Of a stretch of 64,000 bases of DNA, positions 1 to 64,000 are shown one piece after another. The first letter of the stretch is position 1, and every line of letters begins with the position of its first letter. The notes below the pieces were generated by a model, which worked only from the letters and a program-made list of their open reading frames with translations, was not told the origin of the DNA and ran no database searches. Source of the stretch: Lutibacter sp. (GTDB taxonomy: Bacteria > Bacteroidota > Bacteroidia > Flavobacteriales > Flavobacteriaceae); NCBI RefSeq assembly GCF_016342705.1, contig NZ_JAEINV010000012.1, forward strand, positions 50,767 to 114,766. The letters are read 5' to 3'. The translations under genes and the position numbers were made by a program.

Positions 1-43
1 TTCATATAAAATAAAGTAAATTTGAATTCTTAAAAAAATAGTT

Positions 44-994
44 GTGGAACTACATTTTTCAATCATCATTCCCGTTTATAATCGTCCTCAAGAAATTGAT
101 GAACTATTACAAAGTTTAACCAAACAAACGTATTCAAAAAAGTTTGAAGTTGTAGTGGTTGAAGATGGTTCAGAAAATATTTCAAAAGAAATTGTTGAAA
201 AATATTCCAGTGAATTGAATATTCAATATTTTTTAAAAAACAATACGGGTGCTGGAGCAAGTAGAAATTATGGAATGCAGCTTGCAACAGGAAATTACTT
301 TATAATTTTTGATTCAGATTGTATTATTCCGTCTCGTTATTTGGATGCAATTGAAAATGCGTTAACTAAAAAATATACAGATGCTTACGGTGGTGCAGAT
401 GCTGCTCACGAATCTTTTACCAATATTCAAAAAGCTATAAATTATAGTATGACTTCCCTTTTTACAACCGGAGGAATTAGAGGAAGTAAAAAGTCAGTTG
501 ATAAATTTCAACCTCGCAGTTTTAATTTAGGGATTTCCAAAAAAGCTTTTGGAGAAACTAAAGGTTTTAGCAAAATGAAAATAGGAGAGGATATTGATTT
601 AACTTTTAGACTTTGGGAACATAACTTTGAAACACAGTTTATTGAGGAAGCATTTGTTTATCATAAGAGAAGAAGTACTTTTCGGCAGTTTTTTAAACAA
701 ACATTTGCTTTTGGAAACGGACGACCTTTTTTAAATAAAAAATATCCTGAAACGGCAAAAATAACTTATTGGTTTCCTTCTGTTTTTATTGTTGGATTTT
801 TATTGTCTATAGTATTCTCAATTGTTGGAATACATTTTTTTATAGGATTTTACACAGCATATTTTGTGATTATTTTTGTAGACGCCTTAATTAAAAACAA
901 AAGTTTTAAAGTTGCTTTTTTAAGTATTGTAACAACACTTATTCAGTTTAGTGGTTATGGTTTTGGGTTTTTAAAGGGGATACTAGTTAAATAA
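44..994 (+). CDS. Family 2 glycosyltransferase, membrane-anchored
   Basis: A GT-A fold glycosyltransferase expected to move a sugar from a nucleotide-sugar to an acceptor at the inner face of the membrane. The N-terminus carries the GT2 opening (FSIIIPVYNRP), followed by a VVEDGS stretch, a DSDC motif near residue 91 that supplies the metal-binding aspartates, and GEDIDLTFRLW near residue 180 that fits the catalytic ED and QxxRW region. Two hydrophobic segments near residues 245-285 should anchor the C-terminus. The start is GTG at 44; no better start is visible in the few upstream bases. The gene converges on clpC. Acceptor and donor cannot be read from the sequence; exopolysaccharide or lipid glycosylation is the usual role of such stand-alone enzymes. 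Confidence 0.85.
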   Translation: MELHFSIIIPVYNRPQEIDELLQSLTKQTYSKKFEVVVVEDGSENISKEIVEKYSSELNIQYFLKNNTGAGASRNYGMQLATGNYFIIFDSDCIIPSRYLDAIENALTKKYTDAYGGADAAHESFTNIQKAINYSMTSLFTTGGIRGSKKSVDKFQPRSFNLGISKKAFGETKGFSKMKIGEDIDLTFRLWEHNFETQFIEEAFVYHKRRSTFRQFFKQTFAFGNGRPFLNKKYPETAKITYWFPSVFIVGFLLSIVFSIVGIHFFIGFYTAYFVIIFVDALIKNKSFKVAFLSIVTTLIQFSGYGFGFLKGILVK

Positions 995-1002
995 TTTCAA
1001 AA

Positions 1003-1040
1003 AAAAACTGACTAAAATTTTTAATTTCAATCAGCTTTTT
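1003..1040. terminator. Weak bidirectional terminator between glycosyltransferase and clpC
   Basis: AAAAACTGA at 1003-1011 pairs with TCAGCTTTTT at 1031-1040 with one bulged base and a 19-nt loop. A/T tracts lie on both outer sides, and the flanking genes converge. The stem is short, so this is only a modest prediction. Confidence 0.35.
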
Positions 1041-1058
1041 AAATTGTTTTAAGATTTT

Positions 1059-3602
1059 TTATTCAACCTTTTTTTTACCTTTTCCCTTACTAATTTTAAT
1101 AGTAAGTTCATTTTTTTCTGTATCTAAATCCATATTTATGGAATCTCCTTCTTTTAGTGAAGAGTTTACAATTTCTTCAGCTAAGGCATCTTCAATATAT
1201 TTTTGAATAGCACGTTTTAAAGGTCTTGCCCCATATTGTTTATCAAAGCCTTTGTCTGCAATATAATCTTTAGCCTCTTTAGAAAGATTTAATTTATAGC
1301 CTAGCCCTTCAATACGAGTTACTAATTTTTCCAACTCAATGTCAATAATGGCATGAATATCTTCACGTTCTAAGGCGTTGAAAACAATTACATCATCAAT
1401 TCTATTTAAAAACTCTGGAGCAAAAGATTTCTTAAGTGCGTTTTCAATAACGCTTTTTGCATTTGCATCAGCTTGAGCAGTTTTTGAAGCGGTTCCAAAA
1501 CCAACACCTGCACCAAAATCTTTTAATTGACGAGAACCAATATTGGAAGTCATAATAATGATGGTATTTCTAAAATCAATGCGTCTTCCTAAACTGTCAG
1601 TAATATGTCCATCGTCTAAAATTTGAAGTAGCATATTAAAAACATCTGGATGTGCCTTTTCAATTTCATCTAATAATACAACAGCATAAGGTTTACGTCT
1701 AATTTTTTCTGTTAATTGACCACCTTCTTCATAACCAACATATCCTGGAGGTGCTCCAATTAAGCGAGAAATGGCAAATTTCTCCATATACTCACTCATA
1801 TCAATTCTAACAAGCGCTTCTTCAGAATCGAATAATTCACGAGCTAAAACTTTGGCTAATTGGGTTTTTCCAACACCAGTTTGACCTAAAAATATAAATG
1901 AACCAATTGGTTTATTAGGATCTTTTAAACCAACTCTATTTCGTTGAATTGCTTTTACAACTTTAGAAACAGCTTCATCTTGTCCAATAACTTTTCCTTT
2001 AATTAAAATTGGAAGTTCATTTAAACGTTTAGTTTCTGCTTCAGCAACTCTATTTACAGGAATTCCAGTCATCATTGAAACTACCTCAGCAACATTATCT
2101 TCTGTTACAATTTCACGATTTAATTTAGAAGCTTCTTCCCATTTTATTTGTTCTGTTTGAAGTAATCCTTCAACACGTTTTTCATCGTCACGTAAACGTG
2201 CAGCTTCTTCATATTTTTGACCATTAACAGCGGCAGTTTTATCTTCTTTTATTTTTTCTAATTGTGCTTCAAGATTTAAAACTTCTTTTGGAACAATAAT
2301 ATTTGTAATATGAATTCTAGATCCACTTTCATCTAAAGCATCAATAGCTTTGTCTGGTAAAAAACGATCGGTCATATATCTGCTTGTTAATTTTACACAA
2401 GCTTCAATAGCCTCGTCAGTATACGTTACATTATGGTGATCTTCGTATTTATCTTTAATATTATTTAAAATTTGTATGGTTTCTTCAATATTTGTTGGTT
2501 CTACCAATACTTTTTGAAATCTTCTTTCTAAGGCTCCGTCTTTTTCAATATTAGTTCTAAATTCATCTAAAGTTGTAGCACCAATACATTGAATTTCGCC
2601 TCTAGCTAAAGCTGGTTTTAACATATTTGAAGCATCTAAAGATCCTGTAGCTCCACCAGCACCAACAATGGTATGAATTTCATCAATAAATAAAATAATA
2701 TCATCATTTTTTTCAAGTTCATTCATGAGCGCTTTCATACGCTCTTCAAACTGTCCACGGTATTTTGTGCCAGCAACTAAACTTGCTAAATCTAACGATA
2801 CAATTCGCTTGTTAAAAAGAATTCTGGAAACTTTACGTTGAATAATACGCAATGCCAATCCTTCAGCAATGGCAGATTTACCAACACCAGGTTCTCCAAT
2901 TAGCATTGGGTTGTTCTTTTTTCGTCTACTTAAAATTTGAGAAACGCGCTCTATTTCTTTTTTTCTTCCAACAACAGGGTCTAACTTCCCTTCTTCCGCT
3001 AAACGTGTTAAATCGCGTCCAAAATTATCTAAAACAGGTGTTTTAGACTTCTTTAAGGGAGCTTTTTCTCCAGGTTTAGATTGCTCAAAGGGATTTGACT
3101 TTGGTGAATCAAAATCATCATCAGAAGAATTTTCTGCTTTAGGCAAATTAATTTCTTCATCTAAAAACAGTTGTTTAAATACGTTTTTTACATCTTCGTA
3201 TGATGCATCAAAATTATGCATAAGCTTTGTTGTTGGGTCGTTTTCATTACGCAAAATACAAAGTAATAAATGAGCTGTATTAACAGCTTCACTTTGATAT
3301 AGTTTAGCTTCTAAAAACGTAGTTTTTAAGGCCTTTTCTGCTTGTCTAGTTAAATGTAAATTCTTTTTTTCATTTGAAAATACATTTGTGGGGTTTGTAG
3401 GACTTAAGCCTTCAATTTTTTTTCTTAAATGATCTAAATTTATTTCTAAATAATTTAATATTTCAATTGCTTTTCCTTCCCCTTTTCTTAAAATACCTAA
3501 CATAAGATGTTCAGTGCCTATAAAATCATGTCCTAAACGTAAGGCTTCTTCTTTGCTGTAAGCAATCACATCTTTAACTTTTGGTGAAAAATTATCGTCC
3601 AT
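1059..3602 (-). CDS. clpC: ATP-dependent Clp protease ATP-binding subunit ClpC
   Basis: A Hsp100 AAA+ unfoldase that feeds proteins to ClpP in the cytoplasm. Domains in order: a double Clp-N repeat (start MDDNFSPKVKDV through about residue 145), AAA-1 with Walker A GEPGVGKSA and Walker B ILFIDEIH, a UVR/coiled middle region (KYEEAARLRDDEKRVEGLL), AAA-2 with Walker A GQTGVGKTQ and VLLDEIEKAHPDV, and the D2-small domain. I chose the ATG at 3602 (847 aa) rather than the upstream in-frame ATG at 3653, because the N-domain of family members begins at this MDDNFSP and the extra 17 residues look like leader. The C-terminus is basic (KGKGKKKVE). It is the standard house-keeping ClpC of this group. 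Confidence 0.95.
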   Translation of the reverse strand: MDDNFSPKVKDVIAYSKEEALRLGHDFIGTEHLMLGILRKGEGKAIEILNYLEINLDHLRKKIEGLSPTNPTNVFSNEKKNLHLTRQAEKALKTTFLEAKLYQSEAVNTAHLLLCILRNENDPTTKLMHNFDASYEDVKNVFKQLFLDEEINLPKAENSSDDDFDSPKSNPFEQSKPGEKAPLKKSKTPVLDNFGRDLTRLAEEGKLDPVVGRKKEIERVSQILSRRKKNNPMLIGEPGVGKSAIAEGLALRIIQRKVSRILFNKRIVSLDLASLVAGTKYRGQFEERMKALMNELEKNDDIILFIDEIHTIVGAGGATGSLDASNMLKPALARGEIQCIGATTLDEFRTNIEKDGALERRFQKVLVEPTNIEETIQILNNIKDKYEDHHNVTYTDEAIEACVKLTSRYMTDRFLPDKAIDALDESGSRIHITNIIVPKEVLNLEAQLEKIKEDKTAAVNGQKYEEAARLRDDEKRVEGLLQTEQIKWEEASKLNREIVTEDNVAEVVSMMTGIPVNRVAEAETKRLNELPILIKGKVIGQDEAVSKVVKAIQRNRVGLKDPNKPIGSFIFLGQTGVGKTQLAKVLARELFDSEEALVRIDMSEYMEKFAISRLIGAPPGYVGYEEGGQLTEKIRRKPYAVVLLDEIEKAHPDVFNMLLQILDDGHITDSLGRRIDFRNTIIIMTSNIGSRQLKDFGAGVGFGTASKTAQADANAKSVIENALKKSFAPEFLNRIDDVIVFNALEREDIHAIIDIELEKLVTRIEGLGYKLNLSKEAKDYIADKGFDKQYGARPLKRAIQKYIEDALAEEIVNSSLKEGDSINMDLDTEKNELTIKISKGKGKKKVE

Positions 3603-3793
3603 TTCTTTAAGTTTATATGGTAAAATTAACTGATTTTTTTCTTTTTTATGCACAAAAACAAGTCCACTTTTTATAAATTTAAATATTTAACATTTTTTTA
3701 GGTGTAAAAAAGCGAGTTAATTAACTGTTTTCGTGTGTTTTACAGATGTGTTTTGTTGTTGATAAATATTAAAAAAACATCAAGATATTTGCC

Positions 3794-3826
3794 TTGTAAA
3801 AAAGTGAAAAATTGTATATTGCTTTG
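3794..3826 (+). promoter_or_regulatory. Possible gyrA promoter
   Basis: TTG at 3794-3796 and TTGCTTTG at 3819-3826 resemble the Bacteroidota -33 and -7 elements (TTG and TAnnTTTG) at a spacing of 22 bp. The -7 element deviates from consensus, so confidence is low. Confidence 0.3.
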
Positions 3827-3859
3827 TTAAATTTAGACACTAAAATAAATTAAAAATAT

Positions 3860-6382
3860 ATGGCAGACGGAGAAAAACTGATACCAATAAATATAGAAGA
3901 TGAGATGAAATCTGCGTACATTGATTACTCAATGTCCGTAATTGTTTCAAGAGCTTTACCTGATGTGAGAGATGGTTTAAAACCAGTTCATAGAAGGGTG
4001 CTATATGGTATGCATGAATTAGGAATTAAAGCAACAGGATCTTATAAAAAATCAGCTAGAGTTGTTGGGGAAGTTTTAGGTAAATATCACCCACATGGAG
4101 ATACTTCTGTTTATGATTCAATGGTTCGTATGGCGCAAAATTGGAGTGTGCGTTATATGATGGTAGATGGGCAAGGTAACTTTGGGTCTGTTGATGGAGA
4201 TAGTCCAGCAGCAATGCGTTATACAGAGGTTCGTATGCAAAAAATATCAGAAGATATGTTATCTGATATTGAAAAAGACACTGTAGACCATAAATTAAAT
4301 TTTGATGATACTTTAAACGAACCTACGGTTTTGCCAACTCGTATACCAAATTTATTGGTAAATGGAGCTTCGGGAATTGCTGTTGGTATGGCTACAAATA
4401 TGGCGCCACACAACTTAACAGAAGTTATTAATGGTACCTTAGCTTATATTGATAACAGAGAAATTGAAATCTCTGAATTAATGCAGCATATTAAAGCCCC
4501 AGATTTTCCTACTGGAGGAATTATTTATGGATACGAAGGCGTAAAAGAAGCTTTTGAAACAGGTAGAGGTAGAATTGTAATGCGTGCAAAAGCAACAATT
4601 GAAGAAGTTCAAGGGCGTGAATGTATTATTGTTACAGAAATACCGTACCAAGTTAATAAAGCAGAGATGATTAAAAAAACTGCTGATTTAGTTAATGAGA
4701 AAAAATTAGAAGGTATTGCCAATATTCGTGATGAATCGGATAGAAATGGAATGCGCGTTGTGTATATTTTAAAGCGCGATGCAATCCCTAATATTGTACT
4801 TAATAAATTATTTAAATATACGGCTTTACAAACATCTTTTAGTGTTAATAATATTGCATTAGTAAAAGGTCGTCCACAACAATTAAACTTAAAGCAATTA
4901 ATTCATTATTTTGTTGAACACAGACATGAAGTAGTTGTTAGAAGAACAGAATTTGAACTTAAAAAAGCAGAAGCAAGAGCGCATATTTTAGAAGGTTTAA
5001 TTATTGCCAGTGATAATATTGACGAAGTAATTAAAATAATTAGAGCATCTTCTAATGCTGATGAAGCAAGAGAAAGCTTAATGGAGCGTTTTGAATTAAC
5101 AGAAATTCAAGCAAGAGCTATTGTTGAAATGCGTTTGCGTCAACTTACTGGTTTAGAGCAAGATAAATTGCGCGCTGAGTATGATGATATCATGAAATTA
5201 ATTATAGATTTAAAAGATATTTTAGCAAACGAATCAAGACGTTACGAAATTATTAAAGAAGAATTAGTTGCTGTTAGAGATAAATACGGTGATGATCGTA
5301 GATCTGTAATTGAATATGCTGGTGGAGATTTATCTATTGAAGATATGATTCCAAATTCTAACGTAGTAGTTACAATTTCTCATGCAGGATATGTAAAACG
5401 TACTAATTTAGATGAGTATAAAGTTCAAAATAGAGGAGGAAGAGGTCAAAAAGGCGTAGCTACTAGAAATGAAGACTTCTTAGAGCATTTATTTGTTGGA
5501 ACCAACCATCAATATATGTTATTTTTCACTCAAAAAGGAAAAGTATTTTGGATGCGTGTTTATGAAATTCCAGAAGGAGGTAAAAACTCTAAAGGACGAG
5601 CAATTCAAAACTTAATAAATATTGAGCAAGATGATAAAGTAAAAGCTTTCCTTGTTACCGAAGATTTAAAAGATGAAGCATATGTAAATAGCCATTATAT
5701 TATTATGGCTACTAAAGAAGGACAAGTTAAAAAGACTTCATTAGAACAATATTCTCGTCCAAGAACAAATGGAATAAATGCAATAACAATTAAAGAAGGA
5801 GATGAATTGTTAGAAGCAAAATTAACCAATGGAAACAGTCAAATTATGTTAGCTGTTAAATCTGGAAAAGCAATTAGATTTGAAGAAGAGAAAACACGAC
5901 CAATGGGAAGAAATGCTTCAGGTGTTAGAGGTATTAGATTGGCCAATAAAAAAGATGAAGTTATAGGAATGATTGCTGTAGATGAAATTGGTAGTAATAT
6001 TCTTGTAGTATCTGAAAATGGTTATGGTAAGCAATCTAGTATAGAAGATTATAGAATAACAAACCGTGGAGGTAAAGGAGTAAAAACAATTAGTGTTACT
6101 GAGAAAACAGGAAATTTAGTAGCTATTAAAAATGTAACAGATGAAGATGATTTAATGATTATTAATAAATCAGGAATCACAATTCGTTTAGCAGTAACAG
6201 ATTTAAGAGTTATGGGTCGTGCTACTCAAGGTGTTAAACTCATAAATATTAAAGATTCCGACTCAATTGCAGCGGTAGCCAAAGTGCCACATGAAGATGA
6301 TGAAGATATTGAAAATATAGACGGAATAGAAAATGGCACGGAAATTGAAAACAATAATAACGAGAGTACAAATAATGAATAA
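3860..6382 (+). CDS. gyrA: DNA gyrase subunit A
   Basis: Type IIA topoisomerase subunit that breaks and rejoins DNA and, with GyrB, introduces negative supercoils. Catalytic Tyr121 lies in AAMRYTE. The quinolone-pocket region reads [17 protein letters not shown], with Thr and Asp at the places numbered 83 and 87 in E. coli. The GyrA box [10 protein letters not shown] near residue 520 marks the C-terminal DNA-wrapping beta-pinwheel, whose blades follow ([21 protein letters not shown] and similar repeats). The tail is acidic and Asn-rich ([22 protein letters not shown]). The length, 840 aa, is normal. A TPR protein gene follows after 22 bp and is probably cotranscribed. Confidence 0.97.
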
Positions 6383-6404
6383 ATAAGAATAAATTAAGAA
6401 TAAA

Positions 6405-7688
6405 ATGAAAAATCAATTATTATTTCTGTCTGTTTTTTTAATAAGCATGACAATGTTCGGTCAGAAAGATGAAATTAAATCAGCCGAAAAATCAATAAAA
6501 TCTAACGATTTTAATACCGCAATTACTACAATTAATCAGGCTGAAAGCTTAATTTCAAGTGCAGATGATAAAATGAAAGCAAAATTTTATTATTTGAAAG
6601 GTATTGCTTTATATCAAAATGGAGGTCCACAAATGGATATAGATAAAACAGCAGCTGCTTTTAATGAATTAATTAATTTTGAAAAAAGTATAAATTCATA
6701 TAAATACAGCGATGAAGTTAAAGGTTTAGTAAACACTATGGTAAATGGGTTAGCTTCAAACGCATCTAAAGATTACAGCACTGCAATTGAAACTAAGGAG
6801 CCTAGTGATTTTTTAAAAGCAGCGAAACAATTTCATCAAGTATATATGTTAAGTAAAACTGATACAGTATTTTTAGATAATGCTGCATTAGTTTATTATT
6901 TCGCAAAAGATTATGCTACATCACGTGATTTATACAAACAATTATTAGACTTAAATTATACAGGTATTGCTCAGGAGTTTATTGCAACTAATAAAGCTGA
7001 TGGTCAGGATGTATCTTATCCAGATAAAAAAGCTATGGACTTGCAAGTGAAATTAGGAATTGTTGAAAATCCAAGAGTTGAACTTAAAGAATCCAGACGT
7101 GAACTTATTTTTAAAAATATAGCGCAAAATTATTCAGATTTAGAAGAGATGGATAAAGCTTTAGAATATATTGCTAAAGGTAGAGCTGAATTTCCTGAAA
7201 GTTATTCATTATTAATTGATGAGGCTAATATTTATTATAAATTAGGGGATAATGCTAAATTTAAAGAGCGTTTAGAAATGGCAATTGAAATGAATCCAAC
7301 AGAGCCAACATTATATTATAATGTGGGTGTTATGAATATGGATCAAAAGAAAATAGACGAAGCTATTAAATATTTTGAAAAAGCAATTGAGTTAAATCCT
7401 AAATACGGAGATGCTTACAATAATATTGGAGCTGCAATTATAGATAGGGCTGCACCAATTATAGAAGAAATGAATAAAAGTTTATCTGACTTTTCAAAGT
7501 ATGATAAATTACAAAAGAAGCAATTTGAGATTTATGAAAAAGCAGTTCCATACTACGAAAAAGCTTTTGAATTAAATAAATCTAGTATAAGTGTAGTTCA
7601 AACGTTAATGGGTTTATATGAAAACCTAGGAATGAGTGAAAAACTTGAAGCAATGCAAGCGGTTTATGCAGAGTTAAAAGGCGAATAA
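6405..7688 (+). CDS. Secreted tetratricopeptide repeat protein
   Basis: A 427-aa exported protein. The N-terminus MKNQLLFLSVFLISMTMFGQ is a signal peptide with a probable cut after the FGQ region. Several TPR units can be read: NAALVYYFAKDYATSRDLYKQLL, LEEMDKALEYIAKGRAEFPES, and the clearest pair near residues 290-335 (PTLYYNVGVMNMDQKKIDEA, then YFEKAIELNPKYGDAYNNIG). TPRs are protein-binding solenoids; the periplasmic partner is unknown. The gene lies 22 bp after gyrA, so it probably shares its transcript, an arrangement that looks like read-through rather than shared function. A strong hairpin follows at once. Confidence 0.85.
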   Translation: MKNQLLFLSVFLISMTMFGQKDEIKSAEKSIKSNDFNTAITTINQAESLISSADDKMKAKFYYLKGIALYQNGGPQMDIDKTAAAFNELINFEKSINSYKYSDEVKGLVNTMVNGLASNASKDYSTAIETKEPSDFLKAAKQFHQVYMLSKTDTVFLDNAALVYYFAKDYATSRDLYKQLLDLNYTGIAQEFIATNKADGQDVSYPDKKAMDLQVKLGIVENPRVELKESRRELIFKNIAQNYSDLEEMDKALEYIAKGRAEFPESYSLLIDEANIYYKLGDNAKFKERLEMAIEMNPTEPTLYYNVGVMNMDQKKIDEAIKYFEKAIELNPKYGDAYNNIGAAIIDRAAPIIEEMNKSLSDFSKYDKLQKKQFEIYEKAVPYYEKAFELNKSSISVVQTLMGLYENLGMSEKLEAMQAVYAELKGE

Positions 7689-7700
7689 ATAAAATAAAAA

Positions 7701-7744
7701 TAGTATAAAAAAAGCTCACAAAACTGTGAGCTTTTTTTATACTA
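7701..7744. terminator. Perfect 20-bp bidirectional terminator
   Basis: The arm at 7701-7720 is perfectly complementary to 7725-7744 with a 4-nt loop (AAAC). The GC core GCTCACA/TGTGAGC is flanked by seven A/T pairs, giving a U-tract in both directions. It ends the gyrA-TPR transcript and also the convergent thiolase-NlpC transcript, whose TAA stop codon (7737-7739) lies inside the stem. Confidence 0.9.
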
Positions 7745-8507
7745 TTTTTTTAATGACTCTTAATTTATGTGAATGCCTTTGTGTATCAATATTAAAAATT
7801 CCACTATGGTCAATTCTATCAATTCTAACTTTTCCGTGTGCGTGAATAATGTAATTATCATTCATGATTATTCCAACATGAGTTATAATTCCTTCATTAT
7901 TATCAAAAAAAGCTAAATCACCAGGTTCACTTTCTTCAATAAAACTTAAAACTTCACCTTGTGTTGCTTGCTGCGATGCATCTCGTAATAACTTATAGCC
8001 ACATAATTTATAAACCATTTGTGTAAACCCAGAACAATCAATACCAAAGGGAGACTTTCCACCCCATAAATAAGGTGTATTTAAAAAATTATAGGCTATT
8101 TCAACGATAGAATTTTTAGATAATCTTTCATCAAATATTTTTCCTTCATATTGGTAATTAGTGTTGTTTATTACTAATTGCTGATTGTTATAAAAAGGAA
8201 GGCAAGAACCCATTGGAATGGTTAAAAAACTTTGGTCCGATTTTGTGGCAAAATCAATAATGTCAGCAGATAAAATATGTTTGCTATTTTCAATTATTAA
8301 AAAAGTTTCTTCCGAAATTTCTTCATATTGTTTTTTATCAATCCAGCCTTCATAATTATCAAAGGCTACTCTAATTTTACTCCAGTTTTTTCGTATTTCT
8401 AACACTTTAAAATGTTCGCCAAACAGTAATTGTGAAACCATTTCACTTGCATCGTTTGGTTCAATTCTTAAAGGGATAATACTTAAATTACAAATTCCGT
8501 AATTCAT
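7737..8507 (-). CDS. C40 (NlpC/P60) peptidase with bacterial SH3 domain
   Basis: A cell-wall peptide hydrolase predicted to cut gamma-D-Glu to diamino-acid bonds in peptidoglycan stem peptides. Residues 1-65 form an SH3b-like targeting domain (GEHFKVLEIRKNWSKIRVAFDNYEGWI). The C40 domain occupies about 130-256, with nucleophile Cys158 in GIDCSGF, His210 in THVGI and a third polar residue, His222, in IIHAHG, so the catalytic triad is intact. No signal peptide is visible; many flavobacterial members look like this, so it may act on imported muropeptides in the cytoplasm. It starts 9 bp after the thiolase stop and is very likely in one operon with it. Its stop codon lies within the shared terminator. 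Confidence 0.9.
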   Translation of the reverse strand: MNYGICNLSIIPLRIEPNDASEMVSQLLFGEHFKVLEIRKNWSKIRVAFDNYEGWIDKKQYEEISEETFLIIENSKHILSADIIDFATKSDQSFLTIPMGSCLPFYNNQQLVINNTNYQYEGKIFDERLSKNSIVEIAYNFLNTPYLWGGKSPFGIDCSGFTQMVYKLCGYKLLRDASQQATQGEVLSFIEESEPGDLAFFDNNEGIITHVGIIMNDNYIIHAHGKVRIDRIDHSGIFNIDTQRHSHKLRVIKKIV

Positions 8508-8516
8508 ATAGTTTAA

Positions 8517-9692
8517 TTACATTCGTTCTATAACAATTGCACTTGCACCGCCGCCGCCATTACAAATTCCGGCAGCTCCAAGTTTTGCGTTTTTTTGTTC
8601 CAATATTGATGTTAAAGCAATTACAATTCTTGCTCCAGACATTCCTAAAGGATGACCTAAAGAAACTGCACCTCCATTAACATTTACTTTGTCAGGATTT
8701 AATCCTAAAATTTTAATATTTGCCAAACCAACTATTGAAAAAGCTTCATTTAGTTCAAAATAGTCTATTTCATTTTGAGAAACTCCTGCTTTTTCTAATG
8801 CTTTTGGTAAAGCTTTAGCTGGAGCCGTAGTAAACCATTTTGGATCGTGAGCAGCATCTGCATACCCTAAAATTTTTGCAATTGGTTTTAAGCCAAGTTC
8901 TTTTGCTTTATCTAAACTCATTAATATTAGTGCTGCAGCTCCATCATTTAATGTTGAGGCATTTGCAGCTGTAACCGTTCCTTCTTTATTAAAAACTGGT
9001 CGTAAAGTTGGTATTTTTTCTAATATAACATTTCTGTATTCCTCATCTTCAGAAAAAAGAATAGGGTCACCCTTTCTTTGTGGAATTTCAACAGGAACAA
9101 TTTCATTTTTTAAAAGCCCATTTTCCCAAGCTTTTGCAGATTTTTTATAGGATCCAATGGCAAAATTATCCTGGTCTTCTCTAGAAAAGCCATATTCGGT
9201 GGCGCATAAATCACCACAAGTTCCCATATGTTGCCCGTCGTAAACATCGGTTAAACCATCAATTAATAATCCATCTGTTATAGTAATATTTCCTAATTTT
9301 ACACCTTTTCTTCCTTCCATATAATGGGGAATACTGCTCATATTTTCCATTCCACCGGCAACCACAATTTCTGCATCACCGCATTTTATTGCTTGTGCGG
9401 CAAACATAATAGATTTCATTCCAGAGGAGCAAACTTTATTTATAGTTGTACACGGAACAGTATTTGGAATTCCTGCAAAAATAGCAGCTTGTTTAGCCGG
9501 AGCTTGTCCTAATCCAGCAGAAACAACATTACCCATATAAACTTCATCAACAAGATTTGGGTCTAAATTTATTTTATTTAAGGCGCCTTTTATGGCAGTT
9601 GCTCCTAATTTTGTAGCTGAAATATTAGATAAGCTACCTAAAAAACTTCCAATTGGAGTTCTGGCTACGGATACAATAACTACTTCTTTCAT
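8517..9692 (-). CDS. Acetyl-CoA C-acyltransferase (thiolase)
   Basis: Condenses two acetyl-CoA to acetoacetyl-CoA or runs the reverse thiolysis. Cys88 in [10 protein letters not shown] is the acyl-accepting cysteine. [17 protein letters not shown] supplies the active-site His, and [11 protein letters not shown] near the C-terminus holds the second Cys. I start at the ATG at 9692 (391 aa, [15 protein letters not shown]), which matches the family N-terminus, not the in-frame ATG at 9710, which adds only NLTKF-type leader residues. The downstream partner is the NlpC/P60 peptidase. Whether it is a biosynthetic (AtoB/PhaA-like) or degradative thiolase cannot be settled from motifs; its length and N-terminus fit acetyl-CoA acetyltransferase. 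Confidence 0.92.
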
Positions 9693-9836
9693 AAACTTGG
9701 TTAAATTCAACTGCGAATTTAGGAATTTTTAAGCAATCTTTTAAATTATGCGTTGGTCTTTATTAAATGTAATAATTATTGCTTTGAAGAGCTGTAGGTT
9801 TTATAATTTTCATGAAGTATTCAAAAACAGGTAATT

Positions 9837-11234
9837 ATGAAGAAAAAAGAACAATTTAACAATCATTATATAGCAATAATTGGAGGTTCAATTTCTGGTT
9901 CTGAAGCTGCTAATATGTTGGCTCAGAATGGGTTTAGAGTAGTTGTTTTTGAAATGAATAAACTTCCATATGGTAAAATTGAAGATGGGTTACCAAACTG
10001 GCATGTAAATTTAAGAGACCGCCAAATTGCTGAAATTGATTCAAAATTAGATCAAGAAAATATTAGGTTTGTACCAAATACAAAGATTGGTTTGGATATA
10101 AATTTTATTGATTTGGTTAATAACTGGGGTTTTTCTGCAATTATTTTAGCAAATGGTGCTTGGGAAGATAGAGCACTTCAAATTCCAACTATTGAAAATT
10201 TTATAGACGGAGAAGTGGTGTATCAAAATTCATTTATAAATTGGTTTAACCATAAACATGAATATAATTATTTAGGTAAAAATTATTTTATTAAGAATAA
10301 TATTGTTGTAATAGGTGGAGGCTTAGCATCTTTAGATGTTATCAAAATTGTAATGATAGAGTTGGTTAAAAAGCAATTGTATTTAAAAAAAGCAATTGAT
10401 ATTGATTTATTCACAATTGAAAAAGAAGGAGTTACTTCAATACTTGAAAAAAATAATATTACTTTAAGTGATTTACAAATTAGTAAAGCTAAATTAATTT
10501 ATAGGCGTACGGCGAAAGATATGCCTTTAAAAACACCAATTGATGAATCTAAAGAAAGTATTGAGGCTGCAAGATTAGTATCAGAAAAGCTTTTATTTAA
10601 GTATGTTGAGAAATATCAATTTGATTTTATTCCATTGTCAATTCCGGTTAATTTAACAGAAGAAAACGGAAGGCTTTCGGGAATAATTTTACAAAACTTA
10701 GAAATTAAGAATGGAAAAGTAGTTCCTATAAAAAATAGTTTTGAAAAGTTTAACTGTGAAATGATTATTTCTTCTATAGGAAGTATTCCTGAAAAAATTG
10801 AAGGCTTAAATTATAGCAATTCTAATTTGAAAATGCGAGATGAAGCAGATTATCAAGTATTTGGATTTGATAACGTTTTTGCTATTGGTAATGCTGTTAC
10901 CGGTAGAGGTAATATTCAGGAATCTAAACAACATGGGAAACAAATGACTGAAATTATTATGGATAAACATTTAACAGAAGATGTTTTTGAAAAATGGTTA
11001 ACAAATCATAATAATCAAATAAAGAATAAAGTTCAAAAACAGCTCAATTCTATAATTGAACAAATTAAAGCTCAGGAGGTTAAACCAGAAGAAATTACCC
11101 AAGAAATTTTAAACAAAACAACAGAAATTCATAAAAAAATAAAATTTACAAGCTATAAAGATTGGATTTTACTAAATACTCCTGCCAGATTAGAAGATAT
11201 CTCAAAAAATAAAGATAATTGCAAATGTTCATAA
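9837..11234 (+). CDS. Ferredoxin-NADP reductase-like FAD flavoprotein
   Basis: A two-dinucleotide-fold flavoprotein similar to adrenodoxin reductase/FprA and to glutamate synthase small subunits, expected to pass electrons between NADPH and an iron-sulfur partner. The FAD fold opens with IAIIGGSISGSEAANMLAQNG (residues 13-33). The second Rossmann motif VVIGGGLASLDV lies near residue 158. NVFAIGNAVTGRGNIQESKQHGK near residue 350 is the FAD-closing motif typical of this family. The last 80 residues are a charged helical extension ending CKCS, which I do not recognise. The 7TM-HD gene follows after 38 bp and may be cotranscribed. Electron partner unknown. Confidence 0.75.
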   Translation: MKKKEQFNNHYIAIIGGSISGSEAANMLAQNGFRVVVFEMNKLPYGKIEDGLPNWHVNLRDRQIAEIDSKLDQENIRFVPNTKIGLDINFIDLVNNWGFSAIILANGAWEDRALQIPTIENFIDGEVVYQNSFINWFNHKHEYNYLGKNYFIKNNIVVIGGGLASLDVIKIVMIELVKKQLYLKKAIDIDLFTIEKEGVTSILEKNNITLSDLQISKAKLIYRRTAKDMPLKTPIDESKESIEAARLVSEKLLFKYVEKYQFDFIPLSIPVNLTEENGRLSGIILQNLEIKNGKVVPIKNSFEKFNCEMIISSIGSIPEKIEGLNYSNSNLKMRDEADYQVFGFDNVFAIGNAVTGRGNIQESKQHGKQMTEIIMDKHLTEDVFEKWLTNHNNQIKNKVQKQLNSIIEQIKAQEVKPEEITQEILNKTTEIHKKIKFTSYKDWILLNTPARLEDISKNKDNCKCS

Positions 11235-11272
11235 AATAATTATTGTTATTTTTGGAATGCAAATAAAACTTC

Positions 11273-13327
11273 GTGAAAAACACTATAAATAAATTACTTG
11301 TAAACCACTCCTTATTTTATAAAGCACTTTTATATGTTGCTACGGTAATTTTAGTTGTGTATTTATTTCCGAAAAGTGGACATTTTAAATACGAATTTCA
11401 AAAAGGAAAACCTTGGCAGTACGAAAATTATTACGCACCTTTTGATTTTGCTGTTCAAAAAACTCAAGAAGAAATAGATAAAGAAATTTTAGAAACCAAA
11501 GAGTTTTCAAAACATTATTTTAATTATAATGAACAAATTGTTGAAAATGTTAAAACAACAATTAATGAATTAGTCGCAGAATTTATTGATACATCTGAAC
11601 TTACTAAAAATGCTAAAAGTAATTTAATTCAAAAAACACATGAAATAATTGAAGAAGTATATGAATTTGGTTATTTAGAGACTTCCAGTGAGCAAAAAAA
11701 TGAGCAGACAGTAATTACTCTTAGAAAAGGAAATAAAATTCAGGAGATTCAACTTCATAAAATCTTTTTATCCAATCAAATATTAGATTTTATTCAAAAT
11801 AAAATGGGGGAGCAGCCCTATAATGAAACTGAAACTGCAATAATAAATATTTTATATAAAGAACTAAAGCCAAACGTAAGTTTTGATGATAGTTTTACGC
11901 AAAAAACATTAAATGAAAATTTAAATAAAATATCATATACAAAAGGATTAGTTTCTGAAAATGAGCGTATTATATTTAAAGGTGATATTGTTGAAGGTGA
12001 AAAATTTATGATTTTAAATTCTTTAAAAAACGAATTTGAATCGCAAGTTTGGAGTAAATCTAATTATAATTGGATAGTTACAGGTTACACATTATTAGTT
12101 GCCTTAGCCTTTTTAATGATATTTTTATTTTTAAGAAAGTATAGATTAGATATTTTTGAAAACAACACCAAAGTATCATTTATATTTTTCAATATTATTT
12201 TAATTATTTTACTTATTACATTTATTGTAAAATACGATGCTAAATATGTGTATATAGCACCAATTGTTATTTTACCTTTAGTTCATAAAGCATTTTTTGA
12301 TGCACGTTTAGGTTTATTTACCCATGTTTTAACTGTATTATTACTAGGCTTTATTGTGCCTAATAGTTTTGAATTTATTTTCTTACAAATTATTGCAGGT
12401 ATAGTAACAATTTTAACAATATCTGAACTGTATAAAAGAGCCAATTTATTTATTTCAGTATTACAAATTACTTTTGTTTATTTCGTAGCTTATTTTGCAT
12501 TTTCAATAATTCAAGAAGGAAATGCACAAAACTTAAATTATGAAAAGTTTGTTTATTTTGTTTTAAATGGAGCGGCAACGTTATTTGTACTGCCGCTTAT
12601 TTATATTTTTGAAAAATTATTTGGGTTAGTTTCAGATGAATCATTAAAGGAATTATCAAATACCAATTCACAATTATTAAGAGAATTAGCAGAAAAAGCA
12701 CCAGGAACATTTCAGCATTCATTACAAGTTGCAAATTTGTGTGAAGCTTGTGCAAATGAAATTCATGCAAATGCAATGTTGGTTAGAACCGGAGCTCTAT
12801 ATCATGATATTGGAAAAATGTTAAATCCAATGTATTTTACAGAAAATCAAACCACAACAGTAAATCCGCATAACGATTTAACACCGAGAGATAGTGCTCA
12901 AATAATTATTGATCATATAATAAATGGGGTTGAATTGGCGAAAAAAAATCATATTCCAGATAGGATAATTGATTTTATTAGAACCCACCACGGAACAACG
13001 TTAGTATATTATTTTTATAAAAAAGAAGAACAGTTTATTGGTGGAAAAGTGGAATTGAATGATTTTCAATACCCAGGACCTATTCCATTTTCAAAAGAAA
13101 CAGCAATTTTAATGATGTGTGATTCGGTTGAAGCAGCTTCAAAAAGTTTAAAAGAGCCAAATTCACAATCTATTGATGAGTTGGTAGATAAGATAGTAAA
13201 CAAGCAAATGGAAGATGGACAATTTATGAATGCAGATATTACTTTTAAGGAGTTACAAACCATTAAAAAGGTGTTAAAGAAGAAGTTAAAGAATATTTAT
13301 CATTTACGAATTGAATATCCAGAATAA
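11273..13327 (+). CDS. 7TM-HD phosphohydrolase (PgpH-like c-di-AMP phosphodiesterase)
   Basis: A membrane enzyme of the 7TMR-HD family, in which PgpH hydrolyses the second messenger c-di-AMP. One membrane segment near residue 20 is followed by a large extracytoplasmic 7TMR-HDED domain (about residues 45-260), then six or seven membrane helices (about 265-440), then a cytoplasmic HD domain. Metal ligands are visible: FQHSLQVANL, YHDIGKM with His511-Asp512, and FIRTHHGT. The length of 684 aa is close to that of family members. The start is GTG at 11273; no ATG fits the N-terminus. The tRNA cluster follows on the same strand with its own promoter. c-di-AMP as the substrate is family knowledge. 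Confidence 0.88.
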   Translation: MKNTINKLLVNHSLFYKALLYVATVILVVYLFPKSGHFKYEFQKGKPWQYENYYAPFDFAVQKTQEEIDKEILETKEFSKHYFNYNEQIVENVKTTINELVAEFIDTSELTKNAKSNLIQKTHEIIEEVYEFGYLETSSEQKNEQTVITLRKGNKIQEIQLHKIFLSNQILDFIQNKMGEQPYNETETAIINILYKELKPNVSFDDSFTQKTLNENLNKISYTKGLVSENERIIFKGDIVEGEKFMILNSLKNEFESQVWSKSNYNWIVTGYTLLVALAFLMIFLFLRKYRLDIFENNTKVSFIFFNIILIILLITFIVKYDAKYVYIAPIVILPLVHKAFFDARLGLFTHVLTVLLLGFIVPNSFEFIFLQIIAGIVTILTISELYKRANLFISVLQITFVYFVAYFAFSIIQEGNAQNLNYEKFVYFVLNGAATLFVLPLIYIFEKLFGLVSDESLKELSNTNSQLLRELAEKAPGTFQHSLQVANLCEACANEIHANAMLVRTGALYHDIGKMLNPMYFTENQTTTVNPHNDLTPRDSAQIIIDHIINGVELAKKNHIPDRIIDFIRTHHGTTLVYYFYKKEEQFIGGKVELNDFQYPGPIPFSKETAILMMCDSVEAASKSLKEPNSQSIDELVDKIVNKQMEDGQFMNADITFKELQTIKKVLKKKLKNIYHLRIEYPE

Positions 13328-13364
13328 ATAAGTTCATTTTTTAAGTAAAAAAAGTGAAAAAATG

Positions 13365-13395
13365 TTGTGTAAATGCTTTTCTAGTGCTACATTTG
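13365..13395 (+). promoter_or_regulatory. Promoter of the tRNA cluster
   Basis: TTG at 13365-13367 and TACATTTG at 13388-13395 (TAnnTTTG consensus) are 20 bp apart and lie 34 bp before tRNA-Ser. This is a good match to the Bacteroidota housekeeping promoter. Confidence 0.65.
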
Positions 13396-13428
13396 CACTC
13401 GCAAAAATAAGTTCATAAGCATATTAAA

Positions 13429-13512
13429 GGAGAGGTGCCGGAGTGGTAACGGAGCAGATTGCTAATCTGTCGACGGGTAACTGTCGCCAGGGTTCGAGTC
13501 CCTGTCTCTCCG
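13429..13512 (+). tRNA. tRNA-Ser(GCU)
   Basis: The acceptor stem GGAGAGG pairs with TCTCTCC at 13505-13511, discriminator G13512. The anticodon stem GCAGA/TCTGT encloses the loop TTGCTAA with anticodon GCT. A long variable arm (CGACGGGTAACTGTCG region) and the T arm CAGGG-TTCGAGT-CCCTG confirm a class II serine tRNA. CCA is not encoded. Confidence 0.95.
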
Positions 13513-13525
13513 CTTTTTTTATTTT

Positions 13526-13600
13526 CGGGGTGTAGCGTAGCCCGGTTATCGCGCCGCGTTTGGGACGCGGAGGTCGCAGGTTCGAATCCTGCCACCCCGA
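13526..13600 (+). tRNA. tRNA-Pro(UGG)
   Basis: Acceptor CGGGGTG pairs with CACCCCG (13593-13599), discriminator A13600. The anticodon arm CCGCG-TTTGGGA-CGCGG gives anticodon TGG. The T arm is GCAGG-TTCGAAT-CCTGC. It lies 13 bp after tRNA-Ser in the same transcript. Confidence 0.95.
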
Positions 13601-13629
13601 CAGAATAACCGGATATTTATTGTCCTAAT

Positions 13630-13703
<74 letters not shown>

Positions 13704-13711
13704 CTAAACTA

Positions 13712-13780
13712 AACTGATAATCAGTTGGTTACATAAATTAAACACGATTTGGGAACAGAAATGGGAACAATATCGTGTTT
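13712..13780 (+). promoter_or_regulatory. Left-end integrase-binding/promoter region
   Basis: Contains an inverted repeat AACTGAT-A-ATCAGTT (13712-13726), then an AAACACGAT/ATCGTGTTT stem (13740-13748 with 13772-13780). Between the stem arms lie two direct copies of TGGGAACA (13750-13757 and 13762-13769), 12 bp apart. TGTTCCCA, its complement, reappears near attR. This arrangement fits arm-type integrase or excisionase sites. The stem followed by a T-run could also work as a terminator. Confidence 0.5.
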
Positions 13781-13798
13781 TTTTTATATCTTTATTTT

Positions 13799-15463
13799 AT
13801 GGGGTTATCTCTCACACAATCATATAATAAAGGTAAAAAGTTGGTATATCCACACTTTATATACCACAAGAAAAATTATAAAAGAATAAAAATTTACTGC
13901 AATGCTCCTTGTTTAATAAAACATTGGAACACAGAACTTAAACGAGTTGAGAGGGGTGATAATAATTACAAATTAAAAAACCTTACAATACAATCATTAA
14001 GAAACAAATTAGAGGCTATTATAAATCGTTATAAAAATAACGATGATGATTTATCACCACCACGATTAAGATTAGAATTAAAAAAAAGAGAAAAAATAAA
14101 AGAAGCTATTAGTTTCTCAACACTACCATTACTTACTCTAATTCAAGATTGGGAAAAGGAGTATATGAATAATAGTAATGTTTTAGATGTTACTAAAATA
14201 AGAACCAAATCAGTTGTTAAGCATATCAAAGATTATATTGTTGAGGTTGAAAAAGAAAGTAGCAAAACATTGTTGATTGATGATATGGATGATACCTTCT
14301 TACTTAATTTTATGAATTGGTTATTTATTATTCCTACTATAAATGGTACTGGGTTATTGCCTCGTTCAGCTTTACGAAGATTTCAATATTTACAAAGTTT
14401 TTGTATATGGTATAGTAGTAATTCAAAAGAGTATAAGAGGGTGAAAACTCCAACTGAATTAACTCAAGCCGCCAACATTGATAAAAATGAAAACCCTATA
14501 TCATTTAGCCTAAAAGAGCTAATTAAACTTGTCACTTTTACAGATTTCAACTTTTTAGAACCTGTTAAGAATGAGAAAGGAAAAACCGATTGGGTCGAAA
14601 GTGATAAGTGGAAAAAGTATTTAACGAGTGATAAACAGAACAGAGATAATAAAAATGGAATTGTTGAATTTATATATGAAAATACTAAATACGGTAAACA
14701 AACTTATACAAGTTGGGAAGTATACAAAGATTTCCTTGTTTTTCTCTGCTCAGTTGGTTGTAGATATAGTGATGGTATAAAAATTAAAGTTGGTGATTTA
14801 AAACATTCTAAAAGAAACACTAATTCCCCAATTGAAGGTGGTGTTGATGGAAATTTCGTGTTTTACCAAAAGAAAACAAATACGAAGGCTACTCCACGGT
14901 TGAATGATGTTTCTTTTATGATATACAAAAAATACAGTAGAGGTAAAAAAAATGGAGATTTCTTATTTCCAGAAACAAAAAGAGGTAATCAAATAAGTGC
15001 AGTAAAAATAAACAAGCAAATAAAACGTATCTGCAAAACCATTGGGTTTAACCGTAAGATAGTTAAAAGAAAACTTGGCAGTAAAGGGATTGAAATACAT
15101 AGTGAAAGTAAATCTTTATGGGAATTGGTTACCACACATATTGGTAGAAAAACTTATATAAAAACGATGGTAATGGGTAAAAACTTTACCACACAAGAAT
15201 TAATGAAAATGAGTGGGCATAAAACCGATGATATGTTTCATCAATATTATTCTATAACTGAGGGAGATATACTTAATAAACCAAACTCTTCATTTCTTAG
15301 TAAGCAGGGAGAAAATAAAACTACTAAGGATATACCAGCGCTTCTAACGAATGAACCTACAATTATGGATAAACTTATTCAGTTAAAAGAATTAATAAAA
15401 CGTGAATTAATTTCGGAAGAAGATTATGAAGAAAAGAAAAATGAATTCCTTAAATCTTTATAG
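13799..15463 (+). CDS. Tyrosine-family site-specific integrase
   Basis: Catalyses integration and excision at the tRNA-Arg att site. The N-terminus (about 1-100) is an arm-DNA-binding region, followed by a SAM-like core-binding domain (about 110-210, PLLTLIQDWEKEYMNN onward) and the catalytic domain. Catalytic residues, numbered from the ATG at 13799, are Arg322 in GCRYSDG, His447 and Arg450 in HIGRKTYIKT, His474 in SGHKTDDM and nucleophile Tyr483 in HQYYSI, so the enzyme looks complete at 554 aa. I prefer the ATG at 13799 (MGLSLTQSYN) over the ATG at 13775, whose leader lies within the left-end T-rich hairpin. The C-terminus carries a SHOCT-like tail (MDKLIQLKELIKRELISEEDYEEKK). Confidence 0.92.
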   Translation: MGLSLTQSYNKGKKLVYPHFIYHKKNYKRIKIYCNAPCLIKHWNTELKRVERGDNNYKLKNLTIQSLRNKLEAIINRYKNNDDDLSPPRLRLELKKREKIKEAISFSTLPLLTLIQDWEKEYMNNSNVLDVTKIRTKSVVKHIKDYIVEVEKESSKTLLIDDMDDTFLLNFMNWLFIIPTINGTGLLPRSALRRFQYLQSFCIWYSSNSKEYKRVKTPTELTQAANIDKNENPISFSLKELIKLVTFTDFNFLEPVKNEKGKTDWVESDKWKKYLTSDKQNRDNKNGIVEFIYENTKYGKQTYTSWEVYKDFLVFLCSVGCRYSDGIKIKVGDLKHSKRNTNSPIEGGVDGNFVFYQKKTNTKATPRLNDVSFMIYKKYSRGKKNGDFLFPETKRGNQISAVKINKQIKRICKTIGFNRKIVKRKLGSKGIEIHSESKSLWELVTTHIGRKTYIKTMVMGKNFTTQELMKMSGHKTDDMFHQYYSITEGDILNKPNSSFLSKQGENKTTKDIPALLTNEPTIMDKLIQLKELIKRELISEEDYEEKKNEFLKSL

Positions 15464-15596
15464 AAAGTTTCAGTTCTATCCATTCTATTAAACCAACAAC
15501 AGGCTCATCCTCTGGGCGATGTGGAATTCTATCGCCCATTCGTTTGTACCATAAATCTCTATCCTTCTCTTTAATAACTTTTAATTCATTTCTCAT
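15450..15596 (-). CDS. 48-aa ORF coupled to the serine recombinase
   Basis: The ATG (15594-15596) overlaps the recombinase stop TGA in an ATGA junction, a typical sign of translational coupling. The product, MRNELKVIKEKDRDLWYKRM followed by GDRIPHRPEDEPVVGLIEWIELKLSIKI, is charged and mostly helical in outlook with no membrane segment. Its 3' end overlaps the convergent integrase gene by 14 bp. I do not recognise a family. It could be a small accessory DNA-binding or regulatory protein of the recombinase; the ATGA overlap and sensible composition are the only support. Confidence 0.5.
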   Translation of the reverse strand: MRNELKVIKEKDRDLWYKRMGDRIPHRPEDEPVVGLIEWIELKLSIKI

Positions 15597-16234
15597 GCTA
15601 ATTCATTTTGAGGTTTAATGTACTTCTTGATTTTAGTAATGGTATTTTTATTCAGATTGTAAATCTTACAAACTTCTGAACCTTTATACCCTTTCTCCAA
15701 TAATTCAATTGGCTTCTTGTATTTTTCGAGAAACATCATAGTAGATTCAGAGCCTCGTTGTTTTCGGTTCTTGTATTTTCCAAGAGATTTAGCAATCTCA
15801 ATTCCTTCCATCTGCCTCTCACGCCGTATATCATTCTCAATCTCTGCAAATGAACCCATGACTGAAATCATCATTTTAATAGTGTAGTTCATCTTACCAT
15901 CAACAAGAGTTCTCATTCCAAGGTTTTCAATATATAATGAAACACCATTAGAATGGAAGAATTCAATAACATCTAACAGATTTTTTAAATCGCGGGCTAA
16001 TCTATCAATTGAATGAATTGATATTTCATCTACTTTTCCTTGTTCAACATAAGACTTTAAATGAATCCCATATGTTCTTTCAAAAAGTGGAATAGTACCA
16101 CTACATTTATCTTCGAATACATAAGTGTACTGTTCGTTATTTTTTTGTTGCCTATCTAAATTTTGAGTTATAGAACTCACACGGTTATAACGAATAATTC
16201 TAATTTCTTTCCTAATTTTAATATCCTTAATCAT
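15593..16234 (-). CDS. Serine recombinase (resolvase/invertase family)
   Basis: Makes double-strand DNA breaks through a serine-DNA link; it may resolve multimers of the element or invert segments. The N-terminal catalytic domain holds RYNRVSSITQN with Ser20 as nucleophile. SIDRLARDLKNLL (about residues 80-92) carries the conserved Asp and Arg. The long E-helix SFAEIENDIRRERQMEGI follows near residue 125, and a C-terminal HTH (KGYKGSEVCKIYNLNKNTITKIKKYI) binds DNA. At 213 aa it has the size of small resolvases, not large serine integrases. Transcription runs toward the integrase, and a 48-aa ORF is coupled to its end. Target sites are not evident. Confidence 0.88.
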   Translation of the reverse strand: MIKDIKIRKEIRIIRYNRVSSITQNLDRQQKNNEQYTYVFEDKCSGTIPLFERTYGIHLKSYVEQGKVDEISIHSIDRLARDLKNLLDVIEFFHSNGVSLYIENLGMRTLVDGKMNYTIKMMISVMGSFAEIENDIRRERQMEGIEIAKSLGKYKNRKQRGSESTMMFLEKYKKPIELLEKGYKGSEVCKIYNLNKNTITKIKKYIKPQNELA

Positions 16235-16379
16235 ATACCTCTAATATAGGAAAAAGCGTCGGTAATTACTAACTAAACGGCTGATATGACGAAAATTAAG
16301 TGTACTAAATTTATGTAAACATCATCTTTAGGAATTAAAATGAATACTTGATTTTTGGTGTACGAAATAACTATTTTTT

Positions 16380-18170
16380 CTATTCACCATCCAAGTACCA
16401 ACTAATTCCAACATGTGGTGGAAGAAATATTAAATCACTCAACTTTCCATTTCTTTGTTCAAAGGTCCCATTTATATTCTCAAGAACAACATGTTCCTCT
16501 GGCGATTCAAAACTATTATTCCATTGCAAACTATTGGAAATAATTACATCCATATCATCATCATCATCAATATCAATAATTTCAAAATCTTCCCACAATG
16601 AATCTCCAATTGAATTTTTATACAATTCATAAAAACCTGAAAGTTCAAATGTTCCGTCACAATTACCTATACTGAAGTCAATTCTATGGTCTATATCCAC
16701 AAAATAAGACATAAGATCTAAACAACCATCCTTATTAAAATCATTAACCAATAACCCAATTCCTCCAGAAGGAACACCTGTATTTTCAAAAGAAGTCTTA
16801 ATTAAACTTCTTGGATATTCATATATTAATTGACCTGTGACAGGGTCTTGAAGTAAAATTAAATTGGTTTTGTTTAATATATTTCCATAGGGGTCAATTA
16901 TCCTACCTCTTAAACCATTTTCATCAGCAGGGTCGTCTAAATATTGTAATCCACATCCAATAATAGCATCATCAAATCCATCATTATTAAAATCTCCTGA
17001 TGTACTCCACCAACCAGAAATATGACCATCACCAATATCCATTCTTAGAACTCCATCAATTATTGGGTGTCTTTGAATTTCATATGAGTCAATATTTAAA
17101 GCTGGTTCAATTCCTTCATCCCATAATTCAAAAACACCATTATTATTTTTCAAAACAAGTTGACTCCCTCCTGTATTTACAATTATATCTCTATCCCCGT
17201 CACCTTCTATATCAATAGAAGTACATCCATGTGAAAAATTTGAAATTTGAGGTAAAAGTTCATTTGTTACTTCAATTAAATTACCATCCGTAGTTTGATA
17301 AATTAATTGATCCTGAGCCCCAGGGAAAGGGGGTGAATCTAATCCACTATCCGCCAGAAAAAAATCTATCAAACCATCATTGTTGAAATCATCAAAAACG
17401 ATATTTCTACCCCAGCAATTAATCCCTGTATTTATACTCTCAAAACTTATATTATCATTGTTTTTAAATAAAATCATTTCCTTATGTTGTCCAAATTCAG
17501 GACCAGCAAGAATTAAAATCATATCTAAATCTCCATCATTTTCTAAATCAAAAGAATATGACCAAGACGGATTTCCATCAGGTCTAATTATATCTAAAAC
17601 CTCATTCCTTAATTTAAGAATAGCTTCTTTGTACATCAACTCATTATTTTTTTTGAACTGAATGGTTAAAGATTTAGATTTATCAACTGTAATTGTAATA
17701 GGGTTTTCTGTTCCAACATAATCACCAGACCAACTTTCAAACTCCCAACCATCCACAGGTATTGCAGTTAATTTCACAACACTTCCTGATGGGTAATCTT
17801 TTGTTGGTTTAGATGATAATAGTTCTTCTGTTACTGTTCCTTCACCTTCAATTGTTATTGAAAGAGGATACATTCTCTTTTCAAAAACTCCAGTAATATT
17901 CTTATTAGAATTTATTGTTACTGAAATCGGGTTGGTTGTTCCAGTAACTCCACCATTCCATTCCTTAAAAATATACTCTGGTGATGGAGTTGCAAGTACG
18001 GAAACACTTGTACCTGTTTGATAGTTCCCATCTGATGGAGTTACTGTTCCACCATCAGTAGGCGTAACTGTAACCTTTAAATTATAGTTTGGAATAATTT
18101 CAGGTTCAACATCTTTAGAACAAGAAATAAATAAGATAAAGACTAATAATGTTTGGAAGGGGATTTTCAT
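16380..18170 (-). CDS. Surface lipoprotein with FG-GAP/VCBS-type repeats
   Basis: A 596-aa exported cargo protein. MKIPFQTLLVFILFISCSKD is a lipoprotein signal with the acylated Cys in ISCS. Residues about 30-100 and 105-175 are two InlB B-type/bacterial repeat units (GGTVTPSDGNYQTGTSVSV, FKEWNGGVTG and WSGDYVG). From about residue 200 on come repeated calcium-binding FG-GAP-like motifs: DLENDGDLDM, DFNNDGLIDF, DIEGDGDRDI, DFNNDGFDDA, DFNKDGCLDL, DIDDDDDMDV. These build beta-propellers that bind ligands at the cell surface. Its own promoter must lie in the long gap upstream. No enzyme motif is visible. As cargo of a mobile element it may act in adhesion or surface recognition; that is inference. 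Confidence 0.75.
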   Translation of the reverse strand: MKIPFQTLLVFILFISCSKDVEPEIIPNYNLKVTVTPTDGGTVTPSDGNYQTGTSVSVLATPSPEYIFKEWNGGVTGTTNPISVTINSNKNITGVFEKRMYPLSITIEGEGTVTEELLSSKPTKDYPSGSVVKLTAIPVDGWEFESWSGDYVGTENPITITVDKSKSLTIQFKKNNELMYKEAILKLRNEVLDIIRPDGNPSWSYSFDLENDGDLDMILILAGPEFGQHKEMILFKNNDNISFESINTGINCWGRNIVFDDFNNDGLIDFFLADSGLDSPPFPGAQDQLIYQTTDGNLIEVTNELLPQISNFSHGCTSIDIEGDGDRDIIVNTGGSQLVLKNNNGVFELWDEGIEPALNIDSYEIQRHPIIDGVLRMDIGDGHISGWWSTSGDFNNDGFDDAIIGCGLQYLDDPADENGLRGRIIDPYGNILNKTNLILLQDPVTGQLIYEYPRSLIKTSFENTGVPSGGIGLLVNDFNKDGCLDLMSYFVDIDHRIDFSIGNCDGTFELSGFYELYKNSIGDSLWEDFEIIDIDDDDDMDVIISNSLQWNNSFESPEEHVVLENINGTFEQRNGKLSDLIFLPPHVGISWYLDGE

Positions 18171-18813
18171 AATAATTTTTTATATAGTAAAGTTATTCAA
18201 TTTATTGTTAAACTCTATGATTTTTATCACCACCAAAAAATGACATGGTTAAGCCAGTTTGTTAAAGTCCGATTGTATTTAACTCTCATAGTGTTACCCT
18301 TTATAATTGAGATTAAACATATCAAAAATCAACGACAAAATCTGATATAATACGCATTAAATATGCCTTTTAGAGTTACGTTGTAATTTGTGAATTAAAG
18401 GGAAATGTTTTTATTTTAATGAGTTTATAAACTCACTAAATATATTCTTAAAAAACGATTAGGTTTCTTGTAACTGAGAAAAAATAAAAAAGATTATTAT
18501 GTTGTAGTACCAGTTCATATATCGAGGTTAATTTTTCACTCCATACAATATGACAGGGTAAAAAAAATCAAAACATGTAGTTTCAGAAATGGAAACAATG
18601 AAGAATATTTAAAAATTGGTAATAAAAATAGTGAATGACAATAATCATATGATATTAAAATCATCTTTTTTATATTTGAAATAAATTGCAACCAAATTCG
18701 ATATTTTGTAAATGTATAAAGAAAACGTTTATTCACCTTATACGGATAATTTGAGGGGATGTGCATATAAAATGAACATATAACAGAGTTGACAACAAGC
18801 TGAAAACAAACTA
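18171..18813. other. 643-bp gene-free region inside the element
   Basis: Between divergent genes (lipoprotein on minus, DUF2971 on plus). It holds one copy of the 26-bp palindrome (18415-18440) and presumably both promoters. No convincing ORF is seen; the open frames on either strand are AT-rich and low in normal protein character. Confidence 0.6.
18415..18440 (-). repeat. 26-bp palindrome, copy 1
   Basis: TTTAATGAGTTTA followed by TAAACTCACTAAA: a near-perfect palindrome with one unpaired position per arm. Its reverse complement matches copy 3 (22966-22991) at 25 of 26 positions. It lies in the gap before the DUF2971 gene. Confidence 0.8.
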
Positions 18814-19815
18814 ATGGCTGAATACAAATATAAAGACAGAATATACAAGTTAACTAATGATAACTATGATGTTGTATATCCAGACGATATTAAATTACCA
18901 AAAAACGTATTTAAATATTACGGAAAGACAAATTACAGTATAGATGCAATTATAAACAATTATTTATTTTGTAGTCACCCATATCATTTAAATGATTCAA
19001 TTGATAGTTCTAGTCTACTTTGGGATTTTACAAATTTATCAAAGAAAGTTTTTGATGCATTTTACAAACACTACTATGATAGCGTAAATGTTATCGACTA
19101 TGACGAAGAAAAAAGTAATAGTTTTGTTTTTACAAAGCAAAGATTTTTTGAAATTGCTTCAAAAAATGCGGGAATTATTTCTCTTACAACTAATTCATTA
19201 CAAACATTAATGTGGGCGCATTATTCAACGGAAAATGGATTTATGATTGAATTAGATTGGGAAGAAATTAAAGACAATTTAAAAAGCTTAAATCCAAAAT
19301 TAAATAATTACGCTTTTTTTCCAATCCAATACGTTGACAAATTAGAAAGTATCGATTTTTTCGATAAAAACTTTGATTCACGTGATATTCCTTACCTATA
19401 TTCATCAGCTGTAAAAAGAAAAGATTGGATTTATGAAAACGAGTGGAGATTAATGACTTTTACACCAGATTATGGGGTGCCAAATTCTATTAGAGGTCCT
19501 TTACCAGATATACAAAGTGAACACGAAAGAAAATTATATTATCCGAAAAAGGCAGTAAAGTCAATAGTTTTAGGAAAGCATTTTTTAAATTCATCAAATT
19601 TAAAAAAAATAATAGACGACAAAACATATCAACTAAAAACCAATTCAGATTTAGATTTTATTAACTTTTTAATGGAGAATTATAATGATAGAATATACTT
19701 TTGTGGAGAATACCAAACCGGTATAGAATTCAAAAGAAGTGCTGAAAAAGTACACTTTGAAAAAGTAGATTGGAATACAATTCAAATGATAAGAGAAGAC
19801 AAAGTTTATATTTAA
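18814..19815 (+). CDS. DUF2971 family protein
   Basis: A 333-aa soluble protein. The N-terminal LPKNVFKYYGKTNYSIDAIINNYLFCSHPYHLNDSID and the central block GIISLTTNSLQTLMWAHYSTENGF (about residues 126-150) match the DUF2971 pattern, where a Trp-Ala/Ser-His-Tyr core is conserved. YENEWRLM and the later YYPKKAVKSIVLGKHF also fit. The biochemical function of the family is not established to my knowledge; such genes turn up often in mobile and accessory regions. It is the first gene of a plus-strand block (18814-21732) of otherwise membrane and unknown proteins, bounded on both sides by the palindromic repeat. No signal peptide. Confidence 0.7.
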   Translation: MAEYKYKDRIYKLTNDNYDVVYPDDIKLPKNVFKYYGKTNYSIDAIINNYLFCSHPYHLNDSIDSSSLLWDFTNLSKKVFDAFYKHYYDSVNVIDYDEEKSNSFVFTKQRFFEIASKNAGIISLTTNSLQTLMWAHYSTENGFMIELDWEEIKDNLKSLNPKLNNYAFFPIQYVDKLESIDFFDKNFDSRDIPYLYSSAVKRKDWIYENEWRLMTFTPDYGVPNSIRGPLPDIQSEHERKLYYPKKAVKSIVLGKHFLNSSNLKKIIDDKTYQLKTNSDLDFINFLMENYNDRIYFCGEYQTGIEFKRSAEKVHFEKVDWNTIQMIREDKVYI

Positions 19816-19969
19816 AGGCTTTAGCTGAATCCGAAAAGTATCACTTACAACCACCCTACTTTTCTTGTACTAACCCATTGGCAAGTATTTGAAGAAATGA
19901 TTAAGTTTTAATATTTTTAATAAAATGAATAATACAAATAAATTAGAATAACCTAAAATAAAAAATACA

Positions 19970-20263
19970 ATGAATATACATCCTATTTTTTCTAAAAAAT
20001 ATATACTATGGTGGTTCATTATGGCTGCTACTATATCCTTAAAAATTATGTTATTAGGATTTAAACCAAATGGAATATCTTCAATGGAGGCATATGAAAA
20101 TAGTGGTCTGTTAACTTGGGTTTTTGGAACATTACTCTGTGGAATCGTGTTTGCCACACCAATTTACTTGTTATACCGAGTATTTTTCAAAAAATGGAAT
20201 AACAAAGTATTTATGATTTTAATTTCCGCGTTTGTTGGTCTTATGTTAATTTTTATATTATAA
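19970..20263 (+). CDS. Small membrane protein, three predicted helices
   Basis: A 97-aa hydrophobic protein. Membrane stretches: YILWWFIMAATISLKIMLLG, WVFGTLLCGIVFATPIYLLY, and VFMILISAFVGLMLIFIL at the C-terminus. It lies 154 bp after the DUF2971 gene and 7 bp before another small membrane protein. No recognisable family. An overlapping minus-strand frame is a shadow, since the plus-strand frame has regular helix spacing and fits the tight gene spacing. Confidence 0.55.
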   Translation: MNIHPIFSKKYILWWFIMAATISLKIMLLGFKPNGISSMEAYENSGLLTWVFGTLLCGIVFATPIYLLYRVFFKKWNNKVFMILISAFVGLMLIFIL

Positions 20264-20270
20264 ATAAAAT

Positions 20271-20510
20271 ATGTTCGAATTCACAAAAGAAAACAGAAAT
20301 GTGATTGGTGTAATTATGGGAATCAGTTACACTCTTTATTTTAATTTGAGAATTGGTCAATATCCATTAATAGAAACTTTAGTTTATTCTTTACCTTTTT
20401 TAGCTGCTTCAGCTTTAATTGGTTTTGGAATTTCTAAAGTTAGAAAGGATAATAATTTTGGGATTTACTTTGCTGTTATTTCTTTGATATTTGTAGTTTC
20501 TAAAATTTAA
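20271..20510 (+). CDS. Small membrane protein
   Basis: A 79-aa protein starting 7 bp after the previous stop, hence probably cotranscribed and coupled. Two or three hydrophobic helices: VIGVIMGISYTLYFNL, TLVYSLPFLAASALIGFG and FGIYFAVISLIFVVSKI. Family unknown. Confidence 0.55.
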   Translation: MFEFTKENRNVIGVIMGISYTLYFNLRIGQYPLIETLVYSLPFLAASALIGFGISKVRKDNNFGIYFAVISLIFVVSKI

Positions 20511-20548
20511 AAGGACAGACAAATTCCCATATAAAATTCTTTGGATAA

Positions 20549-20944
20549 ATGAAAAATATAATTCTACTATTTACATCAATTTTAATAATGTTGATTTATT
20601 CTTTTCAAAATGAATATACATTTGGTGATGGTATTAAATGGGCTGTAACTTTATACATAGTTATTTTACTATTTGATTGGATATTTATTGGGTATTTTAC
20701 AAATGAGTTCAAACCTATTAAGGGTTTTATCAATTCAAGAGTGTTTATATACAAAGACAATGATTTGAATTGGTTAAATCTATTTAGTTGGGTGATTGCA
20801 CCTTTAATATTGATATTAGGTGTTTTATTAAATGAAAAAACAAGAAATGAAAATTTATTTGTTGCAATAATTTCTTGTATAGTATTATTTTTAGGTGTGA
20901 GGGGTTTGTTTCGGTGGTTTGTAAAGGGTAAGCAAAAAAAATGA
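20549..20944 (+). CDS. Membrane protein, about four helices
   Basis: A 131-aa protein 38 bp downstream of the preceding small membrane gene. Hydrophobic segments: ILLFTSILIMLIYSF, WAVTLYIVILLFDWIFIGYF, LFSWVIAPLILILGVLL and LFVAIISCIVLFLGVRGLF, ending in a basic tail (KGKQKK) likely in the cytoplasm. No family recognised. Third of three consecutive membrane proteins between DUF2971 and the HEPN-like gene. Confidence 0.6.
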   Translation: MKNIILLFTSILIMLIYSFQNEYTFGDGIKWAVTLYIVILLFDWIFIGYFTNEFKPIKGFINSRVFIYKDNDLNWLNLFSWVIAPLILILGVLLNEKTRNENLFVAIISCIVLFLGVRGLFRWFVKGKQKK

Positions 20945-20994
20945 AATAAATATAGTATATTTTAGAATGATTTAACCAATTAGAGTAAATTCAA

Positions 20995-21732
20995 ATGGAA
21001 CACCTCGAAAAGCATTATGCTGAAGTTTCAAAATTCTTTGCACAAAAAAGTTTAATCAGCCTATCTGATAATAAACATAATTATAATGGGCTGAATACAA
21101 TGGAAATTCTGAATTTGAAGAAAGTCAATCCAAAGTTTATAAAGTTTAATAAATTCAAAAATTTAATAGATTTAAAAAACTGTAATAACGACTTGAAGTT
21201 GCTAATTGCAAATTTATATTTATATCATCCACACATAAACAATCCGTTAAACGAATTCAAAATATTAGAAGGAGAAAAGTTATTTACCTATTTTCAAAAT
21301 GGACCTGATTGGATTTACTCAACTTTTGTTAGTTGCTGTTATGAAAAATTGTATAATTATTGGGATAGAATTGGAGATACTCTTGCCTATTATTTAGAAA
21401 TAGGTATTCTTGAACATAGAGTAACGTTCGCCTCTGTAATTGACAAAATGGAAAGAATGGAGATATTTAAGTCTAACCCAAGTTTTGAATACCTAAAAGA
21501 GTTTAAAGAGAATGAGTATATGGAATTTAACAAACATCGAAAAGAGGTAGTTCACTATTATCAATTTGAAACTACCTACAAACACCAAATAGAAGAAAAT
21601 TGTCGAAATGAAGAAGAGATTGAAAAACTTTGGAATTGGAAAAATAATATGCCTGAATATTTTAAAAATCAATTAAATTTATCGTGTGAGGGCTTTACTA
21701 AAACCTATGAATTAATAAAAACCTTTCCCTAA
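20995..21732 (+). CDS. HEPN-like protein with Rx4H motif
   Basis: A 245-aa soluble protein of helical outlook. NYWDRIGDTLAYYLEIGI (about residues 115-135) followed by KHRKEVVHYYQ, with Arg182 and His187, gives an Rx4H spacing, the signature of HEPN-fold RNases and toxins. The WDRIGDxL...GI pattern also resembles Cthe_2314/LA2681-type HEPN proteins. The residue after Arg is Lys, not the usual polar Asn/Asp/His, so catalysis is uncertain. It closes the plus-strand block started by DUF2971, 50 bp after a membrane protein gene. Its convergent neighbour is the ParB-like gene. HEPN assignment is inference from motif and spacing only. Confidence 0.45.
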   Translation: MEHLEKHYAEVSKFFAQKSLISLSDNKHNYNGLNTMEILNLKKVNPKFIKFNKFKNLIDLKNCNNDLKLLIANLYLYHPHINNPLNEFKILEGEKLFTYFQNGPDWIYSTFVSCCYEKLYNYWDRIGDTLAYYLEIGILEHRVTFASVIDKMERMEIFKSNPSFEYLKEFKENEYMEFNKHRKEVVHYYQFETTYKHQIEENCRNEEEIEKLWNWKNNMPEYFKNQLNLSCEGFTKTYELIKTFP

Positions 21733-21749
21733 CAACCATATAAAAATAA

Positions 21750-21775
21750 AATAGTGAGTTCGTAAACTTATCTAA
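21750..21775 (+). repeat. 26-bp palindrome, copy 2 (degenerate)
   Basis: Matches the consensus (TTTAGTGAGTTTA then TAAACTCATTAAA) at about 19 of 26 positions, starting 18 bp after the HEPN-like gene stop. An extra half-site AACTCATTAA follows immediately (21778-21787). Confidence 0.55.
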
Positions 21776-21808
21776 TTAACTCATTAATAATAAACCTCAA
21801 CAATTCTA

Positions 21809-22828
21809 TTAAACAGTTTTATTTGACTTTTTCAAATCTAAATATCCTTGATTTATTGATATAACACCTTTCAATACTTTATTGTAAATTTCAGAGTCGG
21901 CATTTTCAATATATCCCAATCTATATTCTTGTGTTTGGGAAATTCCAGTTTGTTTATATAGATAATCCCTCATATTTGAATTGCCCATTAATTTTTTCCT
22001 ATCCTTATAACCAAGGTTTAGAATTTCTTGCTTCAATTCTCGGTATCTCTTCACCTGTTCAGATAGCAATACGCTACTATTCAGTTTGAAATTAATTATT
22101 TCTAAAATATCAGATTTAAACACCTTCTTAATAACTGTTATTTTTGATATTCCAAGTTCTTTACAACATTGATATCTCTTAACCCCACATACAACGTAAT
22201 CGGTTTTTTCATCTACAATTATTGGTTCTAATAATCCATATAATTTAATCTTTTCTAATAGGGTTAAATATTCTTTGCTTTTAGAATTGCATATATTTCC
22301 TTTTGGGTGTAAGTTTATGGAGTTGATATTTACAATTTTAATTTCATATTTTGATTGAGGCTCATATTTCACTCCATATTTTTTAAACAATTCTACTTTT
22401 TCCTTTTCTAATATGCCTATTTGTTCTAACGTATCATAATAATCCTCACAATGATGCATGCTCTCACCTAAATCTTTTGCAAGTAATTTTAAAAATTCAT
22501 AATCACGCGCTTTCTTCTTTTTTTTCTTGGGATAAATGAAGTTGTATTTCCTTTTAGGTATTTCGTTAATACAAACTGAATAAAAACCTCTAAAATCAAC
22601 TTTTCTATACTTTGGAATCAACTTTCTTTCAAGAATTTTCCTTGCTGTTAGATATTCGGAAATTTTTAATAATGGTTGAATAATTTCCATTTCTTCAATG
22701 GATTTAAGTTTTCTCCAAATGAGCCAAATTTGCCCTTCTATTTTCTCCACTTCCTCATCCGATAGATTAGCTACCCAGTTAGGTTCCTGTATTGCGGTAA
22801 TATTTTCTATTACTTTGCTTATTGTCAT
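21809..22828 (-). CDS. ParB-like nuclease-domain protein
   Basis: A 339-aa protein. The C-terminal half is a ParB/Srx-type domain: IKIVNINSINLHP (about 163-175), LLEKIKLYGLLEPIIVDEKTDYVVCGVKRYQCCKELG (about 193-230), then a helical region (SEQVKRYRELKQEILNL) with an HTH-like part ending in a GVISINQGYLDLKK motif typical of ParB HTH C-termini. The nucleotide-binding box reads CGVKRYQ where ParB has G-x-R-R. The N-terminal 150 residues have a basic stretch (PKKKKKKARDYE) and no known domain. No ParA gene is near. Roles could be partition, replication control or transcription of the element; the palindromes on both sides are candidate binding sites. Confidence 0.7.
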   Translation of the reverse strand: MTISKVIENITAIQEPNWVANLSDEEVEKIEGQIWLIWRKLKSIEEMEIIQPLLKISEYLTARKILERKLIPKYRKVDFRGFYSVCINEIPKRKYNFIYPKKKKKKARDYEFLKLLAKDLGESMHHCEDYYDTLEQIGILEKEKVELFKKYGVKYEPQSKYEIKIVNINSINLHPKGNICNSKSKEYLTLLEKIKLYGLLEPIIVDEKTDYVVCGVKRYQCCKELGISKITVIKKVFKSDILEIINFKLNSSVLLSEQVKRYRELKQEILNLGYKDRKKLMGNSNMRDYLYKQTGISQTQEYRLGYIENADSEIYNKVLKGVISINQGYLDLKKSNKTV

Positions 22829-23268
22829 TTTTCAATCCTTTTAGCGATTATAAATTCAAAACTACATATTGCAACTAACTCTTGAAATACCTCTCGTAAA
22901 TGCTTTAAAAACAAGGTTATGTTTGATAGTGATTCAAGTATTATTAAATGTTTTGTTAAGCTCTATTTAGTGAGTTTAAAAACTCATTAAATGTAGTAAA
23001 TAATTTAATCATTTTAAGGCTTTCAATTTCAAGTACTAAACCTCATTGTGGTTCACTTTTTATCTTTTTTTTAAAACTCTCTACTTATAGTTAGAATTTT
23101 TATTGAGATAGTTCCAATACATTACTACAAACGTAGTTGAAAAGCACTTGATGAATAAATTTCAAATAGAATACTTAAAGATGTGAAATTATCAGACATC
23201 AAGACCATACTTATAACTTAAAAGTAATAATAGTCATCTAAAATACTAATAAGCATAACTTAATAACC
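22829..23268. other. 440-bp gene-free region before the HUH gene
   Basis: Lies between the divergent ParB-like and HUH genes. It contains palindrome copy 3 (22966-22991) and a small hairpin ACTAC-AAAC-GTAGT at 23124-23137, 132 bp before the HUH ATG. A replication origin or nick site could be here, but nothing diagnostic is visible. Confidence 0.4.
22966..22991 (+). repeat. 26-bp palindrome, copy 3
   Basis: TTTAGTGAGTTTA followed by AAAACTCATTAAA. It is identical at 25 of 26 positions to the reverse complement of copy 1, although the two are 4.5 kb apart. It lies 138 bp upstream of the ParB-like start. Confidence 0.8.
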
Positions 23269-23661
23269 ATGAATAAATTAGCAATCACCATTAGAAAATT
23301 CGATTACAAAAATGGAAATTTTCAAAACCCATCACCAGAAGTACTACATAAACAAATATTAAAACTTCATAGAAATATTAAAAAGAATGATAGTATATAT
23401 TCGGAATATACTATTGAAAAAGATAGTGACAAATCTAAATACCATGCACACTTACTTATCCAATATAACGATAAAAAGAACCTATATAATCAGCTATCCC
23501 GATTCATAGGTGGAATTGATTGGAAAATCAGAGAAAAGGGGTTAGACACCTTTGATGAATGTAATGGGAAATACGGATTAATTCACACAGAACCAATATA
23601 TAATGAATTGCAGTACAGAAGATATATGAACAAGCATGAATTATCTAAATCTCTTTATTAA
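23269..23661 (+). CDS. Minimal HUH-type (Rep-like) endonuclease
   Basis: A 130-aa protein with the marks of a rolling-circle HUH nuclease. KLAITIRKFD at residues 3-12 can be motif I. KYHAHLLIQY holds the His59-x-His61 metal pair (motif II). QYRRYMNKHE holds Tyr119 and Lys122 in a YxxK arrangement (motif III), Tyr119 being the candidate nicking residue. The acidic/charged region between (IREKGLDTFDECNGKYG) is short. Typical Rep proteins carry a helicase or further domains; this one is the nuclease domain alone. The next gene starts 1 bp after its stop and encodes an HTH protein. Function inferred: nicking at an element origin for replication or mobilisation. Confidence 0.6.
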   Translation: MNKLAITIRKFDYKNGNFQNPSPEVLHKQILKLHRNIKKNDSIYSEYTIEKDSDKSKYHAHLLIQYNDKKNLYNQLSRFIGGIDWKIREKGLDTFDECNGKYGLIHTEPIYNELQYRRYMNKHELSKSLY

Positions 23662-23662
23662 A

Positions 23663-24088
23663 ATGATAGAAGAAAGGCAAGAACTAATAGAAAAAGGAAC
23701 TCTATTTCTTATACAACATCAGATTTTAATGGAAGAAAATTCAGAGTATTTAGATAGTCTACCAACTAAACAAAATAGGATACTACAAATGGATAGAATT
23801 AGAAAAGAATATTGCCTGTGGTTAGAAAGTTTACCAAATGAATATGAATTAAAGAAAATCAAAGAATTAAAAATAAATATTATGAAAATAGAAGAAAGAA
23901 TATCTAAACAAGAATTACAAAAGATTTATAAAGTTGATAGAAGCACAATAGAATCATGGATTACGAATTATGGCTTGCCCATGATTGTCATAAATTCACA
24001 CAGTAAATTTTGTCGTGCATCAGACCTCATAAAATGGGAGCAGTCAATGATTTTAAGTAATAAATTTATTGATATTTTAGAGAGTTAA
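23663..24088 (+). CDS. HTH protein cotranscribed with the HUH nuclease
   Basis: I start at the ATG at 23663 (141 aa), one base after the HUH stop, instead of the overlapping ATG at 23636. The N-terminal two thirds are charged helices (MIEERQELIEKGTLFLIQHQ, LPTKQNRILQMDRIRKEYCLW), probably a coiled coil. SKQELQKIYKVDRSTIESWI and the following wing (VINSHSKFCRASDLIKWEQ, residues about 95-135) resemble a MerR/excisionase-type winged HTH. It could guide the HUH protein to its site or serve as the excisionase (directionality factor) of the element; it lies close to attR. Neither is shown. Confidence 0.55.
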   Translation: MIEERQELIEKGTLFLIQHQILMEENSEYLDSLPTKQNRILQMDRIRKEYCLWLESLPNEYELKKIKELKINIMKIEERISKQELQKIYKVDRSTIESWITNYGLPMIVINSHSKFCRASDLIKWEQSMILSNKFIDILES

Positions 24089-24222
24089 TCTTTCGTAATG
24101 TATCAGAATTGAATTATGATAGTGTATGTAAAGTAAGCCTATTACCTACTATTGTATAAGTATTAAAAAATATGCTCATCTGTATACGCCTTGTGTATCT
24201 TTATTATTTTAGTTTTGTGATA

Positions 24223-24265
24223 TGTTCCCAATATGGAAACATATTTGTTCCTATTGTAGGAATAT
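24223..24265. promoter_or_regulatory. Right-end candidate integrase arm sites
   Basis: TGTTCCCA at 24223-24230 and TGTTCCTA at 24246-24253 are 23 bp apart, with TGGAAACA at 24234-24241 in opposite orientation and a TTCCTA-TTG-TAGGAA palindrome. TGGGAACA, the complement, occurs twice near attL, so the motif faces inward from both element ends. Confidence 0.45.
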
Positions 24266-24326
24266 GTAAAAATATTCAAAATTTTAATAACTTGTAAATA
24301 AGTAATATAGAGAAATAAATTAAATT

Positions 24327-24350
24327 GGTTCTGATGCTAGTGCCATCACT
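24327..24350 (+). repeat. attR, right attachment site
   Basis: The last 14 bp (24337-24350) equal the tRNA-Arg 3' end plus two bases; over 24 bp there are 3 mismatches, all in the T-arm part. No tRNA could be made from this copy. Confidence 0.85.
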
Positions 24351-24372
24351 TTAACACTTATCAAAGAGTGGT

Positions 24373-24409
24373 AAAACCTTGTAAATCATAAGATTTACAA
24401 GGTTTTTTT
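24373..24409 (+). terminator. Strong terminator after attR
   Basis: A 15-bp perfect stem (24373-24387 with 24392-24406), loop ATAA, with CCTTGTAAATC core and a run of T. It lies 23 bp after attR. Before integration it would have stood just behind tRNA-Arg, so it is probably the displaced terminator of the tRNA transcript. Confidence 0.85.
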
Positions 24410-24872
24410 AGTTTTTAGACCATCATACGAGTTGATTTCAATTGATTTTTTAGGTCAACAAATCAGTCAATAATTTTTTTTCAATAAATTTGTTGACCAG
24501 ATGAGCATAAAAAATAGTAGTTTTGATAATTATTAATATGCTTGTGAGCCTTTATTAATGCTGGGTTATAACAATTTATTACTTCAGAAGAATTCACAGA
24601 ATATAGTGGAATCAAATTGGAAATTGTAACAGAATATTTACAAAAAGTTTCATAGTATTTGATGCAACTTATAGTATGAAAAATAATTTAGAATATAACT
24701 ATGTTTTTTCATTCTTCTAAATATGAATGAAACTTTAAGAGTCTTAAATTTAATTTCATTTTAATTGTTTTATTAGCTCGTGATAAATTATTACTACAAA
24801 TCAATTTTGTTTAACTTTGAAATACAATTATAAATAGTGTAAAAGTATTTATTAATCCTTATCTTCAAAATA

Positions 24873-27641
24873 GTGAGATATTTTAAAGAAGTTTTTTTTA
24901 TTTTTCTAATTTCTTGCTCTTTAAAAGCACAAGAATTGCCATCTATAGAAATATTTACTCCTGAAATATATGGAGGTGAAAATCAGAATTGGATGATTTC
25001 ACAAGGTTCAAATAAATTTATTTATATAGCAAATAATGAAGGTTTATTGGAATATGATGGAGCTACTTGGAAAATGTACGCTTCACCAAATAACACTATA
25101 ATAAGAGCTGTAAAAGTTGTTGATAATAAAATATATACGGGGTCTTATATGGAATTTGGATATTGGGAAAAAGACTCATTTGGAATGTTGAATTATAATT
25201 CTTTGGTGCCTAAGCTAAATGAAAAAATGATTGAAGATGAAAATATATGGAATATTATTACCTATCAAGATTGGATAATTTTTCAGTCATTTAATAGGAT
25301 TTATTTTTATAATCTGGCAAAAGATAAGTTCACAATTATAAATTCAAAAAATCCAATCTCTAAGGTATTTAACAATAATAATGCAATCTATTATTTTGTT
25401 AATAATGAAGGTTTATTTAAAATCAAAGAGGGAAAATCAAAATTAATTGTAAATAATTCAATATTAGATGTTAATATTTTAATTAATATTTTTTCAATTG
25501 ATGAGGGCCTACTTATTCAAACAAGAAATTCAGGTTTTTATATTTTTAAAGAGGGGAAGCTTCAAAAGTGGAAAAGCTCTGAATTGAATGATTTAGAAGG
25601 GATTAAAACATACAACAGTATTCAGTTAAAAGACAAAAGTTTTGTTTTAGGAACAATTTCAAATGGAATTATTTTTTTATCAAAAGAAGGTAAAATACAA
25701 TACCAATTAAACCAGAAAAATGGATTAAGTAATAACACGGCACTCTCACTTTTTGAAGATAGTGATGAGAATATTTGGGTAGGTTTAGACAATGGAATTA
25801 ATTGTATTAACATAAAATCTCCTGTAAATGTTTTTAATGATGACGACGGTTCTTTAGGAACTGTTTATACTTCAATTGTTTTTAATAATTACAGCTATTT
25901 AGGAACCAATCAAGGATTGTTTTACAAAAAAATAAATTCTAATGAAAGCTTTAAAATTATTACAGGAACCGCTGGTCAGGTTTGGAATTTATTTGAAAAT
26001 GATAATGAATTATTTTGTGGACATCATTTAGGGACTTATTTAATTAATGAAAATAAAGCCATAAAAATAAGTGATATATCGGGGACCTGGAGTTTTAGAA
26101 AAATCCCTGGTTCACAAAATAAATTATTACAAGGTAATTATAGTGGGTTTTATGTGTTAATTAATAATAATGGAAAATGGTTTTTAAAAAATAAAATAGT
26201 TGGATTTGATAATTCTGCAAGATACTTTGAATTTATTAATGCCAATGAGTTATTTGTAAGTCACGGGTATAAGGGAGTGTTTAAACTTAACGTAGATGCA
26301 AGTTTCGAAAAATTCACCAAAGTTTCAAAACAAAATGATGTTTCTATTGGAAAGAACTCTAGTTTAATAAAATTCAATAATTCTATTTTGTATGCTAATA
26401 ATAAAGGAGTTTATAAATATGATTTGATAACAAATAAATTTTTAATGGATTCTGTTTTAAGCCCTATGGTTAAAAATGAAACTTATTTATCTGGAAAATT
26501 AATAGTTGATAAAAGTCAAAAATTATGGGGTTTTACTAAAGAGAGTATGAACTATGTAACAATTAATGATTTAACAAAAGAATTTAATATTAATACAATA
26601 GATATTCCTGCATCTCTTAGGAAAGGTATAAGTGGATACGAAAACATTTCATTATACAAAGACAACAAATATTTATTAGGCACTTCAAATGGATATATTA
26701 CTTTAGATCTTGGCAATTTTGAAACTCGAAAAGAAAGCTTAATTTTTATTAATGAAATTTCAACAAAAAATAGGGAGTCAAATAAATCATTTGTGAATTT
26801 GAGAGATAATGGTGAATTTGCATTTGATCAAAACTCAATTGTTTTTAAATTTAGTGTCCCTGTTTTTGACAAATACCAATCAGTAACCTATCAATACAAA
26901 TTGGAAGGCTATTATAATAAATGGAGTGATTGGAGTGACCAAACAACATTAACTTTTGATAATTTAACATTTGGAGAGTATTCTTTTAGTGTTAGAGGGA
27001 AATTAGGAAATGAACTCACAAATAATATTGCTACTTATCATTTTCAAATATTAAAACCTTGGTATTTTTCATATTTTGCAATATTCATTTATGGTCTTCT
27101 GTTTTTTATATGTGCATTTTTATTGCATAAAGCCCATTTAAGGCATTATAAAAATCAATTAGCTCATAAACAATTAGAAAGTGAGCAATTAATTATTCGA
27201 ATGAAAAATGAAAAGTTGAACCAAGATATTGAAAATAAAAATAGAGAGTTGGCAATTTCGACAATGAGTATTATTAATAAAAATGAAGTACTCAATAGTA
27301 TAAAAAGTGAGTTAAAAACGAATAATATTGATTCAAGTAATTTACAAGTATTAAAATTAATTGACGGGAATTTAAATAACTCAAAAGACTGGGATGTTTT
27401 TAAGGAAGCCTTTAATAACGCTGATAAATATTTTTTAGATAAGATTAAAGAATTACACCCAAACTTAACTCCTAACGATTTGCGTTTTTGTGCATATTTA
27501 CGTTTAAACTTAACTTCTAAAGAAATTTCACCTTTACTCAACATGACTGTAAGAAGTGTTGAAACAAAACGCTACAGATTAAGAAAACAAATGGGTTTAC
27601 CCCATGATGCTTGTTTGGTAAGCTACATCTTAAATGTGTAA
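24873..27641 (+). CDS. Membrane-spanning PUL sensor-regulator (propeller, Y_Y_Y, LuxR-type HTH)
   Basis: A 922-aa one-component regulator that should sense glycan fragments in the periplasm and control the adjacent susC-to-GH3 genes. The signal peptide MRYFKEVFFIFLISCSLKAQ comes first. The large sensor has regulator-propeller repeats, such as NKFIYIANNEGLLEYDGATW and DSDENIWVGLDNGINCINI. A Y_Y_Y domain (YQYKLEGYYNKWSDWS) precedes a membrane helix near residues 730-755, a coiled coil follows (about 760-820), and a LuxR/GerE-like HTH ends the protein (LTPNDLRFCAYLRLNLTSKE, then ETKRYRLRKQM). No histidine kinase or receiver domain is present. The start is GTG at 24873. The PUL begins 287 bp downstream on the same strand. 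Confidence 0.85.
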   Translation: MRYFKEVFFIFLISCSLKAQELPSIEIFTPEIYGGENQNWMISQGSNKFIYIANNEGLLEYDGATWKMYASPNNTIIRAVKVVDNKIYTGSYMEFGYWEKDSFGMLNYNSLVPKLNEKMIEDENIWNIITYQDWIIFQSFNRIYFYNLAKDKFTIINSKNPISKVFNNNNAIYYFVNNEGLFKIKEGKSKLIVNNSILDVNILINIFSIDEGLLIQTRNSGFYIFKEGKLQKWKSSELNDLEGIKTYNSIQLKDKSFVLGTISNGIIFLSKEGKIQYQLNQKNGLSNNTALSLFEDSDENIWVGLDNGINCINIKSPVNVFNDDDGSLGTVYTSIVFNNYSYLGTNQGLFYKKINSNESFKIITGTAGQVWNLFENDNELFCGHHLGTYLINENKAIKISDISGTWSFRKIPGSQNKLLQGNYSGFYVLINNNGKWFLKNKIVGFDNSARYFEFINANELFVSHGYKGVFKLNVDASFEKFTKVSKQNDVSIGKNSSLIKFNNSILYANNKGVYKYDLITNKFLMDSVLSPMVKNETYLSGKLIVDKSQKLWGFTKESMNYVTINDLTKEFNINTIDIPASLRKGISGYENISLYKDNKYLLGTSNGYITLDLGNFETRKESLIFINEISTKNRESNKSFVNLRDNGEFAFDQNSIVFKFSVPVFDKYQSVTYQYKLEGYYNKWSDWSDQTTLTFDNLTFGEYSFSVRGKLGNELTNNIATYHFQILKPWYFSYFAIFIYGLLFFICAFLLHKAHLRHYKNQLAHKQLESEQLIIRMKNEKLNQDIENKNRELAISTMSIINKNEVLNSIKSELKTNNIDSSNLQVLKLIDGNLNNSKDWDVFKEAFNNADKYFLDKIKELHPNLTPNDLRFCAYLRLNLTSKEISPLLNMTVRSVETKRYRLRKQMGLPHDACLVSYILNV

Positions 27642-27928
27642 TACCACATCATATGTTAATTTCACTACGACATTACCACAACGCAAACGTTGTAATTAAG
27701 CAAAAAGCTTTAATTTCTTTACAACATTAAAAAGTATTTAATATCGCCTAGCCTAATATTCATAACGATTCAGTAGGGAATTTTTATTTTTTTTAAGTTT
27801 TAATTCAGCTGTCTGTTTTTTGTTGTGGTACACTTTCATTTATAGGAGAGAATATTGTGTAATTTTAAGAATATTCTTTAGGGATTTATCCAATAGATAT
27901 AATCAAACAAAATTTTAACTTAACTCAA
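27642..27928 (+). promoter_or_regulatory. Upstream region of the glucan susC
   Basis: 287 bp between regulator and susC. It contains AACGCAAACGTT, a partial inverted repeat around AATTAAGC/GCTTTAATT, and a hairpin AGAATATT/AATATTCT (27849-27856 with 27870-27877) in the probable 5' leader. No clear consensus promoter is seen, in line with activation by the LuxR-type regulator. Confidence 0.35.
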
Positions 27929-30900
27929 ATGTTTATGAAATTTAAATTATTCACCAAAAAAGTCAGATTACTTTTCTCACTTTTTTTATTCTTAGGTATT
28001 TTTGTTGTTACGGCACAAACCTTAGAAGTTAATGGTACCGTAATTGATGCAAATGAAGTTCCTTTACCCGGAGTTTCTATTGTTGTTAAAAATACAACAA
28101 AAGGGACAACAACAGATTTTGGAGGTAAATTTGCATTGTCAAATATTCAAAAAGGAGAGGTGTTGGTTTTCTCTTTTATGGGATACAAATCGATAGAAAT
28201 TGTGATTAACAATTCTAATTACTTGAATATTACACTTAATGAAGATACTCAAACATTAAATGAGGTTGTTGTGACAGCTTTAGGTATTAAGCGTGAGGAA
28301 AAAGCGCTTGGGTATGCAGTTCAAAAAGTAGCTGGAGCAGACATTCAAAGAGTATCAGGTGTAGATGTTACTTCATCTCTTACGGGTAAAGTAGCTGGTC
28401 TTTTGGTTTTAAATTCCACAGATTTTGCTGCTACTCCAGTACTTACTATTCGTGGTGAATCTCCGCTATTAGTAATAGATGGTATTGCTTATGAAAATAA
28501 AACACTAGGAGATATATCTTCTGAAGATATCGAATCTATGAGTGTATTAAAAGGAGCAACTGCTTCAGCGCTATATGGTTTTCGTGGTGCAAGTGGAGCT
28601 ATTTTAATTACTACAAAAAACGGAAGTTCTAATAGTACAGGTATTACGGTAGATTATGCAACTAATACCATGTTCTCATCTGGGTTTTTAGCAATTCCTG
28701 AAAAACAAAGTCTTTATGGCCGAGGTAGTAATAATACTTATGATAAAAATTCTACGAGCTCTTGGGGTACAGTTATGGAAGGACAAATTCTTAATCAATG
28801 GGATCCTTTCTTAAAGGCATATAGTGATTACGAATATTTACCTGTTGGAAAAGATAACTTTAGTAATTTTTTAGAGCAAGGGTATGTTACGAATAATAAT
28901 TTAAATATTGGATTTAAACAAGATAACATTTCCTTAAGAAGTTCACTTAACTGGACACAAAATAAAGGTATTTACCCAAATTCTGTATTAGATAAATTTA
29001 CTTATACTTTTGGTGGAGAAGTAAATTTAGATAAATTTAAATTGAATTCAAATTTAGCATATTCAAGAAAAACATCTCCAAATCAGGGGTCAAATGGGTA
29101 TACATCATATGACCCAATGTATTCACTGTTAATTTGGTCGAGTGCAGATTATAATATTTTGGATTATAAGAACAATTACTGGATTGATCCAGGTGTAAAA
29201 CAAAATTTTACCTATCAATCTGGTATAAATAATCCATATTTTGATAAATACGAAAAAATAAATGAGACTTCTCGTGATATTTTTAATGCTGATTTATCTG
29301 CAAGTTATGAATTAACAGATTGGTTAAAAGCAACTATTCGAACTGGTCTTGATTTTTATACAGACCGCGGAGAGCTGAGACTTTCAAAAGGTTCCTATAC
29401 CCAATCAGGTAATACCGCTGTACCAGGTAATCTTTATACTTGGAATGGCGGACCAGCAGGTGGATATGTTACAGGTCAAACACAAGGATTTAGTATAAAT
29501 AGTGATTTTTTACTTACAGGTGATAGAGCATTTGATAAATTTAATATTGAATATCTAGCGGGTGGAACTATATATTACAAAAAAGATGATAATATTTATG
29601 CAAATACTGTAGGTGGTATTTCTATACCAGACTATTTTTCATTGAATGCATCTGTAAACCCAGCGAATGTTTCAGAAAGCACATATGCAAGACAAGTAAA
29701 TTCTGCATTTGGTAGAGTTGCTTTTTCTTGGGATAAATTAGTTTATATAGATATAACAGGGCGTAATGACTGGAGTTCAACTCTTGCAAAAGAAACACAA
29801 TCATACTTTTACCCATCAGTTGCTACTAGTTTTATTGTATCGGAACTATTACCAGAATCAACAAAAGATTGGTTAGATTTATTTAAGATTAGAAGTTCTT
29901 GGACTCAATCAAAAGGAATGGCAGGTATTTATGATATTAACAGTTCTTTTACAATTAATAGTGGTACTTGGAATACTTTTAATGGAGCAAGTACGCCTTC
30001 AAATTTATACCCAACAAATATTATTCCATCAAGTGCAGAAACTTTTGAAGTAGGTTTACAAGGAATGATGTTTAAAAATAGATTAATGCTTGATGTATCT
30101 CACTATAGTAAAAGATTTTACGATGGTATTATAACTGGACCAATATCATCAGCAAGCGGATATTCAGGAGTTTTCACAAATTCAGAAGAAGAAATAACCC
30201 GTCGTGGTTGGGAAGTAACACTAAATGCAACACCAATTAAAAATAAAGATTGGCAATTAGATTTAGGTATGAACTGGTCCACTTTTAAACGTGTTTACAC
30301 AAAATTGGATCCAACTTATACAACTGTAAAACCATGGATAGAAGTTGGAGAACGTGTTGATGCATATGTAGGTAGAGAATTTTTAACAGATCCAGCAACA
30401 GGAGCATTTATCTATAATAATGGAAGAATCGCAAAAAGTGGATACGATTCAGTTTTTGGATATTCTGACCCAGATTGGCTTTGGGGAGTAAATTCTACTT
30501 TAAAATATAAAGACTTTAGTTTATTTCTATCTTTGGATGGTGTAGTAGGGGGAATGATGACAACTAGGACTGAAAGTTATATGTGGAACTCAGGAGGTCA
30601 TCCAGATTCTTTAACACCTGAGAGAGCATTAGACGTTGCTACACCTGGTTCAACAAACTATATTGGTGAAGGTGTGAAAATTGTATCAGGTACAGTTACC
30701 TATGATGCCGTTGGTAATATTACAAGTGACACACGTGTTTTTGCTCCTAATGATATTGCAACAACCTATAAGCAAGCAATGCAAGATTTGCATGCTGGTA
30801 GTGCTTGGGGAGGGTCAGGAACACGTAATGATGCGTATTCTAAAACCTTTTATAAACTACGAGAAATGTCTATAACTTATACGTTCCCAAGTAAATACTT

Positions 30901-31060
30901 ACAAGGTTGGGCTGCAAAGGCTGCATCCGTAAGTTTTGTTGGGCAAAATGTGCTTTTATGGGCTAAAGATTTTAAATATTCTGACCCTGACGGTGGTTAT
31001 GAAGATTTTTCTGACCCATCAGTAAGATACCTTGGAGCGAATATTAAACTTACATTTTAA
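27929..31060 (+). CDS. SusC/RagA-family TonB-dependent outer-membrane transporter (glucan PUL)
   Basis: A 1043-aa transporter that imports oligosaccharides through the outer membrane with TonB energy. Signal peptide at residues 1-30 (LFSLFLFLGIFVVTAQ). The carboxypeptidase-like domain (VNGTVIDANEVPLPGVSIVVKNTTKGTTTDFGGKF, split here for reading) spans about 33-115. A TonB-box region and plug follow (LNEVVVTALGIKREEKALGYAV; LLVIDGIAYENKT; GATASALYGFRGASGAILITTK), then a 22-strand barrel ending NIKLTF with a terminal aromatic. ATG at 27935 is an equally good start. It is the first gene of the structural PUL with SusD 12 bp after. Substrate cannot be read from it; neighbours point to beta-glucan. 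Confidence 0.95.
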   Translation: MFMKFKLFTKKVRLLFSLFLFLGIFVVTAQTLEVNGTVIDANEVPLPGVSIVVKNTTKGTTTDFGGKFALSNIQKGEVLVFSFMGYKSIEIVINNSNYLNITLNEDTQTLNEVVVTALGIKREEKALGYAVQKVAGADIQRVSGVDVTSSLTGKVAGLLVLNSTDFAATPVLTIRGESPLLVIDGIAYENKTLGDISSEDIESMSVLKGATASALYGFRGASGAILITTKNGSSNSTGITVDYATNTMFSSGFLAIPEKQSLYGRGSNNTYDKNSTSSWGTVMEGQILNQWDPFLKAYSDYEYLPVGKDNFSNFLEQGYVTNNNLNIGFKQDNISLRSSLNWTQNKGIYPNSVLDKFTYTFGGEVNLDKFKLNSNLAYSRKTSPNQGSNGYTSYDPMYSLLIWSSADYNILDYKNNYWIDPGVKQNFTYQSGINNPYFDKYEKINETSRDIFNADLSASYELTDWLKATIRTGLDFYTDRGELRLSKGSYTQSGNTAVPGNLYTWNGGPAGGYVTGQTQGFSINSDFLLTGDRAFDKFNIEYLAGGTIYYKKDDNIYANTVGGISIPDYFSLNASVNPANVSESTYARQVNSAFGRVAFSWDKLVYIDITGRNDWSSTLAKETQSYFYPSVATSFIVSELLPESTKDWLDLFKIRSSWTQSKGMAGIYDINSSFTINSGTWNTFNGASTPSNLYPTNIIPSSAETFEVGLQGMMFKNRLMLDVSHYSKRFYDGIITGPISSASGYSGVFTNSEEEITRRGWEVTLNATPIKNKDWQLDLGMNWSTFKRVYTKLDPTYTTVKPWIEVGERVDAYVGREFLTDPATGAFIYNNGRIAKSGYDSVFGYSDPDWLWGVNSTLKYKDFSLFLSLDGVVGGMMTTRTESYMWNSGGHPDSLTPERALDVATPGSTNYIGEGVKIVSGTVTYDAVGNITSDTRVFAPNDIATTYKQAMQDLHAGSAWGGSGTRNDAYSKTFYKLREMSITYTFPSKYLQGWAAKAASVSFVGQNVLLWAKDFKYSDPDGGYEDFSDPSVRYLGANIKLTF

Positions 31061-31072
31061 TCTAATAGAACA

Positions 31073-32590
31073 ATGAAAAATTATATATATACATATTTAG
31101 CCGTATTTTCTCTTATCATTGTAGCTTCATGCAGCAATTTTGAGGATATAAATACTGACCCGAATAAGCCTACAACTGTAGCGCCTGAAATGCTTGCTAC
31201 ACAAGTATTGAAAGATTCTTATAGATTTTGGAACCCAAATCCAACTGATTTTTCTTACGCAAACTTATATAATAAGCATACGGCAATACTTCAAACAAAT
31301 CCAAATCCGTATCAATATTATTATTCATATTATCCTTATGGAAGTTGGGGATATCAGAAATTAACAAGTCTTAAACGTATGGTTGAGTTTTCTGAAGGAA
31401 GTTCAACGGAATCTTCATATAAAGGATTGGCTTTGTTTATGAAGGCTTCTTACGGTTTTTCAGCAACATTAGAAATGGGTGATGTTCCATATTCTGAAGC
31501 AGGATTGGCGGAAGAAGGAATTACCAAACCAAAGTACGATAAACAAGCTGATGTATTTGTGGCTATTTTAAATGATTTGAAAACAGCAGAAACATATTTT
31601 GCATCAGGAACAAATTTTTCTGGTGACATCATGTTTAATGGAGATGTTACGAAATGGCGTAAACTTTGTAATGCTATGCAATTAAAGGTTTTACAAACTA
31701 TGAGCAAAAAAATTACTGCTGAACAAAAAACTCGTTTTGCTGCTATAGTAGCTGCAAATAATTTAATGACAGGAAATGCAGATAATTTTAAATTAGTATA
31801 TACAGATAATCCAAACGCAACTCACCCTTTCTGGAACGGAGAAGGTATTAGAATTACGGACGCTGTTTCAAAATTGGTTGTAGATGCATTAAAAAACACC
31901 AATGATCGTAGATTGTTTTATTTTGCAGAACCAGCAGCAGCATTAATTACAGGTGGAGCAACAGAATCACAGTTTTCAGCTTATGAAGGTGCTCCAACTG
32001 AATTAGCTGCAGATGCTTTATATATTAATGGTCAAGCTGGTCAATATTCTTTAGTAAATAAACGATATACTTTATCTAGAGCTGGTGACCCAATGATTTT
32101 ATTCACCTATGCTGAACAATGTTTTATAATTGCTGAAGCAATTGAAGAAGGTTGGGTTGCAGGAAGTTCACAAACTTATTATGAAAATGGAGTGAAAGCA
32201 ATGCTTGCATATTATATGGCATTACCTTCTACTGGAACTCATGGAATGGCAATCACACAATCTTATATTGATGGTTATTTTACAGGTGCTGCTGCTTTTG
32301 CAGCAACTAAAACAGATCGTTTACACCAAATTTGGACACAAAGATGGCTGATAGATTTCTTTCAAGGAAATGGTGGGAATTATCCACAATTCCTTCGCAC
32401 AGGTTATCCAGTCTATCCTATAGATCCTTCAACTAGTATGAATCCAGATGATTCAGCCTTATATCCTCAACGATGGAAGTACCCAACCAGCGAATTAACT
32501 ACAAATGCAGAAAATTATTTAAAAGCGGTTGATGAGCAATATGGTGGATATGATGGAATAAACCTAAAGCCATGGTATTTGCAAAATTAG
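31073..32590 (+). CDS. SusD/RagB-like nutrient-binding lipoprotein (glucan PUL)
   Basis: A 505-aa surface lipoprotein that caps the SusC channel and binds glycan. Lipoprotein signal: LIIVASCSNFEDINTDPNKP, Cys in VASCS. The family pattern of the SusD-like type 2 group is visible in INTDPNKPT, DVPYSEAG, LGTNF-like loops and the C-terminal LPQRW-type motif (SALYPQRWKYP). Helical TPR-like parts run through the middle. It is separated by 12 bp from susC and followed by a stable hairpin, beyond which the enzyme genes begin. Confidence 0.9.
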   Translation: MKNYIYTYLAVFSLIIVASCSNFEDINTDPNKPTTVAPEMLATQVLKDSYRFWNPNPTDFSYANLYNKHTAILQTNPNPYQYYYSYYPYGSWGYQKLTSLKRMVEFSEGSSTESSYKGLALFMKASYGFSATLEMGDVPYSEAGLAEEGITKPKYDKQADVFVAILNDLKTAETYFASGTNFSGDIMFNGDVTKWRKLCNAMQLKVLQTMSKKITAEQKTRFAAIVAANNLMTGNADNFKLVYTDNPNATHPFWNGEGIRITDAVSKLVVDALKNTNDRRLFYFAEPAAALITGGATESQFSAYEGAPTELAADALYINGQAGQYSLVNKRYTLSRAGDPMILFTYAEQCFIIAEAIEEGWVAGSSQTYYENGVKAMLAYYMALPSTGTHGMAITQSYIDGYFTGAAAFAATKTDRLHQIWTQRWLIDFFQGNGGNYPQFLRTGYPVYPIDPSTSMNPDDSALYPQRWKYPTSELTTNAENYLKAVDEQYGGYDGINLKPWYLQN

Positions 32591-32607
32591 TTGAAATCAT
32601 AACTAAA

Positions 32608-32637
32608 TAAGAACTCCTCTTATAGGAGGAGTTCTTA
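32608..32637 (+). terminator. Intercistronic hairpin after susD
   Basis: A 12-bp perfect stem (32608-32619 with 32626-32637, AAGAACTCCTC core) and a 6-nt loop, without a T-tract. It may stabilise the susCD part of the mRNA or cause partial termination, lowering enzyme expression relative to SusC/SusD. Confidence 0.5.
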
Positions 32638-32781
32638 TCCAATAAAAAAATGTTAATTCATATTTTTATTGATGAGTATAATTAAGTGTATTTCTATATT
32701 AATTAAGTTTTGTTTTATTTGTTGCTTCTGTCTTTTATTTACAAAATGCAGAAGCAACTTTTAAAATATAGAGTATTCAAA

Positions 32782-34356
32782 ATGAGAAAAATAAAAAAAA
32801 TATCTACGGTTTTATTGATAATATCTTTTGCATTTCTTTTGGGATGTAATTCAACTAAAACTAGCTTGAAAAGCAATATTAATTTTGCTAATAACAAAGT
32901 TGTTGCACATAGAGGAGCTTGGAAGATGCATAATCTTCCTCAAAATTCAATAGCTTCGCTTAAGAAAGCAATTCAATTAAACTGTTCAGGTTCAGAATTT
33001 GATGTTAGAATGACTGCAGATAATGTGCTAATTGTAACACATGACCCACAATATAATAATTTAGAAATTGAAAAAACCAACTATTCAGAATTAGCGGCTT
33101 TTAAATTATTCAATGGAGAAAAGCTCCCAACTTTAAAAGAATATCTTTTGGCTGGGATTAAAAACAATACCACCACTAGATTGTTTTGTGAGATAAAACC
33201 TTCAAAAATAAGTAAGGAAAGAGGACAGCTTATAGCAACTAAAGTGGTTCAAATGGTTGAAGCGCTAAAAGCAAAAGATTTGTTAGTGTATATAAGCTTT
33301 GATTATGATATACTAAAAAAAATTATACAATTAGAACCATCAGCTTTAATCCAATATTTAGAAAGCAATAAATCACTTGAGCAATTAAAAAAAGATGGTA
33401 TTAGTGGTATTGATTACTACTATAATAATTATAAAAACAATTTAAAAACAATTGAAAACGCAAAAACAATAGGTATTGCTTTAAATGCTTGGACTGTAAA
33501 TGATGTTGCTGATATGGAATGGTTGCTGGCAAATAAATTCGATTTTATTACAACAGATGAACCTATACTATTGTTAGAACCCGAAGAGAAAAGAGCTGCT
33601 AACTATAAAGAATATAACCTTGTTTGGTCAGACGAATTTGAATATTCAGGTTTGCCTGATTCATTAAAATGGAATTATAGATCTGGAGGGCAGGGTTTTG
33701 GTAATAATGAAAAACAGTTTTATTTAGAAAAATCTTTAGAGAATTCATTTGTTAAAAATGGAAAATTACATATTGTAGCTTTAAAAAAAGACATTGAAAA
33801 TAAACATTATACTTCAGCAAGGTTAACAACTTATAATAGGTTTGTTTTTCAATACGGAAAAATTGAAGTAATGGCAAAATTACCTGAAGGAAAAGGAACT
33901 TGGCCAGCAATTTGGATGCTTCCAGAAAGTCTTCGTAAAAAAGAAGAGTCTTGGCCTTTGTGTGGCGAAATTGATATTATGGAACATGTTGGGAAAGACC
34001 CAAATATGGTCCATGTTTCACTACATTCCAAAGAATACAATCATATAATGAATACTCAAATAACACATTTTGATAGAATTTCTGATGTTTTTAATGACTT
34101 TCACTTATACGGAATTGAATGGACACCAGAATTTATGAAGTTTTATATAGACAATAAATTGTTTTTTGAAGCTAAAAAAGGGGAAAATGGAATGGTTTCT
34201 ACGAACGAAGGTTGGCCTTTTGATAAGCCTTATTTTTTAATCTTAAATCTTGCCATTGGTGGAAATTGGGGAGGTGAAATTGATGATGCAATTTTTCCTT
34301 CTGAAATGTTAGTAGATTATGTTAGAATATACCAAAAAGCAACAAATAAAAATTAG
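32782..34356 (+). CDS. Lipoprotein fusion: glycerophosphodiester phosphodiesterase (GDPD) + GH16 beta-glucanase
   Basis: Start chosen at the ATG at 32782 (524 aa), giving a clean lipoprotein signal MRKIKKISTVLLIISFAFLL with Cys in GCNST; the ATGs at 32710 and 32746 add unlikely leader. Residues about 35-265 are a GDPD domain with all key residues visible: His43-Arg44 in AHRGAW, Glu72 and Asp74 in SEFDVRM, His87 in THDP, and Glu in FCEIKP. Residues about 275-524 are a GH16 domain (YNLVWSDEFEYSG) with the catalytic motif EIDIME: Glu396 nucleophile, Asp398, Glu401 acid/base. The GH16 part resembles laminarinase-type members (beta-1,3-glucan). Both active sites look intact, so one chain may remove a phosphodiester-linked group and cut the glucan. 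The fusion is unusual. Confidence 0.85.
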   Translation: MRKIKKISTVLLIISFAFLLGCNSTKTSLKSNINFANNKVVAHRGAWKMHNLPQNSIASLKKAIQLNCSGSEFDVRMTADNVLIVTHDPQYNNLEIEKTNYSELAAFKLFNGEKLPTLKEYLLAGIKNNTTTRLFCEIKPSKISKERGQLIATKVVQMVEALKAKDLLVYISFDYDILKKIIQLEPSALIQYLESNKSLEQLKKDGISGIDYYYNNYKNNLKTIENAKTIGIALNAWTVNDVADMEWLLANKFDFITTDEPILLLEPEEKRAANYKEYNLVWSDEFEYSGLPDSLKWNYRSGGQGFGNNEKQFYLEKSLENSFVKNGKLHIVALKKDIENKHYTSARLTTYNRFVFQYGKIEVMAKLPEGKGTWPAIWMLPESLRKKEESWPLCGEIDIMEHVGKDPNMVHVSLHSKEYNHIMNTQITHFDRISDVFNDFHLYGIEWTPEFMKFYIDNKLFFEAKKGENGMVSTNEGWPFDKPYFLILNLAIGGNWGGEIDDAIFPSEMLVDYVRIYQKATNKN

Positions 34357-34357
34357 G

Positions 34358-35194
34358 ATGAAAAAATTAGTTATTTTATTACTATTTATTGGATTGTGTA
34401 TCAACTCATATGCCCAGACTTTTAAAGCAATGACATATAACATCCGTTTAAATGTTGCAGTCGATGGTGAAAATGCTTGGCCATTAAGAAAGGAATTTTT
34501 AACATCACAAATACAGTTTTATGAACCTGATATTTTAGGTGTTCAAGAAGCAACTCCTCTTCAGGTTGCTGAAATGTCTGTATCGCTTCCTCTATACAAT
34601 CAAGTAGGTGTTGGAAGAGATGGTGATGGTAAAGGAGAATCCTCAAATATTTATTATAAAAAAAATCGATTTATTGTTATAGAAACAGCTACTTTTTGGC
34701 TTTCTGAAACACCTGATGAAATTTCAAAAGGGTGGGACGCAGCATATAACAGAGTTTGTTCCTACGCTTTGTTGAAAGATAAAAAAACAAAATATAAAAT
34801 ATGGGTTTTCAATACTCACTTAGATCATATTGGAGAAGAAGCGAGAACTAAAGGTATTGAATTAATTATGACTAAAATTAAAACGCTTAACACAAATAAT
34901 TACCCCGTAATATTTATGGGTGATTTTAATTCTGACCCAGCCACTGAAAGAATTATAAATCTAAAAAAAATAATGAATGAATGTAGGGAAGTTTCAATAG
35001 AAAAACCTTTTGGTCCTTCAGGAACTTTTAATGGTTTTAAACACAATGAACCAGTGACCCAATTAATTGACTATATTTTTATTTCAAAAAATAATAAAAT
35101 AGTAGTTGATAAATATGCAATTTTAAGTGATTCTAAAGACTTAAAATATCCATCAGACCATTTGCCTGTATTTGTAAAATTGAGATATAAATAA
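34358..35194 (+). CDS. Exported endonuclease/exonuclease/phosphatase-family hydrolase
   Basis: The start at 34358 lies one base after the TAG of the GDPD-GH16 gene, implying translational coupling; the ATG at 34319 overlaps that gene and lacks the signal. MKKLVILLLFIGLCINSYAQ is a signal peptide. The EEP fold is clear from motifs in order: MTYNIRLNV, DILGVQEAT (metal Glu), FNTHLDHIG, MGDFNSDPA, and PSDHLPVFVK with the catalytic Asp-His. At 278 aa it is a single domain. Relatives hydrolyse phosphodiesters or phosphomonoesters of nucleic acids, inositides and sphingomyelin. In this operon an action on phosphoester groups of the imported glycan is more likely than DNA degradation, by inference. 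Confidence 0.85.
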   Translation: MKKLVILLLFIGLCINSYAQTFKAMTYNIRLNVAVDGENAWPLRKEFLTSQIQFYEPDILGVQEATPLQVAEMSVSLPLYNQVGVGRDGDGKGESSNIYYKKNRFIVIETATFWLSETPDEISKGWDAAYNRVCSYALLKDKKTKYKIWVFNTHLDHIGEEARTKGIELIMTKIKTLNTNNYPVIFMGDFNSDPATERIINLKKIMNECREVSIEKPFGPSGTFNGFKHNEPVTQLIDYIFISKNNKIVVDKYAILSDSKDLKYPSDHLPVFVKLRYK

Positions 35195-35306
35195 TAGAAT
35201 ATTGCTTAAATTAAACTAAAAGTAAAACTTTATCGATTAGTTGTTTTTGCTTATGTTGTGCAAGGGAATGCCATAATTTAAATATCCCATTTAAAATAAA
35301 TTAATT

Positions 35307-36353
35307 ATGAATTATCAAATCAAATTTAAACTAGTTTTAATGGCATTGATAGCTATTTCTTTAAATAGCTGCTCTCAAAATAAAACTACAAAAATAGCTT
35401 TTGGATCTTGTGGTCATCAAAATGATTCGTTACCAATTTATAATGTGGTGGTGAAACACAAACCAGATATATTTATTTTTTTAGGTGATAATATTTATGG
35501 TGACACCTATGATATGGATGTGCTAAAAGCTAAGTATGATATATTAAAAGGTAAACCCTCTTTCCAAAATTTAAAGAAAAACACACCTATAATTGCCACT
35601 TGGGATGATCACGATTTTGGTTGGAATGATGCTGGAAGACATTATAAATTTAAAAAGGAATCAAAAGAGATTTTTTTAGATTTTTTTAATGAACCTAAAA
35701 ATTCTGAAAGAAGGAAACAAGAAGGTGTTTACACTTCTTATTATTATGAAAAAAGCGGAAAAAATTTACAAGTAATTCTATTAGATGTCAGAACTTTTAG
35801 AGATGATTTATTAAAACATACAAAAGAAGAAAATAAATTCTTTTACGAACCAGATTATGTTCCATATCAACATGCAGACTCTACATTGTTGGGTGCAACA
35901 CAATGGAAATGGCTTGAAAAGGAATTATCAAAACCTGCAGATATAAGAATTATTGGTTCAGGTTCACAATTTGGAATTGAATATAATGGGTATGAAGCTT
36001 GGGCAAATTTCCCCTTGGAACAACAAAAATTCTTTGATTTAATAAAAAAAACTAAGGCAAATGGTGTTCTTTTTATTTCAGGAGATGTGCATTATGCCGA
36101 GATTTCAAAAGTTGAAACACCTAATTTATATCCCATCTATGATATAACTTCAAGTGGGCTTTCCTCACGTTGGCTGTTTGCAACCCCAAATAAAAACAGA
36201 ATTGAAGGACCCGTAATGGAAAATCATTTTGGTTTAATTACTATTAATTGGAAAACTAAAAACCCTGAAATAAAAATGGAAATTTGGGATGTGAATGATA
36301 ATCAACGAATTGAATATTCAATAAAATTAGATGAAATAAGTTTTAAAAAGTAA
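35307..36353 (+). CDS. PhoD-like alkaline phosphatase/phosphodiesterase lipoprotein
   Basis: A 348-aa metallophosphoesterase. The signal LMALIAISLNSCSQ carries a lipobox Cys. Motifs of the PhoD family: IAFGSCGHQNDSLPIY (Cys metal ligand region), FIFLGDNIYGD, IIATWDDHDFGWNDAG, VILLDVRTFRDDLL, and FISGDVHYAEIS near residue 255. PhoD enzymes release phosphate from monoesters and diesters and can act on teichoic-acid-type polymers. The N-terminal Ig-like domain of full-size PhoD is missing, as in the shorter eukaryote-like group. It lies between the EEP and GH3 genes and is probably part of the same transcript (112 bp gap before, 9 bp after). Confidence 0.85.
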   Translation: MNYQIKFKLVLMALIAISLNSCSQNKTTKIAFGSCGHQNDSLPIYNVVVKHKPDIFIFLGDNIYGDTYDMDVLKAKYDILKGKPSFQNLKKNTPIIATWDDHDFGWNDAGRHYKFKKESKEIFLDFFNEPKNSERRKQEGVYTSYYYEKSGKNLQVILLDVRTFRDDLLKHTKEENKFFYEPDYVPYQHADSTLLGATQWKWLEKELSKPADIRIIGSGSQFGIEYNGYEAWANFPLEQQKFFDLIKKTKANGVLFISGDVHYAEISKVETPNLYPIYDITSSGLSSRWLFATPNKNRIEGPVMENHFGLITINWKTKNPEIKMEIWDVNDNQRIEYSIKLDEISFKK

Positions 36354-36362
36354 CTACTCAAA

Positions 36363-38627
36363 ATGAAAACACACCTATTAAATATAATTTTATGGATAAC
36401 CTTACTATCAATTTTTTCTTGTTCTACAAAAATGACTATAAATAAAAAGCAACCAGAGAAAAATCCTAATAATTCAAAGGCAATAGTTTTTGTTGATAGT
36501 TTACTTCAAAAAATGACATTGGATGAAAAAATAGGTCAAACAATTCTCTTTTCTTCTGGCTCCGACATTACAGGACCAACTATAGATAAAAATTTCGTTG
36601 ATTATTTAAAAGATGGTATGCTTGGAGCAGTATTTAGTGTGCCAACTGTAAAAGCTACCATAGATCTTCAAAAAATTGCAGTTGAAGAAACCAGATTAGG
36701 AATTCCATTATTATTTGGATATGATGTTATTCACGGATACAAAACTATATTTCCAATTTCACTGGGAGAATCAGCATCTTGGGATTTAGATTTAATAGAA
36801 AAAAGTTCAAGAATTGCAGCAGAAGAAGCTTCGGCCTCGGGTTTTCACTGGACCTTTGCACCAATGATTGATATTACTCGTGATCCTCGTTGGGGAAGAG
36901 TCTCGGAAGGAGCGGGAGAAGATGTTTTTTTAGGTAGTGCAATTGCAAAAGCACGTGTTAAAGGTTTTCAAGGAGATGATTTATCTAAAAACAATACAAT
37001 TTTGGCTTGTGCAAAACATTTTGCAGCATATGGAGCAGCAATTGCAGGAAGAGACTATAATACGGTAGATATGTCCGAAAGAGAATTAAGGACAACGTAT
37101 TTGCCACCTTTTAAAGCTGCCATTGATGCCGGAGTAACTACTTTTATGACTTCTTTTAATGATTTAAATGGAGTTCCAGCTTCTGGAAATAAGTTTTTAT
37201 TGTCGGATATCTTAAGAAATGAATGGAACTTTGATGGTTTTGTGGTTACTGATTATACATCTATAAATGAAATGATTCCTCACGGGTATTCTAAAGATGA
37301 AAAACAGGCAGGAGAACAAGCGCTAAATGCCGGAGTTGATATGGATATGCAAGGTGGTGTATTTTTAAGAAATCTAAAAAAATTAGTTGAAGAAGGTAAA
37401 GTTTCAGAAGAAAAAATAACAGCTGCAGCAAGGCGTATTTTAATTTTAAAATATCGTTTAGGGCTGTTTGAAGATCCTTACAGATATAGTAATGAACAAC
37501 GTGAAAAAGTAACGCTTTATAAACCTGAATATTTAGAGACAGCCAAAGAATTAGCTCAAAAATCTATTGTCTTATTAAAAAATAAAAACAATATTTTACC
37601 TTTAAATAAGCATCAGAAAATAGCGTTAATTGGTCCTTTAGTTAAAGACGAAAGTCATATTTTAGGAACTTGGATAGCGCGTGGAGATAGGACTGGTAAA
37701 GCTGTTAGTGTTTATGAAGGAATAGAAAATTTACTAGGGAATACTGAAATTATTGAGTACGCAAAGGGTTGTGAAATTGAAGGAAATGATAAATCAAAAT
37801 TCAATGAAGCTGTAAATATTGCTAAAGAATCAGATGTTGTAGTAATGGTTTTAGGAGAATCTCACGGATTAAGTGGTGAAGCTGCTAGTAGAACTAATTT
37901 AGATTTACCAGGAGTGCAAAAAGAGCTAATTGCTGAAATTAAAAGAACAGGGAAACCAATTATTTTAATTTTAATGAATGGTAGACCGTTAACATTAGAA
38001 TATGAAAACGAAGTTACAGATGCAATTTTAGAAACTTGGTTTTCTGGGACATTAGGCGGAACTGCAATTACGGATGTGCTTTTTGGAGTGTACAATCCAT
38101 CAGGGAAACTTACAATGTCGTTTCCTAGAAATGTTGGGCAAATCCCGATTTATTACAACCATAAAAATACAGGAAGACCTTATGAAATTAAAGGGGCAGA
38201 ACAACTTTTTAGATCAAAATATTTAGATGTTCCTAATTCGCCATTATATCCATTTGGTTATGGTTTAAGTTATACGTCATTTGAATATTCAGACTTAAAA
38301 ATTAATAAAAAAGAGTTTAATTTTAATGAAACTATTGAGATTAGGGTAACAGTTACAAATACTGGGAAATATGATGGCGAAGAGATTGTGCAACTATATA
38401 TTCAAGATATTGTAGGAAGTGTTACTAGACCAGTGAAAGAATTAAAAGGGTTTGAAAAAGTTTTTCTGAAAATTGGGGAATCGAAAGAAATATCATTTTC
38501 ATTGACTTCTAAAAATTTAGCATTTTATACAATCGATATGAGTTTTAAAGCTGAGGTAGGCGATTTTAAAATATTTGTAGGAACAAATAGTGCAAAACTT
38601 TTGGAATCAGCGTTTGTTTTAAAATAA
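36363..38627 (+). CDS. GH3 beta-glucosidase (BglX-like) lipoprotein
   Basis: A 754-aa exo-acting enzyme that removes glucose from beta-glucan oligosaccharides in the periplasm or at the surface. The lipoprotein signal ends in LLSIFSCSTK. The GH3 N-terminal barrel shows GYDVIHGYKTIFPISLGE, APMIDITRDPRWGRVSEGAG and KHFAAYGAAIAGRDYNT. The nucleophile is Asp297 in FVVTDYTS, and the acid/base candidate is Glu506 in LSGEAASR in the second domain. A C-terminal fibronectin-III-like domain follows (VTVTNTGKYDGEEIVQLYIQ). Start 9 bp after the PhoD stop. Together with GH16 it forms a full route from beta-glucan to glucose. Confidence 0.93.
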   Translation: MKTHLLNIILWITLLSIFSCSTKMTINKKQPEKNPNNSKAIVFVDSLLQKMTLDEKIGQTILFSSGSDITGPTIDKNFVDYLKDGMLGAVFSVPTVKATIDLQKIAVEETRLGIPLLFGYDVIHGYKTIFPISLGESASWDLDLIEKSSRIAAEEASASGFHWTFAPMIDITRDPRWGRVSEGAGEDVFLGSAIAKARVKGFQGDDLSKNNTILACAKHFAAYGAAIAGRDYNTVDMSERELRTTYLPPFKAAIDAGVTTFMTSFNDLNGVPASGNKFLLSDILRNEWNFDGFVVTDYTSINEMIPHGYSKDEKQAGEQALNAGVDMDMQGGVFLRNLKKLVEEGKVSEEKITAAARRILILKYRLGLFEDPYRYSNEQREKVTLYKPEYLETAKELAQKSIVLLKNKNNILPLNKHQKIALIGPLVKDESHILGTWIARGDRTGKAVSVYEGIENLLGNTEIIEYAKGCEIEGNDKSKFNEAVNIAKESDVVVMVLGESHGLSGEAASRTNLDLPGVQKELIAEIKRTGKPIILILMNGRPLTLEYENEVTDAILETWFSGTLGGTAITDVLFGVYNPSGKLTMSFPRNVGQIPIYYNHKNTGRPYEIKGAEQLFRSKYLDVPNSPLYPFGYGLSYTSFEYSDLKINKKEFNFNETIEIRVTVTNTGKYDGEEIVQLYIQDIVGSVTRPVKELKGFEKVFLKIGESKEISFSLTSKNLAFYTIDMSFKAEVGDFKIFVGTNSAKLLESAFVLK

Positions 38628-38706
38628 AGAGTAATATCTCCATAAATGTTTTCTTTAAATTACTATTTTTTCTTAATTTTAAAAACTTTAAAAGGATTTT
38701 TTAAAT

Positions 38707-39645
38707 ATGGAAAACTTTAATAAAGTTAAAAGACGTGAGTTTATAAAAAAAAGTGGGATATTTACTGCTGGAACCCTGTTTTTAGGTTTTGGAGGCTCAA
38801 ATCTTTACGGGGCATTTGAGTTTGCTGAAATTGAAAATTCCATTCCATTTGTAACACTTAGTAATAACGTTAAAATGCCAATACTTGGCTTTGGAACTAA
38901 TACGCTTATGGGACCCGTTTGTATACAAAGTGTTTCCGATGCAATTTCAGTTGGATATCGCTTAATTGATACCGCTAAAATTTATGGAAATGAAGAATTT
39001 GTAGGGCAAGGGATAAAGCAAAGCGGTATGAATAGAAAAGAGCTATTTATAACTTCAAAACTTTGGGTAGATGATGCAGGTTATGAGAGTACTAAGAAAG
39101 CTTTTCAGACTTCCTTAGAGAAATTGGGCGTAGAATATTTAGATTTATATCTTATTCATAGACCAAGAGGAGATGTAAAAGGTTCATGGAAAGCTATGGA
39201 AGAGTTACATAATGAAGGAAAAATTAGAGCTATTGGAGTAAGTAATTTTAATCCTAATCAGTTAAATGATTTATTATTAAATGCTACTATTAAGCCGGTC
39301 ATTAATCAAATTGAGACAAATGTTTTCTGTCAGCAACACATTTCTTATGAATTTTTAAAAAACACGAATATTCAAATGGAAGCTTGGTCTCCATTTGCTG
39401 CTGGTAGAAATGATATTTTTAACAACCAAATCTTAAAAGAAATTGGTGAAAAGTATCAAAAAAGTGTTGCGCAAGTTTGCTTAAGATGGCTTTATCAAAG
39501 AGGAATTGTTGCTATTCCAAGATCTTCACAAAAAACACATATGATTGAAAATTTAAATATTTTTGATTTTGAACTTTCTAAAGCAGACATAAAAAAAATA
39601 GTAGCATTAGATGTAGATACTACTCAATTTCCTGAATGGGAATAA
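38707..39645 (+). CDS. Tat-exported aldo/keto reductase
   Basis: A 312-aa NADPH-type oxidoreductase with a twin-arginine signal: KRREFIKKSGIFTAGTLFLG with Arg9-Arg10. The AKR tetrad is intact: Asp88 in LIDTA, Tyr93 in KIYGN, Lys118 in TSKLW and His151 in LIHRP. VSNFNPNQLN and AIPRSSQKTHMIENL are typical cofactor-site motifs. Export as a folded, cofactor-loaded protein into the periplasm would explain the Tat signal; a sugar aldehyde substrate is possible. It ends the glucan block and is 79 bp after GH3, so it may be in the same operon. It converges on the RraA-family gene. Confidence 0.85.
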   Translation: MENFNKVKRREFIKKSGIFTAGTLFLGFGGSNLYGAFEFAEIENSIPFVTLSNNVKMPILGFGTNTLMGPVCIQSVSDAISVGYRLIDTAKIYGNEEFVGQGIKQSGMNRKELFITSKLWVDDAGYESTKKAFQTSLEKLGVEYLDLYLIHRPRGDVKGSWKAMEELHNEGKIRAIGVSNFNPNQLNDLLLNATIKPVINQIETNVFCQQHISYEFLKNTNIQMEAWSPFAAGRNDIFNNQILKEIGEKYQKSVAQVCLRWLYQRGIVAIPRSSQKTHMIENLNIFDFELSKADIKKIVALDVDTTQFPEWE

Positions 39646-39718
39646 AGAATAATTATAGTTTTAATAAACATCAAATTTAAAATTGTAAATATTCCATTAT
39701 TAGATGTTAATATTTTGT

Positions 39719-40441
39719 TTATCTGTTTTTTTGTAATTTTTTCCATTCTTGAAATTGTGCTAAGGAGGCTTCATTGGTTGGTGGATATAAACCAATAATT
39801 GTTTGTCCTTCTGCAACTTTTTCTAAAACAAAGTCTTCAAAAATGGTCATTTCAACACATTCATCGGTAACTTCATTTATAATTTCTTGAGGAATAACCA
39901 TAATACCATCATCATCACCAACTAAAACATCGCCAGGGAAAACGGCAACATCGCCACAGCCAATAGGTACATTTATATCTAACGCTTGATGTAATGTTAA
40001 ATTTGTTGGAGCGGATGGACGTTGATGGTATGAAGGGAAATCTAACGCCGCAATTTCGGCGCAATCTCTAAATCCACCATCGGTTACAATTCCAGCGACA
40101 CCTCTTACCATTAAACGAGTTACCAAAATTGAACCAGCAGAAGCTGCTCTTGCATTGTTTCTGCTATCAATAACCAATACAGAGCCTTCAGGGCATTCTT
40201 CAACAGCAACACGTTGAGGGTGTTTAGGGTCTCTAAATATACTTATTGGGTTTAAATCTTCTCGTGCAGGTATATAACGTAATGTAAAAGCTTCGCCAAC
40301 CATAGTGGGTTTTCCTAGTTTTAAAGGTTGTACATTTTGAATAAATTGGTTTCTTAAACCTCTTTTGAATAAACAAGTTGCAATAGTTGCAGTACTAACA
40401 GTTTTTAGTTTGTTTCTGGTTGAAGTTGAAAGCGTATTCAT
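39719..40441 (-). CDS. RraA-family protein (class II pyruvate aldolase-like)
   Basis: A 240-aa protein of the RraA/HMG-CHA aldolase fold. The start at 40441 (MNTLSTSTRNK) is chosen; the longer frame runs through the divergent promoter and operator. GGFRDC with Arg125-Asp126 is the catalytic GGxRD pair of metal-dependent HMG/CHA aldolases. The nearby GDVAVFPGDVLVGDDDGIMVIP block is the family C-terminal signature. Members either cleave pyruvate from 4-hydroxy-2-oxo acids or, as E. coli RraA, inhibit RNase E. The gene diverges from PL6-1, and the operator pair at 40503-40525 lies between them, placing it in the alginate regulon; this argues for a metabolic role on 2-keto acids, by inference. 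Confidence 0.8.
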   Translation of the reverse strand: MNTLSTSTRNKLKTVSTATIATCLFKRGLRNQFIQNVQPLKLGKPTMVGEAFTLRYIPAREDLNPISIFRDPKHPQRVAVEECPEGSVLVIDSRNNARAASAGSILVTRLMVRGVAGIVTDGGFRDCAEIAALDFPSYHQRPSAPTNLTLHQALDINVPIGCGDVAVFPGDVLVGDDDGIMVIPQEIINEVTDECVEMTIFEDFVLEKVAEGQTIIGLYPPTNEASLAQFQEWKKLQKNR

Positions 40442-40474
40442 TAGATTTAATTTATAAAAATTGGTTAGAATTGA

Positions 40475-40526
40475 TTGTTGTTTAAACAAATATACATATA
40501 TTTGGTAAACCAAATTGGTAAACCAA
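40475..40526. promoter_or_regulatory. Divergent promoter with two GntR/FadR-type operators (rraA/PL6-1)
   Basis: Plus strand: TTG at 40475-40477 and TATATTTG at 40497-40504, 19 bp apart. Minus strand: TATATTTG as CAAATATA at 40487-40494. Two TGGTAAACCA boxes at 40503-40512 and 40516-40525, 13 bp apart, overlap the plus -7 element. They match the FadR-subfamily operator form TGGTNNACCA. Confidence 0.75.
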
Positions 40527-40542
40527 TTTAATTTATTAAAAA

Positions 40543-42852
40543 ATGAAACGAAATATTCTTTATTTAACACTTTTTACAATCATTATATTTTCTTGTAACA
40601 CTACAAAATCAGTAGGGATTTTGGTAAAAGATATTAATGAACTGAATTCTGCAATTACAAATGCGAAAGCAGGTGATGAAATTATTTTAGCAAACGGAAT
40701 TTGGAAAGATATTGAAGTAAAATTTACAGGAAAAGGAACAAAAGAGCATCCAATTATTTTAAAAGCAGAAACAGCGGGAGAAGTTTTTATTGAAGGAGTT
40801 TCTAATTTAGAAATAGGAGGAGAATATTTGGAAGTAAGTGGTCTTCATTTTAAAAATGGCTATACGCCATCAAAAAACGTGATTCAGTTTAAAATTGATT
40901 CTGATAATATTGCCAGAAACTGTAAAGTTACCAATTGCGTTATTGAAGAATTTACACAGCCAGAAAGAGATATTCAAGATCATTGGGTGGAATTTTGGGG
41001 AAGAAATAACGAATTAAGCAATTGTTATATTGCTGGGAAATCTAATAGCGGACCAACAGTAATGGTGGTTTTAAAAGGAAATGAAAGTATAAATAACCAT
41101 CACCAAATTATAAATAATTATTTTGGACCGCGACCAAGAAAAGGTGGTCCACACGGTGAAACATTACAAATTGGTGATAGTGGAACTTCAATGTCACCAT
41201 CGTTTGTAAATGTGGCTAATAATTATTTTGATCGTAATAATGGAGAGGTAGAAATAGTTTCAAATAAGTCTAATAACAACATTTTTAAAAATAATATTTT
41301 CTTTGAAAGCGAAGGTTCATTAGTATTACGTCATGGAAATTACGTTACAATTGATGGTAATATTTTTATAGGAAATGATAATTCTGAATTTATTGGAGGA
41401 ATTAGAGTAATAAATACAGGGCATTGGATTACAAACAACTATTTTTATAAAATTAATGGAAATGAATTTAGAAGTGCGCTGGCAGTAATGAATGGCGTAC
41501 CAAAATCTCCTTTAAATAGATACAACCAAGTTACAGATGCCGTAATTGCCTATAACTCTTTTATAGATTGTAAATCGCCTTGGCAATTTAGCGTTGGAGC
41601 AAACAATGATAAAAGCGATGTGTTGCCAGCTTCTGAAATTCGTTCTGCGCGACCAATTAGAACTATTTTAGCGAATAATGTAATTTACAATCAACAAGCA
41701 GATGAATTTCCAATTGTAAATTATGATAAAGTTGATGGAGTAACGTTTAAGAATAATAGCTTAAACAGTACCAATAAAAGTGAGGTTACTAGTGATGGAC
41801 TGATCACTAAAAATATGGAAATGAAACAACTTTCAGATTGGTTGTTTGTTCCTGTAACTAATGATAGTGAAACATATGCTGGATTTGATTTTGAAACCAT
41901 AACAACAGATTTGCTTGGGAATTCTCGAGCAACTCAAAACAATGTTGGAGCAATAACAGTTCCTGCCAATGAGTCTAATTTTAAGTTTGATAAAAAAGCA
42001 TATGGACCTACTTGGTTTTCTTCTGAAAAAGAAAAAGTTGCAGCAATTACTGTGGAAGTTTCAACAGCTATAGAACTTCTAGATGCGGTATCAAAAGTAG
42101 TTTCTGAAACAGTTATTGAATTAAATTCAGGTTCTTACGAAATTTCAAAATCATTGAATATTAGCAATAAAGTAACTATTAAATCAAAAGATGAAAATAG
42201 CAAAGCTCAATTGTTATATACTGGTGAGGCAAATACTCCAGCTTTTCAAATGCTACCAAAAGGTATTTTAATTTTAGAAGATTTAGATTTAAAAGGAACG
42301 AATGAACAACAAGCAATTGCTCCACTTGAAAAAGGAATGTCCAAAGCCTATAATTTATGGATGAAAAACACTTCTGTTAGCGATTTTAAAGATGTGTTAA
42401 AAACATATAAAAATTCATTTTCGGACACTATTTCAATTGTAAATTCATCGTTTAAAAACTGTGAAAATGGAATTCAATTAGCAGGTGAAATAGATGATAA
42501 AGGTGAATATAGCGCTGAGTTTGTGTATATTCAAAACTCGGAATTTGACAATGTTAAAAACAACGTATTAAATTATTATAGAGGAGGTTATGATGAGTCT
42601 ACCATTGGTGGTAATTTAGTTTTTGAACAAAATAAATTTACAAATTGCGGTAAAAAGGATGCTGAAGGAATTTTAATTAAAACGCGCGGAATTGTAAATG
42701 TAATTTTTAAAGAAAATTCGTTTACCAATAATCCAGTTAAATTAATTGCCATTTTATGGGGGGAAAAAGGACAGCAACCTGTTGATAATACAATAATTAA
42801 TTCAGGTAAAATTGAAGTTCAACAAAACTTGAAAATGAAATTAATGTATTAA
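40543..42852 (+). CDS. PL6 alginate lyase, two-domain beta-helix lipoprotein
   Basis: Cuts alginate by beta-elimination, giving unsaturated oligouronates. Lipoprotein signal: LFTIIIFSCNTTK. The N-terminal parallel beta-helix of the chondroitinase-B/PL6 type runs to about residue 400. Lys242 in SNKS and Arg263 in RHGN are the catalytic base and acid candidates, 21 residues apart as in characterised PL6 enzymes. GPRPRKGGPHGETLQIG near residue 205 fits the substrate and calcium region. The remaining 340 residues form a second beta-helix (AIELLDAVSKVVSETVIELN onward), making 769 aa, longer than single-domain PL6. A paralogue with the same layout lies at 48504. Heparinase-fold gene 5 bp downstream. 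Confidence 0.9.
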   Translation: MKRNILYLTLFTIIIFSCNTTKSVGILVKDINELNSAITNAKAGDEIILANGIWKDIEVKFTGKGTKEHPIILKAETAGEVFIEGVSNLEIGGEYLEVSGLHFKNGYTPSKNVIQFKIDSDNIARNCKVTNCVIEEFTQPERDIQDHWVEFWGRNNELSNCYIAGKSNSGPTVMVVLKGNESINNHHQIINNYFGPRPRKGGPHGETLQIGDSGTSMSPSFVNVANNYFDRNNGEVEIVSNKSNNNIFKNNIFFESEGSLVLRHGNYVTIDGNIFIGNDNSEFIGGIRVINTGHWITNNYFYKINGNEFRSALAVMNGVPKSPLNRYNQVTDAVIAYNSFIDCKSPWQFSVGANNDKSDVLPASEIRSARPIRTILANNVIYNQQADEFPIVNYDKVDGVTFKNNSLNSTNKSEVTSDGLITKNMEMKQLSDWLFVPVTNDSETYAGFDFETITTDLLGNSRATQNNVGAITVPANESNFKFDKKAYGPTWFSSEKEKVAAITVEVSTAIELLDAVSKVVSETVIELNSGSYEISKSLNISNKVTIKSKDENSKAQLLYTGEANTPAFQMLPKGILILEDLDLKGTNEQQAIAPLEKGMSKAYNLWMKNTSVSDFKDVLKTYKNSFSDTISIVNSSFKNCENGIQLAGEIDDKGEYSAEFVYIQNSEFDNVKNNVLNYYRGGYDESTIGGNLVFEQNKFTNCGKKDAEGILIKTRGIVNVIFKENSFTNNPVKLIAILWGEKGQQPVDNTIINSGKIEVQQNLKMKLMY

Positions 42853-42857
42853 TAAGG

Positions 42858-45128
42858 ATGTTGGAAATGAAAAATATAAAAGTAATTTGTTTGTTGGTTA
42901 TAGGTGTTTGGTTTCAAATTACTGTAGCGCAACAACTACCAGATTCTAAAATTATCCCAACTAACAAACTTTCAAAATATTTGAAAGAGGAAGCAAAAAA
43001 AGAATTGAAAGGTGATTTTTCAATTAAAAATATGGCTAACTTTTTTCGTGAAAAGTACGCTGAACGTTATTTTTATAACTGGAAAATTTTTGATCAACGG
43101 TTTCAAGACTATAAAACACTGTATCCTGAATCGGAAGCTTCTCACAATGAACGTGCTATAGATCATATTTCTAAGTTTTCGGATGTTACGCCTTGGGTAT
43201 TGCCCTTTAATTATTTAAACGGTGATCCAGTTAATGCATATGCTATGAGGCACTTAGCACGTCAGCATAAAATGGTAGATATTGCGTTTCAATACCATTA
43301 TTTGAATGAAAACAGTAATAATTTAACTTATTTTAAAAATCAATTACAGTCCTTAAATACGGCTTTAAAAGCTAATAAATACGAAACTATTAAAGATGGA
43401 AATGGTGTTTTTGAGGCGTTTAGGTCTGGTTACAGAGTGTTAAATTGGTTACAAATTCATTCCATGTTTTTGGGGCAAGAAAATTATACCGATGAAGATC
43501 AGTTAATTACAGTTGCCACTTTATTACAGCATGCGTCTAGTTTATACAAAGAGAATGTTGAATTTGTTCCTGGAAATCATCAAACAAGAGGAATGTCGGC
43601 TTTGGCAATGCTTTCTATTATATTCAGCGATTTTAAGGATGCTGATTTATGGCGAGCACGTTCCATGAAGCTATTGGAAGAGCATATGTTGAAAGAAATT
43701 AATGATGATGGCTTTCAATTTGAACGTTCAGTACACTACCACATGAGCGATATTGATAACTACTACTATGTGTATCAATTAGCTAAAATTAGTAAAGTTG
43801 AAGTTTCAACTATTTGGGAACAAAAGCTAAAATCGTTGTTTGTAACATTAACAAAAATAGCATATCCAGATAAGTCATCTCCTGTTTTACAAGATGATAC
43901 AGATAATCCTTGGGCAGAGAAAAATGATATTTCTGGAGCAATAACGTTGGGTTATTTATTGTTTGAAGATCCTGAAATGGGCTATTTTTCTTCTGAAAAA
44001 GTAGATTCTAAAATGTATTGGTATTTAAATGAACACCAATTATCATTGTTGAAAAATATTGTAAAAAAGGAGCCAACAACTACATCTACTTCTTTTCCAA
44101 CAACTGGTTATTTTATTCAACGTGATGGATGGAATGCAAATGATAAAATGCTAATTATTTCTGCGGGATTGGATGATGAAAAACCAGATCATCAACACGG
44201 AGATATGTTAGGAATACAAGCAATGGCTTATGGAAAAGTGATTTTGCCAAATTATCAAGTTCGCTATTCATTGGCTGATTACGAGTTTTTTAAAAATTCT
44301 ATGGTTAAGAATGTAGCTTTGGTTGATGATGAATTACAAGGTAAAAATTATAAAGGAAATCAAGGAGGAAGCGGCTTTGGAAAGTTTGGTGAATTGCCAA
44401 ATCCTAAAGTTATTACTTGGAATACTTCAAAAGAATTAGATGTTTTTGTAGGTGCACACGATGGTTTTAGTAACGTAGGAGTAAATTATACACGTCAGGT
44501 TATTGATATTAAAAATGGTTTTTGGATTGTAAAAGATAATTTTTATTCTGAAAAAAAGCACACCTATAAACAAGTTTGGCAGGGACATTATTCATTAGAA
44601 AATTCATCAAGTTTAATACGTGCAACTTTTGATGATGCTACAGGAAATGATATTTTCCAATTAAATTCTGTAGATGATGTTCAATCTTCTGGAGCTAGAG
44701 GAAAACAATGGAGTGTTGTTTCAAAAAATAATGCTTCAAATTTTAGTTTTATTACCGTGGTTTATCCATATGAAGGATTTGAAAACAGAATTGATGAAAC
44801 TTCAAAAAACAAGAGTTTAAAAGGTTGGAAATTAAATGATTCAAATTGGAAATTAGTTGGAGATAATGTTGTTTCACTTTCAAAAGAAAATCAATTATTA
44901 GCTTTTTCAGTGCGTAAAATTTCTTTAGGAGATTTTAGTATGGAAATTTCAAGTGTTGGTGATTTTTTTGTCACCAAGAATGAAAATAAAATTACTATTC
45001 AATTAATTGGTGATAAAGAATTAGAACTAAATACCGAAGGAACAATTGAATGCACAATCAACGGTGTAATAGCATCTAAAATTATAAAGATGGCTCCTGG
45101 AATTGTATTAGAGTGCAAAATAAAATAA
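42858..45128 (+). CDS. Heparinase II/III-fold polysaccharide lyase
   Basis: A 756-aa exported lyase with an alpha/alpha toroid followed by a beta-sandwich domain. Signal: VICLLVIGVWFQITVAQ. Conserved blocks: VPGNHQTRGMSALAML (about residues 235-255), FERSVHYHMSDIDNYYYVY (catalytic-type Tyr/His region), DDEKPDHQHGDMLGIQAMAYG (beta-domain metal/structural His) and DGFSNVGVNYTRQVIDI. It differs clearly from the PL17 enzyme at 50857 and is closer in layout to PL12-type heparinase III-like members. In this context it should act on alginate or its oligomers. ATG at 42867 is an alternative start. It follows PL6-1 after 5 bp, and a hairpin terminator stands behind it. Confidence 0.75.
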   Translation: MLEMKNIKVICLLVIGVWFQITVAQQLPDSKIIPTNKLSKYLKEEAKKELKGDFSIKNMANFFREKYAERYFYNWKIFDQRFQDYKTLYPESEASHNERAIDHISKFSDVTPWVLPFNYLNGDPVNAYAMRHLARQHKMVDIAFQYHYLNENSNNLTYFKNQLQSLNTALKANKYETIKDGNGVFEAFRSGYRVLNWLQIHSMFLGQENYTDEDQLITVATLLQHASSLYKENVEFVPGNHQTRGMSALAMLSIIFSDFKDADLWRARSMKLLEEHMLKEINDDGFQFERSVHYHMSDIDNYYYVYQLAKISKVEVSTIWEQKLKSLFVTLTKIAYPDKSSPVLQDDTDNPWAEKNDISGAITLGYLLFEDPEMGYFSSEKVDSKMYWYLNEHQLSLLKNIVKKEPTTTSTSFPTTGYFIQRDGWNANDKMLIISAGLDDEKPDHQHGDMLGIQAMAYGKVILPNYQVRYSLADYEFFKNSMVKNVALVDDELQGKNYKGNQGGSGFGKFGELPNPKVITWNTSKELDVFVGAHDGFSNVGVNYTRQVIDIKNGFWIVKDNFYSEKKHTYKQVWQGHYSLENSSSLIRATFDDATGNDIFQLNSVDDVQSSGARGKQWSVVSKNNASNFSFITVVYPYEGFENRIDETSKNKSLKGWKLNDSNWKLVGDNVVSLSKENQLLAFSVRKISLGDFSMEISSVGDFFVTKNENKITIQLIGDKELELNTEGTIECTINGVIASKIIKMAPGIVLECKIK

Positions 45129-45137
45129 ATAATAAGT

Positions 45138-45168
45138 AGCGCTTTTTCAATTGGAAAAGCGCTTTTTA
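45138..45168 (+). terminator. Hairpin terminator between heparinase-fold lyase and gntK-gnd
   Basis: An 11-bp stem (45138-45148 with 45153-45163, AGCGC core, one G-T pair), loop AATT, followed by TTTTT. It ends only 12 bp before the ATG of the next gene, leaving no space for a separate promoter after it. Confidence 0.75.
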
Positions 45169-45180
45169 ATTTAAAATATA

Positions 45181-47076
45181 ATGGTAATTAGTAAAAATCG
45201 TGTGATTTTTGTAATGGGTGTTTCAGGTGTTGGTAAAAGCACTATTGGGAGTCTTTTATCACAAGAATTGGGAATTCCGTATTTTGATGGAGATGATTAT
45301 CATCCCAAAGAAAATGTATTGAAAATGTCTAACGGTGAACCACTAAATGATCATGATAGATTTGGTTGGTTGGCAAGTTTAAATCAATTGGCAAAAGAGC
45401 AAGTAATAAATACGAGTTGTATTATAGTTTGTTCAGCATTAAAAGAAAATTACAGAACAATTATTAGCCTAGGAATTGAAGTAGTATCAAAATGGGTGTA
45501 TTTGTATGGTTCATTTGAACAAATTACAAAAAGGATTGAGAGTCGTTTAGGTCATTACATGCCGTCATCATTATTACAATCTCAGTTTGAAATTTTAGAA
45601 GAACCTAAAAATGCTTTAAAAGTAAATGTTAGTTTAACGCCAACCGAAATTGTGAAAAAAATAAGAAAAGAATTAATGAATACATCAGAATTTGGATTGT
45701 TTGGCTTAGGAGTAATGGGAAAAAGCCTGAGTCGTAATTTAGCTAATAAAAACATAAACATATCAATTTTTAATAGACATGTTGATGGAGTTGAAGAAAA
45801 TATAGCAGTTGACTTTAAAAATGAATTTGAAGAATTGGAAACAGCTAAGCCTTTTGATGATATTGAAAATTTTGTTAACTCATTGCAACAACCACGAAAA
45901 ATTATGTTAATGGTAAATTCGGGGAAAACAACAGATATTGTTATTGAAAATTTATTACCATATTTATCTGAAGGTGATATTATAATAGATGGAGGGAATT
46001 CAAATTATAATGAAACCAAAAGAAGGTTAGATTATTTACTTTCAAAAAATATCAATTTTATTGGTACCGGAGTTTCTGGAGGTGAAGAAGGAGCTTTAAA
46101 AGGACCAAGTATAATGCCTAGTGGTGATGTAGAAATTTATAAAATGGTGGCGCCATATTTAAATGCAATTGCGGCAAAAGATGCAAATAATTTACCTTGT
46201 TGCACGTATGTTGGAAAAGAAGGAAGTGGTCATTTTATAAAAATGGTACACAATGGTATTGAATATGTTGAAATGCAATTATTGGCTGAAGTTGTTCAAA
46301 TTTTAAAATTATCTGGGAACAATAATGATGAAATTGCTGACATTTTAGAGTCTTGGAAAAATAGTGCAGATAGTTATTTATTAGACATTACAGTTAAAGT
46401 TTTAAGAAAAAAGGAAGGATCTGCTTGGTTGGTTGATAAAATAATGGATAAAGCTGGCAATAAAGGAACAGGAAATTGGACCACTATTGCAACGGCAGAA
46501 TTAGGAGTGCCTAGTACACTAATTCCAGCAGCATTATTTGCGCGTTATTCTTCATTTTATAAAGATGATAGAGTGCAATTGAACAATTTATATGGAGATG
46601 CAAATACATCAACACTTAATTTAGATACCAATGATATTTTAAAAGCATATCAGTTTTCCCGAATTATGAATCATTTTCAAGGATTTAATTTAATTTCTGA
46701 AGCTTCCAAAAAACATGAATGGGATTTGAATTTAAGTGAAATTGCCAGAATTTGGACCAACGGATGTATTATTAAATCATCCTTAATGATTGAATTGGTT
46801 GAAATTTTAAAAGAAACAAGTAATATATTAATGGATAAAAAAATTATTGAACAAATTAAAGATTTAAAATCATCCATAAATATTGTTGTTTTACAATGTG
46901 TTTTAAATGAATTATCAACTCCTTGTTTAAGTGAATCTGTTCAATTTTTTAATGGTTATATTTCAAAAAATTCGCCAGCAAATATTATTCAGGCTCAAAG
47001 AGATTATTTTGGAGCACATACCTACCAAAGAATTGATGATCCATCAGAAAAATTTTATCACACAAATTGGAGTTAA
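45181..47076 (+). CDS. Fused gluconokinase / 6-phosphogluconate dehydrogenase (decarboxylating)
   Basis: A 631-aa bifunctional enzyme. Residues 1-160 are a GntK-type kinase: P-loop GVSGVGKST (13-21), FDGDDYHPKENVLKMSNGEPL and LNDHDRFGWL, all typical of gluconokinase. From about residue 168 comes a full 6PGDH: FGLFGLGVMGKSLSRNLA (NADP site), SIFNRHVDG, VSGGEEGALKGPSIMPSG, GHFIKMVHNGIEYVEMQL (catalytic Lys and Asn), KGTGNWTTIATAELGVP, and the C-terminus AQRDYFGAHTYQRID. Both active sites appear complete, so gluconate would go to 6-phosphogluconate and on to ribulose 5-phosphate on one chain. Alginate itself yields no gluconate, so its place in this locus is unexplained. The Nramp-like gene follows after 29 bp. 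Confidence 0.92.
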   Translation: MVISKNRVIFVMGVSGVGKSTIGSLLSQELGIPYFDGDDYHPKENVLKMSNGEPLNDHDRFGWLASLNQLAKEQVINTSCIIVCSALKENYRTIISLGIEVVSKWVYLYGSFEQITKRIESRLGHYMPSSLLQSQFEILEEPKNALKVNVSLTPTEIVKKIRKELMNTSEFGLFGLGVMGKSLSRNLANKNINISIFNRHVDGVEENIAVDFKNEFEELETAKPFDDIENFVNSLQQPRKIMLMVNSGKTTDIVIENLLPYLSEGDIIIDGGNSNYNETKRRLDYLLSKNINFIGTGVSGGEEGALKGPSIMPSGDVEIYKMVAPYLNAIAAKDANNLPCCTYVGKEGSGHFIKMVHNGIEYVEMQLLAEVVQILKLSGNNNDEIADILESWKNSADSYLLDITVKVLRKKEGSAWLVDKIMDKAGNKGTGNWTTIATAELGVPSTLIPAALFARYSSFYKDDRVQLNNLYGDANTSTLNLDTNDILKAYQFSRIMNHFQGFNLISEASKKHEWDLNLSEIARIWTNGCIIKSSLMIELVEILKETSNILMDKKIIEQIKDLKSSINIVVLQCVLNELSTPCLSESVQFFNGYISKNSPANIIQAQRDYFGAHTYQRIDDPSEKFYHTNWS

Positions 47077-47105
47077 TTTTAATTAACAAATAAGCTAAAT
47101 ATAAC

Positions 47106-48380
47106 ATGCAAGAATTGACAGTTAAAAAATCGATTTTAAAAAAAATAATAGCTTTGGTTCTTGGTTTTGGTCCGGGTATTTTTGCCATTGGTTATACTAT
47201 AGGAACGGGAAGTGTAACTTCCATGATTGTTGCCGGTAGTACTTATGGAATGCAATTAACATGGGTATTATTACTTAGTTGTATATTTTCTGGAGTGTTA
47301 ATGTTTGCCTATGGGAATTATGCTTTAATATCAGGCGAAACTGCGCTTTATGGGTTTAAAAAACATATTAAAGGAGGTAAAATTTTAGCAATTTTAATTA
47401 TTGTTGGAATTACTTTTGGACAATGGAATTCACTAATGGGTATTTTAGGGATTTCGGCCAATATGCTTTTTGAAATTATTGCAATGAATTTTGAAGGAGT
47501 CAGACCATATCAATATGAAATTGTTTTGGCAATTGCAATTGCTGTAATCGGTATTTTTTATTCGGTAATGTTGGTTGGTAAGTATTCTTTCTTCGAAAAA
47601 ATATTAGTTATTTTCGTAACTTTTTTGGGGCTATCGTTTATTGTTTCATTGTTTTTTGTAGCGCCACTTCCTTCTGAAATTATAAGCGGATTAATACCAA
47701 CAATTCCGGAAGTGCCAGGTGGTAAAATGATGGTTGCTGCATTTGTTGGTACAACTATGGCTTCGGCAACTTTTTTATCAAGGCCACTTTTTGTGAAAGG
47801 TAAAGGTTGGACAATTGATAATTTAAAACAACAAAAGAAGGATTCAATAATTGCCGCAATTTTGGTTTTTATTATTAGCTTATCAGTAATGGCAGTTGCT
47901 AGTGGTGCATTATTTCATCAAGGAAAACCAGTTTTAAAAGTATTGGATATGGCAAATACTTTAGAGCCAATTGCTGGTAGTTTTGCAGTTGCAATTTTCT
48001 TTTTTGGAACACTAAGCGCAGGTCTTTCTTCTATTTTTCCTTGTTTGTTAATAACTCCGTTATTAGTTGCAGATTATCAATTAGGTGAATTAGATACAAC
48101 TTCTAAACAATTTAAAATAATTACGTTTATTGCGTGTTTAGTGGCCTTAATTGTACCTGTTTTTGGGGCAAACCCAATTGAAATGCAAATTTTATCTCAG
48201 GTATTTAATGTTTTTGTATTACCAATTGTGGTGTTTAGCATTATTTTAATGGTAAATAATAAAAAAGTAATGAAGGATTATAAAACTGGCTGGTCAGTAA
48301 ATTTAGGCTTAATTTTAGCTTTATTTTTTTCTTTGGTAATTTCATACAACGGTATTTTAGCAATTTCTCAATATTTTTAA
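47106..48380 (+). CDS. Nramp-fold transporter without the metal-binding motifs
   Basis: A 424-aa polytopic protein with about 11 helices and the Nramp (SLC11) layout: LGFGPGIFAIGYTIGTGSVT in TM1 and GTTMASATFLSRPLFVKGKG in TM6. Classical Nramp proteins have Asp-Pro-Gly-Asn in TM1 and a Met-Pro-His segment in TM6; here the corresponding places read GTGS and a Ser/Ala/Thr-rich segment, so divalent metal binding as known is not expected. The gene lies 29 bp after gntK-gnd and between alginate genes. Uptake of a sugar acid such as gluconate is a reasonable inference; a metal role for the decarboxylating enzymes is the alternative. Confidence 0.7.
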   Translation: MQELTVKKSILKKIIALVLGFGPGIFAIGYTIGTGSVTSMIVAGSTYGMQLTWVLLLSCIFSGVLMFAYGNYALISGETALYGFKKHIKGGKILAILIIVGITFGQWNSLMGILGISANMLFEIIAMNFEGVRPYQYEIVLAIAIAVIGIFYSVMLVGKYSFFEKILVIFVTFLGLSFIVSLFFVAPLPSEIISGLIPTIPEVPGGKMMVAAFVGTTMASATFLSRPLFVKGKGWTIDNLKQQKKDSIIAAILVFIISLSVMAVASGALFHQGKPVLKVLDMANTLEPIAGSFAVAIFFFGTLSAGLSSIFPCLLITPLLVADYQLGELDTTSKQFKIITFIACLVALIVPVFGANPIEMQILSQVFNVFVLPIVVFSIILMVNNKKVMKDYKTGWSVNLGLILALFFSLVISYNGILAISQYF

Positions 48381-48457
48381 TCATTATTATTTAGGGTAAA
48401 TTTGCATAGTTAGATGTTAAAATTCAGGTAAAATTTTTTTAGGTTATTAATTAATTA

Positions 48458-48486
48458 TATATTTGGTAAACCAAATTGGTTAACCA
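48458..48486 (+). promoter_or_regulatory. PL6-2 promoter -7 element with two operators
   Basis: TATATTTG at 48458-48465 is a -7 element. Operators TGGTAAACCA (48464-48473) and the perfect palindrome TGGTTAACCA (48477-48486) overlap it and are 13 bp apart, as at 40503. The ATG of PL6-2 is 18 bp downstream. Confidence 0.75.
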
Positions 48487-48503
48487 GTTCAAAAAATATA
48501 TAA

Positions 48504-50843
48504 ATGAATTATATAAAGTCAAAAATCACATACTTAGCATTTCTATTTGTTCTATTAATTTCTTGTAATTCAGCTACTGAAACAGGAATTTTAGTGAAAA
48601 ATATTGATGAATTTAACACAGCGGTTAAAAATGCAGTTCCAGGAACTGTTATTAAATTGTCTAATGGAGTATGGAAAGATGTAGAATTAGTTTTTCAGGG
48701 TAAAGGAACTGAAGAGAATCCAATTAAATTAACAGTTGAAGAAAAAGGAAAAGTTACTTTAGAAGGTGCGTCTAACCTTCAAATTGCAGGAGAACATTTA
48801 ATTATTGAAGGGCTTGTTTTTATAAACGGATATACACCAACTAATGCAGTTATTTCATTTAGAAAAAACAAAAATGAAATAGCGAATAATTGTAGATTAA
48901 CTGAATGTGTGATAGATAATTATAACAATCCAGAACGCCAAGTTCAAGATTATTGGATAACTATTTATGGAAAAAACAATAGATTAGATCACAATCATAT
49001 TGCAGGTAAAAAGAATTTAGGTGTAACTATGATTGTTGGATTGGATACTGATGATAGTATTGAGAATAATCATAAAATAGATCACAACTATTTTGGCCCT
49101 CGTCCAACTTTTGGAAATAATGGAGGAGAAACTTTAAGAATTGGAACCAGTCATTCTTCATTAAAAAATTCAAACACCTTAGTAGAATCTAATTATTTTG
49201 ATAGATGTAATGGTGAGCACGAAATAATTTCAAATAAATCGTGTCAAAATACATTTAAGTATAATACTTTTTTTGAGTGTACAGGAACGCTTACTATGCG
49301 TCATGGAAATGAAACATTGGTTGATGGAAATGTATTTATTGGGAATGGAAAGCCAAGTACTGGCGGTGTTCGTGTTATTAATGAAACACAAACAGTTATT
49401 AATAATTACCATATTGGTTTAACAGGTTACCGTTTTAGAGGTGCATTTGTTATGATGAATGGTGTCCCTAATTCACCACCACATCGTTATGTGCCAGTTA
49501 TTGATTCAAAAGTAAATAACAACACGTTTATTAATTGTGACCACATTGTTTTATGTGCAGGAAATGATGCGGAAAGAAGTCAGGCTCCTAGAAATTCAGA
49601 GATTTCAGAAAATATTATTTATAATGAAAACAAAAAAGATATTTTTACAGTTTTTGATGATATTAGTGGTATAACATTTAAAGATAATATTTTAGAAGAA
49701 GATACAGAAGCTAGTATTAAAGAAGGTTTTGAAACTGCAGCTATTACATTAGTTAAAAATGAACAAGGTTTTTTAATTCCTACTTCAGACAAAATTAAAA
49801 AGAAGGTTACCATAAGTGAAAATATTGCAACTAAAGAGAATACAGGGACTACTTGGTATTCTAAAACGGATAAAGGTGTAGCGTTAAATTCAGGAAAAAC
49901 AATTAAAGTAGCCGCAGGTATTAATACTTTATTTGAAGCAACAAAAAACTCAAATCCAGGAGATATTTTAGAGTTAATTTCTGGCGAAACTTATTTATTG
50001 ACAAAAGCAGTAGAAGTTAATCATCCATTAACATTTAAATCATCAGGAAAAGAAAAATCGGTTATTTTATTTGAAAGAATGATGGCTTTTGAAATTCAAA
50101 ATGGTGGAAGTTTACTGCTTGAAAACATTAAATTTGATGGAGCTAGTTCGCCTGATTATGCTGGAAATTCTGTAATTAGTACTAGTAAAAATTCTATGAC
50201 AGAAAACTATAAATTGTTTATAGAAAACTGTGAATTTACAGATTTTGTAGTCAATCATTCTTTTGATGTGTTAAGAGTTTCTAAAGGAACATTTGCTGAT
50301 ACCATAAGCATTCAAAATTCAACATTTAAAAACATTACAGGGCATATTGCTGCTTTAGATACTGAAACAGATGATATTGGAGCCTATAATGTTGAATACT
50401 TTTTAATGAAAAATAATACTATTACAGACTTGCAAGGTGCCGCTTTGCGTTTGTATAGGGGTGGAAAAGATGAAAGCACATTTGGACCTTTTTTAGAAGT
50501 AGACCATAACGTTTTTAATAATGTAGGTTTTGGTAGTAAGAATAAATACAATGCAGCAATATCTTTATATGGTGTGCAAGTAAATGATATTACAAATAAT
50601 ATATTTACTAACTGTAAACCAATGGAAATGCATTTAGTTGTTGGTGAGCCAATTGTAAATATTTTCAATAATAATTTTTATAATTCTGATGAGATTTCTA
50701 TTTCAGGAGATCAAAAATATAACATTCAAAATTTATGGAAGTTAAACCCTGATTTTATAAAGGGCACTTATAAATTATCAGATAAGTCAGCTTTAAAAAG
50801 TAAAGGAACAGACGGAATGGATTTAGGAGTAATTTTAAAATAA
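48504..50843 (+). CDS. PL6 alginate lyase, second copy
   Basis: A 779-aa lipoprotein (signal AFLFVLLISCNSATE), paralogous to the lyase at 40543 along the whole chain: GILVKNIDEFNTAVKNAVPG, ANNCRLTECVIDN and HKIDHNYFGPRPTFG all have close counterparts there. Lys245 in SNKS and Arg266 in RHGN are the catalytic candidates, with the same 21-residue spacing. The second beta-helix starts near residue 470 (KTIKVAAGINTLFEATKNSN). Sequence outside the core has diverged, which suggests different specificity (MG, G or M blocks) rather than a recent duplication. It has its own promoter and operators and is followed by PL17 after 13 bp. Confidence 0.9.
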   Translation: MNYIKSKITYLAFLFVLLISCNSATETGILVKNIDEFNTAVKNAVPGTVIKLSNGVWKDVELVFQGKGTEENPIKLTVEEKGKVTLEGASNLQIAGEHLIIEGLVFINGYTPTNAVISFRKNKNEIANNCRLTECVIDNYNNPERQVQDYWITIYGKNNRLDHNHIAGKKNLGVTMIVGLDTDDSIENNHKIDHNYFGPRPTFGNNGGETLRIGTSHSSLKNSNTLVESNYFDRCNGEHEIISNKSCQNTFKYNTFFECTGTLTMRHGNETLVDGNVFIGNGKPSTGGVRVINETQTVINNYHIGLTGYRFRGAFVMMNGVPNSPPHRYVPVIDSKVNNNTFINCDHIVLCAGNDAERSQAPRNSEISENIIYNENKKDIFTVFDDISGITFKDNILEEDTEASIKEGFETAAITLVKNEQGFLIPTSDKIKKKVTISENIATKENTGTTWYSKTDKGVALNSGKTIKVAAGINTLFEATKNSNPGDILELISGETYLLTKAVEVNHPLTFKSSGKEKSVILFERMMAFEIQNGGSLLLENIKFDGASSPDYAGNSVISTSKNSMTENYKLFIENCEFTDFVVNHSFDVLRVSKGTFADTISIQNSTFKNITGHIAALDTETDDIGAYNVEYFLMKNNTITDLQGAALRLYRGGKDESTFGPFLEVDHNVFNNVGFGSKNKYNAAISLYGVQVNDITNNIFTNCKPMEMHLVVGEPIVNIFNNNFYNSDEISISGDQKYNIQNLWKLNPDFIKGTYKLSDKSALKSKGTDGMDLGVILK

Positions 50844-50856
50844 TAAACACGAGTTA

Positions 50857-53142
50857 ATGAAATTCATAAAACACATACAAATTTTAGTAGTTGCTGTGCT
50901 TTTGGTGACAGTGTCATGCAAGGCGCAAACTAAAACCACTTCAAAAAAAGCACAAGTACAAGAGCATCCGAGTTTAATTTTAACAAAAGCGGGTGTTGAA
51001 AAAATTAAAGCTGAACTAGGTAAAGTTCCTTTGTTTGATGAAACCTTAGCCAAAGTAAAAGCTGAAGTTGATGCTGAAATTGCAAACGGAATTGAAGTGC
51101 CTGTTCCTAAAGATTATTCTGGTGGATACACACATGAACGTCACAAACGTAATTTTTTAATACTACAAAAAGCAGGTGTTTTATATCAAATTTTAGATGA
51201 TGAAAAATATGCATTGTATGTAAAAGATATGTTGTTTGCGTATGAAAATTTATATCCAACATTACCTGTGCATCCACAAACTAGATCGTATGCGCGAGGC
51301 AAATTGTTTTGGCAATGTTTAAATGATTCTAACTGGTTAGTATATGTAAGTCAGGCGTACGATTGTGTGTATGATTATTTAACGGAAAAAGAACGTAAGC
51401 AATTAGAGAAAAACTTGTTTAAACCATATGCCGATTTTATTTCAAAAGGAAATCCGCAATTTTTTAACAGAGTGCATAATCACAGTACTTGGGGAAATGT
51501 TGCTGTTGGTATGATTGCCTTGGTAATGGATGATGCTGCGTTGTTAAGTACAGCTTTAAATGGTTTAAAAAAAGATGGTATTGATCCGAATGCAAAAGAT
51601 AACGATGGTGGATATATTAAAAAAGCAGGACAAAAAGTTGGTTTTTTAGCCAATGTTAATGAGCCTTTTTCACCAGATGGATATTATACAGAAGGACCTT
51701 ATTACCAACGTTATGCTATGTATCCATTTTTAGTTTTTGCCGAAGCTTTGCAAAACGTAAAACCAGAAATGAAGATTTTTGAATACAAAAATGGCGTGTT
51801 GTTAAAATCTATAAATACCTTATTGAATTTAACAGATGCCGATGGTAAATTTTTCCCATTAAATGATGGTCAAAAAGGAATGTCGTATTTCTCAAGAGAA
51901 TTGGTAACTGCTGTAAATGTTGGTTATTATTTTGGAGGAAATCAACCAGAGTTGTTATCAATTGCAAAAGAACAAGGCGAAGTTTTATTAGATCAAACTG
52001 GGTTAGCTGTAGCTATTGGAATTCGTGATGGTTTAGCAAAAACGTTCAATAAAAAATCTGTCGAATATACCGATGGAGCTAATGGAACAGAAGGAGGTGT
52101 TGGAATTATTAGAGCTAATGGATCAAAAAATGAGTTGGCATTAGTTTATAAATATGCAGCGCAAGGTTTAAGTCATGGGCATTATGATAAACTTTCTTTT
52201 TCTTATTATGAAGGAGGAAATGAGGTTTTACAAGATTATGGTTTAGCACGTTTTGTTAATATTCAACAAAAAGGTGGCGGTAATTATTTAAAGGAAAATA
52301 CTACTTGGGCAAAACAAACCGTTGCACACAATACGATTGTTCAAAATGAAACATCGCATTTTGGAGGAAAATTTGACGTTGGAAGTTTAAATCATTCAAA
52401 TAAATATTTGTTTGATGTAGAAAACCCAAATTTACAAGTTGTAAGTGCTAAAGAAAACAATGCATATCCAGGAACGAAATTGCATAGAACTTTTGCATTA
52501 ATTAAAGACGAGAGTTTTGAAAATCCATTTTTGTTAGATATTGTAAAAGTGAATGGAACAAATGAAAATCAGTACGACTTACCTTATTATTTTATGGGAC
52601 AAGTTATGTCAACTAATTTTAAATATGATGTTCCAAAAGTATTAACAACACTTGGAGAAAAAAACGGTTATCAACATTTATGGAATGAAGGTGTAGGAAT
52701 ATCAGACGGTAAAAACTCAAAATTATCTTGGTTTAATAATGAACGTTTTTATACATTAACTGCTGCAGTTGCAAAAGATGATGAATTGATATTTGTGAGA
52801 ATTGGAGCGAATGATCCTGAATTTAATTTACGCCGTGAGGCTGGTTTTATTATCAGGAAAAAGAATGCAAAAGATGCTGTTTATGTTTCTGTAATTGAAT
52901 CTCATGGAAATTACAATCCAGTAAGTGAAATAGCAACTAATGCATTTAGTTCTATAAAAAATATTGAAGTTGTATATAATAACGATAATTATATAGGTAT
53001 TGTAATTAGAAGTGAAACTGGCGGAGAAAAATTATTTTTGATGTCACTTAACGATACATCAAAAGAGAAAGCGCATAAACTAGAGATCAACAATAAGGAA
53101 TACCAATGGGTAGGTCCTTATTCTTATAGAATAATTAACTAA
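50857..53142 (+). CDS. PL17 oligoalginate lyase
   Basis: An exo-acting lyase that frees unsaturated monouronate (which opens to DEH) from alginate oligomers. Lipoprotein signal: VAVLLVTVSCKAQ. The family start HPSLILTKAGVEKIKAELGK, the toroid RVHNHSTWGNVAVGM (Asn208-His209) and EGPYYQRYAMYPFLVFAEAL (Tyr282/Tyr283 near the active site) match PL17. The beta-domain has GLSHGHYDKLSFSYYEGGNE with a His ligand of the structural metal and NTIVQNETSHFGG. At 761 aa its length is normal for PL17. The gene lies 13 bp after PL6-2 and 21 bp before kdgF, so endo-lyase, exo-lyase and ring-opening enzyme are made together. Confidence 0.92.
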   Translation: MKFIKHIQILVVAVLLVTVSCKAQTKTTSKKAQVQEHPSLILTKAGVEKIKAELGKVPLFDETLAKVKAEVDAEIANGIEVPVPKDYSGGYTHERHKRNFLILQKAGVLYQILDDEKYALYVKDMLFAYENLYPTLPVHPQTRSYARGKLFWQCLNDSNWLVYVSQAYDCVYDYLTEKERKQLEKNLFKPYADFISKGNPQFFNRVHNHSTWGNVAVGMIALVMDDAALLSTALNGLKKDGIDPNAKDNDGGYIKKAGQKVGFLANVNEPFSPDGYYTEGPYYQRYAMYPFLVFAEALQNVKPEMKIFEYKNGVLLKSINTLLNLTDADGKFFPLNDGQKGMSYFSRELVTAVNVGYYFGGNQPELLSIAKEQGEVLLDQTGLAVAIGIRDGLAKTFNKKSVEYTDGANGTEGGVGIIRANGSKNELALVYKYAAQGLSHGHYDKLSFSYYEGGNEVLQDYGLARFVNIQQKGGGNYLKENTTWAKQTVAHNTIVQNETSHFGGKFDVGSLNHSNKYLFDVENPNLQVVSAKENNAYPGTKLHRTFALIKDESFENPFLLDIVKVNGTNENQYDLPYYFMGQVMSTNFKYDVPKVLTTLGEKNGYQHLWNEGVGISDGKNSKLSWFNNERFYTLTAAVAKDDELIFVRIGANDPEFNLRREAGFIIRKKNAKDAVYVSVIESHGNYNPVSEIATNAFSSIKNIEVVYNNDNYIGIVIRSETGGEKLFLMSLNDTSKEKAHKLEINNKEYQWVGPYSYRIIN

Positions 53143-53163
53143 TAACAAATAAATTATAAAATT

Positions 53164-53538
53164 ATGAAACGATTTAGTGAAAAATACATAATCACAAAAG
53201 AAATGGAATGGGAAGTGCTTGGTGGAGGAGTATCAAGAAAGTTTTTAGGTTATGATAATCAAATCATGATGGTGCAAGTAAAATTTGAAAAGGGAGCATT
53301 AGGTGCGCCACATCAACATTTTCACACGCAAGCTACCTATTGTGTTTCTGGAAAATTTGAATTTGAAATTGATGGAGTAAAGAAAGTTATAGAAGGAGGA
53401 GATGGAGTGTATATAGAACCTAATTTATTACATAGTGCAATTTGTTTAGAAGAAGGGACTCTAATTGACACATTTAGTCCCGTAAGAGAGGATTTCTTAA
53501 GTGGTGGTGCGGTATCTTATTTCGGAGATAAAGAATAA
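53164..53538 (+). CDS. kdgF: KdgF, unsaturated uronate ring-opening cupin
   Basis: A 124-aa cupin that speeds conversion of 4,5-unsaturated monouronate to the linear keto form (DEH). Sequence start EWEVLGGGVSRKFLGYDNQI is typical. The metal site HQHFHTQ (His50, His52, Gln56) with a downstream His in LLHSAICLEEG matches the two-His, Gln, His set of KdgF. No signal peptide, so it works in the cytoplasm after MFS import. Last gene of the PL6-2/PL17/kdgF operon. Confidence 0.92.
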   Translation: MKRFSEKYIITKEMEWEVLGGGVSRKFLGYDNQIMMVQVKFEKGALGAPHQHFHTQATYCVSGKFEFEIDGVKKVIEGGDGVYIEPNLLHSAICLEEGTLIDTFSPVREDFLSGGAVSYFGDKE

Positions 53539-53728
53539 TAAAAATTGCTGATAATCTAATAAGGGAAAATTTTAAAGAACCCAAAGAATAATTATTTTTT
53601 GAATAATACTGGTTTTTAAAATTAGTATTGTTTGGTCAGAGTATCAATAATTTAGCACAGTTTCGTTATTTTTCGTTGATTGTTTAAAAAATTTAATAGC
53701 AATATTTTTTTTTAACATTTAATTAGTA

Positions 53729-53770
53729 TATATTTGGTTTTCCAAAGTGGTTTACCAGTTTGGAAAACCA
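53729..53770 (+). promoter_or_regulatory. Alginate susC promoter with three tandem operators
   Basis: TATATTTG at 53729-53736 is the -7 element. TGGTTTTCCA (53735-53744), TGGTTTACCA (53748-53757) and TGGAAAACCA (53761-53770) start exactly 13 bp apart. Only the middle box is a full TGGTNNACCA; the outer ones each have one good half. The predicted transcript would have a leader of about 340 nt. Confidence 0.7.
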
Positions 53771-53832
53771 AATAAAATAGAATATTAATAATTAAAACTT
53801 AGTTAAATAATGAAATGTGAATATTTCTAAAT

Positions 53833-53950
53833 AAAAAAAAAAGGACAGGTGCACGCCTATCCTTTCTCGTAAAAATTACTTCTTTTAGGAGGGAAGTAAA
53901 ATTAAAATTACATGTTATTACTTTTATAAAAACACGATAAAACAAATTTA
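53833..53950 (-). ncRNA. Candidate cis-antisense RNA in the susC leader
   Basis: A 10-bp stem (53840-53849 with 53856-53865, one C-A mismatch, loop TGCACG) is followed on the minus strand by a U-tract from A33-A39, so it terminates only minus-strand transcripts. No minus-strand gene exists between here and 63728. A minus-strand -7 element TAAATTTG sits at 53943-53950. Together they would give an RNA of roughly 100 nt antisense to the susC leader, like PUL antisense RNAs described in Bacteroides. The -33 element is poor. Confidence 0.4.
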
Positions 53951-54086
53951 CAAAAAACAATTCATAAATTCAGAATTGGTGAGTTTTTATAAAATGGAAG
54001 ATTAAAAGGATTTAAAATCTATTCTTAAAAAAAATTAATATTAAATGATATTAATTAAAACTAAACTTAAACATAAAAATTTAATT

Positions 54087-57000
54087 ATGAATTTAAAAAT
54101 CAAGCTAACGCTTCTGGTAATATTGATGCTCAATATTACTTTAATGGCTCAAAGTAGCTTTACAATTAACGGTACAGTATTATCCCAGACGGATAATTCA
54201 CCAATTCCTGGAGCAAGTATTATCATTAAAGGGAGTACTAAAGGTGCTTCAACAGATTTTGATGGAAACTTTTCTTTAAATGTTGCTTCTGGTGATGTTT
54301 TAGAGGTGTCTTTTTTAGGGTTTACAACAAAATTGGTTCCTATTGCTAATCAAAAGCAATTAACAATTGTTTTAGCCGAATCAACAAATACTTTAGATGA
54401 AATTGTAGTTGTTGGATATGGTACTCAAAGAAAATCACATTTGAGTGGTTCAATTTCTAAAGTGGTGAATGAAAGTTTAGATCAGATTGCTACAGCAAGA
54501 GCGGATGATGCTTTAGTTGGGCAAGTTTCTGGTGTAAACATTCAAGCAACAAATCCTGAGGCAGGTGAAGCTCCAACAATTCGTATTAGAGGTGTTGGAT
54601 CTATTAATGCATCATCAAATCCATTATTAGTAATTGATGGTGTTCCAGTAGATATTGAGTTCTTCGGAAATTTAAACATGAATGATGTAGAATCTATTGA
54701 AGTTTTGAAAGATGCTGCCTCTTCTGCAATTTATGGTTCTCAAGGAGCTAATGGTGTAATTATGGTTACAACAAAACAAGGTAAAGAAGGTAAAGTGAAA
54801 TTTAGCTTAAGTACTTTTACTGGTTTTAAATCGGTTCCAACAAATGACAATTATAATATGTCCTTAAAAGAGTGGACGGCTATGGAGCTTGCGGCAAACG
54901 GAAAACTTTCTTATGCTACTACTTTTAAAAACTTATTAGGAATAGACCATAACTGGCAAGATGATATTTATGATGGAGGAACTATTACAAGTCACAACTT
55001 AAGTGTTCGCGGAGGTACTGATAAAACAAAATTTTCAGCATCTTTAGGATATTTACATGATGAAGGTGTAATTATTACTGATGATTATAAAAAATACAAC
55101 TTAAAATTAAAACTTGATACTAAAGTAAGTGATAAACTTTCATTTGGTGCAAACTTATCTCCTTCATTTACAGAAAGAAGACGTTTAGATGGAGATACTT
55201 ATGGTGTATTACGTCAAGGACCTTGGTTACCAATTTATTTAGATGAGCATACTATTCAATTTGTAGATAGAGCCTATTCTAATGGCAAATATGCAAATGT
55301 GCAAGTAGGAGATTATGCAATGCAAGATATGTTTAGAAATTACCCAATAACTATTGATGGTGTTACTAAACTAACAAGTATCAGATATTCTGGTGACTCA
55401 AATCCATATGCTCAGTTTAATGAAGTTAATTATAATGAAGATAGATTTAGTTTAACTGGAAATATTTACGCGCAATATAATATTACTGACGATTTAAGTT
55501 TTAAAACATCTCTTGGAGGTTCTTACCGTGCAAATAGAGATGAAAGATATATTGGTGTATTACAACATTCAACTGGTGCAGATAGAGCAAGTTCTAGATT
55601 TAGAAGTACTCACGAAATTTCATTAGTGAATGATAACTTATTCTTTTATAATAAAGAATTTGGAAAACATGAAATTAACGCTGTAGTTGGTATTTCTGCT
55701 CAAAAAGAAAATACTTTTAGAACTGAAACTACTGGTATTGGATATGAGTTTGATTATATTCAGACATTAAATGCTGCAACTATAATTTCAAATGCTACAT
55801 CTTATGAAGTGGACAGAAGAATGTTATCTTTCTTAGGTAGATTAAATTATTCTTTTGATGGTAAATATTTGGCATCATTAAGTGTACGTAGAGATGGTAG
55901 TTCAGTTTTTGGACCGGATAAAAAATATGGAAATTTCCCTGCAGCTTCTGTTGGTTGGAATGCATATAAAGAAGATTTCTTAAAAGATAGTGATGTTGTA
56001 TCTAACTTAAAATTAAGATTTAGTTATGGTGTAACTGGTACTGATGCTATTGATGAATATAAATACTTAGCGTTATTAGAAACTTCATCAGCAGTGGTAA
56101 ACGGAAGTATCGTAAATGCATTTAACCCATCAAACATTTCAAATCCAGAATTACAATGGGAACGTTCAATTGAGTGGAACCCTGGTGTTGATTTCGGATT
56201 CTTTAATAATAGAATTTCTGGATCTGTAGATTATTATAATAGAACGAGTGATAATTTATTATTATTCTTAGATATTCCTTCTGTAACAGGCTTTTCTAAT
56301 ACTGATGTAAATTTAGGTCAAGTTGAAAATGCAGGTTTTGAATTAGAAATTAGAACAAGAAACATTTCTAAAGATAAATTTAGTTGGAATACTTCAATTT
56401 TGGCTTCAAGAAATAAAAATACATTATTAGATTTTGGAACTGCCAATGGATTGATTTCTAGCTTAGATACAAAAAGAGCCTCTGAATGGATTAATCTTGT
56501 AGGTCACCCAATTTCATCTTTTTACGGATATGTTGTTGATAAACAAATTCCTACTGAATATTTAAAGGATCCATGGGCAGTTGTTGGTGGACAAGCACAA
56601 GATGTGTATGTGAAAGATTTAAATGGTGATGGTTTAATTGATGCTGATGATAAAACTATATTAGGTGATCCTTATCCAGACATCGTTTGGAGTGTATCTA
56701 ACGAATTTAATATTGGTAATTTTGATTTTAGTTTTATGTTCCAAGGAAGTCACGGAGCTGAAATTAGAAATATGGAAGTTCAGTATTACTATAATCATTT
56801 TAATAGTGGAATGGATTATGATCCAGCAATAACTCCAGATCAAGGATTTATTCAAGAAAAAATATTTACAAGTGATATTATTCAAAATGCATCTTTCGTT
56901 GCACTTAGAAACGTAAATATTGGATATAAACTTCCAGAAAGTGTATTAAAAAAGTTACAATTAAGTAGTGCAAGAATATATGCTACAGGGCAAAACCTGT

Positions 57001-57140
57001 TGTACTTTACTGCGGATAATTACACAGGTGCAAACCCTGAAGCAATGCACAGTTATAATACTGTTACTCAATATGGTTACCATTTAGGTGGAGCGCCAGT
57101 ATCACAAACAATCTCTGTAGGTTTAAACTTAGAGTTTTAA
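54087..57140 (+). CDS. SusC-family TonB-dependent transporter (alginate PUL)
   Basis: Imports alginate oligosaccharides through the outer membrane. I start at 54087 (1017 aa) because MNLKIKLTLLVILMLNITLM is a clean signal peptide; the ATG at 54045 adds a charged leader. The carboxypeptidase-like domain (INGTVLSQTDNSPIPGASII) is followed by TonB box/plug (LDEIVVVGYGTQRKSHLSGS, LLVIDGVPVDIEFF, DAASSAIYGSQGANGVIMVT) and a barrel ending in GLNLEF. SusD follows after 38 bp. This transporter is quite different from the glucan SusC at 27929; the surrounding PL6, PL7 and PL17 genes define the alginate assignment. Confidence 0.95.
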   Translation: MNLKIKLTLLVILMLNITLMAQSSFTINGTVLSQTDNSPIPGASIIIKGSTKGASTDFDGNFSLNVASGDVLEVSFLGFTTKLVPIANQKQLTIVLAESTNTLDEIVVVGYGTQRKSHLSGSISKVVNESLDQIATARADDALVGQVSGVNIQATNPEAGEAPTIRIRGVGSINASSNPLLVIDGVPVDIEFFGNLNMNDVESIEVLKDAASSAIYGSQGANGVIMVTTKQGKEGKVKFSLSTFTGFKSVPTNDNYNMSLKEWTAMELAANGKLSYATTFKNLLGIDHNWQDDIYDGGTITSHNLSVRGGTDKTKFSASLGYLHDEGVIITDDYKKYNLKLKLDTKVSDKLSFGANLSPSFTERRRLDGDTYGVLRQGPWLPIYLDEHTIQFVDRAYSNGKYANVQVGDYAMQDMFRNYPITIDGVTKLTSIRYSGDSNPYAQFNEVNYNEDRFSLTGNIYAQYNITDDLSFKTSLGGSYRANRDERYIGVLQHSTGADRASSRFRSTHEISLVNDNLFFYNKEFGKHEINAVVGISAQKENTFRTETTGIGYEFDYIQTLNAATIISNATSYEVDRRMLSFLGRLNYSFDGKYLASLSVRRDGSSVFGPDKKYGNFPAASVGWNAYKEDFLKDSDVVSNLKLRFSYGVTGTDAIDEYKYLALLETSSAVVNGSIVNAFNPSNISNPELQWERSIEWNPGVDFGFFNNRISGSVDYYNRTSDNLLLFLDIPSVTGFSNTDVNLGQVENAGFELEIRTRNISKDKFSWNTSILASRNKNTLLDFGTANGLISSLDTKRASEWINLVGHPISSFYGYVVDKQIPTEYLKDPWAVVGGQAQDVYVKDLNGDGLIDADDKTILGDPYPDIVWSVSNEFNIGNFDFSFMFQGSHGAEIRNMEVQYYYNHFNSGMDYDPAITPDQGFIQEKIFTSDIIQNASFVALRNVNIGYKLPESVLKKLQLSSARIYATGQNLLYFTADNYTGANPEAMHSYNTVTQYGYHLGGAPVSQTISVGLNLEF

Positions 57141-57178
57141 GAGTTAACATATAAATACAAAAAATTAAAAATAATATT

Positions 57179-58552
57179 ATGAAACAAATACAAATCATAA
57201 CATTACTTGTGCTAGGTATGTTAATCTCATCTTGTGGTGAAGATTACTTAGATCCAGCACCGGTTTCATCCATCGGTAGTAATGGATTTTATACAAGTGA
57301 ATCAGAAATTGAAGCTGCCGTATTAAATATTTACGATGGTTTACAGTTAGCAGTTCAAAGAGAATTTGCACTGGTTGAAATGAGATCAGATAATAGTAAA
57401 ACAAGAAGTAGCGAGGGAGATTGGGCGCAGTTTGAGACTTTAAATGTGAAATCTACAAACACTACAGTAGCTGATTATTGGGCATTGTATTACAATGTAA
57501 TATTTAGAGCTAATACTGTTTTAGAACACCTTGATGCTGCTGGAAATTCTATAGATCAATTTGAAGGAGAAGCTAAATTTGCAAGAGCGTTAAGCTATTT
57601 TAATTTAGTTCGTTTATATGGTGATGTACCATTAATTGATAAAGTGATTGGTCCAACTGATACGGATTATTTTGATAGAGATGCTACAGTTGATGTATAT
57701 GCATTAATTGTAAATGATTTAAAAACTGCCGTTGCTAATTTAGATAATACTTATAAAGGAAGAGCTTCTAAAGCTGCTGCGCAAGCATTGTTAGCCAAAG
57801 TTTATTTAACATTAAAAAACTATGGTGATGCTCAAGACTTATTAGAAGATGTAATTGCTGGTTCTTCAGCATTACCAAGCTTTAGTAGTGTATTTTATAC
57901 TGAGTTGAATAGTGAAATTATTTTTGCTATTGAATATACAAATGATGCTGCTGACGATAGTCAAGATTTCAGTATTGAATTTACACAAGATGGTAGAGTA
58001 AGAGGTTTAAATTATGCAACCCCTGAATTAATTACAGCGTTTAATACTTTTGGAGGTGCTATAAGAACTACTACATCAATAATTTATGATGATGTTAGTA
58101 CAAAACCTGTTACACCAGATCCTTTACAAGATTATAAGTGTGGAAAATTTGTATACAACTCAACTGCAAATAATTTAAACGGAAACGATTGGATTGTTTT
58201 AAGAATGGCTGATGTGTTATTAATGCATGTAGAAGCAATTTTAGCAGGTTCGGATGTTACAAGTAGTTCTTCAGCAATTGCCTCATTCAAAAAAGTGAGA
58301 GATAGAGCTGGTATTACATCACCAATAACTTCAATTACTAAACAAGAATTGTTAGATGAAAGACGTGTTGAATTAGCATTTGAAAATCAACGTTGGTTTG
58401 ATTTAATTAGATTTGGTGTTGCAGAAAGTGTTTTGGGAACGTTTGCAACCGATAACGGAATTGTTTTTTCAGCATCTGATTTATTATTACCAATTCCACA
58501 GAGAGAAATAGGGGTAAGTTTTGGAAAATTAACACAAAACCCAGGTTATTAA
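57179..58552 (+). CDS. SusD-family lipoprotein (alginate PUL)
   Basis: A 457-aa surface glycan-binding partner of the preceding SusC. Signal with Cys in MLISSCGEDYLDPAPVSS. RagB/SusD pattern: FARALSYFNLVRLYGDVPLI (about residues 130-150), AAAQALLAKVYLTLKNY, and the C-terminal RRVELAFENQRWFDLIRFG and LLLPIPQREI motifs. TPR-like helices form the frame. It belongs to the canonical SusD group, unlike the type 2 SusD of the glucan PUL. A PKD lipoprotein gene follows after 38 bp. Confidence 0.93.
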   Translation: MKQIQIITLLVLGMLISSCGEDYLDPAPVSSIGSNGFYTSESEIEAAVLNIYDGLQLAVQREFALVEMRSDNSKTRSSEGDWAQFETLNVKSTNTTVADYWALYYNVIFRANTVLEHLDAAGNSIDQFEGEAKFARALSYFNLVRLYGDVPLIDKVIGPTDTDYFDRDATVDVYALIVNDLKTAVANLDNTYKGRASKAAAQALLAKVYLTLKNYGDAQDLLEDVIAGSSALPSFSSVFYTELNSEIIFAIEYTNDAADDSQDFSIEFTQDGRVRGLNYATPELITAFNTFGGAIRTTTSIIYDDVSTKPVTPDPLQDYKCGKFVYNSTANNLNGNDWIVLRMADVLLMHVEAILAGSDVTSSSSAIASFKKVRDRAGITSPITSITKQELLDERRVELAFENQRWFDLIRFGVAESVLGTFATDNGIVFSASDLLLPIPQREIGVSFGKLTQNPGY

Positions 58553-58590
58553 TATTTCTATGCTAAATAGAGAATAAAAAATTTGATATT

Positions 58591-59439
58591 ATGATACAAA
58601 AAATTAAAATAAATAAAATCATAGGTTTTTTAGGATTATTAGCCTTAACGCTTTCCTTTAATTCTTGTGAACAATTTGAACTACCAGAAGCAGGATCTAT
58701 GGCAGATTTAACTCCGCCAACAGCTAGTTTTGCAGCTTCATTAAATGGTGATTATTTAACATATAAGTTTGATAATTTATCTGCGAGTGCTACTGATTAT
58801 GTTTGGGATTATGGAGATGGTCACACATCAACAGATAAAAATGGAGCAAATATTTATGCTGGTGAAGGAACTTATACAGTTACATTAACAGCATCTGATA
58901 AATTAGGTGTTTCAAGTACATACTCAGAAACTATAGAGGTTGTAAAACCACCAGTTCCAGTAGTATTGTTACCTGAAATTTTAGAGGCTGGATTTGAAGA
59001 TTATACGTTAGAAAATGGAACTGGAGATGGTCGTGATTCTTGGAGAACTAGTTTAGGTGAAATTATGCAAATTACTAGTAGCCCAGTTTACGAAGGTGTT
59101 CAAGCTGCAAAATTCCCATCAGATGGAACAAGAATTGCATATCAAGAATTGGAAGTTTCTGCAAATGCAGATTATGTTTTAACATATTATTATACTATGA
59201 AAACATCACCTGCTGGATTAATTACTGTATCTGTTTTAGGAGGAGCTTTAACTGATCTTGCAAATGCTGCATCTCAAACAATTGCATCTTATGTAGGTAC
59301 GGATCAAACTGATGATAGTACGTATGTTCAAGTAGATTTACCATTTAATTCTGGTAATAATACTAAAGTGGCAATTTATGTTAGAAATGAAAGTGTTGAA
59401 TGTAGATTAGATGCATTTAGCATTAGAGTAGCAGACTAA
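58591..59439 (+). CDS. PKD-domain surface lipoprotein (alginate-binding candidate)
   Basis: A 282-aa lipoprotein (LLALTLSFNSCEQFEL). Residues about 40-118 are a PKD domain (TYKFDNLSASATDYVWDYGDGHTS cut here in the middle of the family motif WDYGDG). The C-terminal part (about 130-280) looks like a jelly-roll carbohydrate-binding module (ILEAGFEDYTLENGTGD, ADYVLTYYYTMK, CRLDAFSIRVAD). Position behind susCD is that of SusE/SusF-type binding proteins, so alginate capture at the surface is likely. No catalytic motif is seen. Confidence 0.75.
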   Translation: MIQKIKINKIIGFLGLLALTLSFNSCEQFELPEAGSMADLTPPTASFAASLNGDYLTYKFDNLSASATDYVWDYGDGHTSTDKNGANIYAGEGTYTVTLTASDKLGVSSTYSETIEVVKPPVPVVLLPEILEAGFEDYTLENGTGDGRDSWRTSLGEIMQITSSPVYEGVQAAKFPSDGTRIAYQELEVSANADYVLTYYYTMKTSPAGLITVSVLGGALTDLANAASQTIASYVGTDQTDDSTYVQVDLPFNSGNNTKVAIYVRNESVECRLDAFSIRVAD

Positions 59440-59473
59440 TTATAAAATAATTGGCAGTTTAAATAAAGTTCAT

Positions 59474-60388
59474 ATGAAATATATTTTAAAAATTAGCGTC
59501 ATATTTTTTACAATATTCTCTTTAACACTTCAAGTAAGTTGTCAGGAAAAAGTTGTAGATGATTTAACATTTTTTGAAGACTATCAAAATGAAAATTCTG
59601 ATATTCAAAATAATGATAATGAAGATGTATTTAAACTGCCAAATATTGATTTAAATAATTGGAAAGTTACACTGCCAATTGGCAAACCAATAGAAGTTGC
59701 GCCTCCTGAAATATTAAATTATGCAACAAATGAAACGTTAAAACCATTTTTTTATAACGATTCAATAAAAGGAGCCTTAGTTTTTTATACATACCCAGAT
59801 GCCTCAACAACTAATTCTTCATATTCTAGAACTGAATTAAGAGAGCAGTTAGTTCCTGGAAGTAATAGTACAAATTGGACCTTTGAAAAAGGAGGTACTA
59901 TGAAAGGGACGTTGGAAGTAGCTGAAATGTCTAAAGACGCAAGTGGAAATTACTATAGAACAATAGTAATGCAGATACATGGTATTTTAACAAAAGCCCA
60001 AAAAGAGTTAATAGGTGCTTCTGATAACAATGCACCGCCAATGTTAAAAATATATTGGGTAAATGGTCAGGTGAGAGTTAAGACAAAAGTGTTAAAAGAT
60101 TTAAATGCAACAGAAACTGAAATGTTGCACGAAGAAGCTTGGGGAGATGATGCAGGTTACACTTTTCCTGAATATGTTGGTTTTGATAAATTTACGTTAG
60201 AAGTAAAAGTATCAAATGGAAAAATGGAAGTTATCTTAAATGAAAAAGCCTCAGTTGTTTATGAAAGTATTCATATTCAAAAATGGGGAATATTTGAGAA
60301 TTATTTTAAAGCTGGAAATTATTTTCAGTCAAAAGATATAGAGTCATATTCAAAAGTAAAGTATTATGAGTTAGTGGTAACTCATTAA
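59474..60388 (+). CDS. PL7 alginate lyase
   Basis: An endo-acting alginate lyase, 304 aa, with a lipoprotein-type signal (TLQVSCQEK). All three PL7 motifs are present: RTELR at 119-123, QIH at 167-169, and YFKAGNYFQ at 277-285, which supply the Arg, Gln, His and Tyr of the active site. In PL7, isoleucine in QIH is linked with preference for G-containing blocks, valine for poly-M, so G or MG is predicted. A 30-residue acidic linker (EDYQNENSDIQNNDNEDVF) joins the catalytic jelly roll to the lipid anchor. It ends the susCD-PKD-PL7 operon. Confidence 0.93.
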   Translation: MKYILKISVIFFTIFSLTLQVSCQEKVVDDLTFFEDYQNENSDIQNNDNEDVFKLPNIDLNNWKVTLPIGKPIEVAPPEILNYATNETLKPFFYNDSIKGALVFYTYPDASTTNSSYSRTELREQLVPGSNSTNWTFEKGGTMKGTLEVAEMSKDASGNYYRTIVMQIHGILTKAQKELIGASDNNAPPMLKIYWVNGQVRVKTKVLKDLNATETEMLHEEAWGDDAGYTFPEYVGFDKFTLEVKVSNGKMEVILNEKASVVYESIHIQKWGIFENYFKAGNYFQSKDIESYSKVKYYELVVTH

Positions 60389-60551
60389 TTATGTAATTGA
60401 TAGGTTTGAATTAGTTACTATTTTTTGGTTAAGAAAAGCTGGTCTTTTTTATTAAGGACCAGTAATTCTAAATCAAAAAAAGATTACTTTTAGTATTTAT
60501 TGTAATAAAGAGGTTTTTTATGAAGTTTTTTTTAATTTTATAAATTAAATC

Positions 60552-60561
60552 TGGTTAACCA
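60552..60561. promoter_or_regulatory. GntR operator before its own gene
   Basis: TGGTTAACCA, a perfect palindrome identical to the second PL6-2 box, lies 17 bp before the gntR-family ATG and overlaps a TAAATCTG -7-like element at 60546-60553. This points to autoregulation. Confidence 0.65.
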
Positions 60562-60577
60562 AATCAAATAGAATTAT

Positions 60578-61282
60578 ATGAAGTTAGAGGTCATTTCAAA
60601 AAGTGAAAATAAAGAAGTTCAAAATTTTATTATTTCTCAAATTAGAGATTTAATTAATTATAAAAATTTAGAACCTGGAGATAAACTACCATCTGAAAGA
60701 TCATTATCGGATAAATTTTCAGTGAGCAGAAGTAATGTTAGAGAAGCAATTCAAAAGCTAGAATTTTATGGATTGTTAAAGTCAATACCTCAAAGCGGAA
60801 CTTTTGTTGCTAACATTGGTGTTATTGCAATGAATGGGATGATTGATGATATTTTAAGACTTGAAAAGCCAGATTTTAAAGCTTTAGTTGAAACTCGAAT
60901 TTTATTAGAATTAAAAACAGCAAGGTTGGCAGCTTTAAGAAGAACTGATGAAGATTTAAAGCAAATGAGAGAAGCCTTAGAAGCATACAGTGAAAAGGTT
61001 TTAAATGGAAAAGATGCAGTTCAAGAAGATTTATTATTTCATTTGGCAATAGCAAAAGCGAGTGGAAATAGTAGTTTAAATACTTTAATGTTAATGATAA
61101 CACCAGAAATTATTACAAACTTTGAAAAGCATCATGTTTGTGATAAAGGAATGGCAAGGTCAGGAATACAAGAACATCAAGATATTTTTAATGCTATTAA
61201 AAATCAAAATCCAGTGGAAGCGAAAGAAAAGGTAAAGGTACATTTTAAAATGTTGTATCAATACTGTTATAATATTGAATAA
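60578..61282 (+). CDS. FadR-subfamily GntR transcriptional regulator of the alginate locus
   Basis: A 234-aa regulator. The N-terminal winged HTH shows LEPGDKLPSERSLSDKFSVS and RSNVREAIQKLEFYGLL (GntR signature, about residues 28-66). The C-terminal FCD domain (about 90-230) is all-helical with FKALVETRILLELKTARLAA, DLLFHLAIAKASGN and the metal/ligand His in GIQEHQDIFNAI. FCD regulators often sense acidic sugars or keto acids such as KDG or uronates. Conserved TGGTNNACCA-type boxes before PL6-1/rraA, PL6-2, susC and this gene itself make it the probable repressor of the whole locus, with an alginate breakdown product as inducer. Confidence 0.9.
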   Translation: MKLEVISKSENKEVQNFIISQIRDLINYKNLEPGDKLPSERSLSDKFSVSRSNVREAIQKLEFYGLLKSIPQSGTFVANIGVIAMNGMIDDILRLEKPDFKALVETRILLELKTARLAALRRTDEDLKQMREALEAYSEKVLNGKDAVQEDLLFHLAIAKASGNSSLNTLMLMITPEIITNFEKHHVCDKGMARSGIQEHQDIFNAIKNQNPVEAKEKVKVHFKMLYQYCYNIE

Positions 61283-61292
61283 AACTTTTTAT

Positions 61293-61313
61293 GACAAAAT
61301 GCACGTTTTTGTC
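61293..61313 (+). terminator. Weak hairpin after the GntR-family gene
   Basis: GACAAAA (61293-61299) pairs with TTTTGTC (61307-61313), 7-nt loop. Short and without a long T-tract; read-through into the MFS gene is possible. Confidence 0.3.
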
Positions 61314-61474
61314 TTAAAAATTATAAATAAAAGGAGGGATTCGTACACTTACAATTAAAATTTCATTTTAATTTAAAATAATAGTAAACGTTTCAATTAT
61401 TAAATTATTAGAACCAATTAAAAGAGGTTTTAATAGAATATTATTATATAATAATAAGTAAAATTTCAAAATTT

Positions 61475-62938
61475 ATGAAAGTAAAAGGATTAAGATGGTG
61501 GATTATTGGCTTAATAATGCTTATTACCATTATAAACTACTTAGATAGAGGTACGTTAAATTATATGTGGGTAGCCAATATTGAATACAATTTAGTTGAT
61601 AATATTGATACTGATCAAAAGGAAAATCAGGCTCAATTTTTAGCTGCAGATAATACATATCGTTTAGTTTCAAAAAGAGGAGAAGAAATTATTCAAAAAG
61701 CTGACCTTATATCTTTTAAAAAGGATGGAGCGATTGTTGTGAATCGTCAAGGAATTGCTTATGAATTAGGGATAGTTGATAAAAATGCAACAGCTGAAGA
61801 AGCTTCAAAACAAGCGAAAGATCAATTAGGAATTATAACCATTTTCTTCATGATTGCCTATGGTTTTAGTCAACTTTTCTCGGGAAAATTATACGATAAA
61901 ATTGGTACACGAAAAGGGTTTTTAGTTTCTGTGTTATTATGGGGTACTGCAGATGCTTTGACAGCTTTAGCTCGTGGAAAAATATCATTAACTGCATTTA
62001 GAATGATGCTTGGTCTAGGTGAAGCAGGACCATGGCCCGGCGCTACAAAAAGTAATGCTGAATGGTTTCCCCAAAAGGAGCGTGCTTTTGCACAAGGGCT
62101 TTTTGGAGCTGCAGCATCCATTGGTTCTATTTTAGCGCCAATAATTATTTTAATGTTATATATGTCTATAGGATGGAAACTAACTTTTGTTGTAGTTGGT
62201 GGTTTAGGTATCTTATGGTTAGTTCCATGGTTAATTATAAATAAAAAAGGGCCAAAAGAGCATCCTTGGATATCAGAAGAAGAACGTGAATATATTTTAA
62301 GTAATCAACCAGAATCAAAAGTTATAAATGAAGTTGGTAAAACTTGGGGGCAATTACTGTCTGACAAAAAGAATTACTCGGTAATATTAGGTAGATTTTT
62401 TCTTGATCCAATTTGGTGGATGTTTGTTACGTTCTTACCAATGTATTTAGTTGAGGAATTTGGTTTAAACATTAAAGAGTTGGCCTTCTCAGCTTGGGTT
62501 CCATATGTTGGAGCAATGGTTGGAAGTGTTGCTGGTGGATGGTACTCTGGATTTTTAATTCGTAAAGGAGCAACTGTTGATAAAGCTAGGAAACAAGCAA
62601 TGATTTTAGGAGGGGTTATTATTATTCCATCTATTATAGCAGCTGTGTTGGTTCCGAATGCTCCATTAGCAGTTATATTAATGGCTTTTGTACTTGGAGG
62701 ATTCCAATTTACAATGACTAATATACAAACATTACCTAGTGATTTACATGGTGGAAAATCAGTTGGTTCATTGGCCGGTTTAGGTGGTGCCGCAGCAGTT
62801 TTAGGTACTATTTTGGCAATTTCATTTGCAGGTCAAATTTCTAGTTGGCCATTATTGTTTGGTTTACTTGGTGCCTTAGTACCGTTGTCATTAATTTCTA
62901 TCTTTTTGACCGTAGGTAAAATTGAGCAAATAAAATAA
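61475..62938 (+). CDS. MFS uptake transporter for unsaturated uronate/DEH
   Basis: A 487-aa major facilitator protein close to the hexuronate transporter (ACS) group, expected to bring alginate monomers across the inner membrane. TM1 (WWIIGLIMLITIINYLDRG) carries the family DRG. About 80 polar residues (roughly 32-113, IEYNLVDNIDTDQKENQ onward) are inserted between TM1 and TM2 on the periplasmic side. Motif A is in GKLYDKIGTRKGF, and LGLGEAGPWPGATKSNAEWFP is typical of the group. Eleven further helices follow. It is cotranscribed with the SDR gene 25 bp later. Confidence 0.85.
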   Translation: MKVKGLRWWIIGLIMLITIINYLDRGTLNYMWVANIEYNLVDNIDTDQKENQAQFLAADNTYRLVSKRGEEIIQKADLISFKKDGAIVVNRQGIAYELGIVDKNATAEEASKQAKDQLGIITIFFMIAYGFSQLFSGKLYDKIGTRKGFLVSVLLWGTADALTALARGKISLTAFRMMLGLGEAGPWPGATKSNAEWFPQKERAFAQGLFGAAASIGSILAPIIILMLYMSIGWKLTFVVVGGLGILWLVPWLIINKKGPKEHPWISEEEREYILSNQPESKVINEVGKTWGQLLSDKKNYSVILGRFFLDPIWWMFVTFLPMYLVEEFGLNIKELAFSAWVPYVGAMVGSVAGGWYSGFLIRKGATVDKARKQAMILGGVIIIPSIIAAVLVPNAPLAVILMAFVLGGFQFTMTNIQTLPSDLHGGKSVGSLAGLGGAAAVLGTILAISFAGQISSWPLLFGLLGALVPLSLISIFLTVGKIEQIK

Positions 62939-62963
62939 AAAATAAAAAATAAAATTTAATAAA

Positions 62964-63728
62964 ATGAGTAATTTAAAAGAAAAAGTAGCGGTAATTACAG
63001 GAGCTACTGGAGGAATTGGTTTTGAAGTAGCAAAAAGATTAGGTAAAGACGGATATATTGTAGTATTAAATGGCATTGAAGATGAAATTGGTGCAGAGAG
63101 AGTAGCTGAACTTACCGCTGAAGGGATTACTGCTGAATATGTCGGATTTGATATGACAAAAGACGAGGCAGTAACTGAAAACATTACTAAAATTGGTGAA
63201 AAATACGGGAAAATTGATGTTCTTGTAAACAATACTGGTGGTATTGGTGTTAGAGCTAGATTTGAAGAAATGACAACTGAACAATACAGATTTGTGATGG
63301 CTTTAAACCTTGATTCAGTATTTTTTGCATCAAGAGCAGCAATTCCTTTTCTTAAAAAAAGTGATAACCCTAGCATAATTAACTATACTTCTAATGCAGC
63401 ATGGAATGGTGCAGGACCTGGAGCTGGAATCTATTCAGTTTCTAAAGGTGGAGTACAATCTATCACTAGAGCTTTAGCTAAAGATTTAGCTGAATATGGA
63501 ATTAGAGTAAATGCAGTATCTCCTGGTACTATTGATACTCCGTTCCACGCACAAATTAAAGCGACTAAACCAGAAGTTTTTGCTTCTTGGGCAAATAGTG
63601 TTTTATTAGGTAGATTAGGTCAGCCGGAAGAAGTTGCTGGTGTTGTTTCTTTCTTAGCTAGTAAAGATGCTTCTTTCATTACAGCTGAAACTATCCAAAT
63701 TGGTGGTGGACAAGCTTTAGGAATCTAA
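62964..63728 (+). CDS. SDR-family reductase, probable DEH reductase
   Basis: A 254-aa short-chain dehydrogenase. Cofactor motif TGATGGIG at 12-19, NNTGG at 89-93, and the catalytic Ser143, Tyr157 and Lys161 (YTSNAAW, IYSVSKGG) are all present. The C-terminal VSPGTIDTPFH is standard. In alginate loci such SDRs reduce DEH (4-deoxy-L-erythro-5-hexoseulose uronate) to KDG (2-keto-3-deoxygluconate) with NAD(P)H, and the flanking MFS and KDG kinase genes support this. A general 3-oxoacyl reductase is less likely here. A strong terminator follows. Confidence 0.85.
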   Translation: MSNLKEKVAVITGATGGIGFEVAKRLGKDGYIVVLNGIEDEIGAERVAELTAEGITAEYVGFDMTKDEAVTENITKIGEKYGKIDVLVNNTGGIGVRARFEEMTTEQYRFVMALNLDSVFFASRAAIPFLKKSDNPSIINYTSNAAWNGAGPGAGIYSVSKGGVQSITRALAKDLAEYGIRVNAVSPGTIDTPFHAQIKATKPEVFASWANSVLLGRLGQPEEVAGVVSFLASKDASFITAETIQIGGGQALGI

Positions 63729-63743
63729 GAATAAAATTTATTT

Positions 63744-63783
63744 ATGAAGACTTGTCTAAAAGACAAGTCTTCATTTTTTTTTT
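63744..63783 (+). terminator. Strong terminator after the SDR gene
   Basis: A perfect 14-bp stem (63744-63757 with 63761-63774, GAAGACTTGTCT core), loop AAA, followed by at least nine T. It separates MFS-SDR from the KDG kinase gene. Confidence 0.9.
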
Positions 63784-63928
63784 GATATTAGTAATAATAG
63801 TATTTTAAATTTTAGTTAGCACATTTCGGATTATTAAACCCCTTATTTAGAACAATTATAATAGTGCTTTATAGTAGTTTTATTTTTTCTAATTAAGAAA
63901 TAATAATTGGAATTAAAAAAAAATAATA

Positions 63929-64000
63929 ATGAGTAGAGTAATAACATTCGGAGAAATCATGTTGCGATTAGCTCCACAAGGATTTTTAAGATTTTCACAA
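63929..64000 (+). CDS. kdgK: KDG kinase (PfkB family), 5' part only
   Basis: The first 24 codons (MSRVITFGEIMLRLAPQGFL, then RFSQ) run off the window end. VxTFGEIMLRL is the usual opening of PfkB-family 2-dehydro-3-deoxygluconokinase, which makes KDPG from KDG. Its place after the DEH reductase completes the alginate route up to the aldolase step. The length and rest of the protein are not visible. Confidence 0.8.
   Translation, partial: MSRVITFGEIMLRLAPQGFLRFSQ

What the first reader, a model, noticed from the sequence alone, without database searches (positions are those of the whole stretch)
32782..34356. GDPD-GH16 fusion lipoprotein in a beta-glucan PUL
One chain carries a GDPD domain with all visible catalytic residues (His43-Arg44, Glu72, Asp74, His87) and a GH16 domain with an intact EIDIME motif (Glu396, Asp398, Glu401). 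GDPDs cut glycerophosphodiesters; GH16 laminarinase-type enzymes cut beta-1,3-glucans. A single enzyme for both implies a glucan bearing phosphodiester-linked substituents, such as phosphoglycerol on periplasmic glucans, or phosphocholine. I know of no described PUL built on this fusion.
Basis: partly seen in the sequence, partly recalled or inferred. Interest (0 to 1): 0.75.

Follow-up and report, generated by a model that had tools for sequence, protein, structure and literature searches.

The report
GDPD-laminarinase fusion for phosphate-decorated beta-glucans
A likely Flavobacteriaceae genome carries one protein that joins a phosphodiesterase-family domain to a beta-1,3-glucanase-family domain, followed at once by a gene resembling a sugar phosphatase inside a predicted sugar-uptake operon, an arrangement found in 24 of 33 relatives examined, so the operon likely digests beta-glucans that carry phosphate-linked groups such as glycerol phosphate.

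Summary
In detail: window 32782-34356 encodes 524 aa with a GDPD domain (Pfam E 3e-23) and a GH16 domain (6e-24), all catalytic residues present. The fusion is not unique: all 120 listed homologues carry both domains, and a full-length relative has a solved structure without a paper (7WW4/7WWC). New here: (1) GDPD catalytic residues are invariant in 33 of 33 fused loci; (2) in 24 of 33 the next gene is an EEP-family protein matching a mannosyl-6-phosphatase, against EEP nearby in 7 of 80 GH16-only and 0 of 40 ordinary GDPD loci; (3) stand-alone relatives of this GDPD sit near GH144 beta-1,2-glucanases in 15 of 45 loci against 0 of 40, though 14 of the 15 are one clade; (4) two loci carry GDPD and GH16 as separate neighbours. 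Against: a Pedobacter-type lineage pairs the fusion with a phospholipase C-type protein outside SusCD loci, some relatives lack the GDPD, and GlpQ-type stereochemistry would not fit phosphatidylglycerol-derived groups.

The parts
24873..27641 (+). predicted PUL regulator, 922 aa, Y_Y_Y domain and C-terminal HTH-like region (HTH read by eye)
   Evidence: Pfam Y_Y_Y E 1.4e-8; homologue within 8 kb in 22 of 33 fused loci
27929..31060 (+). SusC-type TonB-dependent outer-membrane transporter
   Evidence: TIGR04056 508 bits, over cut-off
31073..32590 (+). SusD-type glycan-binding lipoprotein (SusD-like_2)
   Evidence: PF12771 E 7e-66
32782..34356 (+). GDPD-GH16 fusion lipoprotein, 524 aa; GDPD domain residues about 33-265 (32878-33576), GH16 domain about 277-519 (33610-34338)
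34358..35194 (+). EEP-family predicted secreted phosphatase; an ATG at 34358 lies 1 base after the fusion's stop codon (a longer ORF starts at 34319, inside the fusion gene)
   Evidence: PF03372 E 2e-12; 3mpr E 5e-45 and 4c1r mannosyl-6-phosphatase E 7e-45; next gene in 24 of 33 fused loci
35307..36353 (+). PhoD-like predicted phosphatase/phosphodiesterase; detected near only 1 of 33 fused loci, the window
   Evidence: PF09423 E 1e-23
36363..38627 (+). GH3 beta-glucosidase, BglX type
   Evidence: PRK15098 BglX 873 bits, over cut-off; GH3 within 8 kb in 16 of 33 fused loci
38707..39645 (+). aldo/keto reductase, probably outside the core set
   Evidence: PF00248 E 6e-55

Best explanation
This is a predicted secreted lipoprotein that joins a GDPD-family phosphodiesterase domain to a GH16-family endo-beta-1,3-glucanase domain, sits in a SusCD operon, and likely strips phosphodiester-linked groups (most likely glycerol phosphate) from a beta-glucan while cutting its backbone. 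Proposed order: the GH16 domain would open and shorten the glucan, the GDPD domain would remove the substituent as glycerol phosphate (or leave a phosphomonoester), the EEP phosphatase would release phosphate from the sugar or from glycerol phosphate, SusCD would import oligosaccharides, and the GH3 beta-glucosidase would finish them to glucose. Shown here: domains, intact catalytic residues, operon order and its conservation, and the stand-alone relatives near GH144. Inferred: both activities in this protein, the substrate, the order of steps and the cell-surface location.
For: Both domains over Pfam cut-off. The GlpQ site residues named in PMC7086022 for metal, phosphate and acid/base (His43, Arg44, Glu70, Asp72, His85, Glu152) have counterparts here (His43, Arg44, Glu72, Asp74, His87, Glu137; matched by motif, not by a structural superposition), invariant in 33 of 33 fused loci. 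EEP is the next gene in 24 of 33 fused loci with gaps of 22 bases or less; EEP lies within 8 kb in 7 of 80 GH16-only and 0 of 40 ordinary GDPD loci. The EEP matches 4c1r, a mannosyl-6-phosphatase. Stand-alone members of the same GDPD subfamily (146-355 bits to this domain; the 40 ordinary GDPDs at most 49) lie within 8 kb of GH144 in 15 of 45 loci, ordinary ones in 0 of 40; in 32 whole genomes 10 of 15 against 1 of 59 within 10 kb. The GH144 matches the endo-beta-1,2-glucanase 5gzh, E 3.5e-179. Split pairs L136 and L085 carry GDPD then GH16 as neighbours. [quoted passage not shown]
Against: Phosphoglycerol on such glucans is thought to come from phosphatidylglycerol (PMC10237404, passages), that is sn-glycerol-1-phosphate, while characterised GlpQ enzymes take only sn-glycerol-3-phosphate (PMC7086022), so this GDPD would need another stereospecificity. 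Four GH16 relatives without GDPD (L190-L192, L203) keep the EEP, so the GDPD is dispensable there. In the Pedobacter-type lineage 4 of 4 fused loci (L029, L185, L186, L202) have no SusCD within 8 kb, and 3 of 4 are followed by a phospholipase C-type protein. 9 of 33 fused loci lack the EEP. 26 of 45 stand-alone subfamily GDPDs have no GH16, GH144 or GH3 within 8 kb. The GH144 association is mostly one clade: 14 of the 15 loci, 9 of the 10. No fused locus has GH144 nearby (0 of 33). Fisher tests ignore relatedness, and the sets are not random samples.
Confidence: 0.55

Rival explanations
1. Phosphorus scavenging: the GDPD, EEP and PhoD parts would take phosphate from phospholipid head groups (glycerophosphocholine and the like) released from dead cells, and the GH16 part would only open or bind the cell wall. 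The substrate glucan would be plain laminarin.
For: Pedobacter-type fused loci L185, L186, L202 lie next to a phospholipase C-type phosphoesterase (PF04185/PF05506, Pfam on the L186 copy, the other two by similarity) without SusCD. The window adds a PhoD-like protein. SusCD-like phosphate utilisation systems exist in Flavobacterium (PMC8115612, passages). 12 of 40 ordinary GDPDs also lie near a SusC/SusD pair. A survey reports 576 SusCD loci with phosphodiesterases and no CAZymes and proposes nucleic acids as their target (PMC6499787, passages).
Against: EEP matches a glycan phosphatase; GH3 and SusCD companions are typical of glycan loci; ordinary GDPDs are not near GH16, GH144 or EEP (0 of 40 each).
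Confidence: 0.22
2. The GDPD cuts a phosphodiester that ties protein or mannan to beta-glucan in fungal or oomycete walls (GPI remnant), or the operon targets phosphorylated storage glucans of oomycetes (mycolaminarin). These polymers are recalled, not retrieved.
For: EEP resembles a mannosyl-6-phosphatase (its yeast-mannan system is recalled). Some fused loci also carry GH30 (6 of 33), as expected for beta-1,3/1,6-glucan. EEP persists in relatives without GDPD, which fits phosphomonoesters.
Against: GH30 is near only 6 of 33 fused loci; none of the eight operon proteins scanned belongs to a mannan enzyme family (the relatives were not searched for such enzymes); the GDPD's stand-alone relatives go with beta-1,2-glucanases.
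Confidence: 0.13
3. The GDPD domain has no glycan role here: an active but unrelated passenger, or a structural domain for the GH16 part.
For: Relatives without the GDPD exist (L190-L192, L203); 7WWC was solved with laminaritriose (title) and no phosphodiesterase work on it was found.
Against: GDPD catalytic residues invariant in 33 of 33 fused loci; fused GDPDs (with four nested stand-alone rows) do not form one clade on the GDPD tree (AU p 2e-6), so joining or splitting happened more than once; split neighbours exist.
Confidence: 0.1

Closest known systems
PDB 7WW4/7WWC, Pedobacter terrae multidomain beta-1,3(4)-glucanase
   Same: Same GDPD-GH16 architecture over the whole chain, E 2e-163, 51% identity
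   Different: Named as glucanase only; PMC12448869 (passages) says no publication was available; its own gene neighbourhood was not looked at, but related Pedobacter-type loci (L029, L185, L186, L202) lack SusCD within 8 kb
EEP mannosyl-6-phosphatase (PDB 4C1R; from recall BT3783 of a yeast-mannan PUL)
   Same: A phosphatase of the EEP family acting on a glycan; our EEP matches it at E 7e-45
   Different: Backbone here is predicted to be a beta-glucan; none of the eight operon proteins scanned is a mannan enzyme; partner is a GDPD
GlpQ/UgpQ glycerophosphodiester phosphodiesterases
   Same: Family and catalytic residues
   Different: Fused to GH16 in a PUL; substrate and stereospecificity untested; distinct subfamily
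GH144 beta-1,2-glucan PULs
   Same: Stand-alone GDPD of the same subfamily next to GH3, with SusCD; GH144 PULs are described as abundant (PMC6499787, passages), without mention of GDPD in those passages
   Different: GH144 in place of GH16; no EEP seen in the 15 loci
Laminarin-type GH16 loci
   Same: SusCD, GH16, GH3
   Different: The GH16-only set has no GDPD by construction and EEP in 7 of 80; the window's genome has a separate GH16-GH30 locus (L168)
Phosphate utilisation systems (PUS) of Flavobacterium johnsoniae
   Same: SusCD-like genes with phosphoesterases (PMC8115612, passages)
   Different: Defined by phosphate regulation, not tested here; no GDPD or glucanase in the passages read

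Membership tests
GDPD (PF03009) | Profile match over curated cut-off | tested here: met
   83.5 bits against 23.6
GDPD (PF03009) | Metal ligands and acid/base histidines | tested here: met
   His43, Arg44, Glu72, Asp74, His87, Glu137; 33 of 33 fused loci
GDPD (PF03009) | Hydrolysis of a glycerophosphodiester | not testable with these tools
   needs enzyme assay
GH16 laminarinase-type | Profile match and E-x-D-x-x-E motif | tested here: met
   85 bits against 22; Glu396, Asp398, Glu401; closest solved single-domain relative is a laminarinase, 3iln E 9e-76
GH16 laminarinase-type | Cleavage of beta-1,3-glucan | not testable with these tools
   needs enzyme assay
Polysaccharide utilisation locus | SusC/SusD pair with glycoside hydrolases and a regulator side by side on one strand | tested here: met
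EEP glycan phosphatase (4C1R type) | Sequence relation to 4C1R | tested here: met
   E 7e-45 over residues 26-259
EEP glycan phosphatase (4C1R type) | Removal of phosphate from a glycan | not testable with these tools
   needs enzyme assay
Phosphate utilisation system (PUS) | Induction by phosphate starvation | not testable with these tools
   no expression data
Periplasmic-glucan (OPG) utilisation | Growth on or cleavage of glycerol-phosphorylated glucan | not testable with these tools
   only gene context

The most novel reading that the evidence does not exclude
Bacteroidota carry a dedicated operon type that eats the glycerol-phosphorylated beta-1,3(-1,6)-glucans of other bacteria: a chimeric GDPD-GH16 enzyme unmasks and opens the charged, often cyclic glucan, an EEP phosphatase clears the phosphate, and a sister PUL type with stand-alone GDPD and GH144 does the same for beta-1,2 periplasmic glucans.
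Probability: 0.3. Interest if true: 0.8.

Novelty: new variant of a known kind. Interest (0 to 1): 0.55.

Why it matters
Periplasmic glucans with phosphoglycerol are made by many Gram-negative bacteria, yet I found no PUL in print that removes this group (searches; open-access library only, most hits seen as listings). If true, this gives a defined enzyme set for glycans that link carbon and phosphorus recycling, and tools to strip glycerol phosphate from glucans that bind aminoglycosides in Pseudomonas biofilms (binding as reported in PMC2997053, passages). It also makes the unstudied half of a solved structure (7WWC) directly testable.

Tried and rejected
Convergent fusion from the GH16 tree: the fused GH16 domains fall in three places, but holding them together with five nested GH16-only rows is not rejected (AU p 0.227; window-type plus Pedobacter-type alone, p 0.256). 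So I claim only what the GDPD tree supports: the fused rows with four nested stand-alone ones are not one clade (p 2e-6). This does not separate repeated joining from splitting. Two further AU tests did not finish and were not repeated.

PhoD as a third conserved phosphoesterase: rejected, found near 1 of 33 fused loci, the window itself (single-sequence search).

GH3 as a linkage marker: the window GH3 matches several BglX-type structures, BT_3567-like and Lin1840 ones among them (names from the call, their beta-1,2 activity from recall), so it says nothing on linkage.

SusCD proximity as a marker: 12 of 40 ordinary GDPDs also have it, so I do not use it as discriminating.

Literature: searches gave no paper on a GDPD-GH16 protein. 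One search listed 7 papers holding both words; I looked into one (PMC10710014, passages), where the two words are unrelated, and judged six by title. The mannan-PUL paper is not held and is cited from recall.

Counts: of 201 loci scanned (a 22-kb stretch of the window plus 200 fetched) 3 had no focal gene and dropped out: L070, L095, L164. Of 59 ordinary GDPD places I fetched 40; of the 40 only 17 gave an alignable domain for the residue count and 16 entered the tree. Stand-alone relatives were picked by strong similarity to the window protein, so the gap in scores to ordinary GDPDs is partly selection. The phylum, family and class searches scored only the best 3 candidates per genome. The GH16-only set is made of top hits, not a random sample. 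Some loci end at contig ends (for example L174, L175), so neighbour counts are lower bounds. The fused ORF of L030 is cut short (403 aa, the GH16 continues in other ORFs) and it is not in the GH16 tree.

Full report
Observation. The ORF at 32782-34356 (+) encodes the 524-aa protein described. Pfam finds GDPD (PF03009, residues 43-261, E 3.3e-23) and GH16 (PF00722, residues 312-499, E 5.7e-24), each over its cut-off. They are invariant in a 40-sequence alignment, and the GDPD ones in 33 of 33 fused loci. The numbering runs close to that of B. subtilis GlpQ, whose site is His43, Arg44, Glu70, Asp72, His85 and Glu152 (PMC7086022, passages read); I matched the two by motif, not by superposition.

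Not a one-off. A search of 5.8 billion proteins returned 4711 relatives among 7996 scored; the 120 listed, the window's own among them, all carry both domains. Counting only places that span both domains, fused loci turned up in 10 of 60 genomes of the genus and order, 9 of 392 of the phylum, 14 of 397 of the family (a fifteenth match, G802, is GH16 only) and 8 of 395 of the class, each count including the window's own genome; the samples overlap and the last three scored only the best 3 candidates per genome. A full-length relative is in the PDB (7WW4, 7WWC). PMC12448869 (passages) names it a Pedobacter terrae glucanase and says that no accompanying publication was available. The AlphaFold2 model of the window protein has mean pLDDT 90.8 and matches 7ww4 along its length (TM-score 0.85 by query).

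Operon. The gene order is regulator (24873), SusC, SusD, GDPD-GH16, EEP phosphatase, PhoD-like, GH3 BglX-type, aldo/keto reductase. An EEP start codon lies 1 base after the stop of the fusion. From 40543 on a separate set of polysaccharide lyases begins. That these genes form one transcript is inferred from strand and spacing.

Conservation. I collected 33 fused loci: the window, 27 from the genome search and 5 from a genome-contig scan. Within 8 kb, SusC and SusD lie in 26, the regulator in 22, GH3 in 16, EEP in 24, PhoD in 1, GH144 in none. In all 24 the EEP is the very next gene, with gaps of 22 bases or less, overlaps included. Among 80 loci with GH16 but no fusion the EEP is near in 7; four of these are relatives of the window's GH16 without GDPD (L190, L191, L192, L203), so the EEP goes with this GH16 lineage even where the GDPD is missing. 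Among 40 ordinary GDPD loci the EEP is near in none. Fisher p values are 2e-11 and 3e-12, without correction for relatedness.

What the EEP is. Four solved chains match it: 3MPR and 3G6S (putative EEP proteins), 3L1W (uncharacterised) and 4C1R, mannosyl-6-phosphatase; the best two, 3MPR and 4C1R, have E near 5e-45 and their aligned letters agree. From recall, 4C1R is BT3783 of the B. thetaiotaomicron yeast-mannan system, a PUL phosphatase that acts on a polysaccharide; the paper is not held. This is a precedent for removing phosphate from a glycan inside a PUL, not proof of substrate.

The GDPD subfamily. Fused GDPDs score 233-515 bits and 45 stand-alone relatives 146-355 bits to the window's GDPD; the 40 ordinary GDPDs fetched score at most 49, 14 of them not detected at all. 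On the GDPD tree the 16 ordinary ones included form one side of a branch (support 100/98). The stand-alone relatives have GH144 within 8 kb in 15 of 45, GH3 in 16 of 45, and GH16 in 2 of 45; ordinary GDPDs have GH144 in 0, GH3 in 1, GH16 in 0 of 40. A whole-genome check of 32 genomes gave 10 of 15 stand-alone relatives within 3.4 kb of a PF10091 (GH144-type) domain against 1 of 59 ordinary ones within 10 kb and 0 of 18 fused. Fourteen of the 15 loci fall in one clade and nine of the 10 are one genus, so this is in large part one inherited locus. The GH144 tested (L148) matches the endo-beta-1,2-glucanase 5GZH (E 3.5e-179). Eleven of the 15 loci also carry an alpha/beta hydrolase, possibly an esterase, which would fit periplasmic glucans that also carry succinate (PMC10514313, PMC11842490, passages).

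Split forms. In L136 (same family) GDPD and GH16 are separate neighbouring genes, each with its own signal peptide by eye, in the place of the fusion behind SusD; in L085 (Larkinella arboricola) the two ORFs as called overlap by four bases. L149 has SusD-GDPD-EEP and L081 GDPD-EEP, both without GH16 nearby. On the GDPD tree the fused rows, with four nested stand-alone ones, cannot be held as one clade (AU p 2e-6); on the GH16 tree, with five nested GH16-only rows, they can (p 0.227). So the two domains were joined or parted more than once, but how often each is open.

Substrate. [quoted passage not shown] coli ones (PMC10514313). An endo-GH16 would open such a ring, a GDPD would take off the substituent. 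In L028, L189, L193, L194, L197, L198 and L201 the only glycan or phosphate enzymes found within 8 kb, of those I searched for, are GDPD-GH16, EEP and GH3; other ORFs there were not identified.

Results against. First, phosphoglycerol of such glucans is thought to come from phosphatidylglycerol (PMC10237404, passages), which carries sn-glycerol-1-phosphate, while GlpQ takes only sn-glycerol-3-phosphate (PMC7086022). Second, the Pedobacter-type fused loci L029, L185, L186 and L202 have no SusCD within 8 kb, and the last three are followed by a phospholipase C-type phosphoesterase, which suits lipid phosphorus better. Third, 26 of 45 stand-alone relatives have none of GH16, GH144 or GH3 nearby. 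Fourth, Flavobacterium has SusCD systems for phosphorus (PMC8115612, passages), and a survey ties CAZyme-free SusCD loci with phosphodiesterases to nucleic acids (PMC6499787, passages).

Verdict. Interest 0.55.

Noticed in passing
window 45181-47076: One chain joins a GntK-type gluconokinase (TIGR01313, over cut-off) to a complete 6-phosphogluconate dehydrogenase (TIGR00873, over cut-off): two successive steps of gluconate use in one protein.
   Followed up: partly
window 40543-53142: A second polysaccharide cluster: two Chondroitinase_B-type (PL6-like) proteins and two heparinase II/III or alginate-lyase-type proteins (probably alginate), with an Nramp-type transporter between them.
   Followed up: no
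window 39719-40570 (-): An RraA-like aldolase lies on the opposite strand between the glucan operon and the lyase cluster.
   Followed up: no
window 21809-24088: A ParB_N-like protein (weak match, below cut-off) and two small proteins without Pfam match; the one at 23269 has a His-x-His motif (YHAHLLI) as in small replication proteins, read by eye; possibly a mobile element beside the PUL.
   Followed up: no
L190, L191, L192, L203: Relatives of the window's GH16 without the GDPD keep the EEP as next gene and lie beside a second GH16 and GH30s.
   Followed up: partly
L029, L185, L186, L202: The fusion in the Pedobacter-type lineage lies beside an opposite-strand protein of about 1100 aa (DUF4175 by Pfam in L185, the other three by clustering), and in three of the four it is followed by a phospholipase C-type phosphoesterase, outside any SusCD locus.
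   Followed up: partly
L172: In a locus of another genus of the family a related EEP (390 bits) is next to a GH16 with GH30s, GH5 and GH3 and no GDPD, so EEP phosphatases occur in other beta-glucan loci too.
   Followed up: no
L168 (same genome as the window): The window's genome has a second GH16-GH30-SusCD locus in which no GDPD or EEP was detected.
   Followed up: no
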